A stretch of DNA of 64,000 bases from Ascidia mentula (lineage: Eukaryota; Chordata; Ascidiacea; Phlebobranchia; Ascidiidae). The stretch lies in contig OX387202.1 of assembly GCA_947561715.1 (NCBI GenBank), positions 2,108,001 to 2,172,000 on the forward strand. The letters run 5' to 3'. The notes below the pieces were generated by a model. It saw nothing but the letters and a program-made list of their open reading frames with translations. It made no database searches and had not been told where the DNA came from. The stretch's first letter is position 1; every line of letters starts with the position of its first letter. The position numbers were made by a program, and so were the translations under genes. Of this stretch, positions 1 to 64,000 are shown one piece after another.

Positions 1-640
1 AAACATGCAGAGCCCAGTATGTTGGGCAGACAAAAAACAAGTTTTCCACTCGCTGGAATGCCCACGTCCACTTGGTACTAGTTCGAGTGCTCGCTAGATA
101 GTGATGCTACGGCGCTAGGTAACCATTACCTGAACAAGCATAGCGAAACCTTCCAGCAAAGACCCACATTACCAAGTTGCTATGACGTGACGTTCGTGCA
201 GAAATCACCTGCAGGGTGTTTGGACCTGTATGAGGACTTTTGGTTGCACAGAATACGGGCACAGATCAATACGCAAACCATGGTAACGCCATCATGCAAA
301 TAGCTTGGTTCACATTTTTCCGCCCGCAGGTTTATGTTTGCATAACGGGTTGATGTTTTTGTGTCGTTTGTCGTTCACCTGTTTTTATCAATTTTATCAT
401 TCACCGAGTCTTATCGATCACACCTGTTCGCCCACAGACCTACATGCCTGCAGTTCGCGACATTTAAACCCAGCAGTTATTGCTTGAAAACCGCAATTTT
501 TTATTTATTTTTAACTTTCGCAAAAATTGTTTTATGCGTTAGGTACTTCACTTTTTCCTTTCTGTTTTTCCTTTTTGGCAGTTGGAGAAACTGATGATGC
601 CTTTATAGGCGAAATATATTTTTCTCAAAAAAAAAAACAT
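1..640 (+). mobile_element. Penelope-like retroelement, 3' end (truncated by window edge)
   Basis: The first 300 bases encode the C-terminal GIY-YIG endonuclease typical of Penelope-like elements. They are followed by about 300 bases of T-rich 3' sequence ending in an A-run near 628-638. Just before the A-run, at 591-615, lies CTGATGA, a GCC/GGC stem and GAAA, which resembles the hammerhead ribozyme core that this element class is known to carry. No matching stem I or cleavage triplet is visible, so I do not call it an active ribozyme. The 5' part, including the reverse transcriptase, lies outside the window. Similar tails occur near 17.53 kb and 63.62 kb. Confidence 0.7.
3..303 (+). pseudogene. 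GIY-YIG endonuclease domain of a Penelope-like element
   Basis: Frame 3 starts with AQYVGQTKNKFSTRWNAH, the YVGQT-x-RW-x-H signature of GIY-YIG nucleases. It then runs into a stop at about 93. A neighbouring frame picks up at about 95 with ALGNHYLNKHSE and YEDFWLHRIRAQINTQ and ends at TAG 301-303. The Glu of LYEDFW fits the conserved metal-binding acidic residue of the fold. In Penelope-like elements this domain nicks target DNA for reverse transcription. One frameshift near position 90-95 separates the halves, so this copy is inactive. Family assignment rests on motif recognition only. Confidence 0.75.
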
Positions 641-972
641 CTGAGCTGTCCACAGATTGCTTTGAAAACATATTGAAAACGTGTTACATTGCGCAAAATC
701 GTCCGGACGCTGATCGCCCATCACTGTTTATGCGGTATTTTGGTTATTCGCTGTTAAAGTTTGACGACAAATATGAGTTCATACTTCCTTTAAAACGCTG
801 TGACAATATGTCAACGAAATAACTTCCTACTGTATTTTGTAATGACTGACACATAAGCCCGTTTACATGGTGCGTTAAACCGGTAGTTTGAGCCAAAATT
901 TGTTTATTGTTTCAATGCAAACTTCCAATACAAGTTAATGTGATGACAGTATTAAAGAGCCAGAAAATGAAA
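641..972. other. Intergenic, no recognisable feature
   Basis: Between the Penelope-like tail and the first terminal-inverted-repeat element I see only AT-rich unique-looking sequence, with no credible exon or RNA. Confidence 0.4.
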
Positions 973-1712
973 TAGGGGAGACCCGGGATACCTCGGACTA
1001 GGTGTTTTACGTCACAATTAGGTATTGTTAAGACACTTCCACAAAAGCTTTTTGTCCCCATCAAACGTTAACAGGAACTTTAGAGTTAAATCATGTCTCC
1101 TTAGAAAATTATATTCGAAAGTCAATTTATCAGTGAAACCAAGTTTAATTTGTATGTGTAAGGCTATATATCAGTCACAGTTAATCAAAATGCAGTAATT
1201 GTTGGTTGATTGCATATTCAAATATGCATTCTTGGATGGGACAAATAATGATTTTGTTTACAAAATCAAAATGTTTACAAATACGGTCATATTTTAATAA
1301 TTTCTATGTCGTCACGTGCATACTTCGGACATCATGGCAAGTAATCGCGAGAAGACCATGCACACTTTTTAATTTTATGAAAAATTATCAGGTCATAGAA
1401 GAGAATAAACAGAGACTGGATGAAATGATTGAATTTTGGCAAGAGCCCCATAGACAAAAATTTGTTGTTGACCCGAAAATCTATGATATTCGTGCTGCCG
1501 TGAAAAGTGCACGTGTGGAAAGGTCGAAACAGCAAGTGACCACGCCTAGATTCCAGAAAACTTGAAAGATATTTTATCTGTGAATACCCGAATGCTGATA
1601 TTGCGCCGACCTTGATTTCAGTTATTGGCAAAACAAACAAAAAATAACGTCTGTGAAAACTTGCTGTCCGAGCTATTCGTTGTCACGTCCGATATTTCCC
1701 CGGTACCTGGGT
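973..1712 (+). mobile_element. TIR DNA element, copy T1 (3' end missing)
   Basis: It begins with TAGGGGAGACC, the terminal inverted repeat seen at both ends of the fuller copy T3 (58516-59640), and it is collinear with T3 and with the inverted copy T2 (47214-48105). Homology stops near 1712, directly beside an orphan exon of the LRR-ZU5 gene family. The conserved interior contains short open stretches, for example around 1381-1565, but stops differ between copies and no transposase is recognisable. It is probably a non-autonomous element of a TA-inserting superfamily (Tc1/mariner/pogo-like), an inference from the terminal TA. Confidence 0.6.
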
Positions 1713-1861
1713 GGACTCACAAAAAACACTCAACAATCGACGCCCAGTTCATCACAAGGTTGTAATGTGTTTGCTGAATGCACACAGGCATAAACTGAGG
1801 AAAATGCTAACATTTGAATATATTTTTAGATGCTGGTCATTCATGCAGCAAAGCTTATTAG
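1713..1861 (+). pseudogene. Orphan last two exons of the LRR-ZU5-UPA family (fragment D)
   Basis: A piece of the penultimate exon, reading TKNTQQSTPSSSQ, ends at 1758 before a GTTGT donor-like site. After an intron ending in TTTTTAG, the last exon at 1830-1861 reads DAGHSCSKAY and stops. This matches the last exons of gene B (DSEPSCSKDC) and gene A (DSESSCSKDC) in splice phase and spacing. The upstream side is cut by element T1. The following sequence to about 1950 closely resembles the 3' flank of fragment C at 55.96-56.05 kb. It is a relic of a further paralogue. Confidence 0.65.
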
Positions 1862-1956
1862 TTTTATCTTTCAATCCTTGTTGTAAATTTTATAATTTAA
1901 GATTTAAATCGTCTTTATGCAACGTGACATCATATATGAAGGAATGTGGCAAAAAT

Positions 1957-1985
1957 GATAAGCAAAGTGGATCCAATAAATATTA
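1957..1985 (+). repeat. Terminal fragment of the fold-back hammerhead element
   Basis: GATAAGCAAAGTGGATCCAA matches, with one change, the terminal inverted repeat of the element at 59176-59368 and the left end of the one at 52073. Nothing more of the element is present. Confidence 0.5.
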
Positions 1986-1989
1986 AGCA

Positions 1990-4900
1990 CTTTTCCTGCA
2001 ATAGTCAGACAATTTCTCTGTACGAGTCTTACAAATACACTTTAATTGTTTTCTTGGTTTATAATATTTGCACTTGTTGTCTTCTGATGCAGTTTTGTGT
2101 GTCCCAAAATTTACTGGACGTTTTCCAAACTTGGATTTGTTTGATTGGCACTTCCGTAAACACTTCTTTTTACTGGGTGTCATTTTGTGTTACTCAGCTA
2201 TGCAATGTACATTAGTATTTCGGTGAATGATTTTTCATTCATTAATGGAAAATTTTTATCGGTTAGTGCAAACGAAGTCATTGAATGATTTGAGGAATGT
2301 GTGAATTGTGTATTATTAGTACCTATGGGCTATTGTTGACGCGAAATGTCAGCAAAACGTACGCAAGTCGATTCTAGGTCTCATAAGAATTATTACAGTG
2401 ATTTCAAACTTTTTTCATCCAAGAATAAATCCTACCCACGCATAATATTGCTGACTTACAATGTGTTTAGCCGTGGCCGATCATTATAGATCAGAGTAAA
2501 CACTCGACTCAAAATTTAACCTCTGTGCTTCAAAAACATGGCAAGAAAAAGCGCATAGAAAGCAATAAATTTAAATCCTAAGAGCTTTGATTTAAATTGG
2601 TCAAACTAAAGTAAAGATTGTTGCATGAAACAATAGAAATATCTTTCTCAACTTGTATTCCTTTCGAAAATTGTAAAATATAAAAAACGAACCTTCAGGT
2701 ATCGGTTGTCGCTGTGAATTCTATGAAGTCGCACGATCCGACCGGACAATTTAGTAGGATAAACTTAATGTGCTGGCGGCAGTTGGAAAAGAAAAAAAAG
2801 GCAATTAAGCCGTATGGGTAACCTAAGCAACCAAACTAACGACGTAAATAAAGTTAAAATAATCCTGGGTATTTATTTGGCAAAAATAAATATGGTGAAA
2901 GTAAACACAACTACTTCCAGTTAATCGGAAAACAAAGACAAATTAAGCATAAACAACTCACTTAGAACATTTAGGTGATTAAGCTATATAATTAAATGAC
3001 GTAATCGACCTAACCGGTAAGCAAATCCAAAAAAGAGAAAAAGGACAAAAAATCAGGGTGGTCAACCGCAGGCTAACAAGAAGCAACAATAGTGCCTGAA
3101 GGAGTTTTGTTTTTTAACTGTTGCTGTTTTAGGGTCTAAGCTGTTGGTGTTTTCCATTTTGCGCCTAATTGCTTATCAACAGAGAAAATGTTAAAACTGA
3201 CTACAGGAAATAGCATGTACAAGTCGATGACCGGCGGATCTGTCTGTACAAATCAATATGTTATATATGTGCAAAAAAGCAATAACAATTTATGTGTTTC
3301 GTCTCTGTTGTTTGGTACTCAGTTTTGAGTACTCAACGATTCGACATTTACTGAAAGGTACCACACAGTGGAAATCAGTGTGCCAGCTAGTGCAAAAGCA
3401 GCTCTCAATATGTTTTAATCCTCGGACTTCAAAATAAGTAAAAGACGATGAGCGCCAATGCATAATGTTTCTTTCCAACAGAAATGTTAATTTCGCCTAT
3501 TACTGCAGTTTTTGTCCAAAGAGAATAGCAATGAAATAAAAAATTAACAACACAACAAAACCCATCAGTGATTTCACTTTAGGGATTGACAAGACAAAAA
3601 ATATAGCCGATAAAACGTTAAAACTTTTTCTGTGACAAGCGGCCATGGTCACACGTACACAAAACGCCAAGAGACCACACTCAAGTAGATTATGGCAAAA
3701 ATGTTCAGGGATCCACCAGCAACGGTTATCACAATGTCGCAGGTCCGGCATTTTTTGCCCCTATTCAAAACTTATAAACTCGCACCTGAACAACTGCAAC
3801 TGGCGAAGTGGACTTACCGACGCGCCTCGTACATGCTGCGGGTAACATACTTCTTCTAGAACACCTTCTAAATCCTGTCAGTGTGCTTCTGTAAGATACA
3901 TTTATTTTCTCTCTAGGGCCGCGCACGTCCCACCCAATTTTAATGCCAGAGCGACATTAAGAAACCATGCTGGTTCCACGTCAGAGATGAATTTTCATCC
4001 TTCGGTAACTTATCTACTCAAACTGCTTCACCATTTGATCTTCGAGTTATTCGGATTCAGCTGTTTGCTGGTGAAAACGACAGAGAGATTGGATCAACAA
4101 CTATTCAGACTCATGCGTTGACGCCATCAAAGCACAGTTAAGACTACTGCTATATAGTAGGCAAAATACTTACACGTGCAATTCACGTTTTAGTAAAATG
4201 CTAATTATTTTTTTTGGATGTTTATAGTGGCACTGGACAGATTAAGCCGAAAAAAACGAAAATCAACTTACATCGCGAACTTTTGCGCTTCCCCGCAATA
4301 TCTCTCTCGGTGTCGTCTGATGTTGCGAAGTGAAATAAACCTAAATGCAAGTGTGAATGGAAATCATTATTCACTAAATCAAGCAGAACAAATTAAACGT
4401 ACATTTTGCCACAATCCTCACAAACCGCACTTCGGTTGCACTTATTTTCATATGACGTGGCCTCATCGGTTTTAGCCAAATGCATGTCACAAAATCCGCA
4501 ATGAAGTCTTGCACGCATGTTTTTGCCGGCTTTCAAGATGTGCGATAATAAATCAAAAGCTAGGATTTATAGTGTGCCGCACCGCCTCCAATCGTGAGGT
4601 TCCTGAATCTCTCAATTGGCTCAACCCTTTATAACCCTTTATAAGCTTGTCAAAGATGGGCACGCCCCTTTGAAAAGGGAAATAGGTAAAATATGAAACT
4701 ATCAGATGGATCAAGAAAAAAGAAATGCGCAGATGCGTATGTAGGTATCGAACCCGTGGGGTTTTTGTTGTCAAATTCTGAACATACGCGGGTAAGGTAT
4801 CAAAACAAGGACCCAGCCATAATCTGATAAGGACAAAATACCTTATGGTCGAATGTGTAGCCTGGTTCGTGACAAACAGACTGCGCATGGAATTAAGAAA

Positions 4901-6285
4901 TATTGGAAATAAACAGCAGAAAAGGAAATACGTGAGACTACGATCGAATCATACAGGAAGCAATTTACCCGCCATACAAGAGATTTGCGAAGATAAAGAT
5001 CAGCCAGGCATAGATGCACTAGGACGGAACAGCTAACAATCCGAAGAAGCGGGGTGAGACCTGGGGGATGACAAAAAGAAGACACGCAGGGAAAGTCTCT
5101 CCCAATCTCTGCTCCCTTTTCGGTTGAGGGAGAATTCTATCGTACTCCCAGTCAAGAAAGGAAAACACAGAGTATCTGCAAGTGTCTCCGTGAGACAATT
5201 CCCCATTAAAAATGCATACGTATGAAACGGAAAGAGTATCTCAGAGACAGGAAGGAAGTATCTGAAATTCTCTCATCTGCTACCCACATACTACCTATCT
5301 CCCTAACTTAGATCGGGATGGACATTTCATAAAAGCACGAATAATTGGCCAATTAAAGGGTTCATATTTCCATAAATACAGTTCGACGTTGACCGAAAGG
5401 TGAAAATCTGTGTTCCTGTTATTTTAAAAGCAAGCGCATTGCCACAATCAACAAGTCGAAACACTGTATGTACCCAGTATGCAACTCTTAATGAATAGTG
5501 TGGCTCAATTAGCACGTATACAGTCCGACTTGTTTCTTTCATTTTCATCTATCTGAATTTATTTAAAATCCCAAAACCAAACGCTCAAATTCGCCACAGC
5601 AACAGCACATGAATACTCGACCAACTGCGTCAATGTTGGCATAACAAAAGCTCTCTGAAACAAACCTTGTGTCAAATCCACGATATACCTATTAGCAACG
5701 AAAAAAAATAGATTTCTGGTACTTCGCGAATAAAAGGAATCAGTGATTCGGCTTTAAAGTCTTACATATTCAAACTATGACATAATCAACATTTCAACGA
5801 AGTTGTCATTTAATTTATTGGCTGAAACTTGTATGTATAGATAGTCTCACAATAAATAAAGTTTACTTAATACTAACTGTCAAATCAACACCATAGAGTA
5901 TAAATTGAACTAATAATCTTTGCTGCACGAAGGTACAGCATAAATTAAAGTGAAATTTCCATCTTATCTTCCCCGATTGAGAACATATGTGTAGTGAATT
6001 ATAACGTATTTTTATCGCTTTTCAATGTTTTCACCAACATTCGTTCATTAACGCACGTCATTCTAATTCGCCTCGTCACGACTCGTGCGATTTTAATCCG
6101 ATTATGCGAACTCTTGCACGAGATAGAAATTACTTTTAGTCAGCTTCGCAAGGACAGAAATCCACAAAGCAAGAACGAAGGGCAACGCCTGCTTTGAGAG
6201 GAAGGCGGTTTTTACTCCAAACAATTTTGCTGCCACACTCACGGAATGCAGTTGAATAATTTGACTGTCAGTTAGTGGAATTTGC
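1990..6285. other. Long intergenic stretch with decayed repeats
   Basis: No gene, RNA or intact element is recognisable here. The short match around 3980-4040 (CAGAGATGAATTTTCATCCT and flank) resembles segments near 14.0 kb and 22.93 kb, so at least part is old dispersed repeat. The open frames present are short, lack homology signals and have no consistent splice context. Confidence 0.4.
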
Positions 6286-6289
6286 TACT

Positions 6290-7330
6290 TTCAGCTACTG
6301 TCGTAGAGCTGGAAAACATGGATACTCTTCTGACGATTTTGAAGTTCACTGATGATATGTAGCGCATTAACGGGAAAGCAATTATCTCGCTTATACCATT
6401 GAGTAAACAGGCATTGGTTGCCAACACCATCTATTGTTTCTGAGGCTTTGGATACTGTGCAGCACACCAACGAGTCACAAACACATCGCACAGAGTTGAA
6501 CGACCTCCATCTTCAGAATATTTTGACGCTTTTACTCGGTTATCCACAGTCATCTCGGCAACCTCGACAAAAAGTGTTCCATATTATTCATGTTTTTTCT
6601 CACCCTACTACCTGCATCATCAACCAGCTCACTGCCTTCAAGTTTGTTTCAACAGATTTGTCACGCAAACACGGTGGCCAGAGGTAATTCCCACTCAAGT
6701 TGCCACCGCCATAACCTGCGCCTACGCTTTTATCTACTATAAAACTTAACGTTGTGGTATTCCAGCCCACATGTTGTCCGATCGAGGACCGCAGTTCACT
6801 TCGGTGTAATCAACCAACTTTTGGGAATTCAACTTCAACCACCTCCTATCACCCACACCCCAATGGAATAATAGAGAGTTTATTGTCACCTTAAAAGTGT
6901 GATCATGAATCGTCTCAACAATTCCATCGGGTTGTCGAGCTACTTTCGATCTTGTTGGGACTTAATTAGGACTACCCCAAAAGAAGACAGGCAAAAGTCT
7001 TCAGCTGTGATGGTTTATGGCATATTATTGATGGTATCTGGGTTGTTTATTTATCTAATTAAAAAAGAACCGACAACGTTTTAATTCCACTTCCAGGAAT
7101 TTGCTCAAATATCTGCTTCCGACGCCCATGTCGATGCTCAACAACGTCTGCGTAAGTCGATTGAATACGTTTAAGCTCGACATCAACACATAGCAATAGA
7201 TAAGCTAAAGCTAGAAGCTTGACTTGTCAGTGCCAGCTAATGTTGTGCACCCCGGCCACGGAGAAGATCTCGACGCCCCTCAAGAAAGTTATCTTCACTG
7301 ATGAAAACTTTCTGGAAAGTGTCATAAAGT
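6290..7330 (+). mobile_element. Old Ty3/gypsy retrotransposon remnant (integrase region)
   Basis: Integrase-core wording is readable around 6.66-6.87 kb, including RWPEVIPTQ and LSDRGPQFTS. A related remnant lies in opposite orientation at 28.92-29.30 kb and shares the segment before the integrase. The copy is heavily broken and incomplete, with no LTR visible, and must be old. Confidence 0.6.
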
Positions 7331-7446
7331 TAGGTTCATTTGCTAAACTTTAAAGTCCTTAAAAGGAAGCTAACAATCCACGACCTGGTAGCGCACAGTC
7401 ATTAATCTTCGGTTTAATAGTAAAGTTGAATGGATCTTTTGTTTTC

Positions 7447-7598
7447 TGTTATATATTGTGTTTGTGTTGCAATTACCACGTGTGCTCGTTGAAGCGTAAC
7501 GACCGCTTTATAAGCACTCTGTATGCCGGAGAGGTCATTACAATAAATTACTCGAGGAAAGCGTGTATGTGGCTGTACCTGAAGGCAAATACTTTACA
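7447..7598 (+). repeat. 5' LTR of the young Ty3/gypsy element
   Basis: This 152-bp repeat starts TGTTATATATTG and ends TACTTTACA. It appears identical by eye to 11258-11409 and contains an AATAAA-like stretch near 7542. The bases just after it, beginning TGGCGACGAGG, are in the usual place for a primer-binding site. Confidence 0.93.
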
Positions 7599-10500
7599 CT
7601 GGCGACGAGGATGGGATCGTCTTACTTGGGAAGTGTTGGTGACTTTTGTGCTGAAACGGAAACATGGCCAACGTACGTGGAAAGAATTGAACAGTTCTTC
7701 AAAATTAATGACATTCCTAATGACAAAAAGGTACCGGCGCTTTTGAATTTTGTTGGTGCTAAGACATACAGTCTTTTGAAAGATTTGGTTGCACCCTCCA
7801 AAACTTACTCAAAAACGTACAAGGAAATTGTGAAAATTTTAACAGAACATTTTTGCCCTACGACCCTCAAAATTTCTGAACGTTTTAAATTTGGAAAGCG
7901 TGATCAAATTCCTGGAGAATCTGTAAATCAGTATGTTGCTGTTATCAGAAAGTTAAGTGAAAATTGTCAGTACGGTGATTTTTTGGACGATGCATTAACT
8001 CAAAGATTTGTTTGTGGTATACTTTCGGAGACCACACAGCGGCGTTTGTTAATTGAAAGTAATTTGAACTTTTCCCAAGCCGTGCTAATAGCTAACACTT
8101 TGGAAAAAGCCGATGCTGATACAAAAATAATGAGAAATAATGACATGTCCATTAACAAGTTTAGTAGAAATGAAAATCTAAGAAACCGAAGAGCGTGTGG
8201 CAGATGTGGTCGCTCTGGTCATGAAGAATTCAATTGCTTTCAAAAGTGCCACGTGTTACAAGTGTGGAAGAATTGGTCATATTGCATCGACTTGTCGGAA
8301 TCGAAGCAAGCGAAATTTAAACTACATTGCTTCCGAAGATCAACAGGTGCCAGTAAAATGTTGTTTAAATTCCATTGGTGTTACAGAAAATGATAATATA
8401 GTGCTTCGACCCCTAATTAACGTAAAACCTGTTATAATGGAACTAGATACTGGGTCTGCACTGTCTATTATGTCCGAAGCTGATTACAAAAAAATGTTTA
8501 AAGGCTCCACACTTCAACCAACAAGCATTGTTTTAAAAACTTATTCAAATGAGAGAATCATTCCTCTGGGGTTTCTGCGAGTTACGGTGGAATACCGATC
8601 TACCCGTTTATACTTGAACCTTTATGTTGTGGAAATAAATGGTCCGACTTTATTTGGTCGTGAGTGGCTGCGTGCCTTTTGTAAATCTGGAAGTCATGAA
8701 GTTTTTAGTTGTTTGAAGTTTAATGTAACAAACTGTCCGCTGGTCACCGGGTTTCCAGAGGTGTTTGATGACAAATTAGGAACATTAAAAAAAATAAAAG
8801 GAAAATTATATCTTAAATCTAACGCAAAACCTGTTTTCTGTAAGGCCAGATCACTTCCATACTCCATAAAGCAAAAAGTTGAAGCTGAATTAGAGAGGCT
8901 GACATCTGAAGGGATATTGGAGTCCGTTCCTTACAGTGAGTGGGCAACCCCTGTCGTACCCGTGTTGAAAAAGGATGGCTCCGTAAGATTGTGCGGAGAT
9001 TTTAAAGTAACTTTAAATCCAGTCTTAAACATAGAGCAATATCCCTTGCCTAAAGTAACTGATATTTTTGCCACGTTAGCTGGAGGAAATCGTTTTACAA
9101 AACTGGATTTAAAAAATGCGTATTTGCAAATGACAATGGAAGACGAATGTAAACATTTGCTTACCATTAATACGCACAAAGGACTCTTTCGTTACAACCG
9201 CCTAGTTTTTGGGGTAGCTTCAGCCCCGGCATTATGGCAAAAGGCTATGGATCAAGTGTTGCAAGGGTTAAAAGGAGTACAATGTTTATTGGATGATATG
9301 ATAATAACTGGAGCAACAGATCTAGAACATACAGAAAATCTGCGAAATGTTCTCCAGCGATTGTCGTCTTATGGGTTAAAAGTCAATCCGAACAAGTGTG
9401 AGTTTTTCAAGAATCAAATTGAATTTTGTGGCCATGTTGTAGATAAAGAGGGATTGCATAAATCACAAGATAAAATTGAGGCGGTCACGAATTGTCCGAC
9501 CCCACAGAATGTGTCCCAGCTTCGTTCGTTCCTTGGCCTAGTTAATTATTATCATCGATTTTTGCCCAATCTGTCATATTTGTTGCATCCGTTATGTGAA
9601 CTTTTAGAGAAAGGTCGTAGATGGAACTGGTCCTTGGAATGCATTCAGTCATTTAATAAAGCTCGTAAACTGATGGCTTCTGATAAGGTTCTTACGCATT
9701 ATGACGTAAATTTGCCAATTAAGTTAGCATGTGATGCATCGCCATACGGCATTGGTGCAGTTATGTCACATGTAATGCCGGAAGGCATTGAGCGACCAAT
9801 TGCGTACATCTCGAGATCTCTGTCTAAGTCCGAGAAAAACTATTCGCAAATTGATAAAGAAGCTTTAGCAATTGTGTGGGCTGTGCAAAAGTTTCACATT
9901 TACTTGTTTGGTCGACATTTTACGCTTGTGACTGACCACGAGCCTCTCACTTCTATATTTCATCCAAAAAGAAGCATTCCTGTAATGTCGGCATAACGGC
10001 CGAGGATATTGCTAAACACACACGTTCAGATAAAATTTTGTCACGGGTGTTTGCTTGCGTGACATCGGGCAATTGGGTGCCGGAAAGTGCCAATATGCCA
10101 TATTATTATCGAAGAAATGAGTTATCCACATTTTACGGATGTTTGGTTTGGGGACCCAGAGTGGTTATTCCAGAAAATCTAAGGTCCTCTATTTTGCAGG
10201 AATTACACAACGGACACCTGGGTGTTGTGAAAATGAAACAAATCGCACGAAATTACGTCTGGTGGCCCAACCTTGATAAACATATTGAAGAATTGTCCAA
10301 GAACTGTTCGGGGTGCTTACAAAATAGGAACGTACCACCTGTAGTAAAATACCACCCCTGGCAAACTTGTGTTAAACCATGGCAACGCATACATATAGAC
10401 TTTGCAGGTCCTGTGGAAAACCACATGCTCTTGGTGATCGTGGATGCCTATTCTAAGTGGCCAGAGGTAATCCCAATGCATTCCACCACGGCGGCTGCAA

Positions 10501-11257
10501 CTATAGACGAACTTCGCAACGTTTTCTCGAGGAACGGTATTCCGGAAAAGATTGTTTCTGACAATGGTCCTCAATTCATTTCACAGGAGTTCCAGACGTT
10601 CCTGAAGATGAACGGTATTCGTCATATGAAGACTCCTCCATACTCACCAGCCACAAACGGCCAAGCGGAGAGATTTGTACAAACCGTAAAGAGAGGTTTA
10701 CAGTCGATGTCAAACGAAACCGGGAGCATCAAAAGCAAACTGTCAAGATTTTTGCTGTCCTACCGCAATGCTCCTCATGCATTGTTAGGAGAGTCCCCTG
10801 CCAAGCTGTTCATCAAGCGCAATCTGAGAACCCGCCTGGATCTTGTTCAACCCGCGGGAGAGGGAAGGGTCGAGAAATGTGTAGAAAAGCACATCGACAA
10901 ACACCACGGGCAACGGCCACGAACATTTGCAGTTGGTCAAAAAGTGGCAGCCCTAGATTATCGCGCTCGTAGTAAGCGTTGGGCAGTTGGCGTCATTGAA
11001 AAAGTTCTCGGGCCACTGACCTATCTTGTACGTGTAAATTGTAAATTTATTTGGAAGCGTCACATTAATCAGTTAATTGACATGTCGGGAAATAACGTTC
11101 GTGATATTGTACAATGTAATTCGCCGTGTTTCGACGATTTTGTTTTTGATAACCGTTCCAACCTTTCGAACGACACTCATGCTCGTTATCCTACGAGAAC
11201 TCGACATCCGCCAACCAGATATGGATGTGAGAATTAGGATTTGTTTGTAGGGAGGAT

Positions 11258-11409
11258 TGTTATATATTGTGTTTGTGTTGCAATTACCACGTGTGCTCGT
11301 TGAAGCGTAACGACCGCTTTATAAGCACTCTGTATGCCGGAGAGGTCATTACAATAAATTACTCGAGGAAAGCGTGTATGTGGCTGTACCTGAAGGCAAA
11401 TACTTTACA
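11258..11409 (+). repeat. 3' LTR of the young Ty3/gypsy element
   Basis: This is the identical partner of 7447-7598. It is preceded by a purine-rich run (TAGGGAGGAT) consistent with a polypurine tract and followed by the TTTTC target duplication. Confidence 0.93.
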
Positions 11410-11414
11410 TTTTC

Positions 11415-14400
11415 AACGCTTATTTTTCTATTTTTACTTCAATAAAAAATGACAGTTTGTAGGAATGTTTGTGAAAGAACGTAAAACCAAATCCCATGAT
11501 AGCGACAGGAAAGATGTGGCGTTTAACGCAATAGTGCATCGCTTTATGAAAAACCTACATAGGTCTTTCATTTCTATGCAAATAAATAATATAAGGTTAC
11601 AGCGGTTTCATCTTACCGTTAGTGGGCGTTAGAAATCTATTTTCACACAACGCTATTTTTTTATCTCAAGTGTTTCAACCTTTCATACATTCTTGGGTGT
11701 AGTTAGTGGCAGCATCACGACAAAGTTGGAAGAAACAATAAAAGCTAGGTTTTCAGCTTCTGTAATTCAGGTCTTTACTATTGGCAATCAGATGTTGTCA
11801 AAATCTGCCAGCAAGTTAAGCTCAAAGTTGTTGTCATTTTTGTTTGTGTTGTAATATGTTTACCAAGTGTATTAACAAGCAGTCAAATTTCGTATATTTT
11901 GGCACGCAAACTCGCATGAGTTGTGTAAACTCTCCTTCAGTTCCCCCATAGTTCGGTCATGCATAAAACGTAGTAAAAACACTACTGTGACGTCGCAATC
12001 GGTCATAATTGCAAATTACGGTTTATTAATTCCGTGACAAGTTTTATTGCGAATCACCATGTGGGTAAAGTAAAGTAGGTGTTTTTAGTTTAATTTAACA
12101 ATATTCATTCCTATGACAACCACAACCAGTAGCGCAGAATTGTTTATACAGACAAGTAAATATCATAGATTATACGAATATTTTGTAAGATTGTTGCAGG
12201 GTTATGCTGGGTACTGAGATAGAAATCATCATGTCGGTTTTGTAAACATTTTGTTTAGCCTAAAATTGGAGCAAACTATAATACAATTTAAGCGACGGCA
12301 ACGATCGATCAAATGAGCTTTATTATCCTTGACCACTCACATGCCTAGCCTATTCACATGCCAACATTGCTTCTAATGTATAAAACAAGACGGCTAAATA
12401 GAATGATTTTATTTGATTCGCGTTGTAGTTTGTTTTAGTTTTTCGTGATAAAGCAAACGTTCAGGTTGAAAGCTCTAATTTTTTTTTCTTTTGCTTTGAA
12501 TAAGTCCCTAATTTGCCATTTCGCTTCGACGTGACCTTGATATGTCAATTCCCAAGGTTGTATTTGCATACCGGTATGTCTTTACTGATGTAGGAAGTTT
12601 TTCTAAAGAATTATTGTAGTTTATTGGTCTACCTTGAGCATTTTCTCATCAGGACCAAGATTTCCTTACGTAGTTGAGCATTACGAAGCTCACATCAAAC
12701 GTAAACAAAACATTGGTGTCGATTAACAGTTGTTCATAATGTAAAACGCTGGTTGTGTGAATAATTCTGTAAGATTTCTGTTTCACCAGTTTTGGCAGAT
12801 TAGCTCGAGGTTGGTATAATGAACTGATTTCCCAAACTTGTAAATATGACGTAGCGTTCAACTTGCCTGAACACCAGACTCGGTTATCGTGAGTATTTTT
12901 GTTTTTCCAACTTTTGTTTTCCAGCGCAATCTTTTGTTCCAGTGTATCGCAGACAAAACACTTCTATGGTGTCGCAACATTTCAGCATTGTTATGAGTGA
13001 CGCGTAGCGCGGAGAAAAGAAACAATATTAGCTAAACATACTGTGCGTTTTTAACTGAACGATTGCCATGTTAAAATTTAGATACATTTAACAACTTTTC
13101 GACAGTCAAAATGAATGGTAATATTCCTGCAGCAACCACGATCAAGAGCACATTTTAATTAAATTTTGATCACTCAGGTAAATCCATCAACAAATTCATA
13201 CATTTTATGTTCACCATATATCAAACAAATGCAATCTTTTATTTCCATTACCACACATTTACTCTTCTTACTTGTTGCACAATTAACATTTTGTAGGAAT
13301 GTGATGAAAGAAGGGCAAAACCCATCAAGCAGGAACGATTTGGCATTTGAGAAGCAGCGAGGCGCTATTATTTTTGTCATTTAAACGCCAGCTTGGGTGT
13401 AATGTCTCGCTAAATTACTGAAGGCGACTCAATGGAGCGGTTGGCCGACTCGTGTAAGACGATTTTATTATTAATACTACTATCTAAAGTTGGATAATGT
13501 TTTAATTGATACAAACGCGAGAAAAACAAATGTAGGTTTTTGCCTTTGCATTTTTAGGCAATTATTTGTGATTTTGCGCTGATGCAACCTTGATATTTCA
13601 ATTTGTTAGGTTGTATTTGCATACTGGTGTGTCTTTATTCATGAATGAAGTTTTTTCTTAAGATTCTCCTCATGTAGATCACCAGTCTTCCTTCACTAGT
13701 TTCGTATCAGCGCCAAGAATTCTTGTGATTAACGTTGCGTAGTGCAACATAACGAAGCTCACATCAAACGTAAACAAAACATTGGTGTCAAGTAACAGTT
13801 AATTTATAAGGTGAAATGCTGGTTGTTGGAATAATTCTGTAAAAAATGGCTGCAGGGTAATGCTTTGTACAGAGATGCTGTTTCATAACATTCGGTCTCA
13901 TCCATCCATATTTCTTTTCGAAGATAAGTTTACATTACGGTATTATTTAACTCATTTCTAGGCAAAAAATAAACAGAATATAAAATTGTTTTAACTTAAC
14001 GTTAGTTGGCGCCAGAGATGCATTTTCATCCTTGAATGTTTTTAGTTAAAACTGTTCCAGTTTCTAAAACTTTAGTAAAAAGTTACTGGCAGCATCAACA
14101 TTTCTATATCATTTGTATAGTATCGATTATCAGTTTTGGCAACTTGTGCCAATTTAGGTCGAGGTTGGTAATGATAATAATATATTCTCAAACTTGCAAA
14201 AATGACGTAGCATTAAACTTGTCTGAACGTCGTGTCAGATTATGTGTATCCATGTTTGTTCAACTTTTGTTTTGCAACGTATTCTGTTGTTCCAGTGTAT
14301 TAGCAATCGGTAAACTTTATACTTTCCCCCATGAGCAAATAAATTCATTGATTTAAAACAGTTTTATTTTTTTTGAATTAACACGTAACACAAGTAGTTA

Positions 14401-14570
14401 CGCTATGTTCTGAGAATATTCTTCTGCTTCGTAATCGTTTTATTTCGTTACCGGTTGTTAACATGTCAAACAGTTCGTTGTTAAATGTTATCAATTACCG
14501 AAACAGTCAGCGTGTGGCACGCTACATCATAATATCCACTGTTTTAAAACGTATATTGAAATGAGTAGGT
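11415..14570. repeat. Decayed dispersed repeats, no gene
   Basis: This stretch is a mosaic of diverged duplicates. 12690-12780 resembles 13755-13845 (both with AACAAAACATTGGTGTC). 12998-13075 resembles 15345-15412 (both with GACGCGTAGCGCGGAGAAAA). Parts resemble the 22.9-25.4 kb repeat cluster. No terminal structure or coding region is recognisable. Confidence 0.5.
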
Positions 14571-14574
14571 TCAA

Positions 14575-15222
14575 AGGCTTCGCAGCCAAGGCATTGTATC
14601 CATGCTAGATCAGCCACTTTTCCCGACAAGTCGGACCGTGATCTGAAAAATCAAGCCTGTTAACCTTATGATCAGAATATTGGAGCTGTGATCGCCAAAT
14701 GTAAAGGGCCTGCGCAGTGGGGCGATCCCGCCTTGCTATGCGTAAGCATGGCATTACTTCTGCGTTGTCTGATTACGGTGGTGGAGATCCTCTACGCATG
14801 TGAAGGTCGCCTGACAAGTTGTGCGCTTGCGCACCAGTGTAACTCGGTCACAATATACCCAGTGAAGCCACTGAGCTCCTGCAGCTCAGTTGGTGGAGCG
14901 TTGGGCCTGGTTAGCCCAGGGTCGTGAGTTCAAACCTTACGGAAGCTTGATTTTCAGATCTCGCTCCGACTTTTCGGGAAAAGTGACTGATCCAGCTTGG
15001 CTACAATGCCTTGGCTGCGAAGCCTTTGAACCTTATGAACAGAATATTAGAGCTGTGATCGCCAAATATAAAGGACCTGCGCAGTGGGGCGATCCTGCCT
15101 TGTTATGCGAAAGCATGGCATTACTTCTGCCTTTTCTGATTACGGTGGTGAAGGTCGCCTGACAAGTTGTGCGCTTGCGCACCAGTGTAACGTGGCCACA
15201 ATATACCCAGTGAAGCCACTGT
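14575..15222 (+). mobile_element. Composite tRNA-derived SINE
   Basis: A tRNA-like head at about 14872-14945 has an A box (GCTCAGTTGGTGGAGCG) and a B box (GAGTTCAAACC, 14926-14936). It is followed by a body ending CCCAGTGAAGCCACTG. Most of the body is present twice in direct order (about 14675-14870 and 15040-15222). In addition, 14577-14667 is the reverse complement of 14946-15024. This looks like one SINE inserted next to, or rearranged with, another. The minus-strand copy at 30050-30405 has the same head and body. Pol III transcription is typical for the class but not demonstrable here. Confidence 0.75.
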
Positions 15223-15439
15223 ATTAGTTCCTCTTATGTGCTGTCAAGCATCAAATGCAGACAAAGCACTTTTGCGACGTCGCAACTTTACATTATGTCG
15301 AGTTGGAAAGAAGTGTTTGTGGTTGTTTATTTCGTAGCGTTGCGACGCGTAGCGCGGAGAAAAGAAACAATGATAGCTAAACATACAGTGCGTTTTTAAC
15401 TGAACGATTGCTACTCTCTAACCCAAAGTCAATCGATCA

Positions 15440-16080
15440 GTTTAATATATAAGTAACAGTCGCACGAGTATTAACAAAAACAAAACGTATGCATACAGGG
15501 TCATTATACTTGCTGCATTAACAATTATTTTTTTCATTTCCCAATCAATTACAATTGCCGAGCAGATGTTTCTTTCCTTAACATACCAATGATTCTTCAA
15601 TCTCTTCTAATGAGCAACGAATACAAACTCTAAAGGTTTTGGTGGGTTGGAAATGCCCTTTTCGAACTCCAACATAACAAAACAAAATTATGTGTGACAA
15701 TTTGAATAGGCTATGAATGGATGCCGGTCAGCAGCATGTGGCACTGCTCTTTCTTCAGTGCTCATTTTTATTCGTTAAGGCTGCCTTCCTTCGATCGCTA
15801 ATGATCTCAGTTTCACAAAGTTTATGTACAATTTTTTTATTGCCAAGTGCCGTTAGTACCTAAGGCAGACAGGATATCTTTTCTATTGTTACATTGCATT
15901 TGTCATGGAAGGCATTTTCAATACAAGAGAATGCCAGGCACAGAACTTGCAAAGCGAATAGTAGAAAGGAAATGACATCAGCAGCGGAACGTGTAAATAG
16001 AATTCGAAAACACTAAACTGCGAATGCCGTGGCTGGTGCCGTAATACACATATATGATGGTAATTACCAATCCTCGCATC
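15440..16080. repeat. Dispersed repeat upstream of the gene A duplicon
   Basis: 15505-15640 matches 32285-32410 (shared TTTCCCAATCAATTACAATTG with small changes). 15440-15500 resembles part of the LTR-like family at 32.5 kb and 35.2 kb. No coding signal is seen. Confidence 0.5.
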
Positions 16081-17528
16081 GAAAACCAACTAATTTTTAA
16101 CACACATTGCCACAAAACTAAGATTGCCAAGGCCAATAATGCGTTAAAAGGGTAAAGCAATATTATATAATATATTATATATGTTGCGTTTTAAAGCGTG
16201 TTCTTGTACTGACTCCTTGTATCCGACACCAATCAGGTAAACAATCTTTTACTTAGATGGCTGAAACGTACGGCAGCAGTCCAAATGAAACCACAAGTTG
16301 AATGGAATCCAATATGGCCTATATAAAGCATGAACACAAGTCACAAGTGCCCGCTAGGCATGTCCGGGCGGACCAACAGGTTACGGCACTTTATAGTCCT
16401 TTATTGTTTTAGAGCCAGGGCGGTGGTTGTTTAAAAGTCTGTAATTAGTTCTGCACCGTTTGGGTTTACCTTTTGTACGTGGGAAACCGGTCACAAATAT
16501 AAACAATGGCAATAATGCATGTTTCATATTATTATACGCTGCGTTCGCTGCACTGTAATTCTTGCACTAAATAATATTTTGATTTTGATTTTTATACAGA
16601 TTTTTAGATTTTGTAAAGGTCGATCTGGGAATTGACTTGATCTGTATATTTAAACCAGCATGGTTCGAAAAAAATCCATACATCCTTCTCACAAAAGGTA
16701 TACAATTGCCGCAACATCAGTTTTGTGCCAGAAGGTGTTTAGACCAACAGCGTTATGCGACTAAGCAAGTGCTCTATAGACTACACTAAAGTGTATTGTC
16801 ATGCGAATATTTCAACAATGCAATATTAAAAAACAGCTATTGTGCATTTAGATTGAGTGATTATTTATTTCATAATGAAAATATCAACTTTGAACGATTG
16901 TCCTGGCATCAAAAAGATACATTTTCAGCTGAAACAGACATACGAAATTGTTCTGAGGTTCAGTCTCTTTGTAACTTAAAATCCACCAAATTACTTTTGC
17001 TTTGAAGCAACTTTTTATGACAAATCAGAGCAAAATACAAATGAACAATCACTCAGAGATATTTATGGTCCTAGTCATATCATACCACTACTTTACTTAC
17101 TGAGATGTTTCCATCGTCATTTAGTCTGTTTTGAATGACTTTTGAATAATTTGGTGAAAGTAAACATGCCTTATGGGCCACTCAAATACACTGGCTTAAA
17201 TCTCACAGGCCATATTTTTAAAAATATGAATAAATCTATCATGGTGACTTGATTTTCAAAACAATACAACGATATGTTCCTGAAATCTGTGTGCAGTTCC
17301 ATTTTTTCAATAGCAAATATGGAACTCACCAAGTGGGATTTAAAAAATATAATCTTGGCTCTAAATGCAAACTTAGGGTAGCCCCTGTTTTAATTGTGTT
17401 AAAGTTTTGCACATGTTGCTGTACACATGTACATGGTTATATTGTAACCTTTGTATGTGCTTATACAGACTGATGTGTGTAGCAACCCTGACTTCTATAT
17501 GTCTGTTTTTCAACTTTAGCAGTTGCAG

Positions 17529-17556
17529 AAACTGATGATGCCACGTTGGGCGAAAT
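17529..17556 (+). other. Hammerhead-core-like motif of a Penelope-type tail in a gene A intron
   Basis: AGAAACTGATGATGCC, a short loop and GGGCGAAATATAT match the tail of the Penelope-like element at 585-616, just upstream of the gene A exon at 17640. There is no stem I, so it is a relic and not a ribozyme. Confidence 0.45.
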
Positions 17557-19239
17557 ATATTTCATCAAAATCCAAAGAATAGAAATTAAAAATTTTGTAT
17601 TTTTGGGTTGATTTAACGCTCATTCTTACCTATTTCCAGACAAGCTCTTTCGACAACATTAGAAAGAAAGGTGACAAGGAGACTGGAGATAGAGGAAATA
17701 CTATGTGAATGCAGGAGGGCGTACGAAACAAATGATGAAGAGATAATTTCTTTAGAAGCTTCCTCGCTTCCTGATTGCCTCAATCTAAGTTGGTGTGAAG
17801 TTACTCCGGAAGAGATTGAAGCGCTCTCCTATGTTATTAAAAGAAGAGACAAACCGGTATTCCATCATAAAATTATAAAACTGCTGTTTGCATGGTATCA
17901 TAATTTAGCAAGTTGCGGTATAGTGCAATAGACTTATGGGCGTATCCAGGGTCCGGACACCACCCATGTCAATTAGTTTAATTGGTGAACACGTTGCCAA
18001 TATTACGCTTGTTGAAAACAACTGCTAGCGCTCGCAAAGAGGCATACAAGGCCTCCGCATGTAAAATAGTTTTATTTACACGTTTTCTTGATAACGTTAG
18101 CCCACATTTTATCCTTTTTGGTTACAAATATATTCAAGCCTTTCTTTCAAAGTAGTAGTAACAAAAATACTGCGCAAGCACTACCACAAAAACTCTTCGT
18201 CTTGTACTTTATCTAAACTTCTTTTAAATTTGTAAGTATATCAGTACGCAGGACGTGTGTTCATTATAATTTGTTGAATGACATTTGTGTTGGCAGAAAA
18301 CCGGGGAACAAACAACTTCCTTATTTGCAATCTAACAAATATCCTTATTTTACGATTATTGTTTCATTCAGATAAAGAAAATCATACTTTCCTGGAACAA
18401 GATAGGAGAAAGAGGAGCAGCGGCATTGGCTCGTTGCATTCACAACATTGAAGAACTTGATATGAGTGTTTGTGACATTGGAGATGAGGTTGTGGAAATT
18501 CTCTCAGAGAAGATTAATGATTTGCAAAAACCTGTAAGATACGATTAATTTTTTACGTGGTACCCATTATGGCAACAATGTTAAGTGTTCAGAATTTTTT
18601 TTACGTGAATAAACTTGTCACTGAAAACAGGTCTTTGTTGAACTTCTGTGGCAAAATTTGTTGTGTATCTGTTGTTTAGATGAAAGATCTGGATTTAAAC
18701 CTCAACAATGTGACGGATGTAGGTGCTGAGTCATTGGCTGGATGTATGCACAAAACAAAAAGTTTGTCGGTAATAGGTAACAAAATTACAAAGGCAGGAA
18801 GGGATCTCATCATTTCCAAAGTAAAGAAATAACATATGCATGCTTTTGTGAAAACACAGTTCTAAACTGTTTTCATTACAATTTCACCTGATCTAGAGAT
18901 TTAAAATTTTGTTATTTGCAACATTAACAGTAAAAAGAGTCTTCTCATAAATATCATAAATATCACATAACTTTTTATATGGAAACAACGGTATATTATC
19001 CAGACACATGAAAAATACGAAGTAATTCAGTCAAAATCATCAGTTGTTGGTGTGGAAGGTGACAAACTTGATGTGATGGGTTGTATTGTTGATATTCCTC
19101 CTAATGCACTGGAGACAAATGTAAAAATTTGGTTAAGAAGTTACTACGGAAATATCAAGCCAAATGTAAGTGGTTTTATAAATGCGATGTGAATACAGGA
19201 TTTTCCTGTCAAAACATATTAACTGCTTTCTAACGCTCA

Positions 19240-19390
19240 ATATCATACCTGGCGGGGGCATTGTTCAGGGCGGCAGTGGGCCCAGGGCGAGGCTTAGTCA
19301 TTGCACTTTGGCTTAGCTGACCCTAGCGATTACTCCAAATGTGGGTATTTGGCCACACAATTTCTGCTAGTGGAGACTGCATTCGTGCAA
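19240..19390 (+). pseudogene. U1 snRNA-derived sequence in a gene A intron
   Basis: Ordered matches to U1 are clear: ATACCTGGCGGGG at the 5' end (the 5' splice-site-pairing part is altered to TCATACCTG), CCCAGGGCGAGGCTTA, CATTGCACT, GCTGACCCTAGCGATT, CCAAATGTGGG, an altered Sm site AATTTCTGC at 19359-19367, and GACTGCATTCGTGC in the 3' stem-loop. Total length is about 150, slightly below the usual 160-165. The changed 5' end and Sm site suggest a pseudogene. It sits in sense orientation in the intron after the exon at 19004-19165, and a shortened relic lies at the same place in gene B (42775-42818). Confidence 0.85.
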
Positions 19391-22009
19391 ATTTTTAGTA
19401 TCAACATTTTATTCCACAAATCATGTTGGGAGCTTATCAACGTTAATGCACATACTGAGTGATTGGCTTTTGTCCCCAAAACCTATTCCTGTAGCTTTGT
19501 TTATTCAATTTCTAATTTACTGACTTGTAAGTCATTTACCCATGAACGTCCATTAGTGCAATTCAAAAATTAATGATGTAGCTGTACACAACAAGGATTT
19601 GTGGAGCCTGCAGGAGGATCCTAAGCCATTCTAGCTAAAATTATGTCCTTTGAGGGTGCTTTAAGCAACTACCACGCAACTAATTTTGACCTGAATTTGT
19701 AAACAAGATGCGGGTGTCAGTGTGTCAGTAAACGCTCCGTATATGAATATTATATAGGTTATTACGTTAATTGTCGTACAGCAGAACTAATAGACGTTTC
19801 CTATCAACGTTTTTACGAAACAAAGACGTGTTTTCTTTCCGGCCGTTTACAATAATCTGTTGTAATTGTTATGTCTCCTGCAATGCAAAGCAGTTCACCA
19901 AATATGTCACCATCACTTTACCAACATGTTTTGTGTGTGAAGATCGTCATCAACTTGTTGTGGTAAGTTTAAAAACCTCTTTAAAATGAAGGTAGTTTGT
20001 AGTTCCTATGTAGGACATAGATACACGAAATAAAACTGTTCAACAAAATGTTAAGGTTGAGACAAGTGAAGATGGTAAAACATGGGAAGATTATCAAACT
20101 TTTCCCTACAGTGGAGATGGGAAGATTGCATTCAAAGTAACTCACTTTACTTGGTAAGTGTATATTGATTACAAAATAAATGCAGGACAATTAATTTTTT
20201 TGCATTTAGGTTCCAAACATTGTTACAAAATTTCTTTTCTTGGTCAAAAAATAAAATTGTTATGGGTGGATTTCCATACAAAGAAGATTTTGACTGTGAT
20301 GAAAGACTCTGGAAATTTTTTATTTGCGATGACCTAAAATTTAATCAAGAGGAATATCCACATCTGGAGAAGTTAACTGAGTTTACTTTAAGGTGAAGAA
20401 CCAAGCAAATGTTGTGATTAGATGCGGTATTGATCAGTGTCTTGTAAAACCACATTTTCCTGTGTAGGCTTTTTCAATAGAAATTATGTTTTTGGGCCGG
20501 GTTCACACTCACGTTTTGCTTTGTTTGTTTTTTACCACCTGCATAAACACCTTTTGGTCACAAGAGGTCGCGAGCGTTCAGCGGATTATGCCCGTTTTCT
20601 TTGACTTTCAATTCTTTTCGAAGTTGCATTCCAAAGTGAGCTCACACGCGAACGGCTTGCTCGCAACATTATGTTTGGACCCGGCATTTAAGATGTTTTA
20701 GTAATCAATAGATAATTTTGAAACATTCTGCAGTAATACAAAAATTTCAAAAATAGTTTTTTTCTATTTCCCATTGCCAGGTCTTATCAAACTGAAGCAA
20801 CTCTCATACTTAAAAGTGAAAGTGGTCGAGTTACATTTTTGAAAAATGAAGTCATTTTGATGAATATTTATGCAATCAATTCAACAAAACGTGATATTAC
20901 TTGGAAGTTTGCTCCACACATTGGTTATGAAACAGTGAATGTTAAATTGAAGTTTGTTGTTGGAGAACCAGAAGAAGCAGATTTTAGTGCGAAAGTTAAC
21001 ATAAAGGAGGAACAACAAAATCAGGTCAGATAATAGAACTTTCATTGTCATTAGCTTTTCAATTGGCATTTTAAAACTGTTTATTCATTGTTTGTAGGAA
21101 GACATAAATCAACAATATGATCCAAAAATCCAAAAAGTGCTGAGTCAAGAAATGACGAAAAACAATCAAGTAGGGAAAAAGCGCATTTTCAAAAAGTAGA
21201 TTAATTGATGCAAAAAATTGTTTTACTTTTTGGGTTATTAAGAATAACAAACAAGAACAAGCTTCATTATGGCAAATAAACTTGTTCTTTTACACCAGGT
21301 CAATCTCAGGACATAGAGGCACAAGACTCAAACATAACAGACAGTTTTGTTGGAGTACAGGGTGATGTCCATCAACATTCTGGAAACAGACAGGTAAGAT
21401 CATTATACTACATGTGAACTATGCGGAATGTTTGTAATGAATGCAAACATCGCTAAGTGTATTTATCTGTAGCCTGCGTTATAATGTTGAACTTCAGTTG
21501 CGACTTATATTGGATTTTATATTAACTACGCTTGCTGTTTGCAGGACATTGGACACCAATCTGGGGTAAATATATTCGTAAATCAAAAAATCAATGCGAC
21601 AGAAACCTCAGGTAAAATGACAAACACTCAACAACTGATGCAAACTTCATCAGAAGGTTTGTATTTTTGTTAACTAAGATAAATGATTTCCATTAACATC
21701 GATTGTAGTGAAGATGCACAATTTTGTTACATAATCCGGCAAATATGTTATTTTTTGGGGAATTCGTTTGTTTAGCGTAACACATCCGTAATAAATCTTA
21801 TTATCTCACTGAAAGTCATTTGATTAAATGGCCATAAATTAATAAACAATCAAGTCACTCTGAGTGTGTTATATTTACCAGTAAACAAGATTAAAATTAT
21901 TGTCTAAATTAACGCAAACGAAATTGCGGAACAACTTTTATGCACAATGTTGCTGCCAGGAATATATATTATACTTCAATAGTCTGTTCGTCTGACTATT
22001 TAAATGTAA

Positions 22010-22100
22010 TTTTTATTGACCGGCTTTTCCCCTGCTATTCAGCTAGTGGCTTCCTTAGTGTAAGAACAGGTGAAACGTCGGTCAATAAAAATTACGTTTA
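22010..22100. repeat. Fold-back hairpin in the last intron of gene A
   Basis: Arms beginning ATTTTTATTGACCG and ending CGGTCAATAAAAATTACG are reverse complements around a loop near TAGTGGCTTCC. The same hairpin is in the last intron of gene B (45780-45880) and, inverted, at 61010-61110. It predates the duplications. Confidence 0.65.
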
Positions 22101-22184
22101 ATTGTGTCAGGGAAACAGTAACTAGACAATTATGGTTTTAATTTATTTTTAGATTCTGAATCATCATGCAGCAAAGATTGCTAA

Positions 22185-22811
22185 TTCCATCTTCCAATCC
22201 GTGCTGTGTTTGATTGGTTACAATTAGATCCACTTGAACCAATGTAATGTTAATTGCAACAAGTTGTCTAACGTTAACCAACATAGCTGCAAGACAAGTT
22301 GGTACAAAAATGTTAAATATGCGACTAAAAACATGTAATAAAATAAAAGCTTTCTTGTTTAGTATTATTGTCTTCAAACTTCTTGTGTTCTATTACTCCA
22401 TGGATTGTATAATTTCCGCATTACCATTGTCTAAACTCAGCTTGTTTTGTTGATTTGATACTTTTGTAAATACTACTATTAATTGGTTGCCAATGCTTGT
22501 GTTTTTCCTTCGTAATACGCAGATGACAAAAGTTACAATGAATCACTGTTTGTTGCGAAGTTTTTATGCCTTTTTTTAAATTTTATTTTTTAACTAAATT
22601 AAAGTTTTAATAAAATGTTACCAAGTTATTTACATATTTTGAGCAGTGAGTACTTTTGAGAACAACAACATGAGAAAAAATGTTTTGTAAAACATATTTA
22701 ATGGCAAATGACTCGAATGTCGACAACCTAATGCCATAAATTCAACAAAAATGAAACCAGAAGGCAGACCTGGTTAGCTCGGAAAGTTTGTACATTGCAA
22801 AGCATTGGCAT
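22185..22811 (+). other. 3' flank of gene A with polyadenylation signal
   Basis: Downstream of the last exon lies AATAAAATAAAAG at about 22337-22349 and a second AATAAA near 22608. The region is conserved to about 22811 in gene B (to 46540) and, inverted, at 60110-60770. It probably contains the 3' UTR and shared downstream DNA. Confidence 0.55.
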
Positions 22812-22889
22812 TTTCTTCTCAGGTCTAAGATTTCTTGTGGTCAGAATTCCGTATCCCACATCAAACTTACACAAATCATTGTTGTGACG

Positions 22890-25450
22890 TAACAGTATTA
22901 TATTGTGTAGAATGTTGGTTCTACGACAGAGATACATTTCCATCCTTCAGTACTTATTCATTCAAACTGTTTCCGGTTTAAAAACATTAGTGGAAAGTTG
23001 TTGCAGCACCAAAATGAAATAGGAAGAACCGTTAAAAACGAGGTTTTAAGCTCCTGTGTTAATGTTTAATGCGTCTGCTATCAGCTTTTTTAACTTTGCC
23101 AGTTCATTTAGAAGTTTGTGGTGACTATTTTTGAAGTGACGTAGCTTTAAACTTTGTGAAGGCCATAGTATGATTTGGCTTGTGTTTGAACATCTTAACC
23201 TTCACGTTAAAATGTATTCTTTTGTTCAAATGTAATGGCATCCGGTTAAGTTTTCATCGTTCATTTCGGAGAAAAATGCATTGGAGATGGGCAACCTTTG
23301 CATCAGTTCCTCTTGTATTCAGTAAACAGTCAAAACGCTATTGTGACATCACAAGCTGTCAGTGTAGCAAGTTGTGGGGAAATAATGATGGTAGATTGAT
23401 TTCGTGTCATTAGCGCGGAAAGAGAAACGATCATTCGGTATATGTGAAACGTAGAAAAAACATTGCTGCAACTTTTTTGCTTCATATCATGTTTCAAATG
23501 TTGGTTGTAGGAATAGTTTTGTTAGATTTTCGCAGGGTCATGTGTGGTACAGACATAGAAATCATCATGTAGTAAAGTGATTGTCATTTTGTTTTAAGCA
23601 GCGTTTGTTTTCGCTAATTCAATGCAATAAATTATTGCTTCGGTTCATTAGGTCTAAGAACTCCACGAAGCCCCTGCGTTACTGTTTAATGTGTCTTCAA
23701 TCAGCTTTTTTACTTTGCTGGTTCATGTAGAAGTTGATAGTGATTAATTATGAACAAATTTTCTAGTGCCGTAGCGTTAAACTTTTGTGAAGGCCATAGT
23801 ATGATATTGCTTGTATTTGAACGTCCTCAACCTTTACGTTAAAATGTATTCTGTTGTTCAAATGTAATGGCATCCGGTTAAGTTTTCATTGTTCATTTCG
23901 GAGACAAATGCGTTGGAGATGGTCAACCTTTGCATCAGTTCCTCTTGTATTCAGTAAACAGTCAAAACTGTATTGTGACGTCACAAGCTGTCGGTGTAGC
24001 GAGTTGTGAGGAAATGATGATGGTTGATTGATTTCGTGTCATTAGCGCGGAAAGAGAAACGATCATTCGGTAAATATAAACCCATATCAACCGAATCGTT
24101 GTTATTTGTAAATAGCAAAGTCAGAAGAGTTGATAATATGCCTGGCAGCATCAGTAATAAATTGTGCAATGTGAAGCTAAACGATTGCAGTCTTGAAATT
24201 TAAACTCATGTGACTATTTTTTCAGTCGTCAATAATGAATGTTAACATTCCAATAGAAAACACGACCAGTCGAGCCCAAGTGTTTGGTATAGTGTGATAG
24301 CAGAACGGTTCTTTTGCCTCCCGGTATTCAGACAAAAAACGTGAAACGTAGAAAAAACATTGCTGCAACCTTTTTTGCTTTATATCATGTTTCAAACGTT
24401 GGTTGTAGAAAAAATTTTACGTGTTTATCGCAGAGTCATGCGTGGTACAGACATAGAAATCATCATGTAGTAAAGTGATTGTAAAATTTTGTTTGGAAAT
24501 TTTTTGATTAAACTTCCGTCTAAAGATGGTGGCAGATATGAGCAAGACAGGATCGCGCCTTCTTCTCTCATTATTATCCTGATCACTCACAAACTCAGTC
24601 TATTCATTTACTTTCCTAACTTAATAAGACGACTGAACAGAATAATGTGTTTCGAAAGGCATTTTATTTTAAATATTTCATGATAATTTAAGTAAACGCT
24701 CGGGTTAGCAACAAAATCAATAGAATGAAATCAGCCCTTTTAATACTAAACTATTATTGCAAGACTAGGTGTTGATGCTTGTTCGTAAAACTATTAAATT
24801 AGTCGCGAAGAACCAAGCTAGTTCCTGCAACAGACAATTCTAATTCATAGATTTTCTCAAACGAATTTCCAAATATCTAACAATGCGTTACTAACTGTAA
24901 CATAAACCTTGTATTAGGAAACACAAGAGTAACGAATGCTAGTTTTGCGATTGCCGTTTTATGCAGATTGTTTGTCATTTTGTTCTAATATGAACCTTTT
25001 TAACGTGACTTAACTTGCGTGAACGACATTGCAGGTAACTGTTTGTGTTTGAACGTCCGTAACCTTCACGTTGTAATGTATTCTGTTGTTCAAGTGTATT
25101 GGCATCCGGTTAAGTTTTTATTGTACATTTCGGATGCAAATGAATTGAAACAGTCAAAACGCTATTGAGATGTCACAAGCTGTCGGTGTAGCGAGTTGTG
25201 AGGAAATGATGATGGTAGATTGATTTCGTGTCATTAGCGCGGAAAGAGAAACGATCATTCGGTAAATATAAATCCATATCAACCGAATCGTTGTTATTTG
25301 TGAACAGCAAAGTCAGAAGAGTTAATAATATGTCTGGCAGCATCAGTAATAAATTGTGAAATGTGAAGCTAAACGATTGCAGTCTTGAAATTTAAACTCA
25401 TGTGACAATTTTTACAGCCGTCAAAATCAATGTTAACATTTTACACGACC
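22890..25450. repeat. Three direct copies of a dispersed repeat
   Basis: Segments at about 23155-23441, 23765-24073 and 25017-25263 share the same blocks: AATGGCATCCGGTTAAG, a serum-like CACAAGCTGT block and CATTAGCGCGGAAAGAGAAA. Longer shared flanks occur, for example 24060-24200 with 25255-25395. No termini or open frame are conserved. Diverged relatives lie at 11.4-15.4 kb. Family is unknown to me. Confidence 0.65.
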
Positions 25451-25499
25451 AGTCAAAAATGTGTTTTGTGTAAGATTTTCGTGCGGGTAGCGAATAGCT

Positions 25500-26012
25500 A
25501 GCTTCGGCACGTTACCCTCTTGTTACAGCTGAACTTTGTTCTCGCCCACCAGAAGGACCTGGATTTTGCCTGTGTTCCGGCAGAAGTGATGCTGCCTTCC
25601 TTGGAAGATTCGTGAGTATATTTGGACCGGTATTACCTACCGGCACGGAACTGTGCGCGGTTGGCTGTTGAACTGCATTCAAAACCGAACGATCTGGCAT
25701 CCTTTCATGCTGAGATCCAGTTATCGATCACGCTTCCCACATTTCAACCTCAACCTCCGCTGCTTGCACCTCATGTTCCACTTCCAATAACTCAAGTTCG
25801 TTTGCAATTCTTTGACCTTCAGCTTCTATCTTCTGCCTTTCAGCTAACTGTCGTTTCTTTAAAACGGCCATTTCCTTGCGAACCAAAGCCTCTGTGCGCT
25901 TGGTACTTGATCGGGTACTAGAGGTGTGCACAGTAGAAACTGTCACGCCAGTTTGTTTTGACGTGAAGCTGATTTTATCTACATTCTTCGAAGCAGAAGG
26001 ATTCTTCCGCAC
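25500..26012 (-). mobile_element. Gag-like fragment, probably BEL/Pao retrotransposon
   Basis: On the minus strand a charged coiled-coil-like stretch (KKRQLAERQKIEAEGQRIAN) follows a Ser/Thr-rich start and is followed by a Pro/Gly-rich segment. This composition is common at the N-terminus of BEL/Pao gag proteins. Only this piece is seen, so it is a broken, partial fossil. Family assignment is tentative. Confidence 0.35.
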
Positions 26013-26191
26013 GTGTATCGAATTCTTCTTTGCCTATAGCACAGTAGGTGGCATTTCTCTTTTTTCGGTGCTAATTGCTTGTCGTAAAGTATGACTTCAT
26101 TCACAAGGAATAACTTTTATATTGTTACTTGCATTAAAATGGTTGGCATTTGTAATACAAGAAAAGCGGTCCTTCTAAAATGTGCTCGTGC

Positions 26192-26758
26192 ATCTATGTG
26201 GAGCTATGTGCAATTATATGGAGCTATGTGCAACTATGTGCAACTATGTGGAGCTATGTGCAACTATGTGGAGCTATGTGCAACTATGTGTCGCTATGGG
26301 GAACTATGTGTCGCTATGTGAACCTATGTGTCGCCATGTGCAACTATGTGCAACTATGTGTCGCTATGTGCAACTATGTGTCGCTATGTGCAACTATGTG
26401 CAACTATGTGCACCTATGTGTCGCTATGTGCAACTATGTGTCGCTATGTGCAACTATGTGTCGCTATGTGCAACTATGTGCAACTATGTGTTGCTATGTG
26501 GAAGGCTCGCAAGGCTTGGACGCTGCTTTTGAATTCTTTGTACACAAAAACACGATTTCAAAGCCTTCCGTGCCGGTAGGCTATGTGCAACTATGTGGAG
26601 CTATGTGCAACTATGTGTCGCTATGTGCAACTATGTGTCGCTATGTGCAACTATGTGTCGCTATGTGCAACTATGTGCAACTATGTGTTGCTATGTGGAA
26701 GGCTCGCAAGGCTTGGACGCTGCTTTTGAATTCTTTGTACACAAAAACACGATTTCAA
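26192..26758 (+). repeat. 10-bp minisatellite (CTATGTGnnn) with duplicated flank
   Basis: Tandem units of CTATGTG plus CAA, GAG or TCG run from about 26192 to 26500 and again from 26580 to 26697. Each block ends in the same non-repetitive segment of about 70 bp (26490-26560 and 26690-26758, starting GTTGCTATGTGGAAGGCTCG), so block plus flank was duplicated. Because the unit is 10 bp and lacks in-frame stops, all three forward frames stay open and give MCNYVQLCVA-type repeats. I regard these as by-products and not genes. Confidence 0.9.
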
Positions 26759-26759
26759 A

Positions 26760-28030
26760 AGTGTTTGGCGACCCGTGTTTCATGCAATGTAAACCTGGTG
26801 TATCTGTTGTTACTTCAACGTATCTTTGCCTAGTTTCGTTGATAAACAGTGGTCTTGATTTTGGCATTGTCTTGTATTGTTCTCCTTAGTATTGTTATTG
26901 TGTTATCGCTTCAACAGTGTGTATTCTTCGGTTACATCACGAACAAAAATTAGCAGGGTACTTGGCTGCTTTCCAGACAATTTGTCTCGATGATGCTACC
27001 ACAGTGAGTTTCATTAAAGGTCGGCTGACCTGGTATGGCTAGTTGCCACTGACTTGTCTGTTCACCTGTGCTCTCGGATGAGATACAGTAAATTCAAGGG
27101 TCTGTAGCGTACCACTTGTTTTCCAGGTCGGCGGCTTGAGCGGAATCTAAGACTGCTTCCGTGTTCTAGCTGTTGATACTGAACTCCGTGGCAGACTTAT
27201 TTATTACCTGAAAGACACGTTTGCAATGCCAGGCGGCGTGAAGTTTAAATTTGTTCCAAGCACGTTAGTGACTGAGCGATTAACTTCTACCGAGTGCCAG
27301 TTGTTAGTTAAGTGACCAAGACTGGTTGGGTGGCAAATTAAATAACAGAGAATGATAACGAACTAATGACAACGAATTGAGACCGAGAAATGTGTGAACG
27401 GGTATTTAACAAGTCACAATAAAAAAAGATCTGTCGTCTAGTCGGATGCCAGAAGGCTGTGCGAGTTCTGCCGGAAAGCCTAACACCGTCTGCAGCCTTC
27501 GGTCCGTCTGTGTTCCAAATGCGTGAAGAATTAAGTAGGGAAACATGCGTGTTGCTGCACATGTCCCTTCCTTGTGAAGATTGATAGTTTCTATCCGAAA
27601 TCCAATATCGTCTTGTCGTTAGGTTGTTGTGCTGTGAGTTGCGTTGAATCGATTGAATGTTTTGCTCATCGTCTGTGTCTCGGTCGTGGTCGCAAGCTGT
27701 CACGTTTTTTTTCTGTGTACAAAAGAACACCGGCAGTAAAATGCTCAAACAATTTAAAATATCTACGAAGCGTTTATGGAAATTGCGTGTTGCATGACAA
27801 ATTAAAAATGTTATTAAAAACTAAAGTGAACCACAAATTCTATCGCATTGAAGCGTGCGCAACAAATGCTTACATTCCAGCACATTTGAAGACTAATGCC
27901 TCTGCTTGTAAAAAAATACGCTCGTAAAAATGAAACGGTTTGCAGCATCGCGATCCTTGGTTCTTAAAGCGAACCTAAGCAAGCGACTTAAAAATGGAAT
28001 TTTATTGCTTTCCTTTGTCTTTTTATGGCT
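26760..28030. other. Intergenic, no recognisable gene
   Basis: Several open frames of 100-136 codons exist on both strands around 27.3-27.9 kb. None shows a recognisable domain, and base use resembles the surrounding retroelement-rich DNA. It may be unidentified retroelement debris. Confidence 0.35.
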
Positions 28031-28035
28031 TTCTT

Positions 28036-28343
28036 TTGTCATTTCAAAAAGGAACAAAATGCAGAATATGTTCAGAATTTGGCCATAAGGCAAATGTGTG
28101 TCAAAACAACTCCTACAAATCAATAGACCGAACACCAGAGAAGGATTCTCAAGGTTCAGGTCTAGTTCTCCACTTTAACAAATCAGCTGCACCCATGCAA
28201 CCAAATGTTGCGAAGCTTGTGGACGATTTATTCGAACAACGCAGTCGGATGGCGGTGGGAAGCGGAGTCTCCGGCGAGATCCGGCATGTAAACTACCCTG
28301 AAGAAGTCTCGCCGGGTGGCAGACGAAACGTTGGTTTCCAATA
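28036..28343 (+). mobile_element. Zinc-knuckle fragment, probable gag-type relic
   Basis: The frame contains CRICSEFGHKANVC, a CX2CX4HX4C knuckle typical of retroelement nucleocapsid proteins. It is followed by a polar stretch without further domains. The copy is partial and isolated, and its family cannot be fixed. Confidence 0.35.
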
Positions 28344-28389
28344 AACACTTTAGAAACTAAGTGCCAGAAGAGCAATTCCGATTAATTCA

Positions 28390-28770
28390 AAGAAGTTGTT
28401 GAGGTAAAACATAATTTGTTGGATCCCACTTATTTTCCAGATGTACAAGCAATTATGGTTGTGGGTATTCGACCAAGTCACCGCTGGTGACGTATGTGTG
28501 TTCAACGAGCGTTGGTATAGAGTTGAGCGATCGTAGGTCTTCAGATGTCGCCTCCAGCGATTAGCAACGTTATCATGTGCAGATAACATTGTGTTCAGTG
28601 CACCCCGGTTATGACGTAGGTGTGATTGATGTCGTTGCGTTGGTGTCTGCATGGTAGCGTGATGTCGTTACCATTGTGCGCTGGACGATGCAACGAATCG
28701 TAGAAAACGCCTCTTGGCGATGACGCTCGTTGTGTACGCGTTTCATGAATTTCCCTTTCCGTGAAACCGA
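28390..28770. repeat. Dispersed repeat, pair with 31310-31530
   Basis: It shares GTTGATGAGGTAAAAC-like, GACGATG...AATCGTAGAAAACG and GTTGTGTACGC...TTTCATGAATT blocks, in the same order, with 31310-31530. Family unknown. Confidence 0.55.
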
Positions 28771-28919
28771 ATGGCGAAGCTAGATTTACCGAGATTTATT
28801 TCACACATTCCGCGTCGGACCGTTTTTCGTCAGTCGCGATTGGGAGGTTAGCCTAAGCGAGATAATATTTATTTAAGGATCGCGAAATATCATCGGGAAT
28901 TCGAGGGCTGATTTGACAT

Positions 28920-29300
28920 CATGCAAGGTGGCAGCACGCTGCGCTACACGCTCAATGCGGCCATTACAAAATGGGGCGAATTTTACCTCTGGCCAGCGAG
29001 TGAAACAGTCCACCACCGTTTGGAAATACATCTTGCCTTGACATTGTGTTACTGAACCTACTATGCCAATGTTGGCGTGACAAATCTGTATGAAACAAAC
29101 TTGAAGGCAGTGAGCTGAACTTCCAAAGCCTCAAAATCAAGGATGGCATTTGCAAAGAACCCTTGCCTTTTACTCAATTGCATAAGCGAGATAATTGCTT
29201 TCCCGTTAATGTGCTACACATTATCGGTGAACTTCAAAATCGTCTGAACAGTATTCATGTTTTCCAGCTCTACGACAGTAGATAATACCTGTAGCAAATC
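28920..29300 (-). mobile_element. Old Ty3/gypsy integrase-region remnant
   Basis: On the minus strand VVDCFTRWPEVKFAP marks the integrase core. The stretch at 29188-29295 matches 6290-6395 in inverse orientation, so both remnants come from one family. It is short, broken and old. Confidence 0.6.
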
Positions 29301-30045
29301 CCACTAATTCTTTCAAATTTTCTTGTTTTTTTGTTCAATAAGAGGCCATGACCTTCATTGTCATTGCGTATAGGTAAGCATGTAAACTAATGAGTTTCTT
29401 TGAATGCAATGACACATTAAATCAGTCTGCGAAAACCGTTGTTTTTTTCTCTATATTTTGCGTACAGACAGTCGAGATAAATAGCCAAACCGTCACAAAA
29501 GCTGTTGTAAATGTAAAAGAACTTAAAGCGATTTCAAAATACAAGATTTTGACTTATTACAACAATTCGGCTCTTCAGCTGTTTTTTACTTGCCTGTTAG
29601 ATAATGGTTTAATGTAGCATCGCTTGAACATTTGTACTACAGTTAAACACGTCGTTAACCACTTTATCTAAGCAACCTCTGTGCCCAACTACTGAAAGAA
29701 TAATTGAATCTGTTTGAAAACAAAATACAGAACTAAGTGTAGACCAGAAAAATTAGCTTTTTGTTGGTAGCATTAATGCATGTTATCTATGTTATAGATA
29801 TTTTGGTGTTAGCATTACTTCGCGGTTTTGGGTCGTCTAAGGACTGTCTTCGGATACATTTTGTTGATATCGAGAGTAATTGAATTGTTTCATTATGAAC
29901 TGGCTCTGAACCCAGTGTTAAAGCAACTTTTCTGTCGCATTTGCTTCAGGAGGTTGTTCCCCATAACAAATTTGCTAGCATTTAATTTCGCATTTCGCAC
30001 ATGACGAAAACCAAACATAGTATTAGGCAAGCAAAATGCCCGCTC
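29300..30045. other. Intergenic, nothing recognised
   Basis: One 75-codon open frame at 29390-29617 has no domain signal and no splice context that would support it. Confidence 0.35.
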
Positions 30046-30049
30046 AAAT

Positions 30050-30405
30050 CAACAGAGTACACCCACTCTCCGTAACTTCATGATGGCTAAACACGACGGC
30101 GATCACAGCTATCGTATCACGATCATTAGTTTTGCAGGCTTGGGAGCCCAGGCAATGCAGCCTACCTGGATCAGCTACTCTTTGCTGACAAGTTGGAGCG
30201 AGATCTGAAAAATCAAGCTCCCGGTGAAGCTTGAACACACGACCCTGAGCTAACCAGGCTCAACGCTGTACCAACTGAGCTACAGGAGCTCAGTGGTTTC
30301 ACTGGGTATATTGCATGTGGCCAAGGTACACTGGTGCGCAAGCGCACAACTTGCCAGGCAACCTTCACATATACGTAGGGAATATCTACCACCGTATCAG
30401 ACAAC
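30050..30405 (-). mobile_element. tRNA-derived SINE
   Basis: The reverse complement of about 30220-30290 gives a tRNA-like head: GTAGCTCAGTTGGTACAGCG (A box region) and GGTCGTGTGTTCAAGC (B box region). The flanking bodies match the SINE at 14575-15222. It is not a tRNA gene, because the downstream arm does not close an acceptor stem and SINE sequence continues on both sides. Confidence 0.75.
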
Positions 30406-31309
30406 GCAGTGATATTACATACAATGGAATTTCATGTAAACAAGAATTTAGTTCTAAATTTGGTGATAAACTCAGATAGTAAAACGATACAGAAAACTTT
30501 CCATCTTATATTGGGTCTTGTTACTAGTAACCAAAATAATCTTTGTAGAAACTAATGATCAGTGAACTGCAGAGAGTGCACACTCTTTCGCCCAATAAGG
30601 ACTTATTAGTGCAACTTGTGAATTGCTGGCTAATCTATGAAAAACCAAGCATCCAATGTTTTTGCCTATCGACGTGGCTGAAAAAAAATATTATAATCCA
30701 TCCTATGATTGGCCATGCTCATTTCATGGCAGGTATCGTTAGGTAAACAATGTAGTAGAGTTGCTTCTCTGTTTGGAAGATTTTGTATCGAACCCAACGC
30801 ACCACGCCACCACATCATCATAAATCAAGATTCGTAGCAATAACTTTCCCATTTACCAACACCTAAAACAGGACGAGGTAGATTGTGTTTGCCAGACTCC
30901 AACATTTCGCCTTGTTAAAGTTGTTTCGTACCAGGACAAAAGCCTCCTAGCTAATACTTTACTATGCCCAACTTTCAGGCACTTTATTTAAACACGCTGT
31001 GTATGATGCAGTGCATAATCAACTGAACTTATCACACTGGAAAATGTAGGAGCTACAGGAAAGGGTCAGAAAGAAAAAGCATATCTGGTTTATGAATATA
31101 AGTGTCACTAAGAGTTTTCAGACTTGTACAATAAACAGCAAAGTACAAAACGAAACGTGACGTGTGTTATTGTGCGAAATTCGGCAAAAACCATTAGAAG
31201 CAGGAAAATACATTGAAAAAAGCTATATAATAATTCTCCTCGTTTGCAAAAGCTTTCTGTAATAATTGTTTGTAGCCGCGATTCATCCGTAGATCTTCTG
31301 TAATAATCT

Positions 31310-31530
31310 TAACAGAAGTTGATGAGGTAAAACTTTGTCTGTTGGATTGCACTTGTAGCATGTATTCGCCATTTCTAGAGCCATCATGTATGTGTGTATA
31401 GTGTGGACGATGTATGGAATCGTAGAAAACGTCTCGTGACGACGACGCTGGTTGTGTACGCATTTCATGAATTCTTTTGCCGTATATCGACTGAGAAACA
31501 TATTTTTGTTCGAACGTTGCGCCGAAACAA
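31310..31530. repeat. Dispersed repeat, pair with 28390-28770
   Basis: This is the shorter, diverged partner of 28390-28770. Confidence 0.5.
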
Positions 31531-32459
31531 ATAAATGTAGATGACATCTTGGCTTTACACGAAGTGCTTATTAACGGTTGTTTTAGACATTCGTACTTAT
31601 CATGCTCTGGTGGGTTTTCCAATCAATCCAATAGTGCCTGCTTGATCTAGGGAAGAAACCACATCGTTAGCAGTCATCAGCAGATATTCTTCTTAGCGCA
31701 AACTGGGATTCGACTTGCTGAAACCATATTATAGGCTGTTGTTTCCCAAACGTTGGCAGTTTCATAGTAATTGCGTGCGTGGCAGGAGTTTCCTTGTCTC
31801 AGTCTTCAAAACGTCAAGGGTCGTCAGTGCTTGACCTACGTATATTTTTATTGACTTTTTGTCGCTTACCGATCTCGTTACGACGAAGAAAATGGTGGTT
31901 TTCGTAGTGTAGTTTTTGAACAGTTATGTTTTGGCAAAACATTAGTTATTTTTACATTATATTTTTTGCTTCGCTGCAGTGTTTTTTTTTTAAGTGTGAT
32001 GCAATCTTGTTGGGGTATTTCAAAACTTCTCTTTGCTTTAACAAATATTTTTCAAAATTAGTATGTTAAAATAACAGTGGAGTAAATTTAGTCCATAACG
32101 ATCTGGTTATGTTTCGGAGGAGACAAGGAAAAAGGCAAGGGAAAGATAACTTTTCGATAAACTTAAGGGTGGCATCGGCCACAAGGTTTCTTGTACAAAC
32201 AAAAACACATTAAAGTTGCTTATCTGGGTATGCGTTTGTCTAAATTTGTAAATAAAATTGTTTGGCGACATTTCAGACCGCAAAATGCTGCATTAATTTT
32301 TTTTTGCATTTCCCAATTAATTACAATTGTCGAATCCATGCTTTATTCCTTGTCGTAACAATAATTCTTTAAATTACTCTTATAAACAACGAATACAAAC
32401 TCTGAAGACGCTTGTAGGGCGTTATTTAAAACGTCTACACAAAATATTAACACTGCCGT

Positions 32460-33310
32460 ATATCTGACACCTGATAAAAAGGCTACTATCTAAACCAAAG
32501 TTAATCTGTCAGTTTAATGCATAAATAAAAGTCGCACGAATATTACAACAAAACGTTACAAACCACGCGTACTAAAGTCTCTGTCTGTGAGTCTATAAAG
32601 AAATCATGGAATAGAGTTATAGACTGAAATATCGCCCTCTTCAAAGACTGAATTATATATCTCTATGACTCTGTATGACTCTATGTTTCTCTATATTTCT
32701 CTATGTTTTACCCTATGATGTGTGGCTTATATAGAAAACGCATACAGGGTCGTTTGGGTTCGGACTGATACGTGACTCATTTAAAAAGACAGCTGTGTTG
32801 CTGGAAGTGTCACGGAATATGATTAGCCGGATATTATGGGTTGAAAATGGGTTCGTGGCGTATTATTCGACGTTAATAAAAAATACAGATGCCACGGAAA
32901 CACAACATAACATACGAGAAATGTGACGTCAGATACATAACTCCCGGTCCTCGTAAATGTTTTCCGAACAAGTGTTTCATAGTTCCTCAACATGATTCTT
33001 GTCCTTTGATAGATTGGATTTTTGTTCTTGTTGCGAATTGTCCATATCTTTTGATGTGACTCCTGGTTGTACTCGTATTTTGATCGCAGCTGTGACTTCA
33101 GCACGAGTGTAGACGGTGGTGATCGTTGAAAATTGAAAGATTGCGTACGCCGTCGAAATATGCGTCAATCGAACACCGGAAATCGTCAGAGATCGTTGTG
33201 TTGTCAAAATCGTACATATTGAGATGTCCGTGCTGAACACTCGAACGTAATCATCAACGTATCTTCTCGTATCTGTCAAAAAAACTCGAACATCCTGCCG
33301 TTATATCTAG
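32460..33310 (-). mobile_element. 3' part of an LTR element (family X): LTR plus internal tail
   Basis: Read on the minus strand, an internal segment (33310 down to about 32950) is followed by a purine-rich run and then an LTR-like block that continues to about 32460. The LTR block matches 35110-35650, and the internal tail matches 49985-50410 and 58016-58470. No polymerase gene is seen in any copy. It is an incomplete fossil, possibly of a non-autonomous LTR family. Confidence 0.55.
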
Positions 33311-33596
33311 GCCTAATGTTAACACAAAACAAAACACATTAAAGTTATAATTCACAAACAAATTTATAATATAGTGCATCAAGATATTCTGTTGTCTACT
33401 TTGACGCGCAGGGGACATGAATGAGTGACATTGAATTGCCCGTTTTTGCGAGTCATATAAGGGACTTTATTGCTGCCATGTGAGGTCACTATAGCGCTAA
33501 TATCGTCACAGCGAAAAATTAATCAACACGATTATCATAACTTGTGAGTAACTATACTGTCCGTTAAGGTCGTGCATACCAATACAGATAGGTTCG

Positions 33597-33980
33597 ACAT
33601 GAGGCGTGTGTTCAAAAATTCCAATTAGTTAAACGAACAACCTTTTGTACTGAGCAGAGTTGGCAAAGTTTGACGGTCAGTGTGGGCTAAAAAGGATTTG
33701 CAAATGTGAAATGTAACTTGCTCCTTGGCCGTATGTACAAATCTCCCACTTTGCATTCTATAGACACGCAGTATTTAGAGAGTGATGAATGCCTTCTGCG
33801 GTCTGTAAAATAAGTCGCTTTTTAATTTTACCAGTGCATTTGAAACTTCGTAGGTTAATCACTGCGAATTATTTTTTACCTACGGATCCCAAGCCTGGCT
33901 TCAGTGCTCAGCAATCAAGTTTGTAACGTCTGATCACTTGCGAAAAATGTGGCGTGTTAATGTGCCTTGCGACTAGCAGT
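33597..33980. repeat. Dispersed repeat, pair with 61811-62175
   Basis: This is collinear with 61811-62175, starting GAGGCGTGTGTTC and containing CAGTGTGGGCTAAAA and a conserved CAATCAAGTTTGT near the end. It directly follows family X LTR material at 61.8 kb. Nature unknown. Confidence 0.55.
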
Positions 33981-33984
33981 TATA

Positions 33985-35100
33985 TGCTCTTCGAGTCTTT
34001 GCTCGGTGAATAAAAAAGGATTCAGTCTGTGTCGAGGGGACACGGTCGCGAGATGTCGCGCTTGCCCAAATGCTTTTGCATTATAACACCAATTTCGCGT
34101 CATTTTGTGCATTTCTTCTGCTATTTTCCTTCAGCAAGTTCAAAAATTACATAAATATTAACGTTTTGGAAACACGTAGCCATGTCGAATCTAGAATAAC
34201 TGTTATACAATTTCCTTCAACGATTCTGGCAGTTACTTACAAGGGACACAAGGTAAAGTCAGGCGGTTCGTTGCAAATCAATATATCGTTACAGCTACCT
34301 CACATGAAGGAAATGTTTTTGTTTACAAACGTAAATGGTGGTGAATTAGATTTGCATTAAGCTCATGTCAATTATTAAATGGGCCGAAAAATCATACATG
34401 AAAGCTGTTATTAGTAATCTCTTGCTTCGAATAGCCATAACAACCCCTAAACTAGCACGAGGGTTTCTCCTAATGAGGGACAAAATAAAATGAGTAAAAA
34501 ATGCATGCAGGCTGGGCGACCTCGTTTGCGCAATGTAAGAAATAACGTGTCAGGCCCCTTAGCTGACGTCATGCCTCCGTGAGGACTTTCTAAGCAGACA
34601 ATGTTATGACCATTTTTCCACAATCAACCCTAAGTTGCCAGCAGTGACGTATGTTAAAGAAAATAATCTAACGTTTCGGACATGATTTAATTAAATCTAA
34701 AAAACACTTCTCAAAGTGAATTCGCGTGTGACGTAAACTTATTGAGATGCAAGCGTTATTACAACATCATAATATCAACGAAAATGAGATTGACATAACC
34801 ACTACGGTCAGGCTTATGCTTATAACTATAAAAACGGTTTGACATTTGACAAAACATACTTAACAGCAGTTTGGCATTTTTTTACACAATCAGGCGCATA
34901 AAATCAAAGGGAAAAACAAACGTCATACCTTATTATTGTTCGAAATGTTTGTTTCGATCTTTGTCCTTGCTGGAGAACATCGAGAAATGTCTGAAAAACT
35001 TGTTTGACATGGTTAAAAATCAGAAGGTTTAAATGCCCGTTCAAATATCACGTTTGAGGGTGTCACCAAATTTATGTAGGGCTGAAGCGCACAAGTCCTG
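33985..35100. other. Intergenic, one unsupported small ORF
   Basis: A 96-codon open frame at 34070-34360 starts with a hydrophobic stretch resembling a signal peptide (FCAFLLLFSFSKF), but it has no recognisable domain, paralogue or splice support. I do not annotate it as a gene. Confidence 0.3.
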
Positions 35101-35109
35101 ACGAAGACG

Positions 35110-35650
35110 TCAAAACGTCTGCACAAAATACTATATCTGACTCCTGATAAAAAGGCTACTATCTAAACCAAAGTTAATCTGTCAGTTTAATGCATAAATA
35201 ACAGTCGCACGAATATTACAACAAAACGTTACAAACCACGCGTACTAAAGTCTCTGTCTGTGAGTCTATAAAGAAATCATGGAATAGAGTTATAGACTGA
35301 AAAATCGTCCTCTTCAAAGACTGAATTATATCTCTATGACTCTGTATGACTCTATGTGACTCTATATTTCTCTATGTTTTACCCAAAGATGTGTGGCTTA
35401 TATAGAAAACGCATACAGGGTCGTTTGGGTTCGGACTGATACGTGACTCATTTAAAAAGACAGCTGTGTTGATGGAAGGGTCACGCAATTTGAATAGCCG
35501 GATATTTAGCTGTCTTCCGTGCATACAATAAACAGCGCGTGCCCGTATGGGTTGAAATGGGTTCGTGGCGTATTATTCGACGTTAATAAAAAATACAGAT
35601 GTCACGTAAACACAACATAACATACGAGAAATGTGACGTCAGATACACAT
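35110..35650 (-). repeat. Solo LTR-like copy of family X
   Basis: It matches the LTR block of 32460-32950 over almost its whole length, including CGTTTGGGTTCGGACTGATA. It has no internal tail, so it looks like a solo LTR inserted just upstream of the gene B duplicon. It includes imperfect CTCTATG-type tandem units around 35320-35380. Confidence 0.55.
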
Positions 35651-35806
35651 CAACCCCCAACTAATTATTGACGAACATTGACACAAAACTACGATTGTGA
35701 AGTGAAAAATGCACGAAAGGGGCTTTACCAATATATATATATACACATATTTTGTCTTTCTTTTGCACTGATAAAATATTTTCATTTTAATGTATTTCCA
35801 ATGCAG

Positions 35807-35858
35807 ATTTTGTAAAGGTTAATCTGGCAATTGATTTGATTTTTATATTTAAACCAAC
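35807..35858 (+). promoter_or_regulatory. Acceptor-like site before the gene B start codon
   Basis: A pyrimidine-rich run ending ATGCAG at 35806 lies 52 bases before the ATG, and the same ...AG/ATTTTGTAAAGG junction precedes the gene A start (16607/16608). It may be the acceptor of a 5' UTR intron or, since tunicates trans-splice leaders, a spliced-leader acceptor. Which one cannot be told from sequence. Confidence 0.35.
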
Positions 35859-38800
35859 ATGGATCCAAAAAAATCACAATCTGAAAGTTCACAAATTAAA
35901 TCAAAGACAGGATCTTCGACAAATAAGCAACTTCCACTAAAGCAGAAAAAACATCCTTCTCATAAAAGGTATGTAATTGCCACAACATGACTTTTGTGCC
36001 TGGAAGCTATTTAAACCAACAGTGTAATGCCATGAGACTGCAACGTATGCTGCAATAGGCAAGCTTAGTGAAACTTAATTTTGAGTATATATAATGTCTG
36101 TTTCAAGGCAACTATCCCTCGGATCAACATACCTGTCTTCCTGTTACTTTCTTTAGTAATATAATATTCTCAGTAGTTTCTTCCAATCAAAATATGTTTA
36201 TTCTTTTAGGCCATGTGAATCCAAACAGCATATGTTACAGAGTTAGCATCGAATCGCATTAAGTCTAAGTATAGAATCAGAATAGAATGACCAAACATCA
36301 GACTGCAACACAGGTATCCCAGAGCATAGGAAATAATCTACGCAATATCTTGAACTAACACTGAACAGCAATGTGGAGCCAATAATATGAATTGTGTATA
36401 AGGTGCAGACAAAGTCGTCTTATAGTCACAGCAGCTGCACTGATGAGACATTTTAGGTCGAAACAGTGGCCATATGTCTGCAGCTTATACATAACACTGA
36501 ACAGTTCACATGGGAAACAGGATTTGCTTACACACACATGCATTAATTATACTTGACAACTCATCGAGTTGACGTTGTGGTGATGACGTACAATATTTCA
36601 GCTTGGTATTTATAAGATCATAGCAAGACTATGCAGATGTGCTACAGATTACAGCGTAACTGAAACCTATAAAGAACTTATTGTCATGCGAATATTTCAA
36701 CAATGAAAAATTGGAAGAAGCTGCCCATCCAAATGTTGATGTACCAGCTGTTGTGCATTTAGATAAAATGATTTAATATGTCATAATGAAAATTTAACAA
36801 TCTGTGCTGGCATCAAGCAGTTGTATGTAGGCTGAAATGTTTCTTTGAAATTGTTCCAAAGATCTATTCAAAGTAGCATAAAATCCGCCAAATTTGTGTT
36901 GCTTCAAACTTTTTATGATAAGTCAGAGCAAAATACAAATGAACAAACACTCGGAGAAGTTTGGCCCATGGTCCCATACCATATCAATACTTCACTGACT
37001 GAACTGTCTTCACCTGCATTTAGTCTGTTTTCAATGACTTTTGAATAATTTGGTGAAAGTAAACATGCCTTATTGGTCACCCAAATACACTGGCTTCAAT
37101 TTCATTGGTCATATTTTTTGAATGTTAGCATTGGTTTTTAGTGAACATGTTATTAATTTCTTCATAAAAACCATCATGGTGACCTTGGGTTCCAAAACAA
37201 AATACCCAGATGTTCCTTGAAGCATGTTTTAAATTTCATCTGACACGTTAGGACTCACAGACAGGATCAAATACAGTAGAAGAAACTTTACCAAAACTCC
37301 TTGGAGGGAAATGTCTGGGACTTAGAAATTTCATGTTCTCTATAAAAGATTTTTATTGATTTCTACTGTAAACTAACTTTGGTGTCATTGCATAGATGAG
37401 AGATAGGCCTTGCATAAAACCACAGTAGGTAGAATACTTTTGACCACTCATTTTTCTACAAATTCCAATTGCATTTTTTACCTAATTTGTATAAATTTTC
37501 AGGTATATACAAAAGACTCATTTTTATCAAATAATTTTCACTTATTCACAACCACTTCTGTGATATTCCTAAATTTTCTGTGTGAAAATTTTTTTTTTCT
37601 TTTAATACCATATATGGATAGTTTAATATATAAAAATTACCAACTAAAAAGGTTTGATGAAGGTATATGTGGTGATGAGCAGATGGAATCACAGACAGAA
37701 ACGGAGACAAAGGCAACTTTTCAAGTCAGTTGTATATGGTGGGCAGTGTACAGAATAGAATGCCAAGCACAGAACTTGCAAATGCAGGCCATGGTCAGAT
37801 AGGGAATATCAGGTGTGCATAACAAGTTTACATTGGAGGCTAAGACAAGCTTGTGTTTGTATGTTCACAGTTGAGCCAGCGTCATCAGAAAGTAGTATTG
37901 GAAATTTACACAACACCACAGTATGTGCTTATAGAACTTATTTTTTAGTACTGATAAAAAAAGGTTATCTAAGGTGTAAAAGATATTTCTGGTGGATCAA
38001 CATCACAAACTTTTACACTAAATCTGACAAATATTATTGCATAAATGTGCAGTAGCCTGTATGTAGATTTCTCCTTGGTAAGAGATAGTGTAGTAGCTAA
38101 GTCATGTTCAACAAAAAAGGTGTAATTAAATCTTTATATTGAACAATATCACCAAAAAGGACACAAGACTCTGGATATTCCTCTGGACATTCCTCTGAAC
38201 ATTCCTCTGGACATTCCTCTGGATATTCCTCTGGACATTCCTCTGTCCATTCCTCTGGACTTTCCTCTGGATATTCATCGATATTAGCAGGTGATGACCA
38301 TAGGCGATGATTTAGGGGTGACTGGGGTGACATGTCATCCCTCACAAACAAACAGGGGTGACAACGTGTGTATTGTCACCCCTGGATTTCGTTTAAATTA
38401 AAAATTATGGTCAGAAGAACCACATACATTATACTATGCATAAAGCTAGTTTCAAACAACTTGTATTATCACCGTCACAATCATGACAAACACAAGCGTC
38501 TCGTGGATTATTACGCAGCGCAGCAGTTGTTGTAGCATAGTGGTAAAAATCAGCATTGTTGCGTAATAGATTTGTTTGTCACTTCATAATTACTAAATCT
38601 GCAATAGACCGAGTAAAACAAAAATGTGCTGCTTTCAGTAAGGGGGTCAATAATTAAAGTGATTAAAATTTAGTGCTACAACAACATGATTCTGTGTTAA
38701 AACAAAGTGACACGAAAGGGAATTTGCGTAGTTTACGTATGTTCAGGGCGATACGATTGATGAATGTTTTTTGCGTGTTTTTATAAATTGGAAAGTCACC

Positions 38801-41800
38801 CTTAATATTTTACAAAACGTTACAAAATCGACGCCTATGGTGATGACATAAACGCTCGCAAAGGTCAACAGTTTTCTGTTTTAAGTGAAATTAACTACAA
38901 CATATATTTTATCCCACCATTCGATAAAACATGATAAACAATAAATAATTATTAATAACAAACTTATAGTAGTGTTATACGATAATGTTATGTCATTGCT
39001 TGATATTATGTATCAAAATGAATTATATCAGTGTAAATTTGCAGTTTCAACTAAAAGATTAGATCCAATGTTCTCTGCCCCCTATTGGAGGAGACCTGAC
39101 CAAAGTGCAATACTCCATGAATGCATGAGGGCCTACAAAACAAATGATGAGGAGATAATTTCTTCAGTAGCTTCCTTACTTCCTGATTGTCTCAATCTAA
39201 GTTGGTGTAAAGTTACTCAGGAAGAGATTGAAGCCCTCTCCTTTGTTATTGAAAGAAGAAACAAATCGGTATTATTTTATAGTTAATGAAAATTCTTAAC
39301 AACATGATAAGCAAATATATACAATATATACATAATGTTTCAACTTTTTGTAAAGCGCTCACAGTTTAGTGCCAAGGATGTGCTGTCATTATATTTAATT
39401 TTTTGAAAACCATGTACTCCTTCCGTGTTTGTATTCTCACAAATATCCTATTTCAAGTTGATTGTTAAAATAAGTAAAAAAATTTAAAAAAATTGAGTTT
39501 ACTTTATTACTCAGTATGTGTGGCCATTACACTTTCTTGCTTGACTGCGTGTTCGTTGAAAACCATGTATCCCTTCCTTGTTTGTATTCTTACTAATATT
39601 CTAATTGGATGTTTATTGTTTCATTCAGATGAGGATGCTCTATCTCTCCATGAACAAGATAGGATATAGTGGAGCTGCTGCATTGGCTCGTTGCATTCAC
39701 AACATTGAAGAAATTAATCTGGATGATTGTGACATAGGAGAAATGGGTGTGGAAATTCTCTCAGAGAGGATTAAAGATTTGCAAAAACCTGTAAGATACA
39801 AATCAGAATTCAAGTAAAGCGTGGCAATTGGGTGTTGTGTAATTTCATATCACCACAAAATGAAACAATAAGTAAATATATTTAAAAAAAAAAGTTTATT
39901 TCTGTACTCAGGTTGTCTTATCATTATACTTTCTTGTTTGACATGCGTGTTCATTGAAAACCATGAACCCCTTCCTTGTTTGTATTCTTATATTCTAATT
40001 TCAAGTTCATTGTTTTATTCAGATGAGGAAACTCTATCTCTCCAGGAACAAGATAAAAGATAGTGGAGCAGCTGCATTGGCTCGTTGCATTCACAACATT
40101 GAAGAAATTAATCTGGATGATTGTGACATAGGAGAAATGGGTGTGGAAATTCTCTCAGAGAAGATTAAAGATTTGCAAAAACCTGTAAGATACAAATCAG
40201 AATTCAAGTAAAGCGTCGCAATTGGGTGTTGTGTAATTTCATATCACCACAAAATGAAACAATAAGTAAATATATTTAAAAAAAAAAGTTTATTTCTGTA
40301 CTCAGGTTGTCTTATCATTATACTTTCTTGTTTGACATGCATGTTCGTTGAAAACCATGTACCCCTTCCTTGTTTGTATTCTTATATTCTAATTTCAAGT
40401 TCATTGTTTTATTCAGATGAGGAAACTCTATCTCTCCAGGAACAAGATAAAAGATAGTGGAGCAGCTGCATTGGCTCGTTGCATTCACAACATTGAAGAA
40501 CTTGATCTGGATGATTGTGACGTAGGAGATCATGGTGTGGAAATACTCTCAGAGAAGATTAAAGATCGGGAAAAACCTGTAAGATATCAATCAGATGCAA
40601 GTGAAACATGACTATCGGTTGTTGAGAACTTTTATATCATCACAATAAAAAAATGTGAAAATTAGTTATTAAATTTTGTAAAATTGGATCTATTTCTTTA
40701 CATAGGATGTGTGGTCATTATACTTTCCTTGCTTGACATGCGTGTTCGTTGAAAACCATGAACCCCTTCCTTGTTTGTATTCTTACTAATATTCTAATTT
40801 CAAGTTCATTGTTTCATTCAGATGAGGAATCTCGATCTCTCCAGGAACAAGATAGGAGATAGTGGAGCAGCTGCATTGGCTCGTTGCATTCACAACATTG
40901 AAGAACTTGATTTAAGGCTTTGTGACATAGGAGATCATGGTGTGGAAATTCTCTCAGAGAAGATTAAAGATTTGCAAAAACCTGTAAGATACAAATCAGA
41001 AGTCAAGTGAAACATGACTATTGGTTGTTGAGAAATTTTATGTCATCACACTAAAAAAATCTGAAAATTAGTATTTTAATTTTGTTAAATTGGGTCTATT
41101 TTGCTACTCAGGATGTGTGGTCATTATATTTTCTTGCTTGACTGCATGTTCGTTGAAAACCATGTACCCCTCCCTTATTTGTATTCTTACTAATATTCTA
41201 ATTTCAAGTTCATTGTTTCATTCAGATGAGGAAACTCAATCTCTCCAGGAACAAGATAGGAGATAGTGGAGCAGCTGCATTGGCTCGTTGCATTGACAAC
41301 ATTGAAGAAATTGATCTGGATGATTGTGACATAGGAGAAATGGGTGTGGAAATTCTTTTGGAGAAGATTAAAGATTTACAAAAACCTGTAAGATACAAAT
41401 CGGAAGCCAAGTGAAACATGACTATTGGTTGTTGAGAAATTTTAAAAACACAACAAAAAAATGTGAAAATTAGTCATTAAATTTTGTAAAATTGGGTCTA
41501 TTTTGGTACTCGGGATGTGTGGTCATTATACTTTTTTGCTTGACTGCATGTTATTCAAACCTGTAAGACACAGTTAGTCCTTCACTTGTGCTTGGTTTGG
41601 TCTTTTTTCCATTGTTCATATTCTGTTTTGTGACATGAAATTCTCTCAACAGAATAAAAAATATTAGAAACACCTGTAAAATTAACTTTTCACTATTTCA
41701 GACTGTTTTATCACTTACACTAAAAAAAGTAGCTTTTACTACAGGATCTGCCTGACTTTTTGTCTGGAAGGTTGTTTTGCCGTGGCACAGTAGCATTGCA

Positions 41801-44800
41801 AAAGATCTAAGTTTTTTTTTTATGAATAGTCTATTTTTTGCTGTTGTTGTTTTTCAGCATTTTTAATATCATTTTATTGTGTTTACTGTATGGAACTTTC
41901 TGATAAAAAGCCAGGTTTATCCTGTATTAAAAAGCTACTGCTCTTTTTAGTGTGATTACAAAAGTTTACAGTGATTGCTTGGCCTGCATCTCCAGTTTTG
42001 GTTGGAACCCAATTTTTCATTTTTAAATTCAGTTTTATCACTTATGTTTGTTTGTGGTAATTTGTTTACATTATCCACTGTAACTATGCAACTATCTGAT
42101 ATTGTCCATTTTCTGTTGTTCACATTGTGAATAACCAAAAGATATGGTTAACAACTAAAATTAGTTGTTTATCGTGAAATAGTTGTAATTTTGTTCAACA
42201 TTCTCTAAAATTCTTTGGCAATATTTGTTATGTAATATCTGTTGTTTAGATGAAATATGTGAATCTACAAGGCAACAGTTTGACGGATGAAAGTGCTGAG
42301 TCATTGGCTGGATGTATGCACAATATTGAGAGGTTGTCGGTCATAAGATATAACAACTTTACACAGGCAGGGAAGGATCTCATCAATTCTGAAGTGATTG
42401 AAATAAAATGCATGTTTTTGTTGAAAACATAGTACAAAACTGTTCATTACAATTAACATTTTTTTTGCTCCAAAAATTGCTTTGGTCTGTTGCAAGGTTT
42501 TATATGATGTTTAATTTACAACTATAAAGAAACTTATCATATATACTACTAATATCATTGTAATGACTGAGAAATGACTAATAATTATGTTTTCTATGTT
42601 TTACAGAAGCATAAAGAATATGAAGTAATCCAGTCAACATCATCAGTGGTTGGTGTGGAAGGTGGCAAACTTAATGTAATGGGTTGTGTTGTTGATATTC
42701 CTCCTAATGCACTGGATAAAGATGTTAAAATTTGGTTGAGAAGTTACTATGGAAATACTAAGCCAAATGTGAGTGGCTTAGCCATTGCACTTAGACTTAG
42801 CTCACCCTTGCGATTAACTTATCAATTTCTAAAAAAAATAAAAAGGTTAATATCAAAAGTATCAATATAAATCTCATCAACATTAATGTTTTGTGAATGT
42901 GACGCAACTCAACAAAGAGCCATGTGGCGTGGTCTAACTCCTTTTCCAGAACTTTCAATTTTCCCAAGTACAATTCAGACCTAAACGCGTAAACAAGAAG
43001 CGGGTCTAACATAAAACAAAAAAGACAACTGACGGATTTTTTTTTTAAAATGTTTAGAGGACGGATTCGATTACACCTCTGAACATTTTAATGCTTTTTT
43101 TAAATAATTTTTGTCAACACCCTGCAATAAATGACTACCTGACTGAATTGGATAAAAATGAAATAAAATTGCCAAAACGTGTTCAAAATCGCTTTGCAAA
43201 ATCACTTGCTTTCCTGAGCACCCACCCCTTAAATTTGATTCCCATACATCACCTGGTTGCTTTGTTATGTGCGCTTATCTCTATGACAGACTTTTTATAT
43301 AGACCAAAAGTATATGTTCTGGTCCAAACACTTAATCTGTTTAAACAAATGACAAAAAAAATATCGATGCATCAAAAATACACAATTTTTACAACCATGT
43401 AGAAACATATGGAATATTTTATGTTTGTTGTCTTTACAAATGCAAGATGTAATTTATTGGCTGTTAGCAAGTAAAATGTTTCTTTATTGAACAATTATAT
43501 TTAAACGTTTTTTCTTGGGTTTTCATTCCACAGAAGGAAATTACTCCATTGTTGTATTGTGGACCAAGTGGGTTAAAGTTCACCAAAGATGTCACCATCA
43601 CTTTACCAACATGTTTTGTGTGTGAAGATTCACAACGTGTTGAAGTAAGTTTAAACATTCACCTTTTGGCCTTTACTTAAAAGTGCTTTCGTGTAAATTA
43701 GCAAAAAAAACTAAACTGTTACAAAAAAACTAAACTATTAAGTTGTGGTGTTTTTCTAATAGTTTTTATCATTACGTTTAACTCTCAGCATTTATTGATT
43801 GTTAAGGCCATATTCAAAAATAAAAAAATAAATCCACTTAAATTTATTCAGTCAACGTAGAAGTAGAAGTGTTAAAATGCATTATGGAGTAATGAAGCTA
43901 GTTTATAGTTCCTATATAGGACAAAGATACACGAAATAAAACCGTTTAACACAATTTTAAGGTTGAAACAAGTCAAGATGGAAAAACATGGGAATATTAT
44001 CAAAGTTTAAACCACAGTGGGGAGGGAATGATTTCGTTTAAAGTAACTCACTTTACTTGGTAAATGTATACTGATGACAAAATAAATACAGGATAATTAA
44101 TTTGTTTTCATTAAGGTTCCGATCATTGTTAAAAAATGCCTTTGCTTGGTCGAAAAATAAAATAGTTATGGGTGGATTTCCATATAATGAACCTTTTGAC
44201 TGTGATGAAAGACTCTGGAAATTTTTCATTTGCGATGACTTGAAATTCAATCAAGGGGAAAATCCACATCTGGAAAAGTTAACTGATTTTGCTTTAAGGT
44301 GAAAACCTAGCAAATGTTATGATTTTATGTGGTATTGATCAGTGTGTTGCAAAAAGGCATTTTCCTGTGTAGGCTTTTTCAATAGAAATTATGCCTTTTG
44401 GACCGGGTCCACACTCACGTTTTGCTTTGTTTGTTTTATAACCACCTGCGTATACTCCTTTTGGTCACAAGAGGTCGAGAGTTCTGCAGTAACACAAAAT
44501 ATTGAAATTAGATTTTTTCTATTGATTATTGCCAGATTTGCCAATTTTTTGTATTAATTATTGCCAGATATCATCAAACTGAAGCAACTCTTATACTTAC
44601 AAGTGAAAGTGGTCGAGTTACATTTTCGAAAAATGAAGTCATTTTGTTGAATATTTATGCAATCAATTCAACAAAACGTGATATTAGTTGGAAGTTTGCT
44701 CCACACATTGGTTATGAAACAGTGAATGTGAAATTGAAGTTTGTTGATGAGGAACAAGAAGCAGATTTTAGTGCGAAAGTTAACATAAAGGAGGAACAAC

Positions 44801-45961
44801 AAAATCAGGTGAGATAATAGAACTTTCATTGCCACTATCTGTTCAATTGGTATTTAAAACTGTTTATTCATTGTTTGCAGGAAGACATAAATCAACAATA
44901 TCCAAAAAGTGCTGAGCCAAGAAATGACGACAAACAATCAAGTAGGGAAAAAGCGCATTTTTAAGTATATCAATTAATGCCCAATATTGTGTTACATTTT
45001 GGGTTATTAAGAATAACGAAGAAGAACGAGTCTCATTATGGTAAATCAGCTTGTTCTTTTACACCAGGTCAATCTCAGGACATAGAGGCACAACACTCAA
45101 ACATAACAGAAAGTATAGTTGGAGTTCAGGGTGATGTCCATCAACATTCTGGAAACAGACAGGTAGAATCATTATACTATATATTTGAACTATGTGGAAT
45201 GTTTGAAAAGAATGCAAACATCGCTAAGTGTATTTATCTGTAGCCTGCGTTATAATTTTGAACTTGAGTTGCGACATATATTTGATTTTATATTAACTAC
45301 GCTTGCTGTTTGCAGAAAATTACACATCAGTCTGGGGTAAATATATTCATAAATCAAAAAATCAATGCGACAGAAACCTCAGGTAAAATGACAAACACTC
45401 AACAACTGATGCAAACTTCATCGGAAGGTTTGTAGTTTTGTTAACTAAGATAAATGATTTCCATTAAGTCACATCGATTGTAGTGAAGATGCACAATTTT
45501 GTTACATAATCCGGCAAATATGTTATTTTTGGGGGAATTCGTTTGTTTAGCGTAACACATCCGTAATAAATCTCACTGTCTCACTGAAAGTCATTTGATT
45601 AAATGGCCATAAATTAATAAACAATCAAGTCACTCTGAGTGTGTTATATTTACCAGTAAACAAGATCAGAATTATTGTCTAAATTAACGCAAACGAAATT
45701 GCGGAACAACTTTTATGCACAATGTTGTTGTTGCTATCAGGCATATTATACTTCAATAGTCTGTTCGTCTGACTCATCAAACGTAATTTTCATTGACCGA
45801 CTTTTCTCCTGCTATTCAGCTAGTGGCTTCCTTAGTGTAAGAACAGGTGAAACGCCGGTCAAGAAAAATTACGTTTAATTGTGTCAGGGAAACAGTAACT
45901 AGACAATTATGGTGTTAATTTTTTTTTAGATTCTGAACCATCATGCAGCAAAGATTGTTAG
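35859..45961 (+). CDS. Gene B: LRR-ZU5-UPA protein (PIDD1/FIIND-like), about 789 aa
   Basis: Proposed exons are 35859-35968, 39058-39268, five LRR exons (39629-39790, 40023-40184, 40417-40578, 40822-40983, 41226-41387), 42250-42393, 42607-42768, 43534-43644, 43962-44059, 44116-44298, 44568-44808, 44881-44941, 45068-45162, 45316-45427 and 45930-45961. From exon 2 on, all junctions are in phase and have AG acceptors. Approximate residues are a Lys/Ser-rich N-terminus 1-37, LRRs 108-425, ZU5 426-549 ending HFTW, UPA-like 550-690 (LWKFFICDDLKF; ending FSAKVNIKEEQQ), and a polar tail to SCSKDC. ZU5-UPA proteins such as PIDD1 and NLRP1 self-cleave at HF/S, so HF/T suggests the same here (inference). 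No signal peptide, membrane segment, death domain or NACHT is seen; a cytoplasmic sensor or scaffold is likely. Weak points are the exon 2 acceptor (AAAAG), one GTGATT donor, and whether further exons lie between 35968 and 39058. Confidence 0.8.
36363..36510 (+). mobile_element. Fold-back hammerhead element copy in gene B intron 1
   Basis: GTGGAGCCAATAATATGAAT (the inner part of the terminal repeat) is followed by AATTGTGTATAAGGTGCAGAC, a central block with CAAAGTCGTCTTATAGTCAC, and then one hammerhead arm. It is the same family as 52073-52260 and 59176-59368. The far terminal repeat is not visible. Confidence 0.6.
36433..36485 (+). ncRNA. Type I hammerhead ribozyme (slightly degenerate)
   Basis: Stem I is AGCTGCA (36433-36439) with TGCAGCT (36479-36485). 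The core is CTGATGA (36440-36446). Stem II is GAC/GTC with one mismatch next to its TTTTA loop. GAAA is at 36460-36463. Stem III is ACA/TGT with a fourth mismatched pair, and the cleavage triplet is GTC at 36476-36478. It lies in the first intron of gene B, on the gene's strand. The weakened stems II and III make activity uncertain. Confidence 0.65.
37490..37930 (+). other. Possible additional 5' exons of gene B
   Basis: An open stretch at about 37614-37728 could end at a GTCAGT donor-like site. A small open segment at about 37872-37920, after TTCACAG and before GTATGT, reads VEPASSESSIGNLHNTT. They have exon-like edges but no counterpart in gene A and no recognised domain, so I left them out of the model. 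Confidence 0.25.
38169..38285. repeat. 12-bp minisatellite
   Basis: Tandem units close to GGACATTCCTCT repeat about nine times, with the variants GGATATTCCTCT and GAACATTCCTCT. The minus strand reads as EECPEE repeats because 12 is a multiple of three. It lies in a gene B intron, and I do not treat the open frame as a gene. Confidence 0.8.
39629..41387 (+). repeat. Five tandem LRR exon units of gene B
   Basis: Five exons of exactly 162 nt (54 codons, phase 0) start at 39629, 40023, 40417, 40822 and 41226, with periods of 394, 394, 405 and 404 bp. Each carries two RI-type repeats: LSRNKIxDSGAAALARCI and the half ending CDIGxxGVEILSEKI. Introns are also alike, and the first two units are nearly identical through the intron, so amplification was by tandem duplication and is partly recent. 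Gene A has a single such exon (18372-18533). Because every unit is a whole number of codons, gain or loss of units keeps the frame. Confidence 0.92.
42607..44808 (+). other. ZU5-UPA (FIIND-like) exon block of gene B
   Basis: ZU5 is carried by exons 42607-42768 (GGKLNVMGCVVDIPPNAL), 43534-43644 (ITPLLYCGPSGLKFTKDVTI) and 43962-44059. The ITPLL-CGPSGL-F wording is diagnostic of ZU5. The last of these ends FKVTHFT, with W completed across the intron. UPA-like exons 44116-44298 and 44568-44808 carry LWKFFICDD and VTFSKNEVILLNIYAINSTK, aligning by pattern to the UPA of UNC5 and PIDD1. The HF/T position is where PIDD1 and NLRP1 have their HF/S autocleavage sites. Confidence 0.8.
42775..42818 (+). 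pseudogene. U1 snRNA relic in a gene B intron
   Basis: GGCTTAGCCATTGCACTTAG and CTCACCCTTGCGATTAACTT correspond to the middle of U1 and to the U1-derived sequence at the same intron position in gene A. It begins six bases after the exon end, next to the GTGAGT donor, so a deletion removed the U1 5' half. Confidence 0.75.
45780..45880. repeat. Fold-back hairpin in the last intron of gene B
   Basis: Arms AAACGTAATTTTCATTGACC and GGTCAAGAAAAATTACGTTT flank a short loop. It is the same element as in gene A (22010-22100) and at 61010-61110. Confidence 0.6.
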
Positions 45962-46540
45962 TTCCATCTTCCAATCCGTGCTGTGCTTTTGATTGATTAC
46001 AATTATATCCACTTAAACCAATGTAATGTTAATTGCAACAAGTGTCTAACGTTAACCAACATAGCTACAAGACAAGTTGGTACAAAAATCTTAAATATGC
46101 GACTAAAAACATGTAATAAAATAAAAGCTTTCTTGTTTAGTATTATTGTCTTCAAACTTCTTGTGTTCTTTTACTCCATGGATTGTATAATTTCCGCATT
46201 TCCATTTCCTGTGCTCAGCTTGTGTTGTTGATTTGACACTTTTGTAAATACTACTATTCATTGGTTGCCAATGCTTGTGGTTTTCCTTCGTAATGCGCAG
46301 ATGACAAAAGTTACAGTGAATCACTGTTTGTTGCGAAGTTTTTTATGCCTTTTTTTTATTTTTTAACTAAATTAAAGTTTTAATAAAATGTTACCAAGTT
46401 ATTTACATACTTTGTTTGTGAAACATATTCAATGGCAAATGACACGAACGTCGACAACCTAATGCCATAAATTCAACAAAAATTAAACCAGAAGGCAGAC
46501 CTGGTTAGCTCGGAAAGTTTCTACGTTGCAAGGCATTGGT
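45962..46540 (+). other. 3' flank of gene B with polyadenylation signal
   Basis: AATAAAATAAAAG at about 46115-46127 is the likely poly(A) signal, conserved in gene A. A second AATAAA lies near 46382. The region is shared among the A, B and inverted copies. Confidence 0.55.
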
Positions 46541-47213
46541 CAACCATCAGAAGGAATTTCCTTCGTTCCAGCTCACTGAAAATGCATAGCTCGTTGCTTA
46601 ACAGTTCTCAGTTGTGACTTGGTATAGCCCGCAATAAACTTTCATAAACGTTTTTTAGCTTATTTTACAAACAACAGAAATAAAAGTCATTATATTGCGA
46701 TAGACTAACTCTTAACGGCGTTTCATTGGCGCTAACGCGCGAGTCTCCAACATTTGTTGACCCAAAATCATTTGAACTGTCTCTTTGTCGGTTTCACTTG
46801 CAAACGGTTAAATCCGAATAAACAGTTTATTATCAGGCTGTGGGAATAAATCCCAACCCGGCGAACAGCTTGTAGAGTCTTAGTAATAATAGCAGTGTCT
46901 TGTCACCAGATAAAAGATGAAAGATAGAACGATGGTTCCGAAAATAATAGAATCGAACCCAATATAAAGAGCTGAATTAACAGGCGCACATGACTATTTA
47001 TACTTGGATTATCGGAAGCTTATTGGTAGATTTAGTCACGTGCCGTTATACATTACTTGGGTTAATATAATACAAGAATAAGGATGTGGTGTGACATAAG
47101 CATAGTAGAACACTTTATGTGGTAAACAGGATGTTAAATGAATCATTTTACTTGAAACTCGAAACACAAGTAATAAATAAATTATTGGGGACACATTGTA
47201 CCTCGTTAGGTTG

Positions 47214-48105
47214 TAGGGGAGACCGGAGATAACTCGCACGTTATTTTTAGAAAATTGCTCATATGTGTTTTTTGTAATGTGTACCACATTCCTAAATTTT
47301 ATTTCTTAGTAAGTAGTGAAGCATTGCCCAAAAAACAGAAAAGGTTTTTTGTTTCAGCTCATTTTTTAAACAGGTCTTAAATGTCCGAAGTCACATCGGG
47401 GTAATATCGGACGTTACTGGTGATAGCTCGGACATCAAGTTTTAACAGACGTTTTTTTGTTTATTTAAAAATAAACTGAAATCAAACTTGGCGCAATACC
47501 AGCATTGGGGCATTAGCGCATAAAATATCATTCAAGCTTTCAGGAATCGTTGCGTGGCCACTTGCGGTTTCGACCCTTCCACACGTACAGGAATTTCCAA
47601 TACTTTGGGTAACTCGTGTACTTTTCACGGCAGCATGGATATCATGTATTTTCGTGTCAACAAACGAATTTTTATCTATGGGTTCTTCTTACTGCCAAAA
47701 TCCGACAATTTCATCCAGCCTCTGTATATTCTCTTCTATGACCTGATAATTTTGCCTAAAACTCAAATAGTGTGGTCTCCTCGCTATTTTTTGCCATCAT
47801 GTCAAAAGTATTCCCGACCACGTGACGATATAAAAATCACAAAAATATGATCGTATTTTTTAACGTTAGGCAAAATCATCATTGGCCCATCCAAGAATAC
47901 GTGGTTGAATATGCAATCAACCAATCACTACTTCTTTTTGATTTACTGTGACTTTGATATAACCTTCCACATACAAATTATAATTTTCCAAGTAGGCATG
48001 ATTTAATTTTAAAGTTCCTGTTTACGTGTCATGGGGACATAAAGCTTTTGTGAAACAATACCTAATTGTGACGTAAAATACCTCGTCCGAGGTATCCCCT
48101 TCCCT
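47214..48105 (-). mobile_element. TIR DNA element, copy T2
   Basis: It starts TAGGGGAGACCGG at 47214 and ends near 48105 in a degraded inverted counterpart (GGTATCCCCTTCCC). It is collinear with T1 and T3 but in opposite orientation. No transposase frame is intact. Confidence 0.6.
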
Positions 48106-48159
48106 GCTATTGTAGGTGTTATATACTTTTCATGTGTTGGGTATTCTAAAAAATAATAT

Positions 48160-49982
48160 AATGAATTTGAGATGTTCCATGTGGTCTGCATGTGGTCTGC
48201 ATGTGTTGGACTTGCGACAAGAATGTCGTCCAGATAGACATAAATAAAATCCAAACCTTGACAAATGGCGTCCATGAGCCGTTGGAAAGTTTGAGCCGCA
48301 TTCTTCAATCCAAACGGGGTTCGAAGAAACTCAAACAGGCCAAATGGCGTGATTACAGCTGTCTTCGGAATGTCAGCTTCAGCCACGGGAACCTGGTGAT
48401 AACCACGTACCAAGTCTATCTTTGAAAAAACGGAACAACCCGCGAGACGCGCGGTGAAATCATGGATATGCGGTATAGAATAACGATCGGCCTGTGTGGC
48501 GTCGTTAAGGCGACGATAATCGCCGCAAGGGCGCCAGCCACCGGAAGGCTTTTCCACCATGTGGAGAGGGGATGCCCAAGGACTGGCTGATCGGCGCACT
48601 ATGCCTAAATCCAGCATTTTCTGAAACTCGGCTTTAGCCAACACTAACTCTTCAGGCGAGAGGCGCCTGACTCGGCAATGCACAGGGCGCCCATCAGTTA
48701 CAATGTGATGCTGAACACCGTGCTTAGGCAAGAAATCACAAAATCTAGGTGTTTTTACCTTTGAGAACTGCTCCAGCAACTTCTCGTAGGGGCAAAGCAC
48801 GGAATTGAGAGTTCGAAGTTGTGGCGGTTGTTGTAGAGACGTTTTCAAGGGGTAGCTCGCGAACACCTCTGCGTGAACAAGACGTTTTCTTTCAACATCG
48901 ACAAGCAGGCGATTAGCGCGGAGAAAGTCAGCACCGAGCAGTGGACGTGAGACATCGGCCAACACGAACTTCCATTTGTAAACACCAGAGGGAATGTGCA
49001 GTTGAACAACTTTGTATCCGTAAGTGGCTATGGAGCTTCCATTAGCGGCCTTGAGAACGGAACCCTTGCGTGTGGTGCGACGTTCGAAGCCAGTGGGGGG
49101 AAGTGCGCTGACTTCAGCACCAGTGTCAACCAAAAAGTTGCGGCCGGAAACCTTGTCCCAAAGAAAGAACAGGCTGAAAGAGACGCCAGTTGCCCCAGCC
49201 ATTACCGGCAACCGGCGTTGTCGTTTCCCTGATAAGCGCACGGAGGGCAGCATTGGCGCGCGTCTGCTCCAAAGCGCCTGTGATAAAAGCACATGCTGGA
49301 GGGCTTCGCAGTGCGGCGTGGAGCTGACCGAGTGCTATCCTCCTTGCTGACAGCAAATTCCGCTCTGTTATTGCGAGAAAGCCACAATAAATCCGCCCGT
49401 TTGGCAAGCTGCCGCGGATCTGCAGTATTCTCACGGGCCAAAACCACTCTAATATCTTCCGGCATGTGCTGCAGGAACAAATGATGGAAAAGAAAGCAAG
49501 CGTGGTGGTCACCTAACAAGGCAAGCATTTCGTCCATTAAAACCGACGGTTTCTTATCACCTAACGGTGGCATGTTCAGGAGACGGGCTGCACGTTCTGG
49601 TGGGGAAAGAGCAAATGATTGCAGCAAGCGCCTTCGAATGGCTTCAAACTTGTTTTCGGCAGGCGGCCGTTCAAGCAAGTCAATAAGTCGCGCTGCTGTG
49701 GCCTGGTCCAAGGCCGAAACCACGTGAAAGTACTTTGTTTCTTCTGCTGTGATCTTCTTTATCGCAAACTGCGCGACAGCGTTTTCAGTCTCCATAACCT
49801 CCAAATAACGGTTTTGGAGACTCGGGGTCACTAGTAAATCGGTTGATGCTTTATTGCGTGAGTCAGAAAGGGGCAAGCAACACAATAAACACGTGTATAT
49901 AAGGCGGCAATCGCGACACGGGAAAAAGGTAATAGCACGCTTCAATGCACAGGCGAACACTACAGTTCGGTCGCCACAATAA
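48160..49982 (-). mobile_element. CsRn1-clade Ty3/gypsy fragment, 3' half missing
   Basis: On the minus strand the parts in order are a short LTR-like leader with AATAAA, a primer-binding-like GTGACCCCGAG (about 49822-49832) resembling the tRNA-Trp complement used by the CsRn1 clade, gag with a CHCC-type motif (CFYHRRFGADARQC), aspartic protease with LVDTGAEVSALP, and reverse transcriptase with YVYLDDILVASP. RNase H, integrase and the 3' LTR are absent. Its GC content is well above its surroundings. It is a truncated fossil with about one further break. It interrupts the left arm of the inverted duplication; the right arm is uninterrupted at the corresponding point near 58480. Confidence 0.85.
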
Positions 49983-49984
49983 GG

Positions 49985-50640
49985 CCTAGATGCAATAGCA
50001 GGATGTTCGAGTTTTCTTTCCAGATGTCCAGATCCTCCTACATTGATATTTAGGAGTGTTCACATCACCGCCATTGAAATATGTGCAATTAGACAACAGA
50101 ACGATCTCGACGGTTTTGGGAGTTCGAGCAACGCATATACTTGAAGACGTTCGCAATCTTTCACATTTCAACAATCACCACCGGTTTTACACGTGCGGGA
50201 GTCAATCATTTAACTACAATCTCTATACGAGTACAAGGAGTTCATTAGAAAACCACGTCAAAACACAAGGACAACTCATCCAAGAGCAATCGGATCAATA
50301 TTCGGAAATTCGAACAAATAACGCGAACCACCACCGAACCACAATATTCATCAACCAAAATACACATGAAACTCACTTTAACTCGGAAAGCATCTTGAAC
50401 GAGGGGGAAGTGTGTTTATCGTCAAACGTAATATTTGCAATTATTATGTTGTGTTTTACACTATTTCTGGCACCACCCGTTTTAACGTCGGACAATAATC
50501 ACGCTTTTAAACCCATTCAACTCATTAACGGTGAACATGCTACGCTCGTAATAGATGTGTATGCTTGTGTTTTGTTTCCAAAATACGTTTGAAGTTGTGT
50601 TCCTTTCTGCGTGAAATTCATTTGTCAAAATGACAGAAGT
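49985..50640 (+). mobile_element. Family X LTR element, internal tail plus 3' LTR
   Basis: The internal tail (49985-50410) runs into a purine tract (CGAGGGGGAAG) and then an LTR-like block starting TGTGTTTATCG. It matches the inverted copy 57404-58470 and, less closely, 32460-33310. The long open frame here reads through the tail into the LTR and has no recognisable domain. Incomplete fossil. Confidence 0.55.
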
Positions 50641-50750
50641 AATTTTCCGCATGAGTGGTTTGGGCTCAAAAATAGCGCAGCTCTAAATCTTTTTGTGGTA
50701 AAAGTTTTACGTTTGGCAAAGTAGAAATTTTTGAAACATATAAGTTCCAA

Positions 50751-50793
50751 GCTGCAACCACCGTTTCGACCACGGTGCAGCGGCCTACATCAG
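50751..50793 (-). other. Hammerhead-like relic
   Basis: The minus strand reads CTGATGT, an imperfect GGCC-rich stem, then GGTCGAAACGGTGG. The seventh core position is T in place of A, and no stem I partner is evident, so this is only a relic of the motif. Confidence 0.3.
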
Positions 50794-50819
50794 AATAGAA
50801 AAATGTGAATAATTCAAGT

Positions 50820-50960
50820 CAAGTCATAATCAAATTTAATTTATTTTGGGCAAAAAGTAAATAGGCAGATTAACATTATACAACAGAAATAAAATGGCAT
50901 GGCACCGATAAATCCATAAAGGTTATCGAGTCAGGGGCCTATGTAAAGGTGATTTCCTCA
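50820..50960. repeat. Small repeat, inverted partner of about 60780-60935
   Basis: Shared blocks are ACAACAGAAATAAAATGGCA (small changes), GGTTATCGAGTCAGG and TGTAAAGGTGATTTC. At 60.78-60.95 kb the same unit interrupts the last exon of an inverted gene-family tail, so it is a mobile unit or was duplicated independently. Confidence 0.55.
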
Positions 50961-52072
50961 CGGAGAATAACCGTCTGTCATAGGATCACAGCCAGTCGCA
51001 ATGGGAGGTGATGGGTTGGGGCAGGTTGCATATGGCGGAAGGTGGCCACCCAGCCCTGCTGGCCAAAGCAAAAACCATCGAAACGCAAACGCCAACTCGG
51101 TTCTCAGAACGTTTCCTTAATTCCACATCGACAGACCTTAAGTGCCTTATGGTGGTAGTTTTGGTTGGAGATGGTCGGGATCGTTTGGAGGTTACGCTTG
51201 TTGAAGCAGCGCTCATAATACAACGTGGACACAAACTGAGAAAAAACGCTAGAGTCGAAATGGAAGAACTTGCTTGGCAATTTTTCCTCAGCACCTCCTG
51301 CACTCCAAAATCAACGATAACCCGTGGTTGCCGATATTTGTAATGCAGATGTTTCCCCCCCGTTTTCCTTAACGTTCTTCATTACTTTTTTGATACTAGC
51401 ATTTTTTCTCTTTCCTTAGTTTTTGCACCTCAACGTTGTCCACGTCGTGGTAATCTGTATGTTAATATTTGTAGATCCTGATGAAGGCTGCTGCATAGCA
51501 ACCTAAACGTTGATGGAATATAATTATTGCCAAAAGAGCCGTATTGCGGCAATAAAACATGCCTGGTAGCATCAGTAATAATTTATGAAAAACATGTTGT
51601 TCTTTTAAATAAAGATCTGTCTTACAAATAATTGCAGTTTGTTTGCCGTCGCGTTTCCGTTACAAGATCTCAAAATGTTCAAATTCTTTCCGAATTGCTT
51701 TCCGCTTGCAAGTCACCTATTAGAATTTATTGCTAAAATTGGTAAGTAGTTGTAAATTATCGTTTGTGATGTTGCTTCCCTTAAATTTTGTATAAACAAT
51801 CTGTTTGTATTTTTGCTGCTTTTACCTTATTACAATGTATTTCTCAAAAAAACGCCTCGTTTCTGTTGAACGGTGAAACTTTTATCTGCAGGGGGGAATG
51901 TTCCTGCTTCTCTCTTTATTATCCTCCATTATTTCGCGTTTGAGTTACCGAAGAGGGCAGCGACGTAATATCTATTTCATTCTGCCGGTACAGTGTATTG
52001 TGAAGGTGGCAAATATCAGCTTCTGTCAGCACAGAGTCAGTACAGAGTTTTGTCAGTACATTATTTTCATTT

Positions 52073-52260
52073 GATAAGCAAAGTGGAGCCAATAATATAA
52101 ATTGTGTAAGGTGTCCACTGTTTCGACCTAAAAGGTCTCATCAGTGCAGCTTATGTGACTATCAGACGACTTTGCTGACCAAACACCAGCTGCACTGATG
52201 AGACCCTTTAGGTCGAAACAGTGGCCATCTGTCTGCAGCTTACACAATTCATTATTTTCA
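52073..52260 (+). mobile_element. Fold-back element carrying two opposed hammerhead arms
   Basis: It starts with GATAAGCAAAGTGGAGCCAA, the family's terminal repeat. Arms at about 52104-52140 and 52187-52225 are near-perfect reverse complements, each containing a hammerhead core, around a central block of about 40 bp. The right arm is a complete ribozyme. The left arm (minus strand) lacks its stem III/stem I 3' half. The right terminal repeat is lost after ACACAATTCATTATT. It sits just inside the spacer of the large inverted duplication. Confidence 0.75.
52188..52240 (+). ncRNA. Type I hammerhead ribozyme
   Basis: All conserved parts are present in order. Stem I 5' strand is AGCTGCA (52188-52194). 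The core is CTGATGA (52195-52201). Stem II is GACC (52202-52205) with GGTC (52211-52214). GAAA is at 52215-52218. Stem III is ACAG with CTGT around loop TGGCCAT. The cleavage triplet is GTC (52231-52233). Stem I 3' strand is TGCAGCT (52234-52240), a perfect 7-bp partner. In this class the RNA cuts itself after the C of GUC. The short stem III is typical of retroelement and satellite type I hammerheads, which often act as dimers. Confidence 0.9.
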
Positions 52261-53182
52261 TGTTTTTTCTTCATCGCATGAGTTTTATTTTCAGTTCTGA
52301 AGTGTTTCAAGATCTGCCCCCGAACACGATTTTCAATTTTGTGGCAGTTTTATGTTCTGAAACACTTTTGCAGTTAATTAATAAAACGAATAAGAAATGT
52401 GGATGTTGTTTCCAACGAAACACGTATTCATGAAATAAATGCTTTGAGACAGGAAGTCTTGTTTTTGTATTTTTGAATTGTTTTCAGTTAAGTCGAAGGT
52501 TCCTTCAAGGACTTCCTAAAACTGTGTGAGGGTAATGTAAAGGTCGTCAACACACCATGTGCCATCCATTGTTGCCTAGAGTTGTGTCTACATCACAAAT
52601 GGTGTCGTGTTTCTCAGGAAAATGATATCTCGAACAAAACCACGCATGAAGTTGTCACGTGACTTGACTTATTGTTTTGAGCTATAATGTTGTGTTGAAA
52701 TCAGTTTTTTCCAAAGTACACGAGAAAGTACTATAGCAGTAAAAGAAACCAGAGACTGACGCTGCCAATGTAACCTTACTCGCTTTGTATGATATTATCG
52801 GTAACCAAGGTAACCATTATTTCATCATCAACACTCTGGTCCGTTGACAACATATTACATCATGACATTTGTTTCTTATTCAAAATGTTTCTTGTCCGAA
52901 AAAGCACATTTGTTACAAGACCTCAATGTTTTATTAGCTGCAGGATATTGTGTAGTTTACAATTGAATTCTATTCTGCCAATTACATTTCAAGTCACGGT
53001 GGATTTCAACCTGACACAAAAATATGAATGAAAGCAACATAATATCCCGTAAACACGAACCGACAGGGTTGAGTTTGATTGTTTACTTGCGCACTCGTTT
53101 TTTTGCGACACGGAGACATTCAGTGTTGTTGGTTTCAGCTTCAAGCTAGAGTCAATCCTGAAGTTAATAGGTTGATTTAGAA

Positions 53183-53260
53183 CAGTGATTCCCAACCTTT
53201 TTGTGTGTGCGTACTACTTGGAGGTAAAACAATTTCGACGTGTACCACCTAGTTGAGTGT
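53183..53260 (+). mobile_element. hAT-type transposon end
   Basis: CAGTGATTCCCAACCTTTTT matches the terminal inverted repeat wording of hAT (Charlie-like) elements and continues into GCGTACTACTTGGAGGTAAA. No opposite end (a GGTTGGGAATCACTG-like string) is visible. Terminal fragment only. Confidence 0.55.
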
Positions 53261-53538
53261 TACAAAGTAACCTAGGGGATGAAGTAACGAACATTTTGAT
53301 ATCACTTACGATTTTTTAAATTCGAACTATATTCGCAAATTACGGAAAGGTGCTCGCGTGCCACCTGGAATACCGTCGCGTATAACAACAGAATCACAGA
53401 AGAAAACTTTTTTCATGAATGACAAAATTTTTTCCAAAAAATGTTCAACTAAAACATTCATACCAATGTCTTAAAGGGCAATCGATCACAAGATTTCATT
53501 TTCATGATATGCAAACCAAGAGCATTATTGCAGAGGTT

Positions 53539-55340
53539 TGTAACGTTTAGAATGTGACGTAATGAGAATGACTTGCAGTTTTGTACCGCCCAGGTAAATA
53601 CCACAGTTCTTGGAACGACACAGGAGAACCGCTCGTAAGATGCAATTATCGATAAGTGGTGTCACAGGAACGCATAATTCAAGTGTGTATAAATTCCGTA
53701 GTCTTGTTGTCTGAAATTATTCTGCACTGGGCTTCTGCCTAGTGTAGATTCACCTATCTGTCCTACATTTTTGGTGACCCCGTAACTGCAAAGTTTCCTG
53801 CAACATTCGAAGAAAGAAGATTGAAGATAATTCTTCCAAGAAGAACGACAATCTTGACCGTGAGTACCAAACCAGTTGTACTTTTGGTCGTCATTCTTTC
53901 ATCATCTAACCGCCACCAGGATATAATCTAATCTTTCATCAAAATTGCCTTCTGGTTGAATATTTATCAAGATATATTCGAGCCATAATCTCGGCGTTCA
54001 TTTCGCTGTTTCTTGGATTGCGCACAGTTGCTAATTGACGCGCAAATCTCTCAAATCTTGCTGAGATTTTCAAGGTTCCTCGCTTTCTATTGTTGGACCG
54101 TTGCTACTAACACCTCTCTTGGATTCATCAACCGTTCTTCCAAATTTTCATCCACAAGTGCTTTCCTGAGGATTCGTCAACTCCAGCCCTGCGCTTTAAT
54201 CGAGCTTATTGTAGATTCATTTTGCGTACGCACGGATTTCATCGTTCCCCACCTACAACGTTGGATATTTTTCGTGAATGTTCGTTTCACCCTGCACAAT
54301 TTCCGTCTCGATGGTTTGGCCAAGGGCAGCCGGCGGGCGTTGGCGTGTCGCTGCGGGCAATCACACAGTCAATTCCGGCGGACCTTCCCACTGTGTTGGA
54401 CCGATGCCAACAGGCAAGAATGAAATCCGACAGAGTCTGTTGCGCGAGGGAAGGTGGATTTCATTTTAAGAACTTACTATACAGTTTCGTGGTCAACACT
54501 CATGGTTTATTAAACGCAATGAACTGAATTTTTACCTGCCATTGTAAACATCAAGGATACCTCAAGAAATCTTGGCTACAAACGTCATAACATTGTCGCA
54601 AATTACCCGGTAATGTGCATACTACTTTTGTTTCTACTCTTTTAAGCAATTGCCTAGCCTCAGTAGTTATGTAATACTAATCTCCTTGCGTTCACTTTAT
54701 GTAAAAGGGTTTTTAAACTTTGTTAAGTCTCATTGTCACCGAAACGTTAGTTAATATTATTCCTTGCGTAATTGACGTCTGTTGTGGATTCAACCCTTAA
54801 CGTGTCTGCATTACAAATGTCAGCCTGACGCATTATACAAAATGGCGCGAAATTAAGCAAGGTCGCCGCATACCCCACTCGCTCTCATGTCTGAAGCCCC
54901 AATAGGAAAAATCCTTGCTCTAGTTTTGTTTTGGTTTGATGAAGCACGTAACTGCTGATTGACATATTTTACGCATGGTTTTGTTATTTGGCTATTATTT
55001 TGTGACATGTACTTTGGCAAGGCTAAAATATCACTTTTTTTCTTTTGTGCTCTTTTCTCTTTCATATCCTTCTTTGCCTATTTTGTAAAACACTTTTTGG
55101 GATGTGACTACTGTAACGTTTAGGATGTGACGTAATGAGAATGACTTGCAGTTTTGTACCGCCCAGGTAAATACCACAGTTCTTAGAACGACACAGGAGA
55201 ATCGCTCGTAAGATGCAATTATCGATAAGTGGTCTCACGCGAACGCATAATTCAAGTGTGTATAAATTCCGTAGTCTTGTGGTCTGAAATTATTCTGCAC
55301 TGGGCTTTGGCCTAGTGTAATTTCACCATTCTGTTCCACA
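53539..55340 (+). mobile_element. Pair of 229-bp LTR-like direct repeats with short interior
   Basis: Two direct repeats (53539-53767 and 55112-55340) start TGTAACGTTTAG, end in ACA and differ by roughly 5-6% by eye. The first is followed by GGTGACCCCG, a primer-binding-like site. The 1.34-kb interior has open frames near 54.0-54.5 kb but no recognisable polymerase. No matching target duplication or clear polypurine tract was found, so this may be a non-autonomous LTR element or two neighbouring insertions. Moderately old, incomplete fossil. Confidence 0.6.
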
Positions 55341-55754
55341 TTTTGGCGTGCGTGTGGGACCAGAAACGTCTGATTCCCACATATCTGTGTTGTGTCTTGG
55401 TGTATTCTGAATAAAACAAACGAACCCAAGTTTGGTTTATCTGAAGTCTGGAGTCAGAAGTCAGGAAACAAATTCAATTGCAGATGAACACGTAATCAAC
55501 AAACAAAACTACACCAATTCTTACAGGTTATCGCAGTTAAATCCAGAAACATGAAATGTTTTCCAAACAACCATACTTTTGAAAGTCCTGAACCAAGTGA
55601 ATTAGAGAATGTACATTATAGGTTACAAATTGTTTGCCATAAAGTACAACAGATTCATGCACGAAGTTATTAAAAAAAACGAAGGCACAGGAAATGACTA
55701 AGCAATTATTAGTTTTGAAGTTGTAAACCTTTTATATTTACCTAAAATTTCCAG

Positions 55755-55963
55755 GTACTGCAATTACTGGCTGCACTTTAATTAAACCACATATTAACAT
55801 AGCAGGTGGCTCATTTAACACAACAAACACTCAACAACCGATGCCAACTTTATCACCAGGTTTGCATGGTGTTTGCTGATTGCACACACGCATAAACTTA
55901 CAAAAATGCTAAAATTTGAATATATGTTTAGATGCTGGTCCTTCATGCAGTAAAAATTATTAG
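55755..55963 (+). pseudogene. Orphan last two exons of the LRR-ZU5-UPA family (fragment C)
   Basis: The penultimate exon at 55755-55859 (after TTTCCAG) contains NTTNTQQPMPTLSP and ends in phase 1. The last exon at 55932-55963 reads DAGPSCSKNY and stops. Placement and phase equal those of genes A and B. No upstream ZU5 or UPA exon is recognisable, because LTR-like DNA precedes it, so this is a 3' relic. Its 3' flank is closest to that of fragment D. Confidence 0.65.
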
Positions 55964-57403
55964 TTTCTCATCCAATCCTTGTTGTAAATTTTACTATTTA
56001 ACATTTAAATCGTCTTTATGCAACGTGACATCATCTATGCAGGAATGTGCACCTTCACAATACACTGTCCCGTCAGAATGTAATAGATATTACGTCGCTG
56101 CCCTCTTCGGTAACTCAAACGCGAAATAATGGAGGATAATAAAGAGAGAAGCGGGATCATTCTCCCCTGCAGATTAAAGTTTCACCGTTTAACCGAAACG
56201 AGGCGTTTTTTGAGAAATACATTGCAATAATGAAAAAGCAGCAAAAATACAAACAGATTGTTAAAACAAAATTTAAGGGAAGCAACATCACAAACGATAT
56301 TTACAACTTCTTTTTTTGCAATAAATTCTATTAGTTGACTTGCAAGCGGAAAGCAATTGGAAAGAATTTGAACATTTTGAGATCTTGTAACGGAAACGCG
56401 ACAACAAACAAACCGCAATTATGTGTAAGACAGATCTTTATTTAAAAGAACAACATGTTTTTCATGAATTACTACTGATGCTACCAGGCATGTTTTATTG
56501 CCGCAATACGGCTCTTTTGGCAATAATTATATTTCATCAACGTTTAGGTTGCTATGCAGCAGCCTTCATCAGGATCTACAAATATTAACATACAGATTAC
56601 CACGACGTGGACAACGTTGAGGTGCAAAAACTAAGGAAAGAGAAAAAATGCTAGTATCAAAAAAGTAATGAAGAACGTTAAGGAAAACGGGGGGGAAACA
56701 TCTGCATTACAAATATCGGCAACCACGGGTTATCGTTGTTTTTGGAGTGCAAGAGGTGCAGAGGAAAAATTGCCAAGCAAGTTCTTCCATTTCAACTCTA
56801 GCGTTTTTTATCAGTTTGTGTCCACGTTGTATTATGAGCGCTGCACACCTACGTCACAATGTGCGATTAATCATCAACAAGATCTACGATGATTCAACAA
56901 GGGTAACTTTCATACAATCCCGACCATCTCCAATTCACACCACCATAGACTGTCCAAGGCACTTTTTCAAGGTCTGTTGACGTGGATCAAAGGAAACGTT
57001 CTAAGAACCAAGTGAGCGTTTGCTTTGCTTTGGCCAACACGGGTGGCCACCTTTCGTCACATGCAACCTGTGCAACCATAACCTTTATGGTTTTATCAGA
57101 TACAAAATACATTTGAATTTCGCTATAATAGATATAATAAAATTATTGCCGGAAAAGCCGTATTGCAGCAAAATTTTTTCCTTTATTTCCAAAATGAAGC
57201 CCGTTTTTTGTGACCAAACACCGAATAAATTTCGCAAAAATAACTACATCACCAGGTCAACAATGGGTCTGATGTCACAATGCTGCAGGTAAAAATTTGC
57301 TGAAAATGCATTGGTGATTAGTTTAGATTGGTTTCTTCAATCAAACGCGTGTAACGCTGCAGTGAATCTGCAGTGACGTTAATTGAAACGTGTGCGAAAC
57401 ACA

Positions 57404-58470
57404 CTAACACTGCCGTATACCTAACTTCAATAAACTGCCAATTATAATCAACTTTTTTTTTCAACGATATGAATTTCACGCAGGAATGAACACAACTTCA
57501 AACGGTATTTTGAAAACAAAACACAAGCATACACATCAATTACAACACGATTCCTTCAAAAAACATCAAACATACAACACACAGCTATGTTGTCAATTTT
57601 TACAATTACTTTTTTATACAAGGTATATGTTGACGCAGCAATACCTGTGAATTTGGTTGCGAGTTTACGCAAAGACAAATAATGCAAAGATCGCTTGATA
57701 TATGCGAACATTTTATGTTTTCACTGAGCTTACCTGGAGCATGCAGATGAACGTGGTATAAGTTAAAATACCAACCAGTTTCCAAGCGAAATGAATTTAA
57801 CCTATGATATGTGGCACATATAGGTCACAAAATAGGTCGGCTGGATATTTAATTATCTTCCGTGTGTACGAGCGAAGCACGTTCGCCGTAAATAAATTGA
57901 ATGGGTTTAAAGCGTGATTATTATTCGACGTTAAAACGGGTGATGTCAGAAAGAGTGTAAAACACAACATAATTATTGCAAATGTGACGTTTGATGATGC
58001 ACACACAACCCCCCCTCGTTCAAGTTGCCTTCCTAGTTAAAGTGAGTTTTCATGTTTATTTTGGTTGGTTTGGGCAAAGAGAGGAGTATTGTGGAATGTT
58101 GTGGTTCGGTGGAATTCGCGTTATTTGTTTGATATTCCGAATGTTGATGTGATTGCTCGTGGATGAGTTGTCCTTGTGTTTTGACGTGGTTTTCTGATGA
58201 ACTCCTTTGTACTCGTATAGAGATCATAGTTAAATGATTGACTCCCGCACGTGTAAAACCGGTGGTGATTGTTGAATGTGAAAGATTGTGAACGTTTTCT
58301 AGTATATGCGTTGCTCGAACTCCCAAAACCGTCGAGATCGTTCTGTTGTCTAATTGCACATGTTTAAATGGCCGTTATTTCAACACTCTTAAACATCAAT
58401 GTAGAAGGATGTGCACATCTGGAAAGTAAACTCGAACATCCTGCCATTTCATCTAGGCTTCATGTTGTTT
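57404..58470 (-). mobile_element. Family X LTR element, longest LTR copy plus internal tail
   Basis: On the minus strand an internal tail (58470 to about 58016) is followed by a purine tract (GAGGGGGGG) and an LTR-like block to about 57404. Part of this LTR (57535-57868) is nearly identical to 61480-61812. No gene is recognised. Incomplete fossil. Confidence 0.55.
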
Positions 58471-58515
58471 TATTAGAATAGCCAACACATGAAAGTTATA
58501 ATACACATGGTATGG

Positions 58516-59640
58516 TAGGGGAGACCGGTGATACCTCGGACCAGGTATTTTACGTCACAATTAAGCATTGTTTCACAAAAGCTTTATGACGCCATCACAC
58601 GTAAACAGGAAATTCAGAATTAAATCATGTATGCTTGGAAAGTTATAATTTGTATGTGGAAGGTTATATAACAGTAACAGATAATCAAAATGCAGTAGTT
58701 ATTGGTTGATTGCATATTCAACTACGTATTCGTGAATAGGGCAATGATGTTTTTGTGTAATGTTCAAAAATACGATCATATTTCAATAATTTCTATGTCG
58801 TCACGTGGTCGGGAATACTTCGGACATCATGGCAAGAAATCGCGAGAAGACAACATTTTTTGAGTTTTATGAAAAATTATCAGGTCATAGAAAAGAATAA
58901 ACAAGGGCTGGATGAAATGATCGAATTTTGGCAGTAAGAAGAGCCCTAAAGATAGACATTCGTTTGTTGACCCAAAAATCTATGATATCCGTGCTGCGGT
59001 GAAAAATACACGAGTTATCGAAAATATTGGAAAATCCTGTACGTGCAGAATGGTCGAAACAGCAAATAAGTCGTCCCGATTCCTGAAAACTTGAATTATA
59101 TTTGATGTGCTAATGCCCGAATGCTCATATTGTGCCGACTTTGATTTCAGCTGACTTGAAAATATTCAAAAAATATGATAAGCAATATGGAGCCAATAAT
59201 ATGAATTGTGTATAAGCTGCAGCAAAAAATAGTTTGTGTAAGCTGCAGACAGATGGCCAGCTGGTGTGACTGTCAGACGACTTTGCTGACCAAACGGCCA
59301 AGCAAAGACTTCCACTTTGTGGTGACTATATTCAAAACATATTATTGGCTCCACTTTGCTTATCTTATAAAAGAATGTTTGTTAAAACTTGTAAAAAAGC
59401 TGTCCGAGATATCACCAGTCTCATCCGATGTTACCCCGGTACCGGGGTGACTTCGGACATTTGAGACCTGATTAAGAAATGGGCTGAATGGGCATTTTTC
59501 CTGAGCTTAAACGAACGAATAACCTTCTGTATTTTGAGCAATGCTTCACTACAAAGAAATAAAATATAGGAAAGTTGTACATCATATAAAAAATGAGCAA
59601 TTTTTCAAAAATAAAGTGTGAGCTATCCCGGTCTCCCCTA
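58516..59640 (+). mobile_element. TIR DNA element, copy T3 (both ends present)
   Basis: The left end TAGGGGAGACCGG and right end CCGGTCTCCCCTA are exact inverted repeats of 13 bp. TA at each outer edge may be the target-site duplication, with GGGGAGACCGG as the terminal repeat proper. Without the inserted element at 59176-59368 it is about 930 bp, close to T2 (892 bp). No transposase is visible, so it is probably non-autonomous. Confidence 0.75.
59176..59368 (-). mobile_element. Fold-back hammerhead element, full ends, ribozyme deleted
   Basis: Inverted ends are GATAAGCAATATGGAGCCAA (left) and the matching TTGGCTCCACTTTGCTTATC (right). Inside, the minus strand reads CACCAGCTG directly followed by GGCCATCTGTCTGCAGC: the CTGATGA-stem II-GAAA part present at 52195-52221 is missing. 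The element is inserted into T3; the corresponding position in T2 lacks it. Confidence 0.7.
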
Positions 59641-60109
59641 CAACCTAACGAGGTATAATTTGTCTATAATTTATTTATTGATTGTGTTTAGAGTTTAGAG
59701 TAAAGTGATTCATTCAACATCCTGTTTACCACATAATTTGTTCGCCCATGCTTCTGTCACACCACACCCTCTGTTCTTGTATTATACTAAACTTAGTGAT
59801 GTTTAACGACACGTGACTTAACCAACCAAAAAGCTTCCGGCAGGTCAAGTATAAATAGTCATGTGCTCCTGTTAGCCTAATTGGGCTCTTTGCATTGGGC
59901 CCGATTCTACTCTATTCGGAACCATCGTTCTATCTTTGATCTTCTGTTCGGTGACAAGACACTGCTATTATTACTGAGACTCTGCAAGCTATTCGCCGGC
60001 TTTGGATTCATTCCAACAGCCTGATAATAAACTGTTTAATCGGTTTCAACAGTTTGCTGGCTATGCATTTTCAGTGAGCTGGAACGAAGGAAAAGCCTTA
60101 ATGATGTTT

Positions 60110-61200
60110 GGCCAATGCTTTGCAACGTACAAACTTTCCGAGCTAACCAGGTCTGCCTTCTGGTTTCATTTTTGTTGAATTTATGGCATTAGGTTGCCGA
60201 CATTCGAGTCATTTGCCATTAAATATGTTTCACAAACATTATTTACAAAACGTTTTCTTCTCATGTTGTTGTTCTCAAAGTACTCACTGCTCAAAATATG
60301 TAAATAACTTGGTAACATTTCATTAAACTTTGATTTGGTTGAAAAAAGAAAATTTCAAATAAGGCATAAAAAAAATTCGCAACTAACAAACAGTCATCTA
60401 TGCTTTACGAAGGAAAAACACAAGCATTGACAACTAATGAATAGCAGTATTTACAAAAGTGTCAAATTAACAAAACAAGCTGAGCTTAGACAGCGGAAAA
60501 GCGGGAATTATACAATCCATGGAGTAAAAGAACAAAAGAAGTTTAAAGATAATAATACTAAACAAAAGCATTTAATTCATTACATGTTTTTACTCGCATA
60601 TTTAAGATTCTTGTACCAATTTACCTTGCAGCAATGTTGGTTAACGTTAGACAACTTGTTGTAATCAGCATTACATTGTATTAAGTGGATTTAATTGTAA
60701 CCAAACAAAAGCACACCACGGATTGAAAGATGGAACCACCAATCTTTGCTGCATTATGCAACCTGTTGCAACCCATCACCTACTACAGACGGTGATTTTC
60801 CGTGAAGAAATCACCTTTACATGGGCGCCTGACTCGATAACCTTTAAAGTTTTATTGGTGCCCATGCCATTTTATTCTGTTGTATATTGTTCATTCGCGT
60901 AGTTGCTTTTTTTCGGAAAATAAACATGATTTGATTTGATGGTTCAGAACCTAAAAGCAAATTAAAATCTTAATTGTCAAGTTACATAATAGTCTGTTCC
61001 TCTGACAAAATTAAACGTAACTTTTATTGACCGACGTTTCACCTGTTATTCAGCTGGGCTTCCTCAGTGTAACAACAGGTGAAACGTCGGTCAATAAAAA
61101 TTACATTTAATGAGTCAGACGAACAGACTATTGAAGTATAATATGCCTGATAGCAACAACAACATTGTGCATAAAAGTTGTTCCGCAATTTTGTGTGCGT
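60110..61200 (-). pseudogene. Inverted 3' tail of the LRR-ZU5-UPA family (fragment E)
   Basis: On the minus strand TTTTAG/GTTCTGAACCATCA (60955-60975 region) begins the last exon. The exon is interrupted by a repeat of about 190 bp (60780-60960) and resumes with TGCAGCAAAGATTGG before the family's 3' flank down to about 60110. The preceding last intron with its fold-back hairpin extends to 61200. Upstream exons are absent. It is the mirror image of the gene B tail within the inverted duplication. Confidence 0.65.
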
Positions 61201-61205
61201 TAATT

Positions 61206-61300
61206 TAGACCAGGAGTTCCCAACCTTTTTTGCTGCTCGTACCCCTTTGTCAGGTCAGAGCATTCTTCGTACCCCCAAACAATTTTCTTCCTAACTTAGT
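61206..61300 (+). mobile_element. hAT-type transposon end
   Basis: AGGAGTTCCCAACCTTTTTT followed by CTCGTACCCCTTTGTCAGG is typical hAT-end wording. One end only. Confidence 0.45.
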
Positions 61301-61479
61301 GCTTTGTTGTTTATTGCTGCGAGCAAGTGAAAAAGGCGCATTGTTACGAGCCAATGAGGCTTCTTACTAAATAACAACAATTATTTGTAATTGTCTTTTT
61401 TTTAAAAACAAAGACCGCAATGGCATAATATCATTTCCATTTTGAAAGTAAAATTCTCTACAGCACAAATTTTGTCCAA

Positions 61480-61812
61480 TTACAACACGATGCCTTCAAA
61501 AAACATCAAATATACAACACACAGCTATGTTGTCAATTTTTACAATTACTTTTTTATACAAGGTATATGTTGACGCAGCAATACCTGTGAATTTGGTTGC
61601 GAGTTTACGCAAAGACAAATAATGCAAAGATCGCTTGATATATGCGAACATTTTATGTTTTCACTGAGCTTACCTGGAGCATGCAGATGAACGTGGTATA
61701 AGTTAAAATACCAACCAGTTTCCAAGCGAAATCAATTTAACCTATGATATGTGGCACATATAGGTCACAAAATAGGTCGGCTGGATATATTTAATTATCC
61801 TCCGTGTATACG
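61480..61812 (-). repeat. Family X partial LTR
   Basis: It is nearly identical to 57535-57868 and is joined directly to the dispersed repeat at 61811-62175. Fossil fragment. Confidence 0.6.
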
Positions 61813-62175
61813 AGGCGTGTGTTCTAAAATCCCAATTAGTTAAACGAACAAACTTCTGTAATAAGCAGATTTGACACTGTTCAACGGGCAGTGTGGGCTA
61901 AAAGGAATTGTAAATGTGAAATATAACTTGTGCTTTGGGCGTTTACCCAAGTCTCCGACAAATATCTTATCGACCCCAGTATATATATTGATGAATGCAA
62001 TCTGAGGTTTGTACAATAAGTCAACTTGTTTAATCGTAACATTTATTAGGAACATCGTAGGTCAAACACTGCGGATTATTATTACCTACGGGCCCAAGCA
62101 TGGTTTCAATGCTCAGTGATCAAGTTTGTGACGTCTGTGATTAATGTGCCTTGCCACCGGCAGAGCTCTTAGAGC
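61811..62175. repeat. Dispersed repeat, pair with 33597-33980
   Basis: This is the collinear partner of 33597-33980 with moderate divergence. Confidence 0.55.
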
Positions 62176-62179
62176 TGTT

Positions 62180-63250
62180 CAGATAACAAATAAATCTAAA
62201 ATAAACCATCACGTTCAAGTGAAACGTAAACAAACAACAACGTCAATCTCGATTGTTGCGCAATTACAACCCACGCAAAATCATCACTTGGGTCGCACCA
62301 TAATTAATTGATATCTTTACGTGTTTGCTTATTGTCATTAGTTACCACAAGCGGAAAAAAGTTTTTGTTACGTATTATCATGTCTATTCAGTTGGTGAAG
62401 ATATGCTTTACCAAAACAAGACCATCATAATTAGCTAAAGTCAAATTCAGAGAATTGACGGTTATATTGGTTGTAACGGTAAAATTTGTGGTTTGATGTG
62501 TTTGCGACCAAGACTTGCTTCATGTTGATGACCGGCTAACAAGTGACGCAAAAATGCGAAAAAAGTATGCTTTCCTTATTCCTTTTTCCTTTTTGGTCAC
62601 CAATAGAGCAATTAATTTGAGCGTTGGCAGGAATGGTGGGTGGGATTACTCGCTGTTGTTTCCTGTGGAACCTACCACCGAACAAACACATTTCATGACA
62701 TAAAAAGGATGCTGGACTTACATTCAGAGTTATCAATGCAATAAACATTTAAATCGTAAAAAAATATGGTTTAGGCCATGTAAAATCCATATATACTATA
62801 TATAACTTATAAGTAAGATCTGCGCCAACCAAGATTTCCTGTGAACTTCATAAATTTCGTGGTTATGAATGTTCCAAAAGAATTCCCGCAACATTGGTAT
62901 TAACGTAAACGATATTCTTGATTAAACTGTAATCTATTCATCTCATCCAGTGTTTTTGTGCTTACAAAAATGTGTTGTTTACTTGAAAGTTGAGTAATAC
63001 AAAAGCGGAAGTGACGTATAAGTGGCTGCGTAACCATTTGACGTCGGCAGAGCAACTGAGTTGAGCGTAGGTCGTAGTAGGTAGGCATAAATGCAGACTG
63101 TTGCAGTGTTTACCACGTTACTATTTATAGTATTTACTGCAAAATATCGCATCGTATTTGTCTCAAATCCATTCCTTTGTCAATATAGGAAACCACTTTG
63201 AAGCGCAAAAGTTTCCCTGCCATATATGTGTAAAAAAAGCCATAATAATC
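62180..63250. other. Intergenic, nothing recognised
   Basis: Only short open frames and AT-rich sequence are present, with no domain, RNA or repeat that I can name. Confidence 0.35.
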
Positions 63251-63256
63251 AATGAG

Positions 63257-63316
63257 AGCAGCAGACAGGGTGTGTACACGCACTGTTTCGACCTGTAAGG
63301 TCTCATCAGTGCAGCT
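63257..63316 (-). ncRNA. Type I hammerhead ribozyme
   Basis: On the minus strand, stem I 5' strand is AGCTGCA (63316-63310), followed by CTGATGA (63309-63303), stem II GACC/GGTC with loop TTACA, GAAA (63289-63286), stem III ACAG/CTGT with a 14-nt loop, and cleavage triplet GTC (63266-63264). Stem I 3' strand is TGCTGCT, pairing at 6 of 7 positions. Core and stem II equal those at 52188-52240, but flanks and the stem III loop differ, so it is a diverged member or a separate family. Confidence 0.75.
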
Positions 63317-63439
63317 GTTCACTGTGGCACTGTGCTAGCTTTTACACTAGCATCGAAAAATACCGCCGAAATATACCGCTCTGTTTTTGTATTCTTGGTG
63401 AGTTATCGTATAATTGCATGTCTACGTCATTGCTTGTTC

Positions 63440-63660
63440 CCCCACTTTTTTGCGTGTGTAGACTCTCGGCGTTTTTTTGGCGTACATGTTTCCACAGGCA
63501 GAAAAGTTTTATCGTTTTTTGTCGCTTCGGTTTATTGTCTCGGCAACCAGTCATGAAAGTGGACTTATTGTTAAGTTTTTTGTTGTTGTGGTTTTTAATT
63601 TCATATTCTTATTAGAAAGAAACTGAGGATGCCTTGTAGGCAAAATTAATATGTCTGTTA
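63440..63660 (+). mobile_element. Penelope-type tail fragment
   Basis: A T-rich stretch ends in AGAAACTGAGGATGCCTTGT, then GGCAAAATTAATATGTC, matching the tail pattern at 585-616 and 17529-17556. No coding part is recognised. Confidence 0.35.
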
Positions 63661-64000
63661 ATAAATGAAGATCTTAAACGGGCACTGATCGTCTTTTACT
63701 CCTTTTGGAGTTCCAAGAATAGAATATATTAAATCGCAAAGACAGTTCCGCCGGTCACCGACTTGCACAGGTTGATTCCTGTAGTTTTTGACATTCTTAT
63801 TTTATCTGGATGGTTACATTTTATCACAGGTCATTGCGAATGTAAAATGGAAGACGTAGAACGCAGTATCAACAAATTTTAGTACAAACTAGTGGCATTT
63901 TTGTTGCTGGGCTTGCCATCATTTACGGTCACAGTTTAAGTGTTCATAACACTGTAAAAACTAAACTGTTTAACTAACGGCCATGTGAATAAACGTTAAA
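63661..64000. other. Intergenic, nothing recognised
   Basis: No feature is seen to the window end. Confidence 0.35.

Follow-up and report, generated by a model that had tools for sequence, protein, structure and literature searches.

The 64,000-nucleotide stretch of the Ascidia mentula genome that was analysed (the window) carried two members of a large gene family, designated gene B and paralogue A, that combine LRRs, a single ZU5 domain, the sequence HFTW and a conserved domain of about 140 residues at the position of UPA. The mitochondrial code of COX1 likewise marked the DNA as ascidian. The genome contained at least 166 exon matches to this family at E ≤0.001, and about 40 of its genes look, by their sequences, like self-cutting immune sensors in which Thr replaces the Ser of vertebrates. 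At the sequence level, the gene structure, an HF[T/S] site throughout the family and a motif exon shared with other genes were established. In the best overall explanation, for which the chances were put at about even, autocleavage would release the UPA-tail part of the protein, which would then engage NLRs by means of a homotypic motif of the RHIM/amyloid type, both the pairing and the amyloid nature being putative.

Gene B lay on the + strand at 35859–45961 and was modelled with 17 exons encoding 789 aa; the frame was open throughout and the splice sites were all GT-AG, which bore out the exon reading of the preliminary description. Exon 1 (35859–35968) held the start codon and a basic N-terminus, with an open frame, a GT donor and the layout of exon 1 in paralogue A. 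Exon 2 (39058–39268) encoded the LRR cap region and resembled positions 17640–17856 of paralogue A; its phase suited exon 1, the acceptor having been picked to suit the frame. Five LRR exons of 162 nt each followed (39629–41387; starts at 39629, 40023, 40417, 40822, and 41226; spacing 394–405 nt), and these, like the final LRR exon (42250–42393), were supported by frame and splice sites. Pfam LRR_6 matched eight stretches of the protein, in agreement with the LRRs described earlier.

The ZU5 domain was encoded by three exons (42607–42768, 43534–43644, and 43962–44059), the first two of which lay within the match of Pfam ZU5 (PF00791) at residues 437–514. This match scored 26.5 bits for the whole protein and 29.2 bits for the domain piece, against a cut-off of 21, and confirmed the ZU5 domain that had been proposed. 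When gene B and nine other proteins were scored singly, eight of the 10 were above the cut-off and two below. The second ZU5 exon also gave weak matches to chains of ZO-1 (E 0.007) and UNC5B (E 0.22). In the third, His-Phe-Thr (H546-F547-T548) was encoded at 44049–44057, directly ahead of the 44059/44116 splice, across which the codon of W549 was joined; the predicted cut falls between F547 and T548.

The two following exons (44116–44298 and 44568–44808, the latter with identity of at least 34% in relatives) encoded the domain at the UPA position, which was conserved in the family. The UPA-like sequence of the preliminary description was not recovered by HMM: Pfam UPA (PF17217) had no match in these exons or elsewhere in gene B, in paralogue A, in 10 members of set A1, or in the genome exon by exon, although the exon-wise test found no UPA gene whatever and is thus insensitive to split exons. 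PDB profile searches with sets A1 and A2 gave no support for UPA, and hhalign of the domain against a piece of PIDD1 gave a probability of 0.3%. The domain is a candidate UPA by its position. FIIND, for which an HMM check had been proposed, was not among the Pfam matches of gene B at E ≤1. The Pfam scan detected neither a death domain nor a CARD in gene B, as had been described.

Comparison of the 42 complete site exons of the genome showed HFT in 37, HFS in three, HFA in one, and NFT in one; by position, F was present in 42/42, H in 41/42, and the third residue was T in 38, S in three, and A in one. HF[T/S], the F/S (or F/T) sequence of a FIIND-type site, was thus found in 40 of the 42. A 43rd, partial copy (L062) also had HFTW, and among cousin ZU5 genes on C69, with six places listed, HFT was present in both that were read. 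A tree built from 39 of the 42 rows gave 14 changes of the Thr codon and four of the residue itself (simple neutral P ~0.004). Synonymous positions of the Thr codon were unconstrained, and Ser had arisen three times independently, through three different codons; this pattern fits selection for a hydroxyl nucleophile at a putative cut site. One of the HFS copies had a stop in the next exon.

The same residues could instead be a structural run in the last ZU5 strand, with a domain that folds without cutting, as in UNC5b and the ankyrins. This was considered rather unlikely. Neighbouring residues of the site exon were conserved as well (F26 in 42/42, V28 in 41/42, and W33 in 39/42), UPA was not recognised by Pfam in the set A1 members or the genome exons, and one copy had HFA, all of which agree with a purely structural role; but besides that one Ala, Thr was replaced by Ser only, through different codons each time, and PMC3210808 gives Leu at the Phe position of UNC5b, so that Phe is not required for that fold. 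In one relative the site stretch also weakly matched the end of the Nup98 autopeptidase (E 0.013, below the cut-off), which counts for little because chance-level PDB matches (E 0.1 or worse) spanned the same stretch. In NLRP1/CARD8 a catalytic His lies 27 residues ahead of the Ser; by simple counting, gene B has Gln there and no counterpart of that His. The preliminary description had regarded an HF/T site as unusual. Within ZU5/FIIND proteins this seems to hold, in that no natural HF/T was found in the literature searched, including the available parts of PMC3210808, PMC8081665, PMC3334886, PMC3482391, and PMC8195603; however, PMC13062082 describes H-X-S/T as canonical for GAIN/GPS sites.

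Paralogue A (copy L012; 16660–22184, + strand) consisted of 13 exons encoding 538 aa, with fewer LRRs, the UPA-position domain and a tail motif as in gene B. Its HFTW occupied residues 294–297 (HFT codons at 20143–20151), so the presence of HFTW in both paralogues was upheld, that of gene B being at residues 546–549. Pfam ZU5 gave no match in paralogue A, and because its model lacked one ZU5 strand (in gene B, KEITPLLYCGPSGLK), this copy may be degenerate. The linker exon of gene B (exon 14, 44881–44941) had 61 nt and ended in phase 1, while that of paralogue A had 72 nt and phase 0; an acceptor 11 nt upstream preserves the frame. Together with the stops found in UPA exons of some relatives, the missing strand and this 11-nt difference would suit a reading in which both genes have decayed and their site is conserved only because the copies duplicated recently. 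That reading was held to be quite improbable: gene B was open over all its exons, its tail phase was that of copy L011 (linker exon of 64 nt), and the UPA-position sequences differed by about half between clades (identity to gene B 44–50%, that of the C69 cousin being 15%), yet HFT persisted.

Downstream of the linker, the tail of gene B contained a motif exon (45068–45162, SQSQDIEAQHSNITESIVGVQGDVHQHSGNRQ) whose core recurs across the genome and has an AG acceptor exactly 50 nt ahead of it, then an exon (45316–45427) containing HQSGVNIFINQKINA...TNTQQLMQTSS, and, in the gene model, a last coding exon with the stop codon (45930–45961). "Only a polar tail", the earlier wording, was too weak for a conserved exon module that elsewhere in this genome also precedes NACHT exons. 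The motif S-x-V-G-V-Q-G-[DN]-V was present in the tails of 11 family members, including gene B and paralogue A. The genome had 51 exact matches to it, compared with one for the reversed pattern, and 24 of the 51, against an expectation of 0.1, were at most 3 kb upstream of a listed NACHT exon of like orientation, the NACHT exons being those found with two NACHT proteins as queries (best 116 of 289 and best 138 of 284 candidates). Among the best 95 of 317 Pfam NACHT candidates there were no motif-paired exons; Pfam confirmed NACHT in all four motif-following exons that were checked. The 24 matches fell in three duplicated-gene stretches (on C69, C2, and one on C70) and thus represent few independent events, and 27 of the 44 C69 NACHT exons listed were without the exact motif.

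With the motif of one NLR (L079) as query, 11 family tails were retrieved at E 0.001–0.004. The AG exactly 50 nt ahead of the core, as in gene B, was present in six of 11 contexts outside the family (p 2e-5). The flanks ahead of the core were like those of gene B in six of eight comparisons, the scores of L079 and L080 being biased because these two were originally picked up by tail similarity; the flanks of L088 and L004 were unlike gene B. The motif matches L086 and L087 looked unconvincing. The motif also adjoined a TPR-like exon. Judging from position, the motif exon would be spliced to the NACHT exons, and with that joining the genome has the layout of an amyloid NLR pair, with the motif ahead of listed NACHT exons and in family tails. 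The shared motif suggests a possible route from cleavage to downstream signalling.

Whether such a motif would assemble or simply dock bears on the amyloid part of this explanation. That the motif is just a short peptide by which these proteins dock onto one shared partner was regarded as a serious contender, though with less than an even chance. Its core, VGVQGDV, lacks the RHIM tetrad; Pfam RHIM had no match at E ≤10 in seven motif and tail peptides (the type 2 tail peptide being inexact at its start), in a test where HMMER filters discard most weak matches, and the single motif peptide searched against PDB, from L079, had no match. In contrast, a motif at the end of one protein and ahead of the NACHT domain of an NLR is the layout described in PMC7889193 for amyloid signalling pairs.

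Many other members ended in a different conserved exon (tail type 2), which also formed an array of 12 or 13 units. A genome search with tail type 2 gave 42 matches at E ≤10, all in stretches also holding the ZU5-UPA family, which ruled it out as a motif shared with NLRs. By eye, the end of the 45316–45427 exon of gene B was like tail type 2. An orphan type 2 exon (GTAITGCTLIKPHINIAGGSFNTTNTQQ) was located at 55754–55852 on the + strand by a local scan and the genome search (C70:2163754–2163852).

In the favoured explanation, gene B would encode a sensor of innate immunity in the cytosol, made up of an LRR sensor, ZU5, the UPA-position domain and the tail, and its ascidian family would be a lineage expansion. 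The F547–T548 bond would be cut by the ZU5 itself, Thr serving as the nucleophile, and both halves, by analogy with NLRP1/CARD8, would remain together until something removes or alters the N-terminal one. The freed C-terminal half, bearing VGVQGDV, could then meet the like motif encoded just upstream of the NACHT domains of NLR genes or beside the TPR-like exon, and the motifs would assemble, probably forming a stack of the RHIM type. Should the site prove to cut, it would represent a naturally occurring FIIND/PIDD autopeptidase that uses Thr, and the Ser and Ala copies that occur beside it would serve as built-in comparisons. Tunicates are close relatives of vertebrates, and the scheme, if true, would provide in them a concrete output for ZU5-UPA sensors without death-fold domains. 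The ascidian RHIM and ZU5 literature, in the parts available (including PMC12881547), contained nothing on this ZU5 family.

Among known systems, PIDD1 of the PIDDosome shares with gene B the LRRs, ZU5, an HF/S-type site at the ZU5 end and the UPA position. Gene B had one ZU5 rather than two, Thr rather than Ser, LRR_6-type repeats, a tail motif and no death domain, whereas in PIDD1 ZU5 is present twice, along with a death domain (PMC3210808). The single ZU5 and the missing death domain ruled out PIDD1 orthology, and these features together with the repeats left "PIDD1-like" unsupported as kinship. The FIIND proteins NLRP1 and CARD8 (ZU5-UPA-CARD) likewise have ZU5, the cut site, a UPA-position domain and then a C-terminal signalling part, but gene B had a motif tail with neither CARD nor NACHT in the same protein, and His at −2 as in PIDD/Nup98 without, by counting, the NLRP1-type upstream His. 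In TRADD-N fusions to FIIND or UPA-ZU5 (described in PMC8195603), a ZU5 autopeptidase is also joined to a signalling adaptor; gene B had no TRADD-N by Pfam. Sponges, according to PMC3482391, have lineage-expanded ZU5 proteins too, and the expansion was proposed to serve defence. Amyloid NLR motifs (PP, HET-s, and BASS in fungi and bacteria; RHIM in animals) resemble the present one in being short and in standing before NACHT as well as at the C-terminus of a second protein from that genome; they differ in that the motif here, known from sequence, had no Pfam match, its host is an animal and its putative partner is a ZU5 protein rather than a HeLo/Bell effector. Only tentatively, as a reading somewhat unlikely in its full extent, could these genes form an ascidian amyloid-type NLR network, in which a ZU5-UPA sensor that cleaves itself with a Thr nucleophile would release a motif fragment, and this would template NACHT receptors. 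Such a network would be an animal counterpart of the amyloid signalosomes of fungi and bacteria, coupled to sensing in the manner of NLRP1/CARD8, where the N-terminal half is lost, and would add an animal signalling motif besides RHIM.

The window corresponded to C70:2108001-2172000 (C70 being contig OX387202.1) of a 196-Mb genome. Under the ascidian code, AGA/AGG codons of mitochondrial COX1 gave Gly at conserved positions of the protein, and these positions are conserved glycines; the host is therefore an ascidian. Gene B (35859-45961 of the window, + strand) consisted of 17 exons encoding 789 aa, and paralogue A (16660-22184, + strand) of 13 exons encoding 538 aa; both frames were open throughout, and the gene structure was established at the sequence level. 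Pfam analysis of gene B confirmed the LRRs of the preliminary description as eight LRR_6 stretches. Of the two other domains proposed there, one ZU5 was found above the Pfam cut-off, while UPA gave no match in any profile test. The label "PIDD1-like" should be replaced by "LRR-ZU5-UPA-position protein with a signalling tail", the UPA-position domain being the conserved domain that follows ZU5. Paralogue A had no ZU5 match in the Pfam scan, and one ZU5 strand was missing. Alike LRR exons with their introns stood in tandem at 39629-41387 (spacing 394-405 nt), which suggests exon duplication changing the LRR number. Also in the window were long ORFs resembling retroelement polyproteins by eye (7500-11237, +; 48009-50059, -), repetitive open frames rich in Cys-Asn-Tyr-Val (26156-26889, +) and Glu-Cys-Pro-Glu (38097-38375, -), and an orphan exon of the second tail type (55754-55852).

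The ZU5-to-UPA query gave at least 166 exon matches in the genome. Most of those listed lay within C70:2.09-2.64 Mb and the rest elsewhere on C70, C52, C69 and C71; none of those listed lay between gene B and C70:2187565. Residues 546-548 of gene B were His-Phe-Thr, and this HF/T site at the ZU5 end, as first proposed, was real and family-wide. Across the complete site exons covered on C70 and C52 (42 in all), Phe occurred in 42, His in 41, and Thr, Ser and Ala in 38, 3 and 1 (HFT 37, HFS 3, HFA 1, NFT 1); a partial 43rd exon read HFTW. All four Thr codons were present, and at this position synonymous pair differences were the highest among the site-exon codons, near-identical copies inflating the pair counts. 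Along the UPA-exon tree (39 of the 42 rows), the Thr codon changed 14 times and the residue 4 times; so few replacements had a chance of about 0.004 under a simple neutral model. The three Ser copies (TCT, TCA, AGT) were separate on the tree, and three of four replacements being Ser was weak alone (P 0.02-0.11). The Ser copy at C70:2336489 had a stop in the following exon. Two cousin genes read on C69, L004 and L005 (of 6 C69 places among the matches listed), belonged to a second ZU5 family with UPA-position sequence only 15% identical to gene B; both had HFT, in HFTKY. L004 also had a VGVQGNV tail.

Autocleavage at this HF[T/S] site (F547/T548 in gene B) is predicted from the residue pattern, with HFT or HFS in 40 of 42 exons and separate Ser copies. 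UNC5b is not known to cut itself. Its Leu at the Phe position of the site, and the ability of Ser, Thr or Cys to start such acyl shifts (both from PMC3210808), also argue for cutting. In one of a 10-member set the site weakly matched the terminal part of the model for the Nup98 autopeptidase (E 0.013, below cut-off), a point in favour tempered by chance-level PDB matches over the same stretch. Against cutting stand the missing UPA match, the lack of a counterpart, by counting, to the NLRP1-type upstream His, and the one Ala copy. HF/T had been called unusual, and the accessible text of open papers yielded no natural case among proteins with ZU5 or FIIND. In GAIN domains, H-X-S/T is the canonical motif (PMC13062082).

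The shared tail motif was more surprising than the site. An exon with SNITESIVGVQGDVHQH came after the UPA-position domain. The pattern VGVQG[DN]V had 51 exact matches in the genome vs 1 for the reversed pattern, and 11 of the 51 were in C70 family tails. An AG lay exactly 50 nt before the core in 8/8 distinct family contexts read and in 6/11 non-family contexts (p 2e-5), so that the shared motif exon, established from the sequence, looks like a single phase-1 exon that has moved from one gene family to another. The residues preceding the core agreed with gene B in L079, L080 and L083 (0/20,000 shuffles) and in L081, L082 and L084 (p 0.006-0.014); those of L088 and L004 showed no agreement. 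A genome search with the L079 peptide recovered 11 family tails at E 0.001-0.004; the best match after itself was C70:3825697-3825795 (-; 73% identity, E 5e-6), which lies upstream of the HFA gene's ZU5 exon at a distance of about 2 kb. RHIM gave no Pfam match; the L079 motif NINNSVVGVQGDVHNY is, we presume, similar with a shift to the human RIPK3 RHIM, and the motif may be amyloid in nature. Many other family members ended in a second exon, like GTAITGCTLIEPHINIAGGSVNKTNTQQ, with 42 matches in the genome search, none outside the family's stretches. Twelve of these lay at C70:3811869-3819955 (partly L071) in two tandem runs (3 + 9, spacing about 341 nt), downstream of the HFA gene on the same strand.

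Distances were taken to NACHT exons among the matches listed in two NACHT searches. At least 24 of the 51 motifs lay within 3 kb upstream of such an exon on the same strand vs 0.1 expected: 17/17 in C69:16.87-20.86 Mb, at least 6/8 in C2:16.1-16.84 Mb and at least 1 on C70. Because they lie in stretches of duplicated genes, they represent few independent events. Of the 44 listed C69 NACHT exons, 17 had the exact motif, and in 27 it was absent or changed. Pfam confirmed NACHT in 4/4 examples read (L079-L082); L079 and L080 were originally picked by tail similarity, and L080 (VGVMGNV) is outside the 51. From its position, the motif exon is predicted to join NACHT. The remaining 16 motifs, neither in family tails nor within 3 kb upstream of a listed NACHT exon, comprised 5 at C69:4.69-4.81 Mb (one read, L004), 6 at C2:2.21-2.69 Mb, 2 on C2 that were 4-6 kb from a NACHT exon, and 3 on C67 and C71 (L084 exon-like, L086 ambiguous, L087 probably chance). 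Of the six, two were read in L088, which had no clear domain, and one in L083 (C2:2609500-2612500, -), where the motif preceded a long exon that weakly resembled TPR (E 0.017, below cut-off), a possible further partner. Listed NACHT exons on C70 lay at 0.17-1.97, 2.68-2.97 and 3.93-6.04 Mb, on both flanks of the ZU5-UPA cluster, so C70 0.17-6.05 Mb is possibly an immune supercluster.

In the mechanism favoured here, release of the C-terminal fragment would expose the tail motif, which would then pair with the same motif on NLRs. Before release, the ZU5 cut would leave this fragment still held, and in this proposed order, a cut followed by a held C-terminal fragment, the family would resemble NLRP1 and CARD8.
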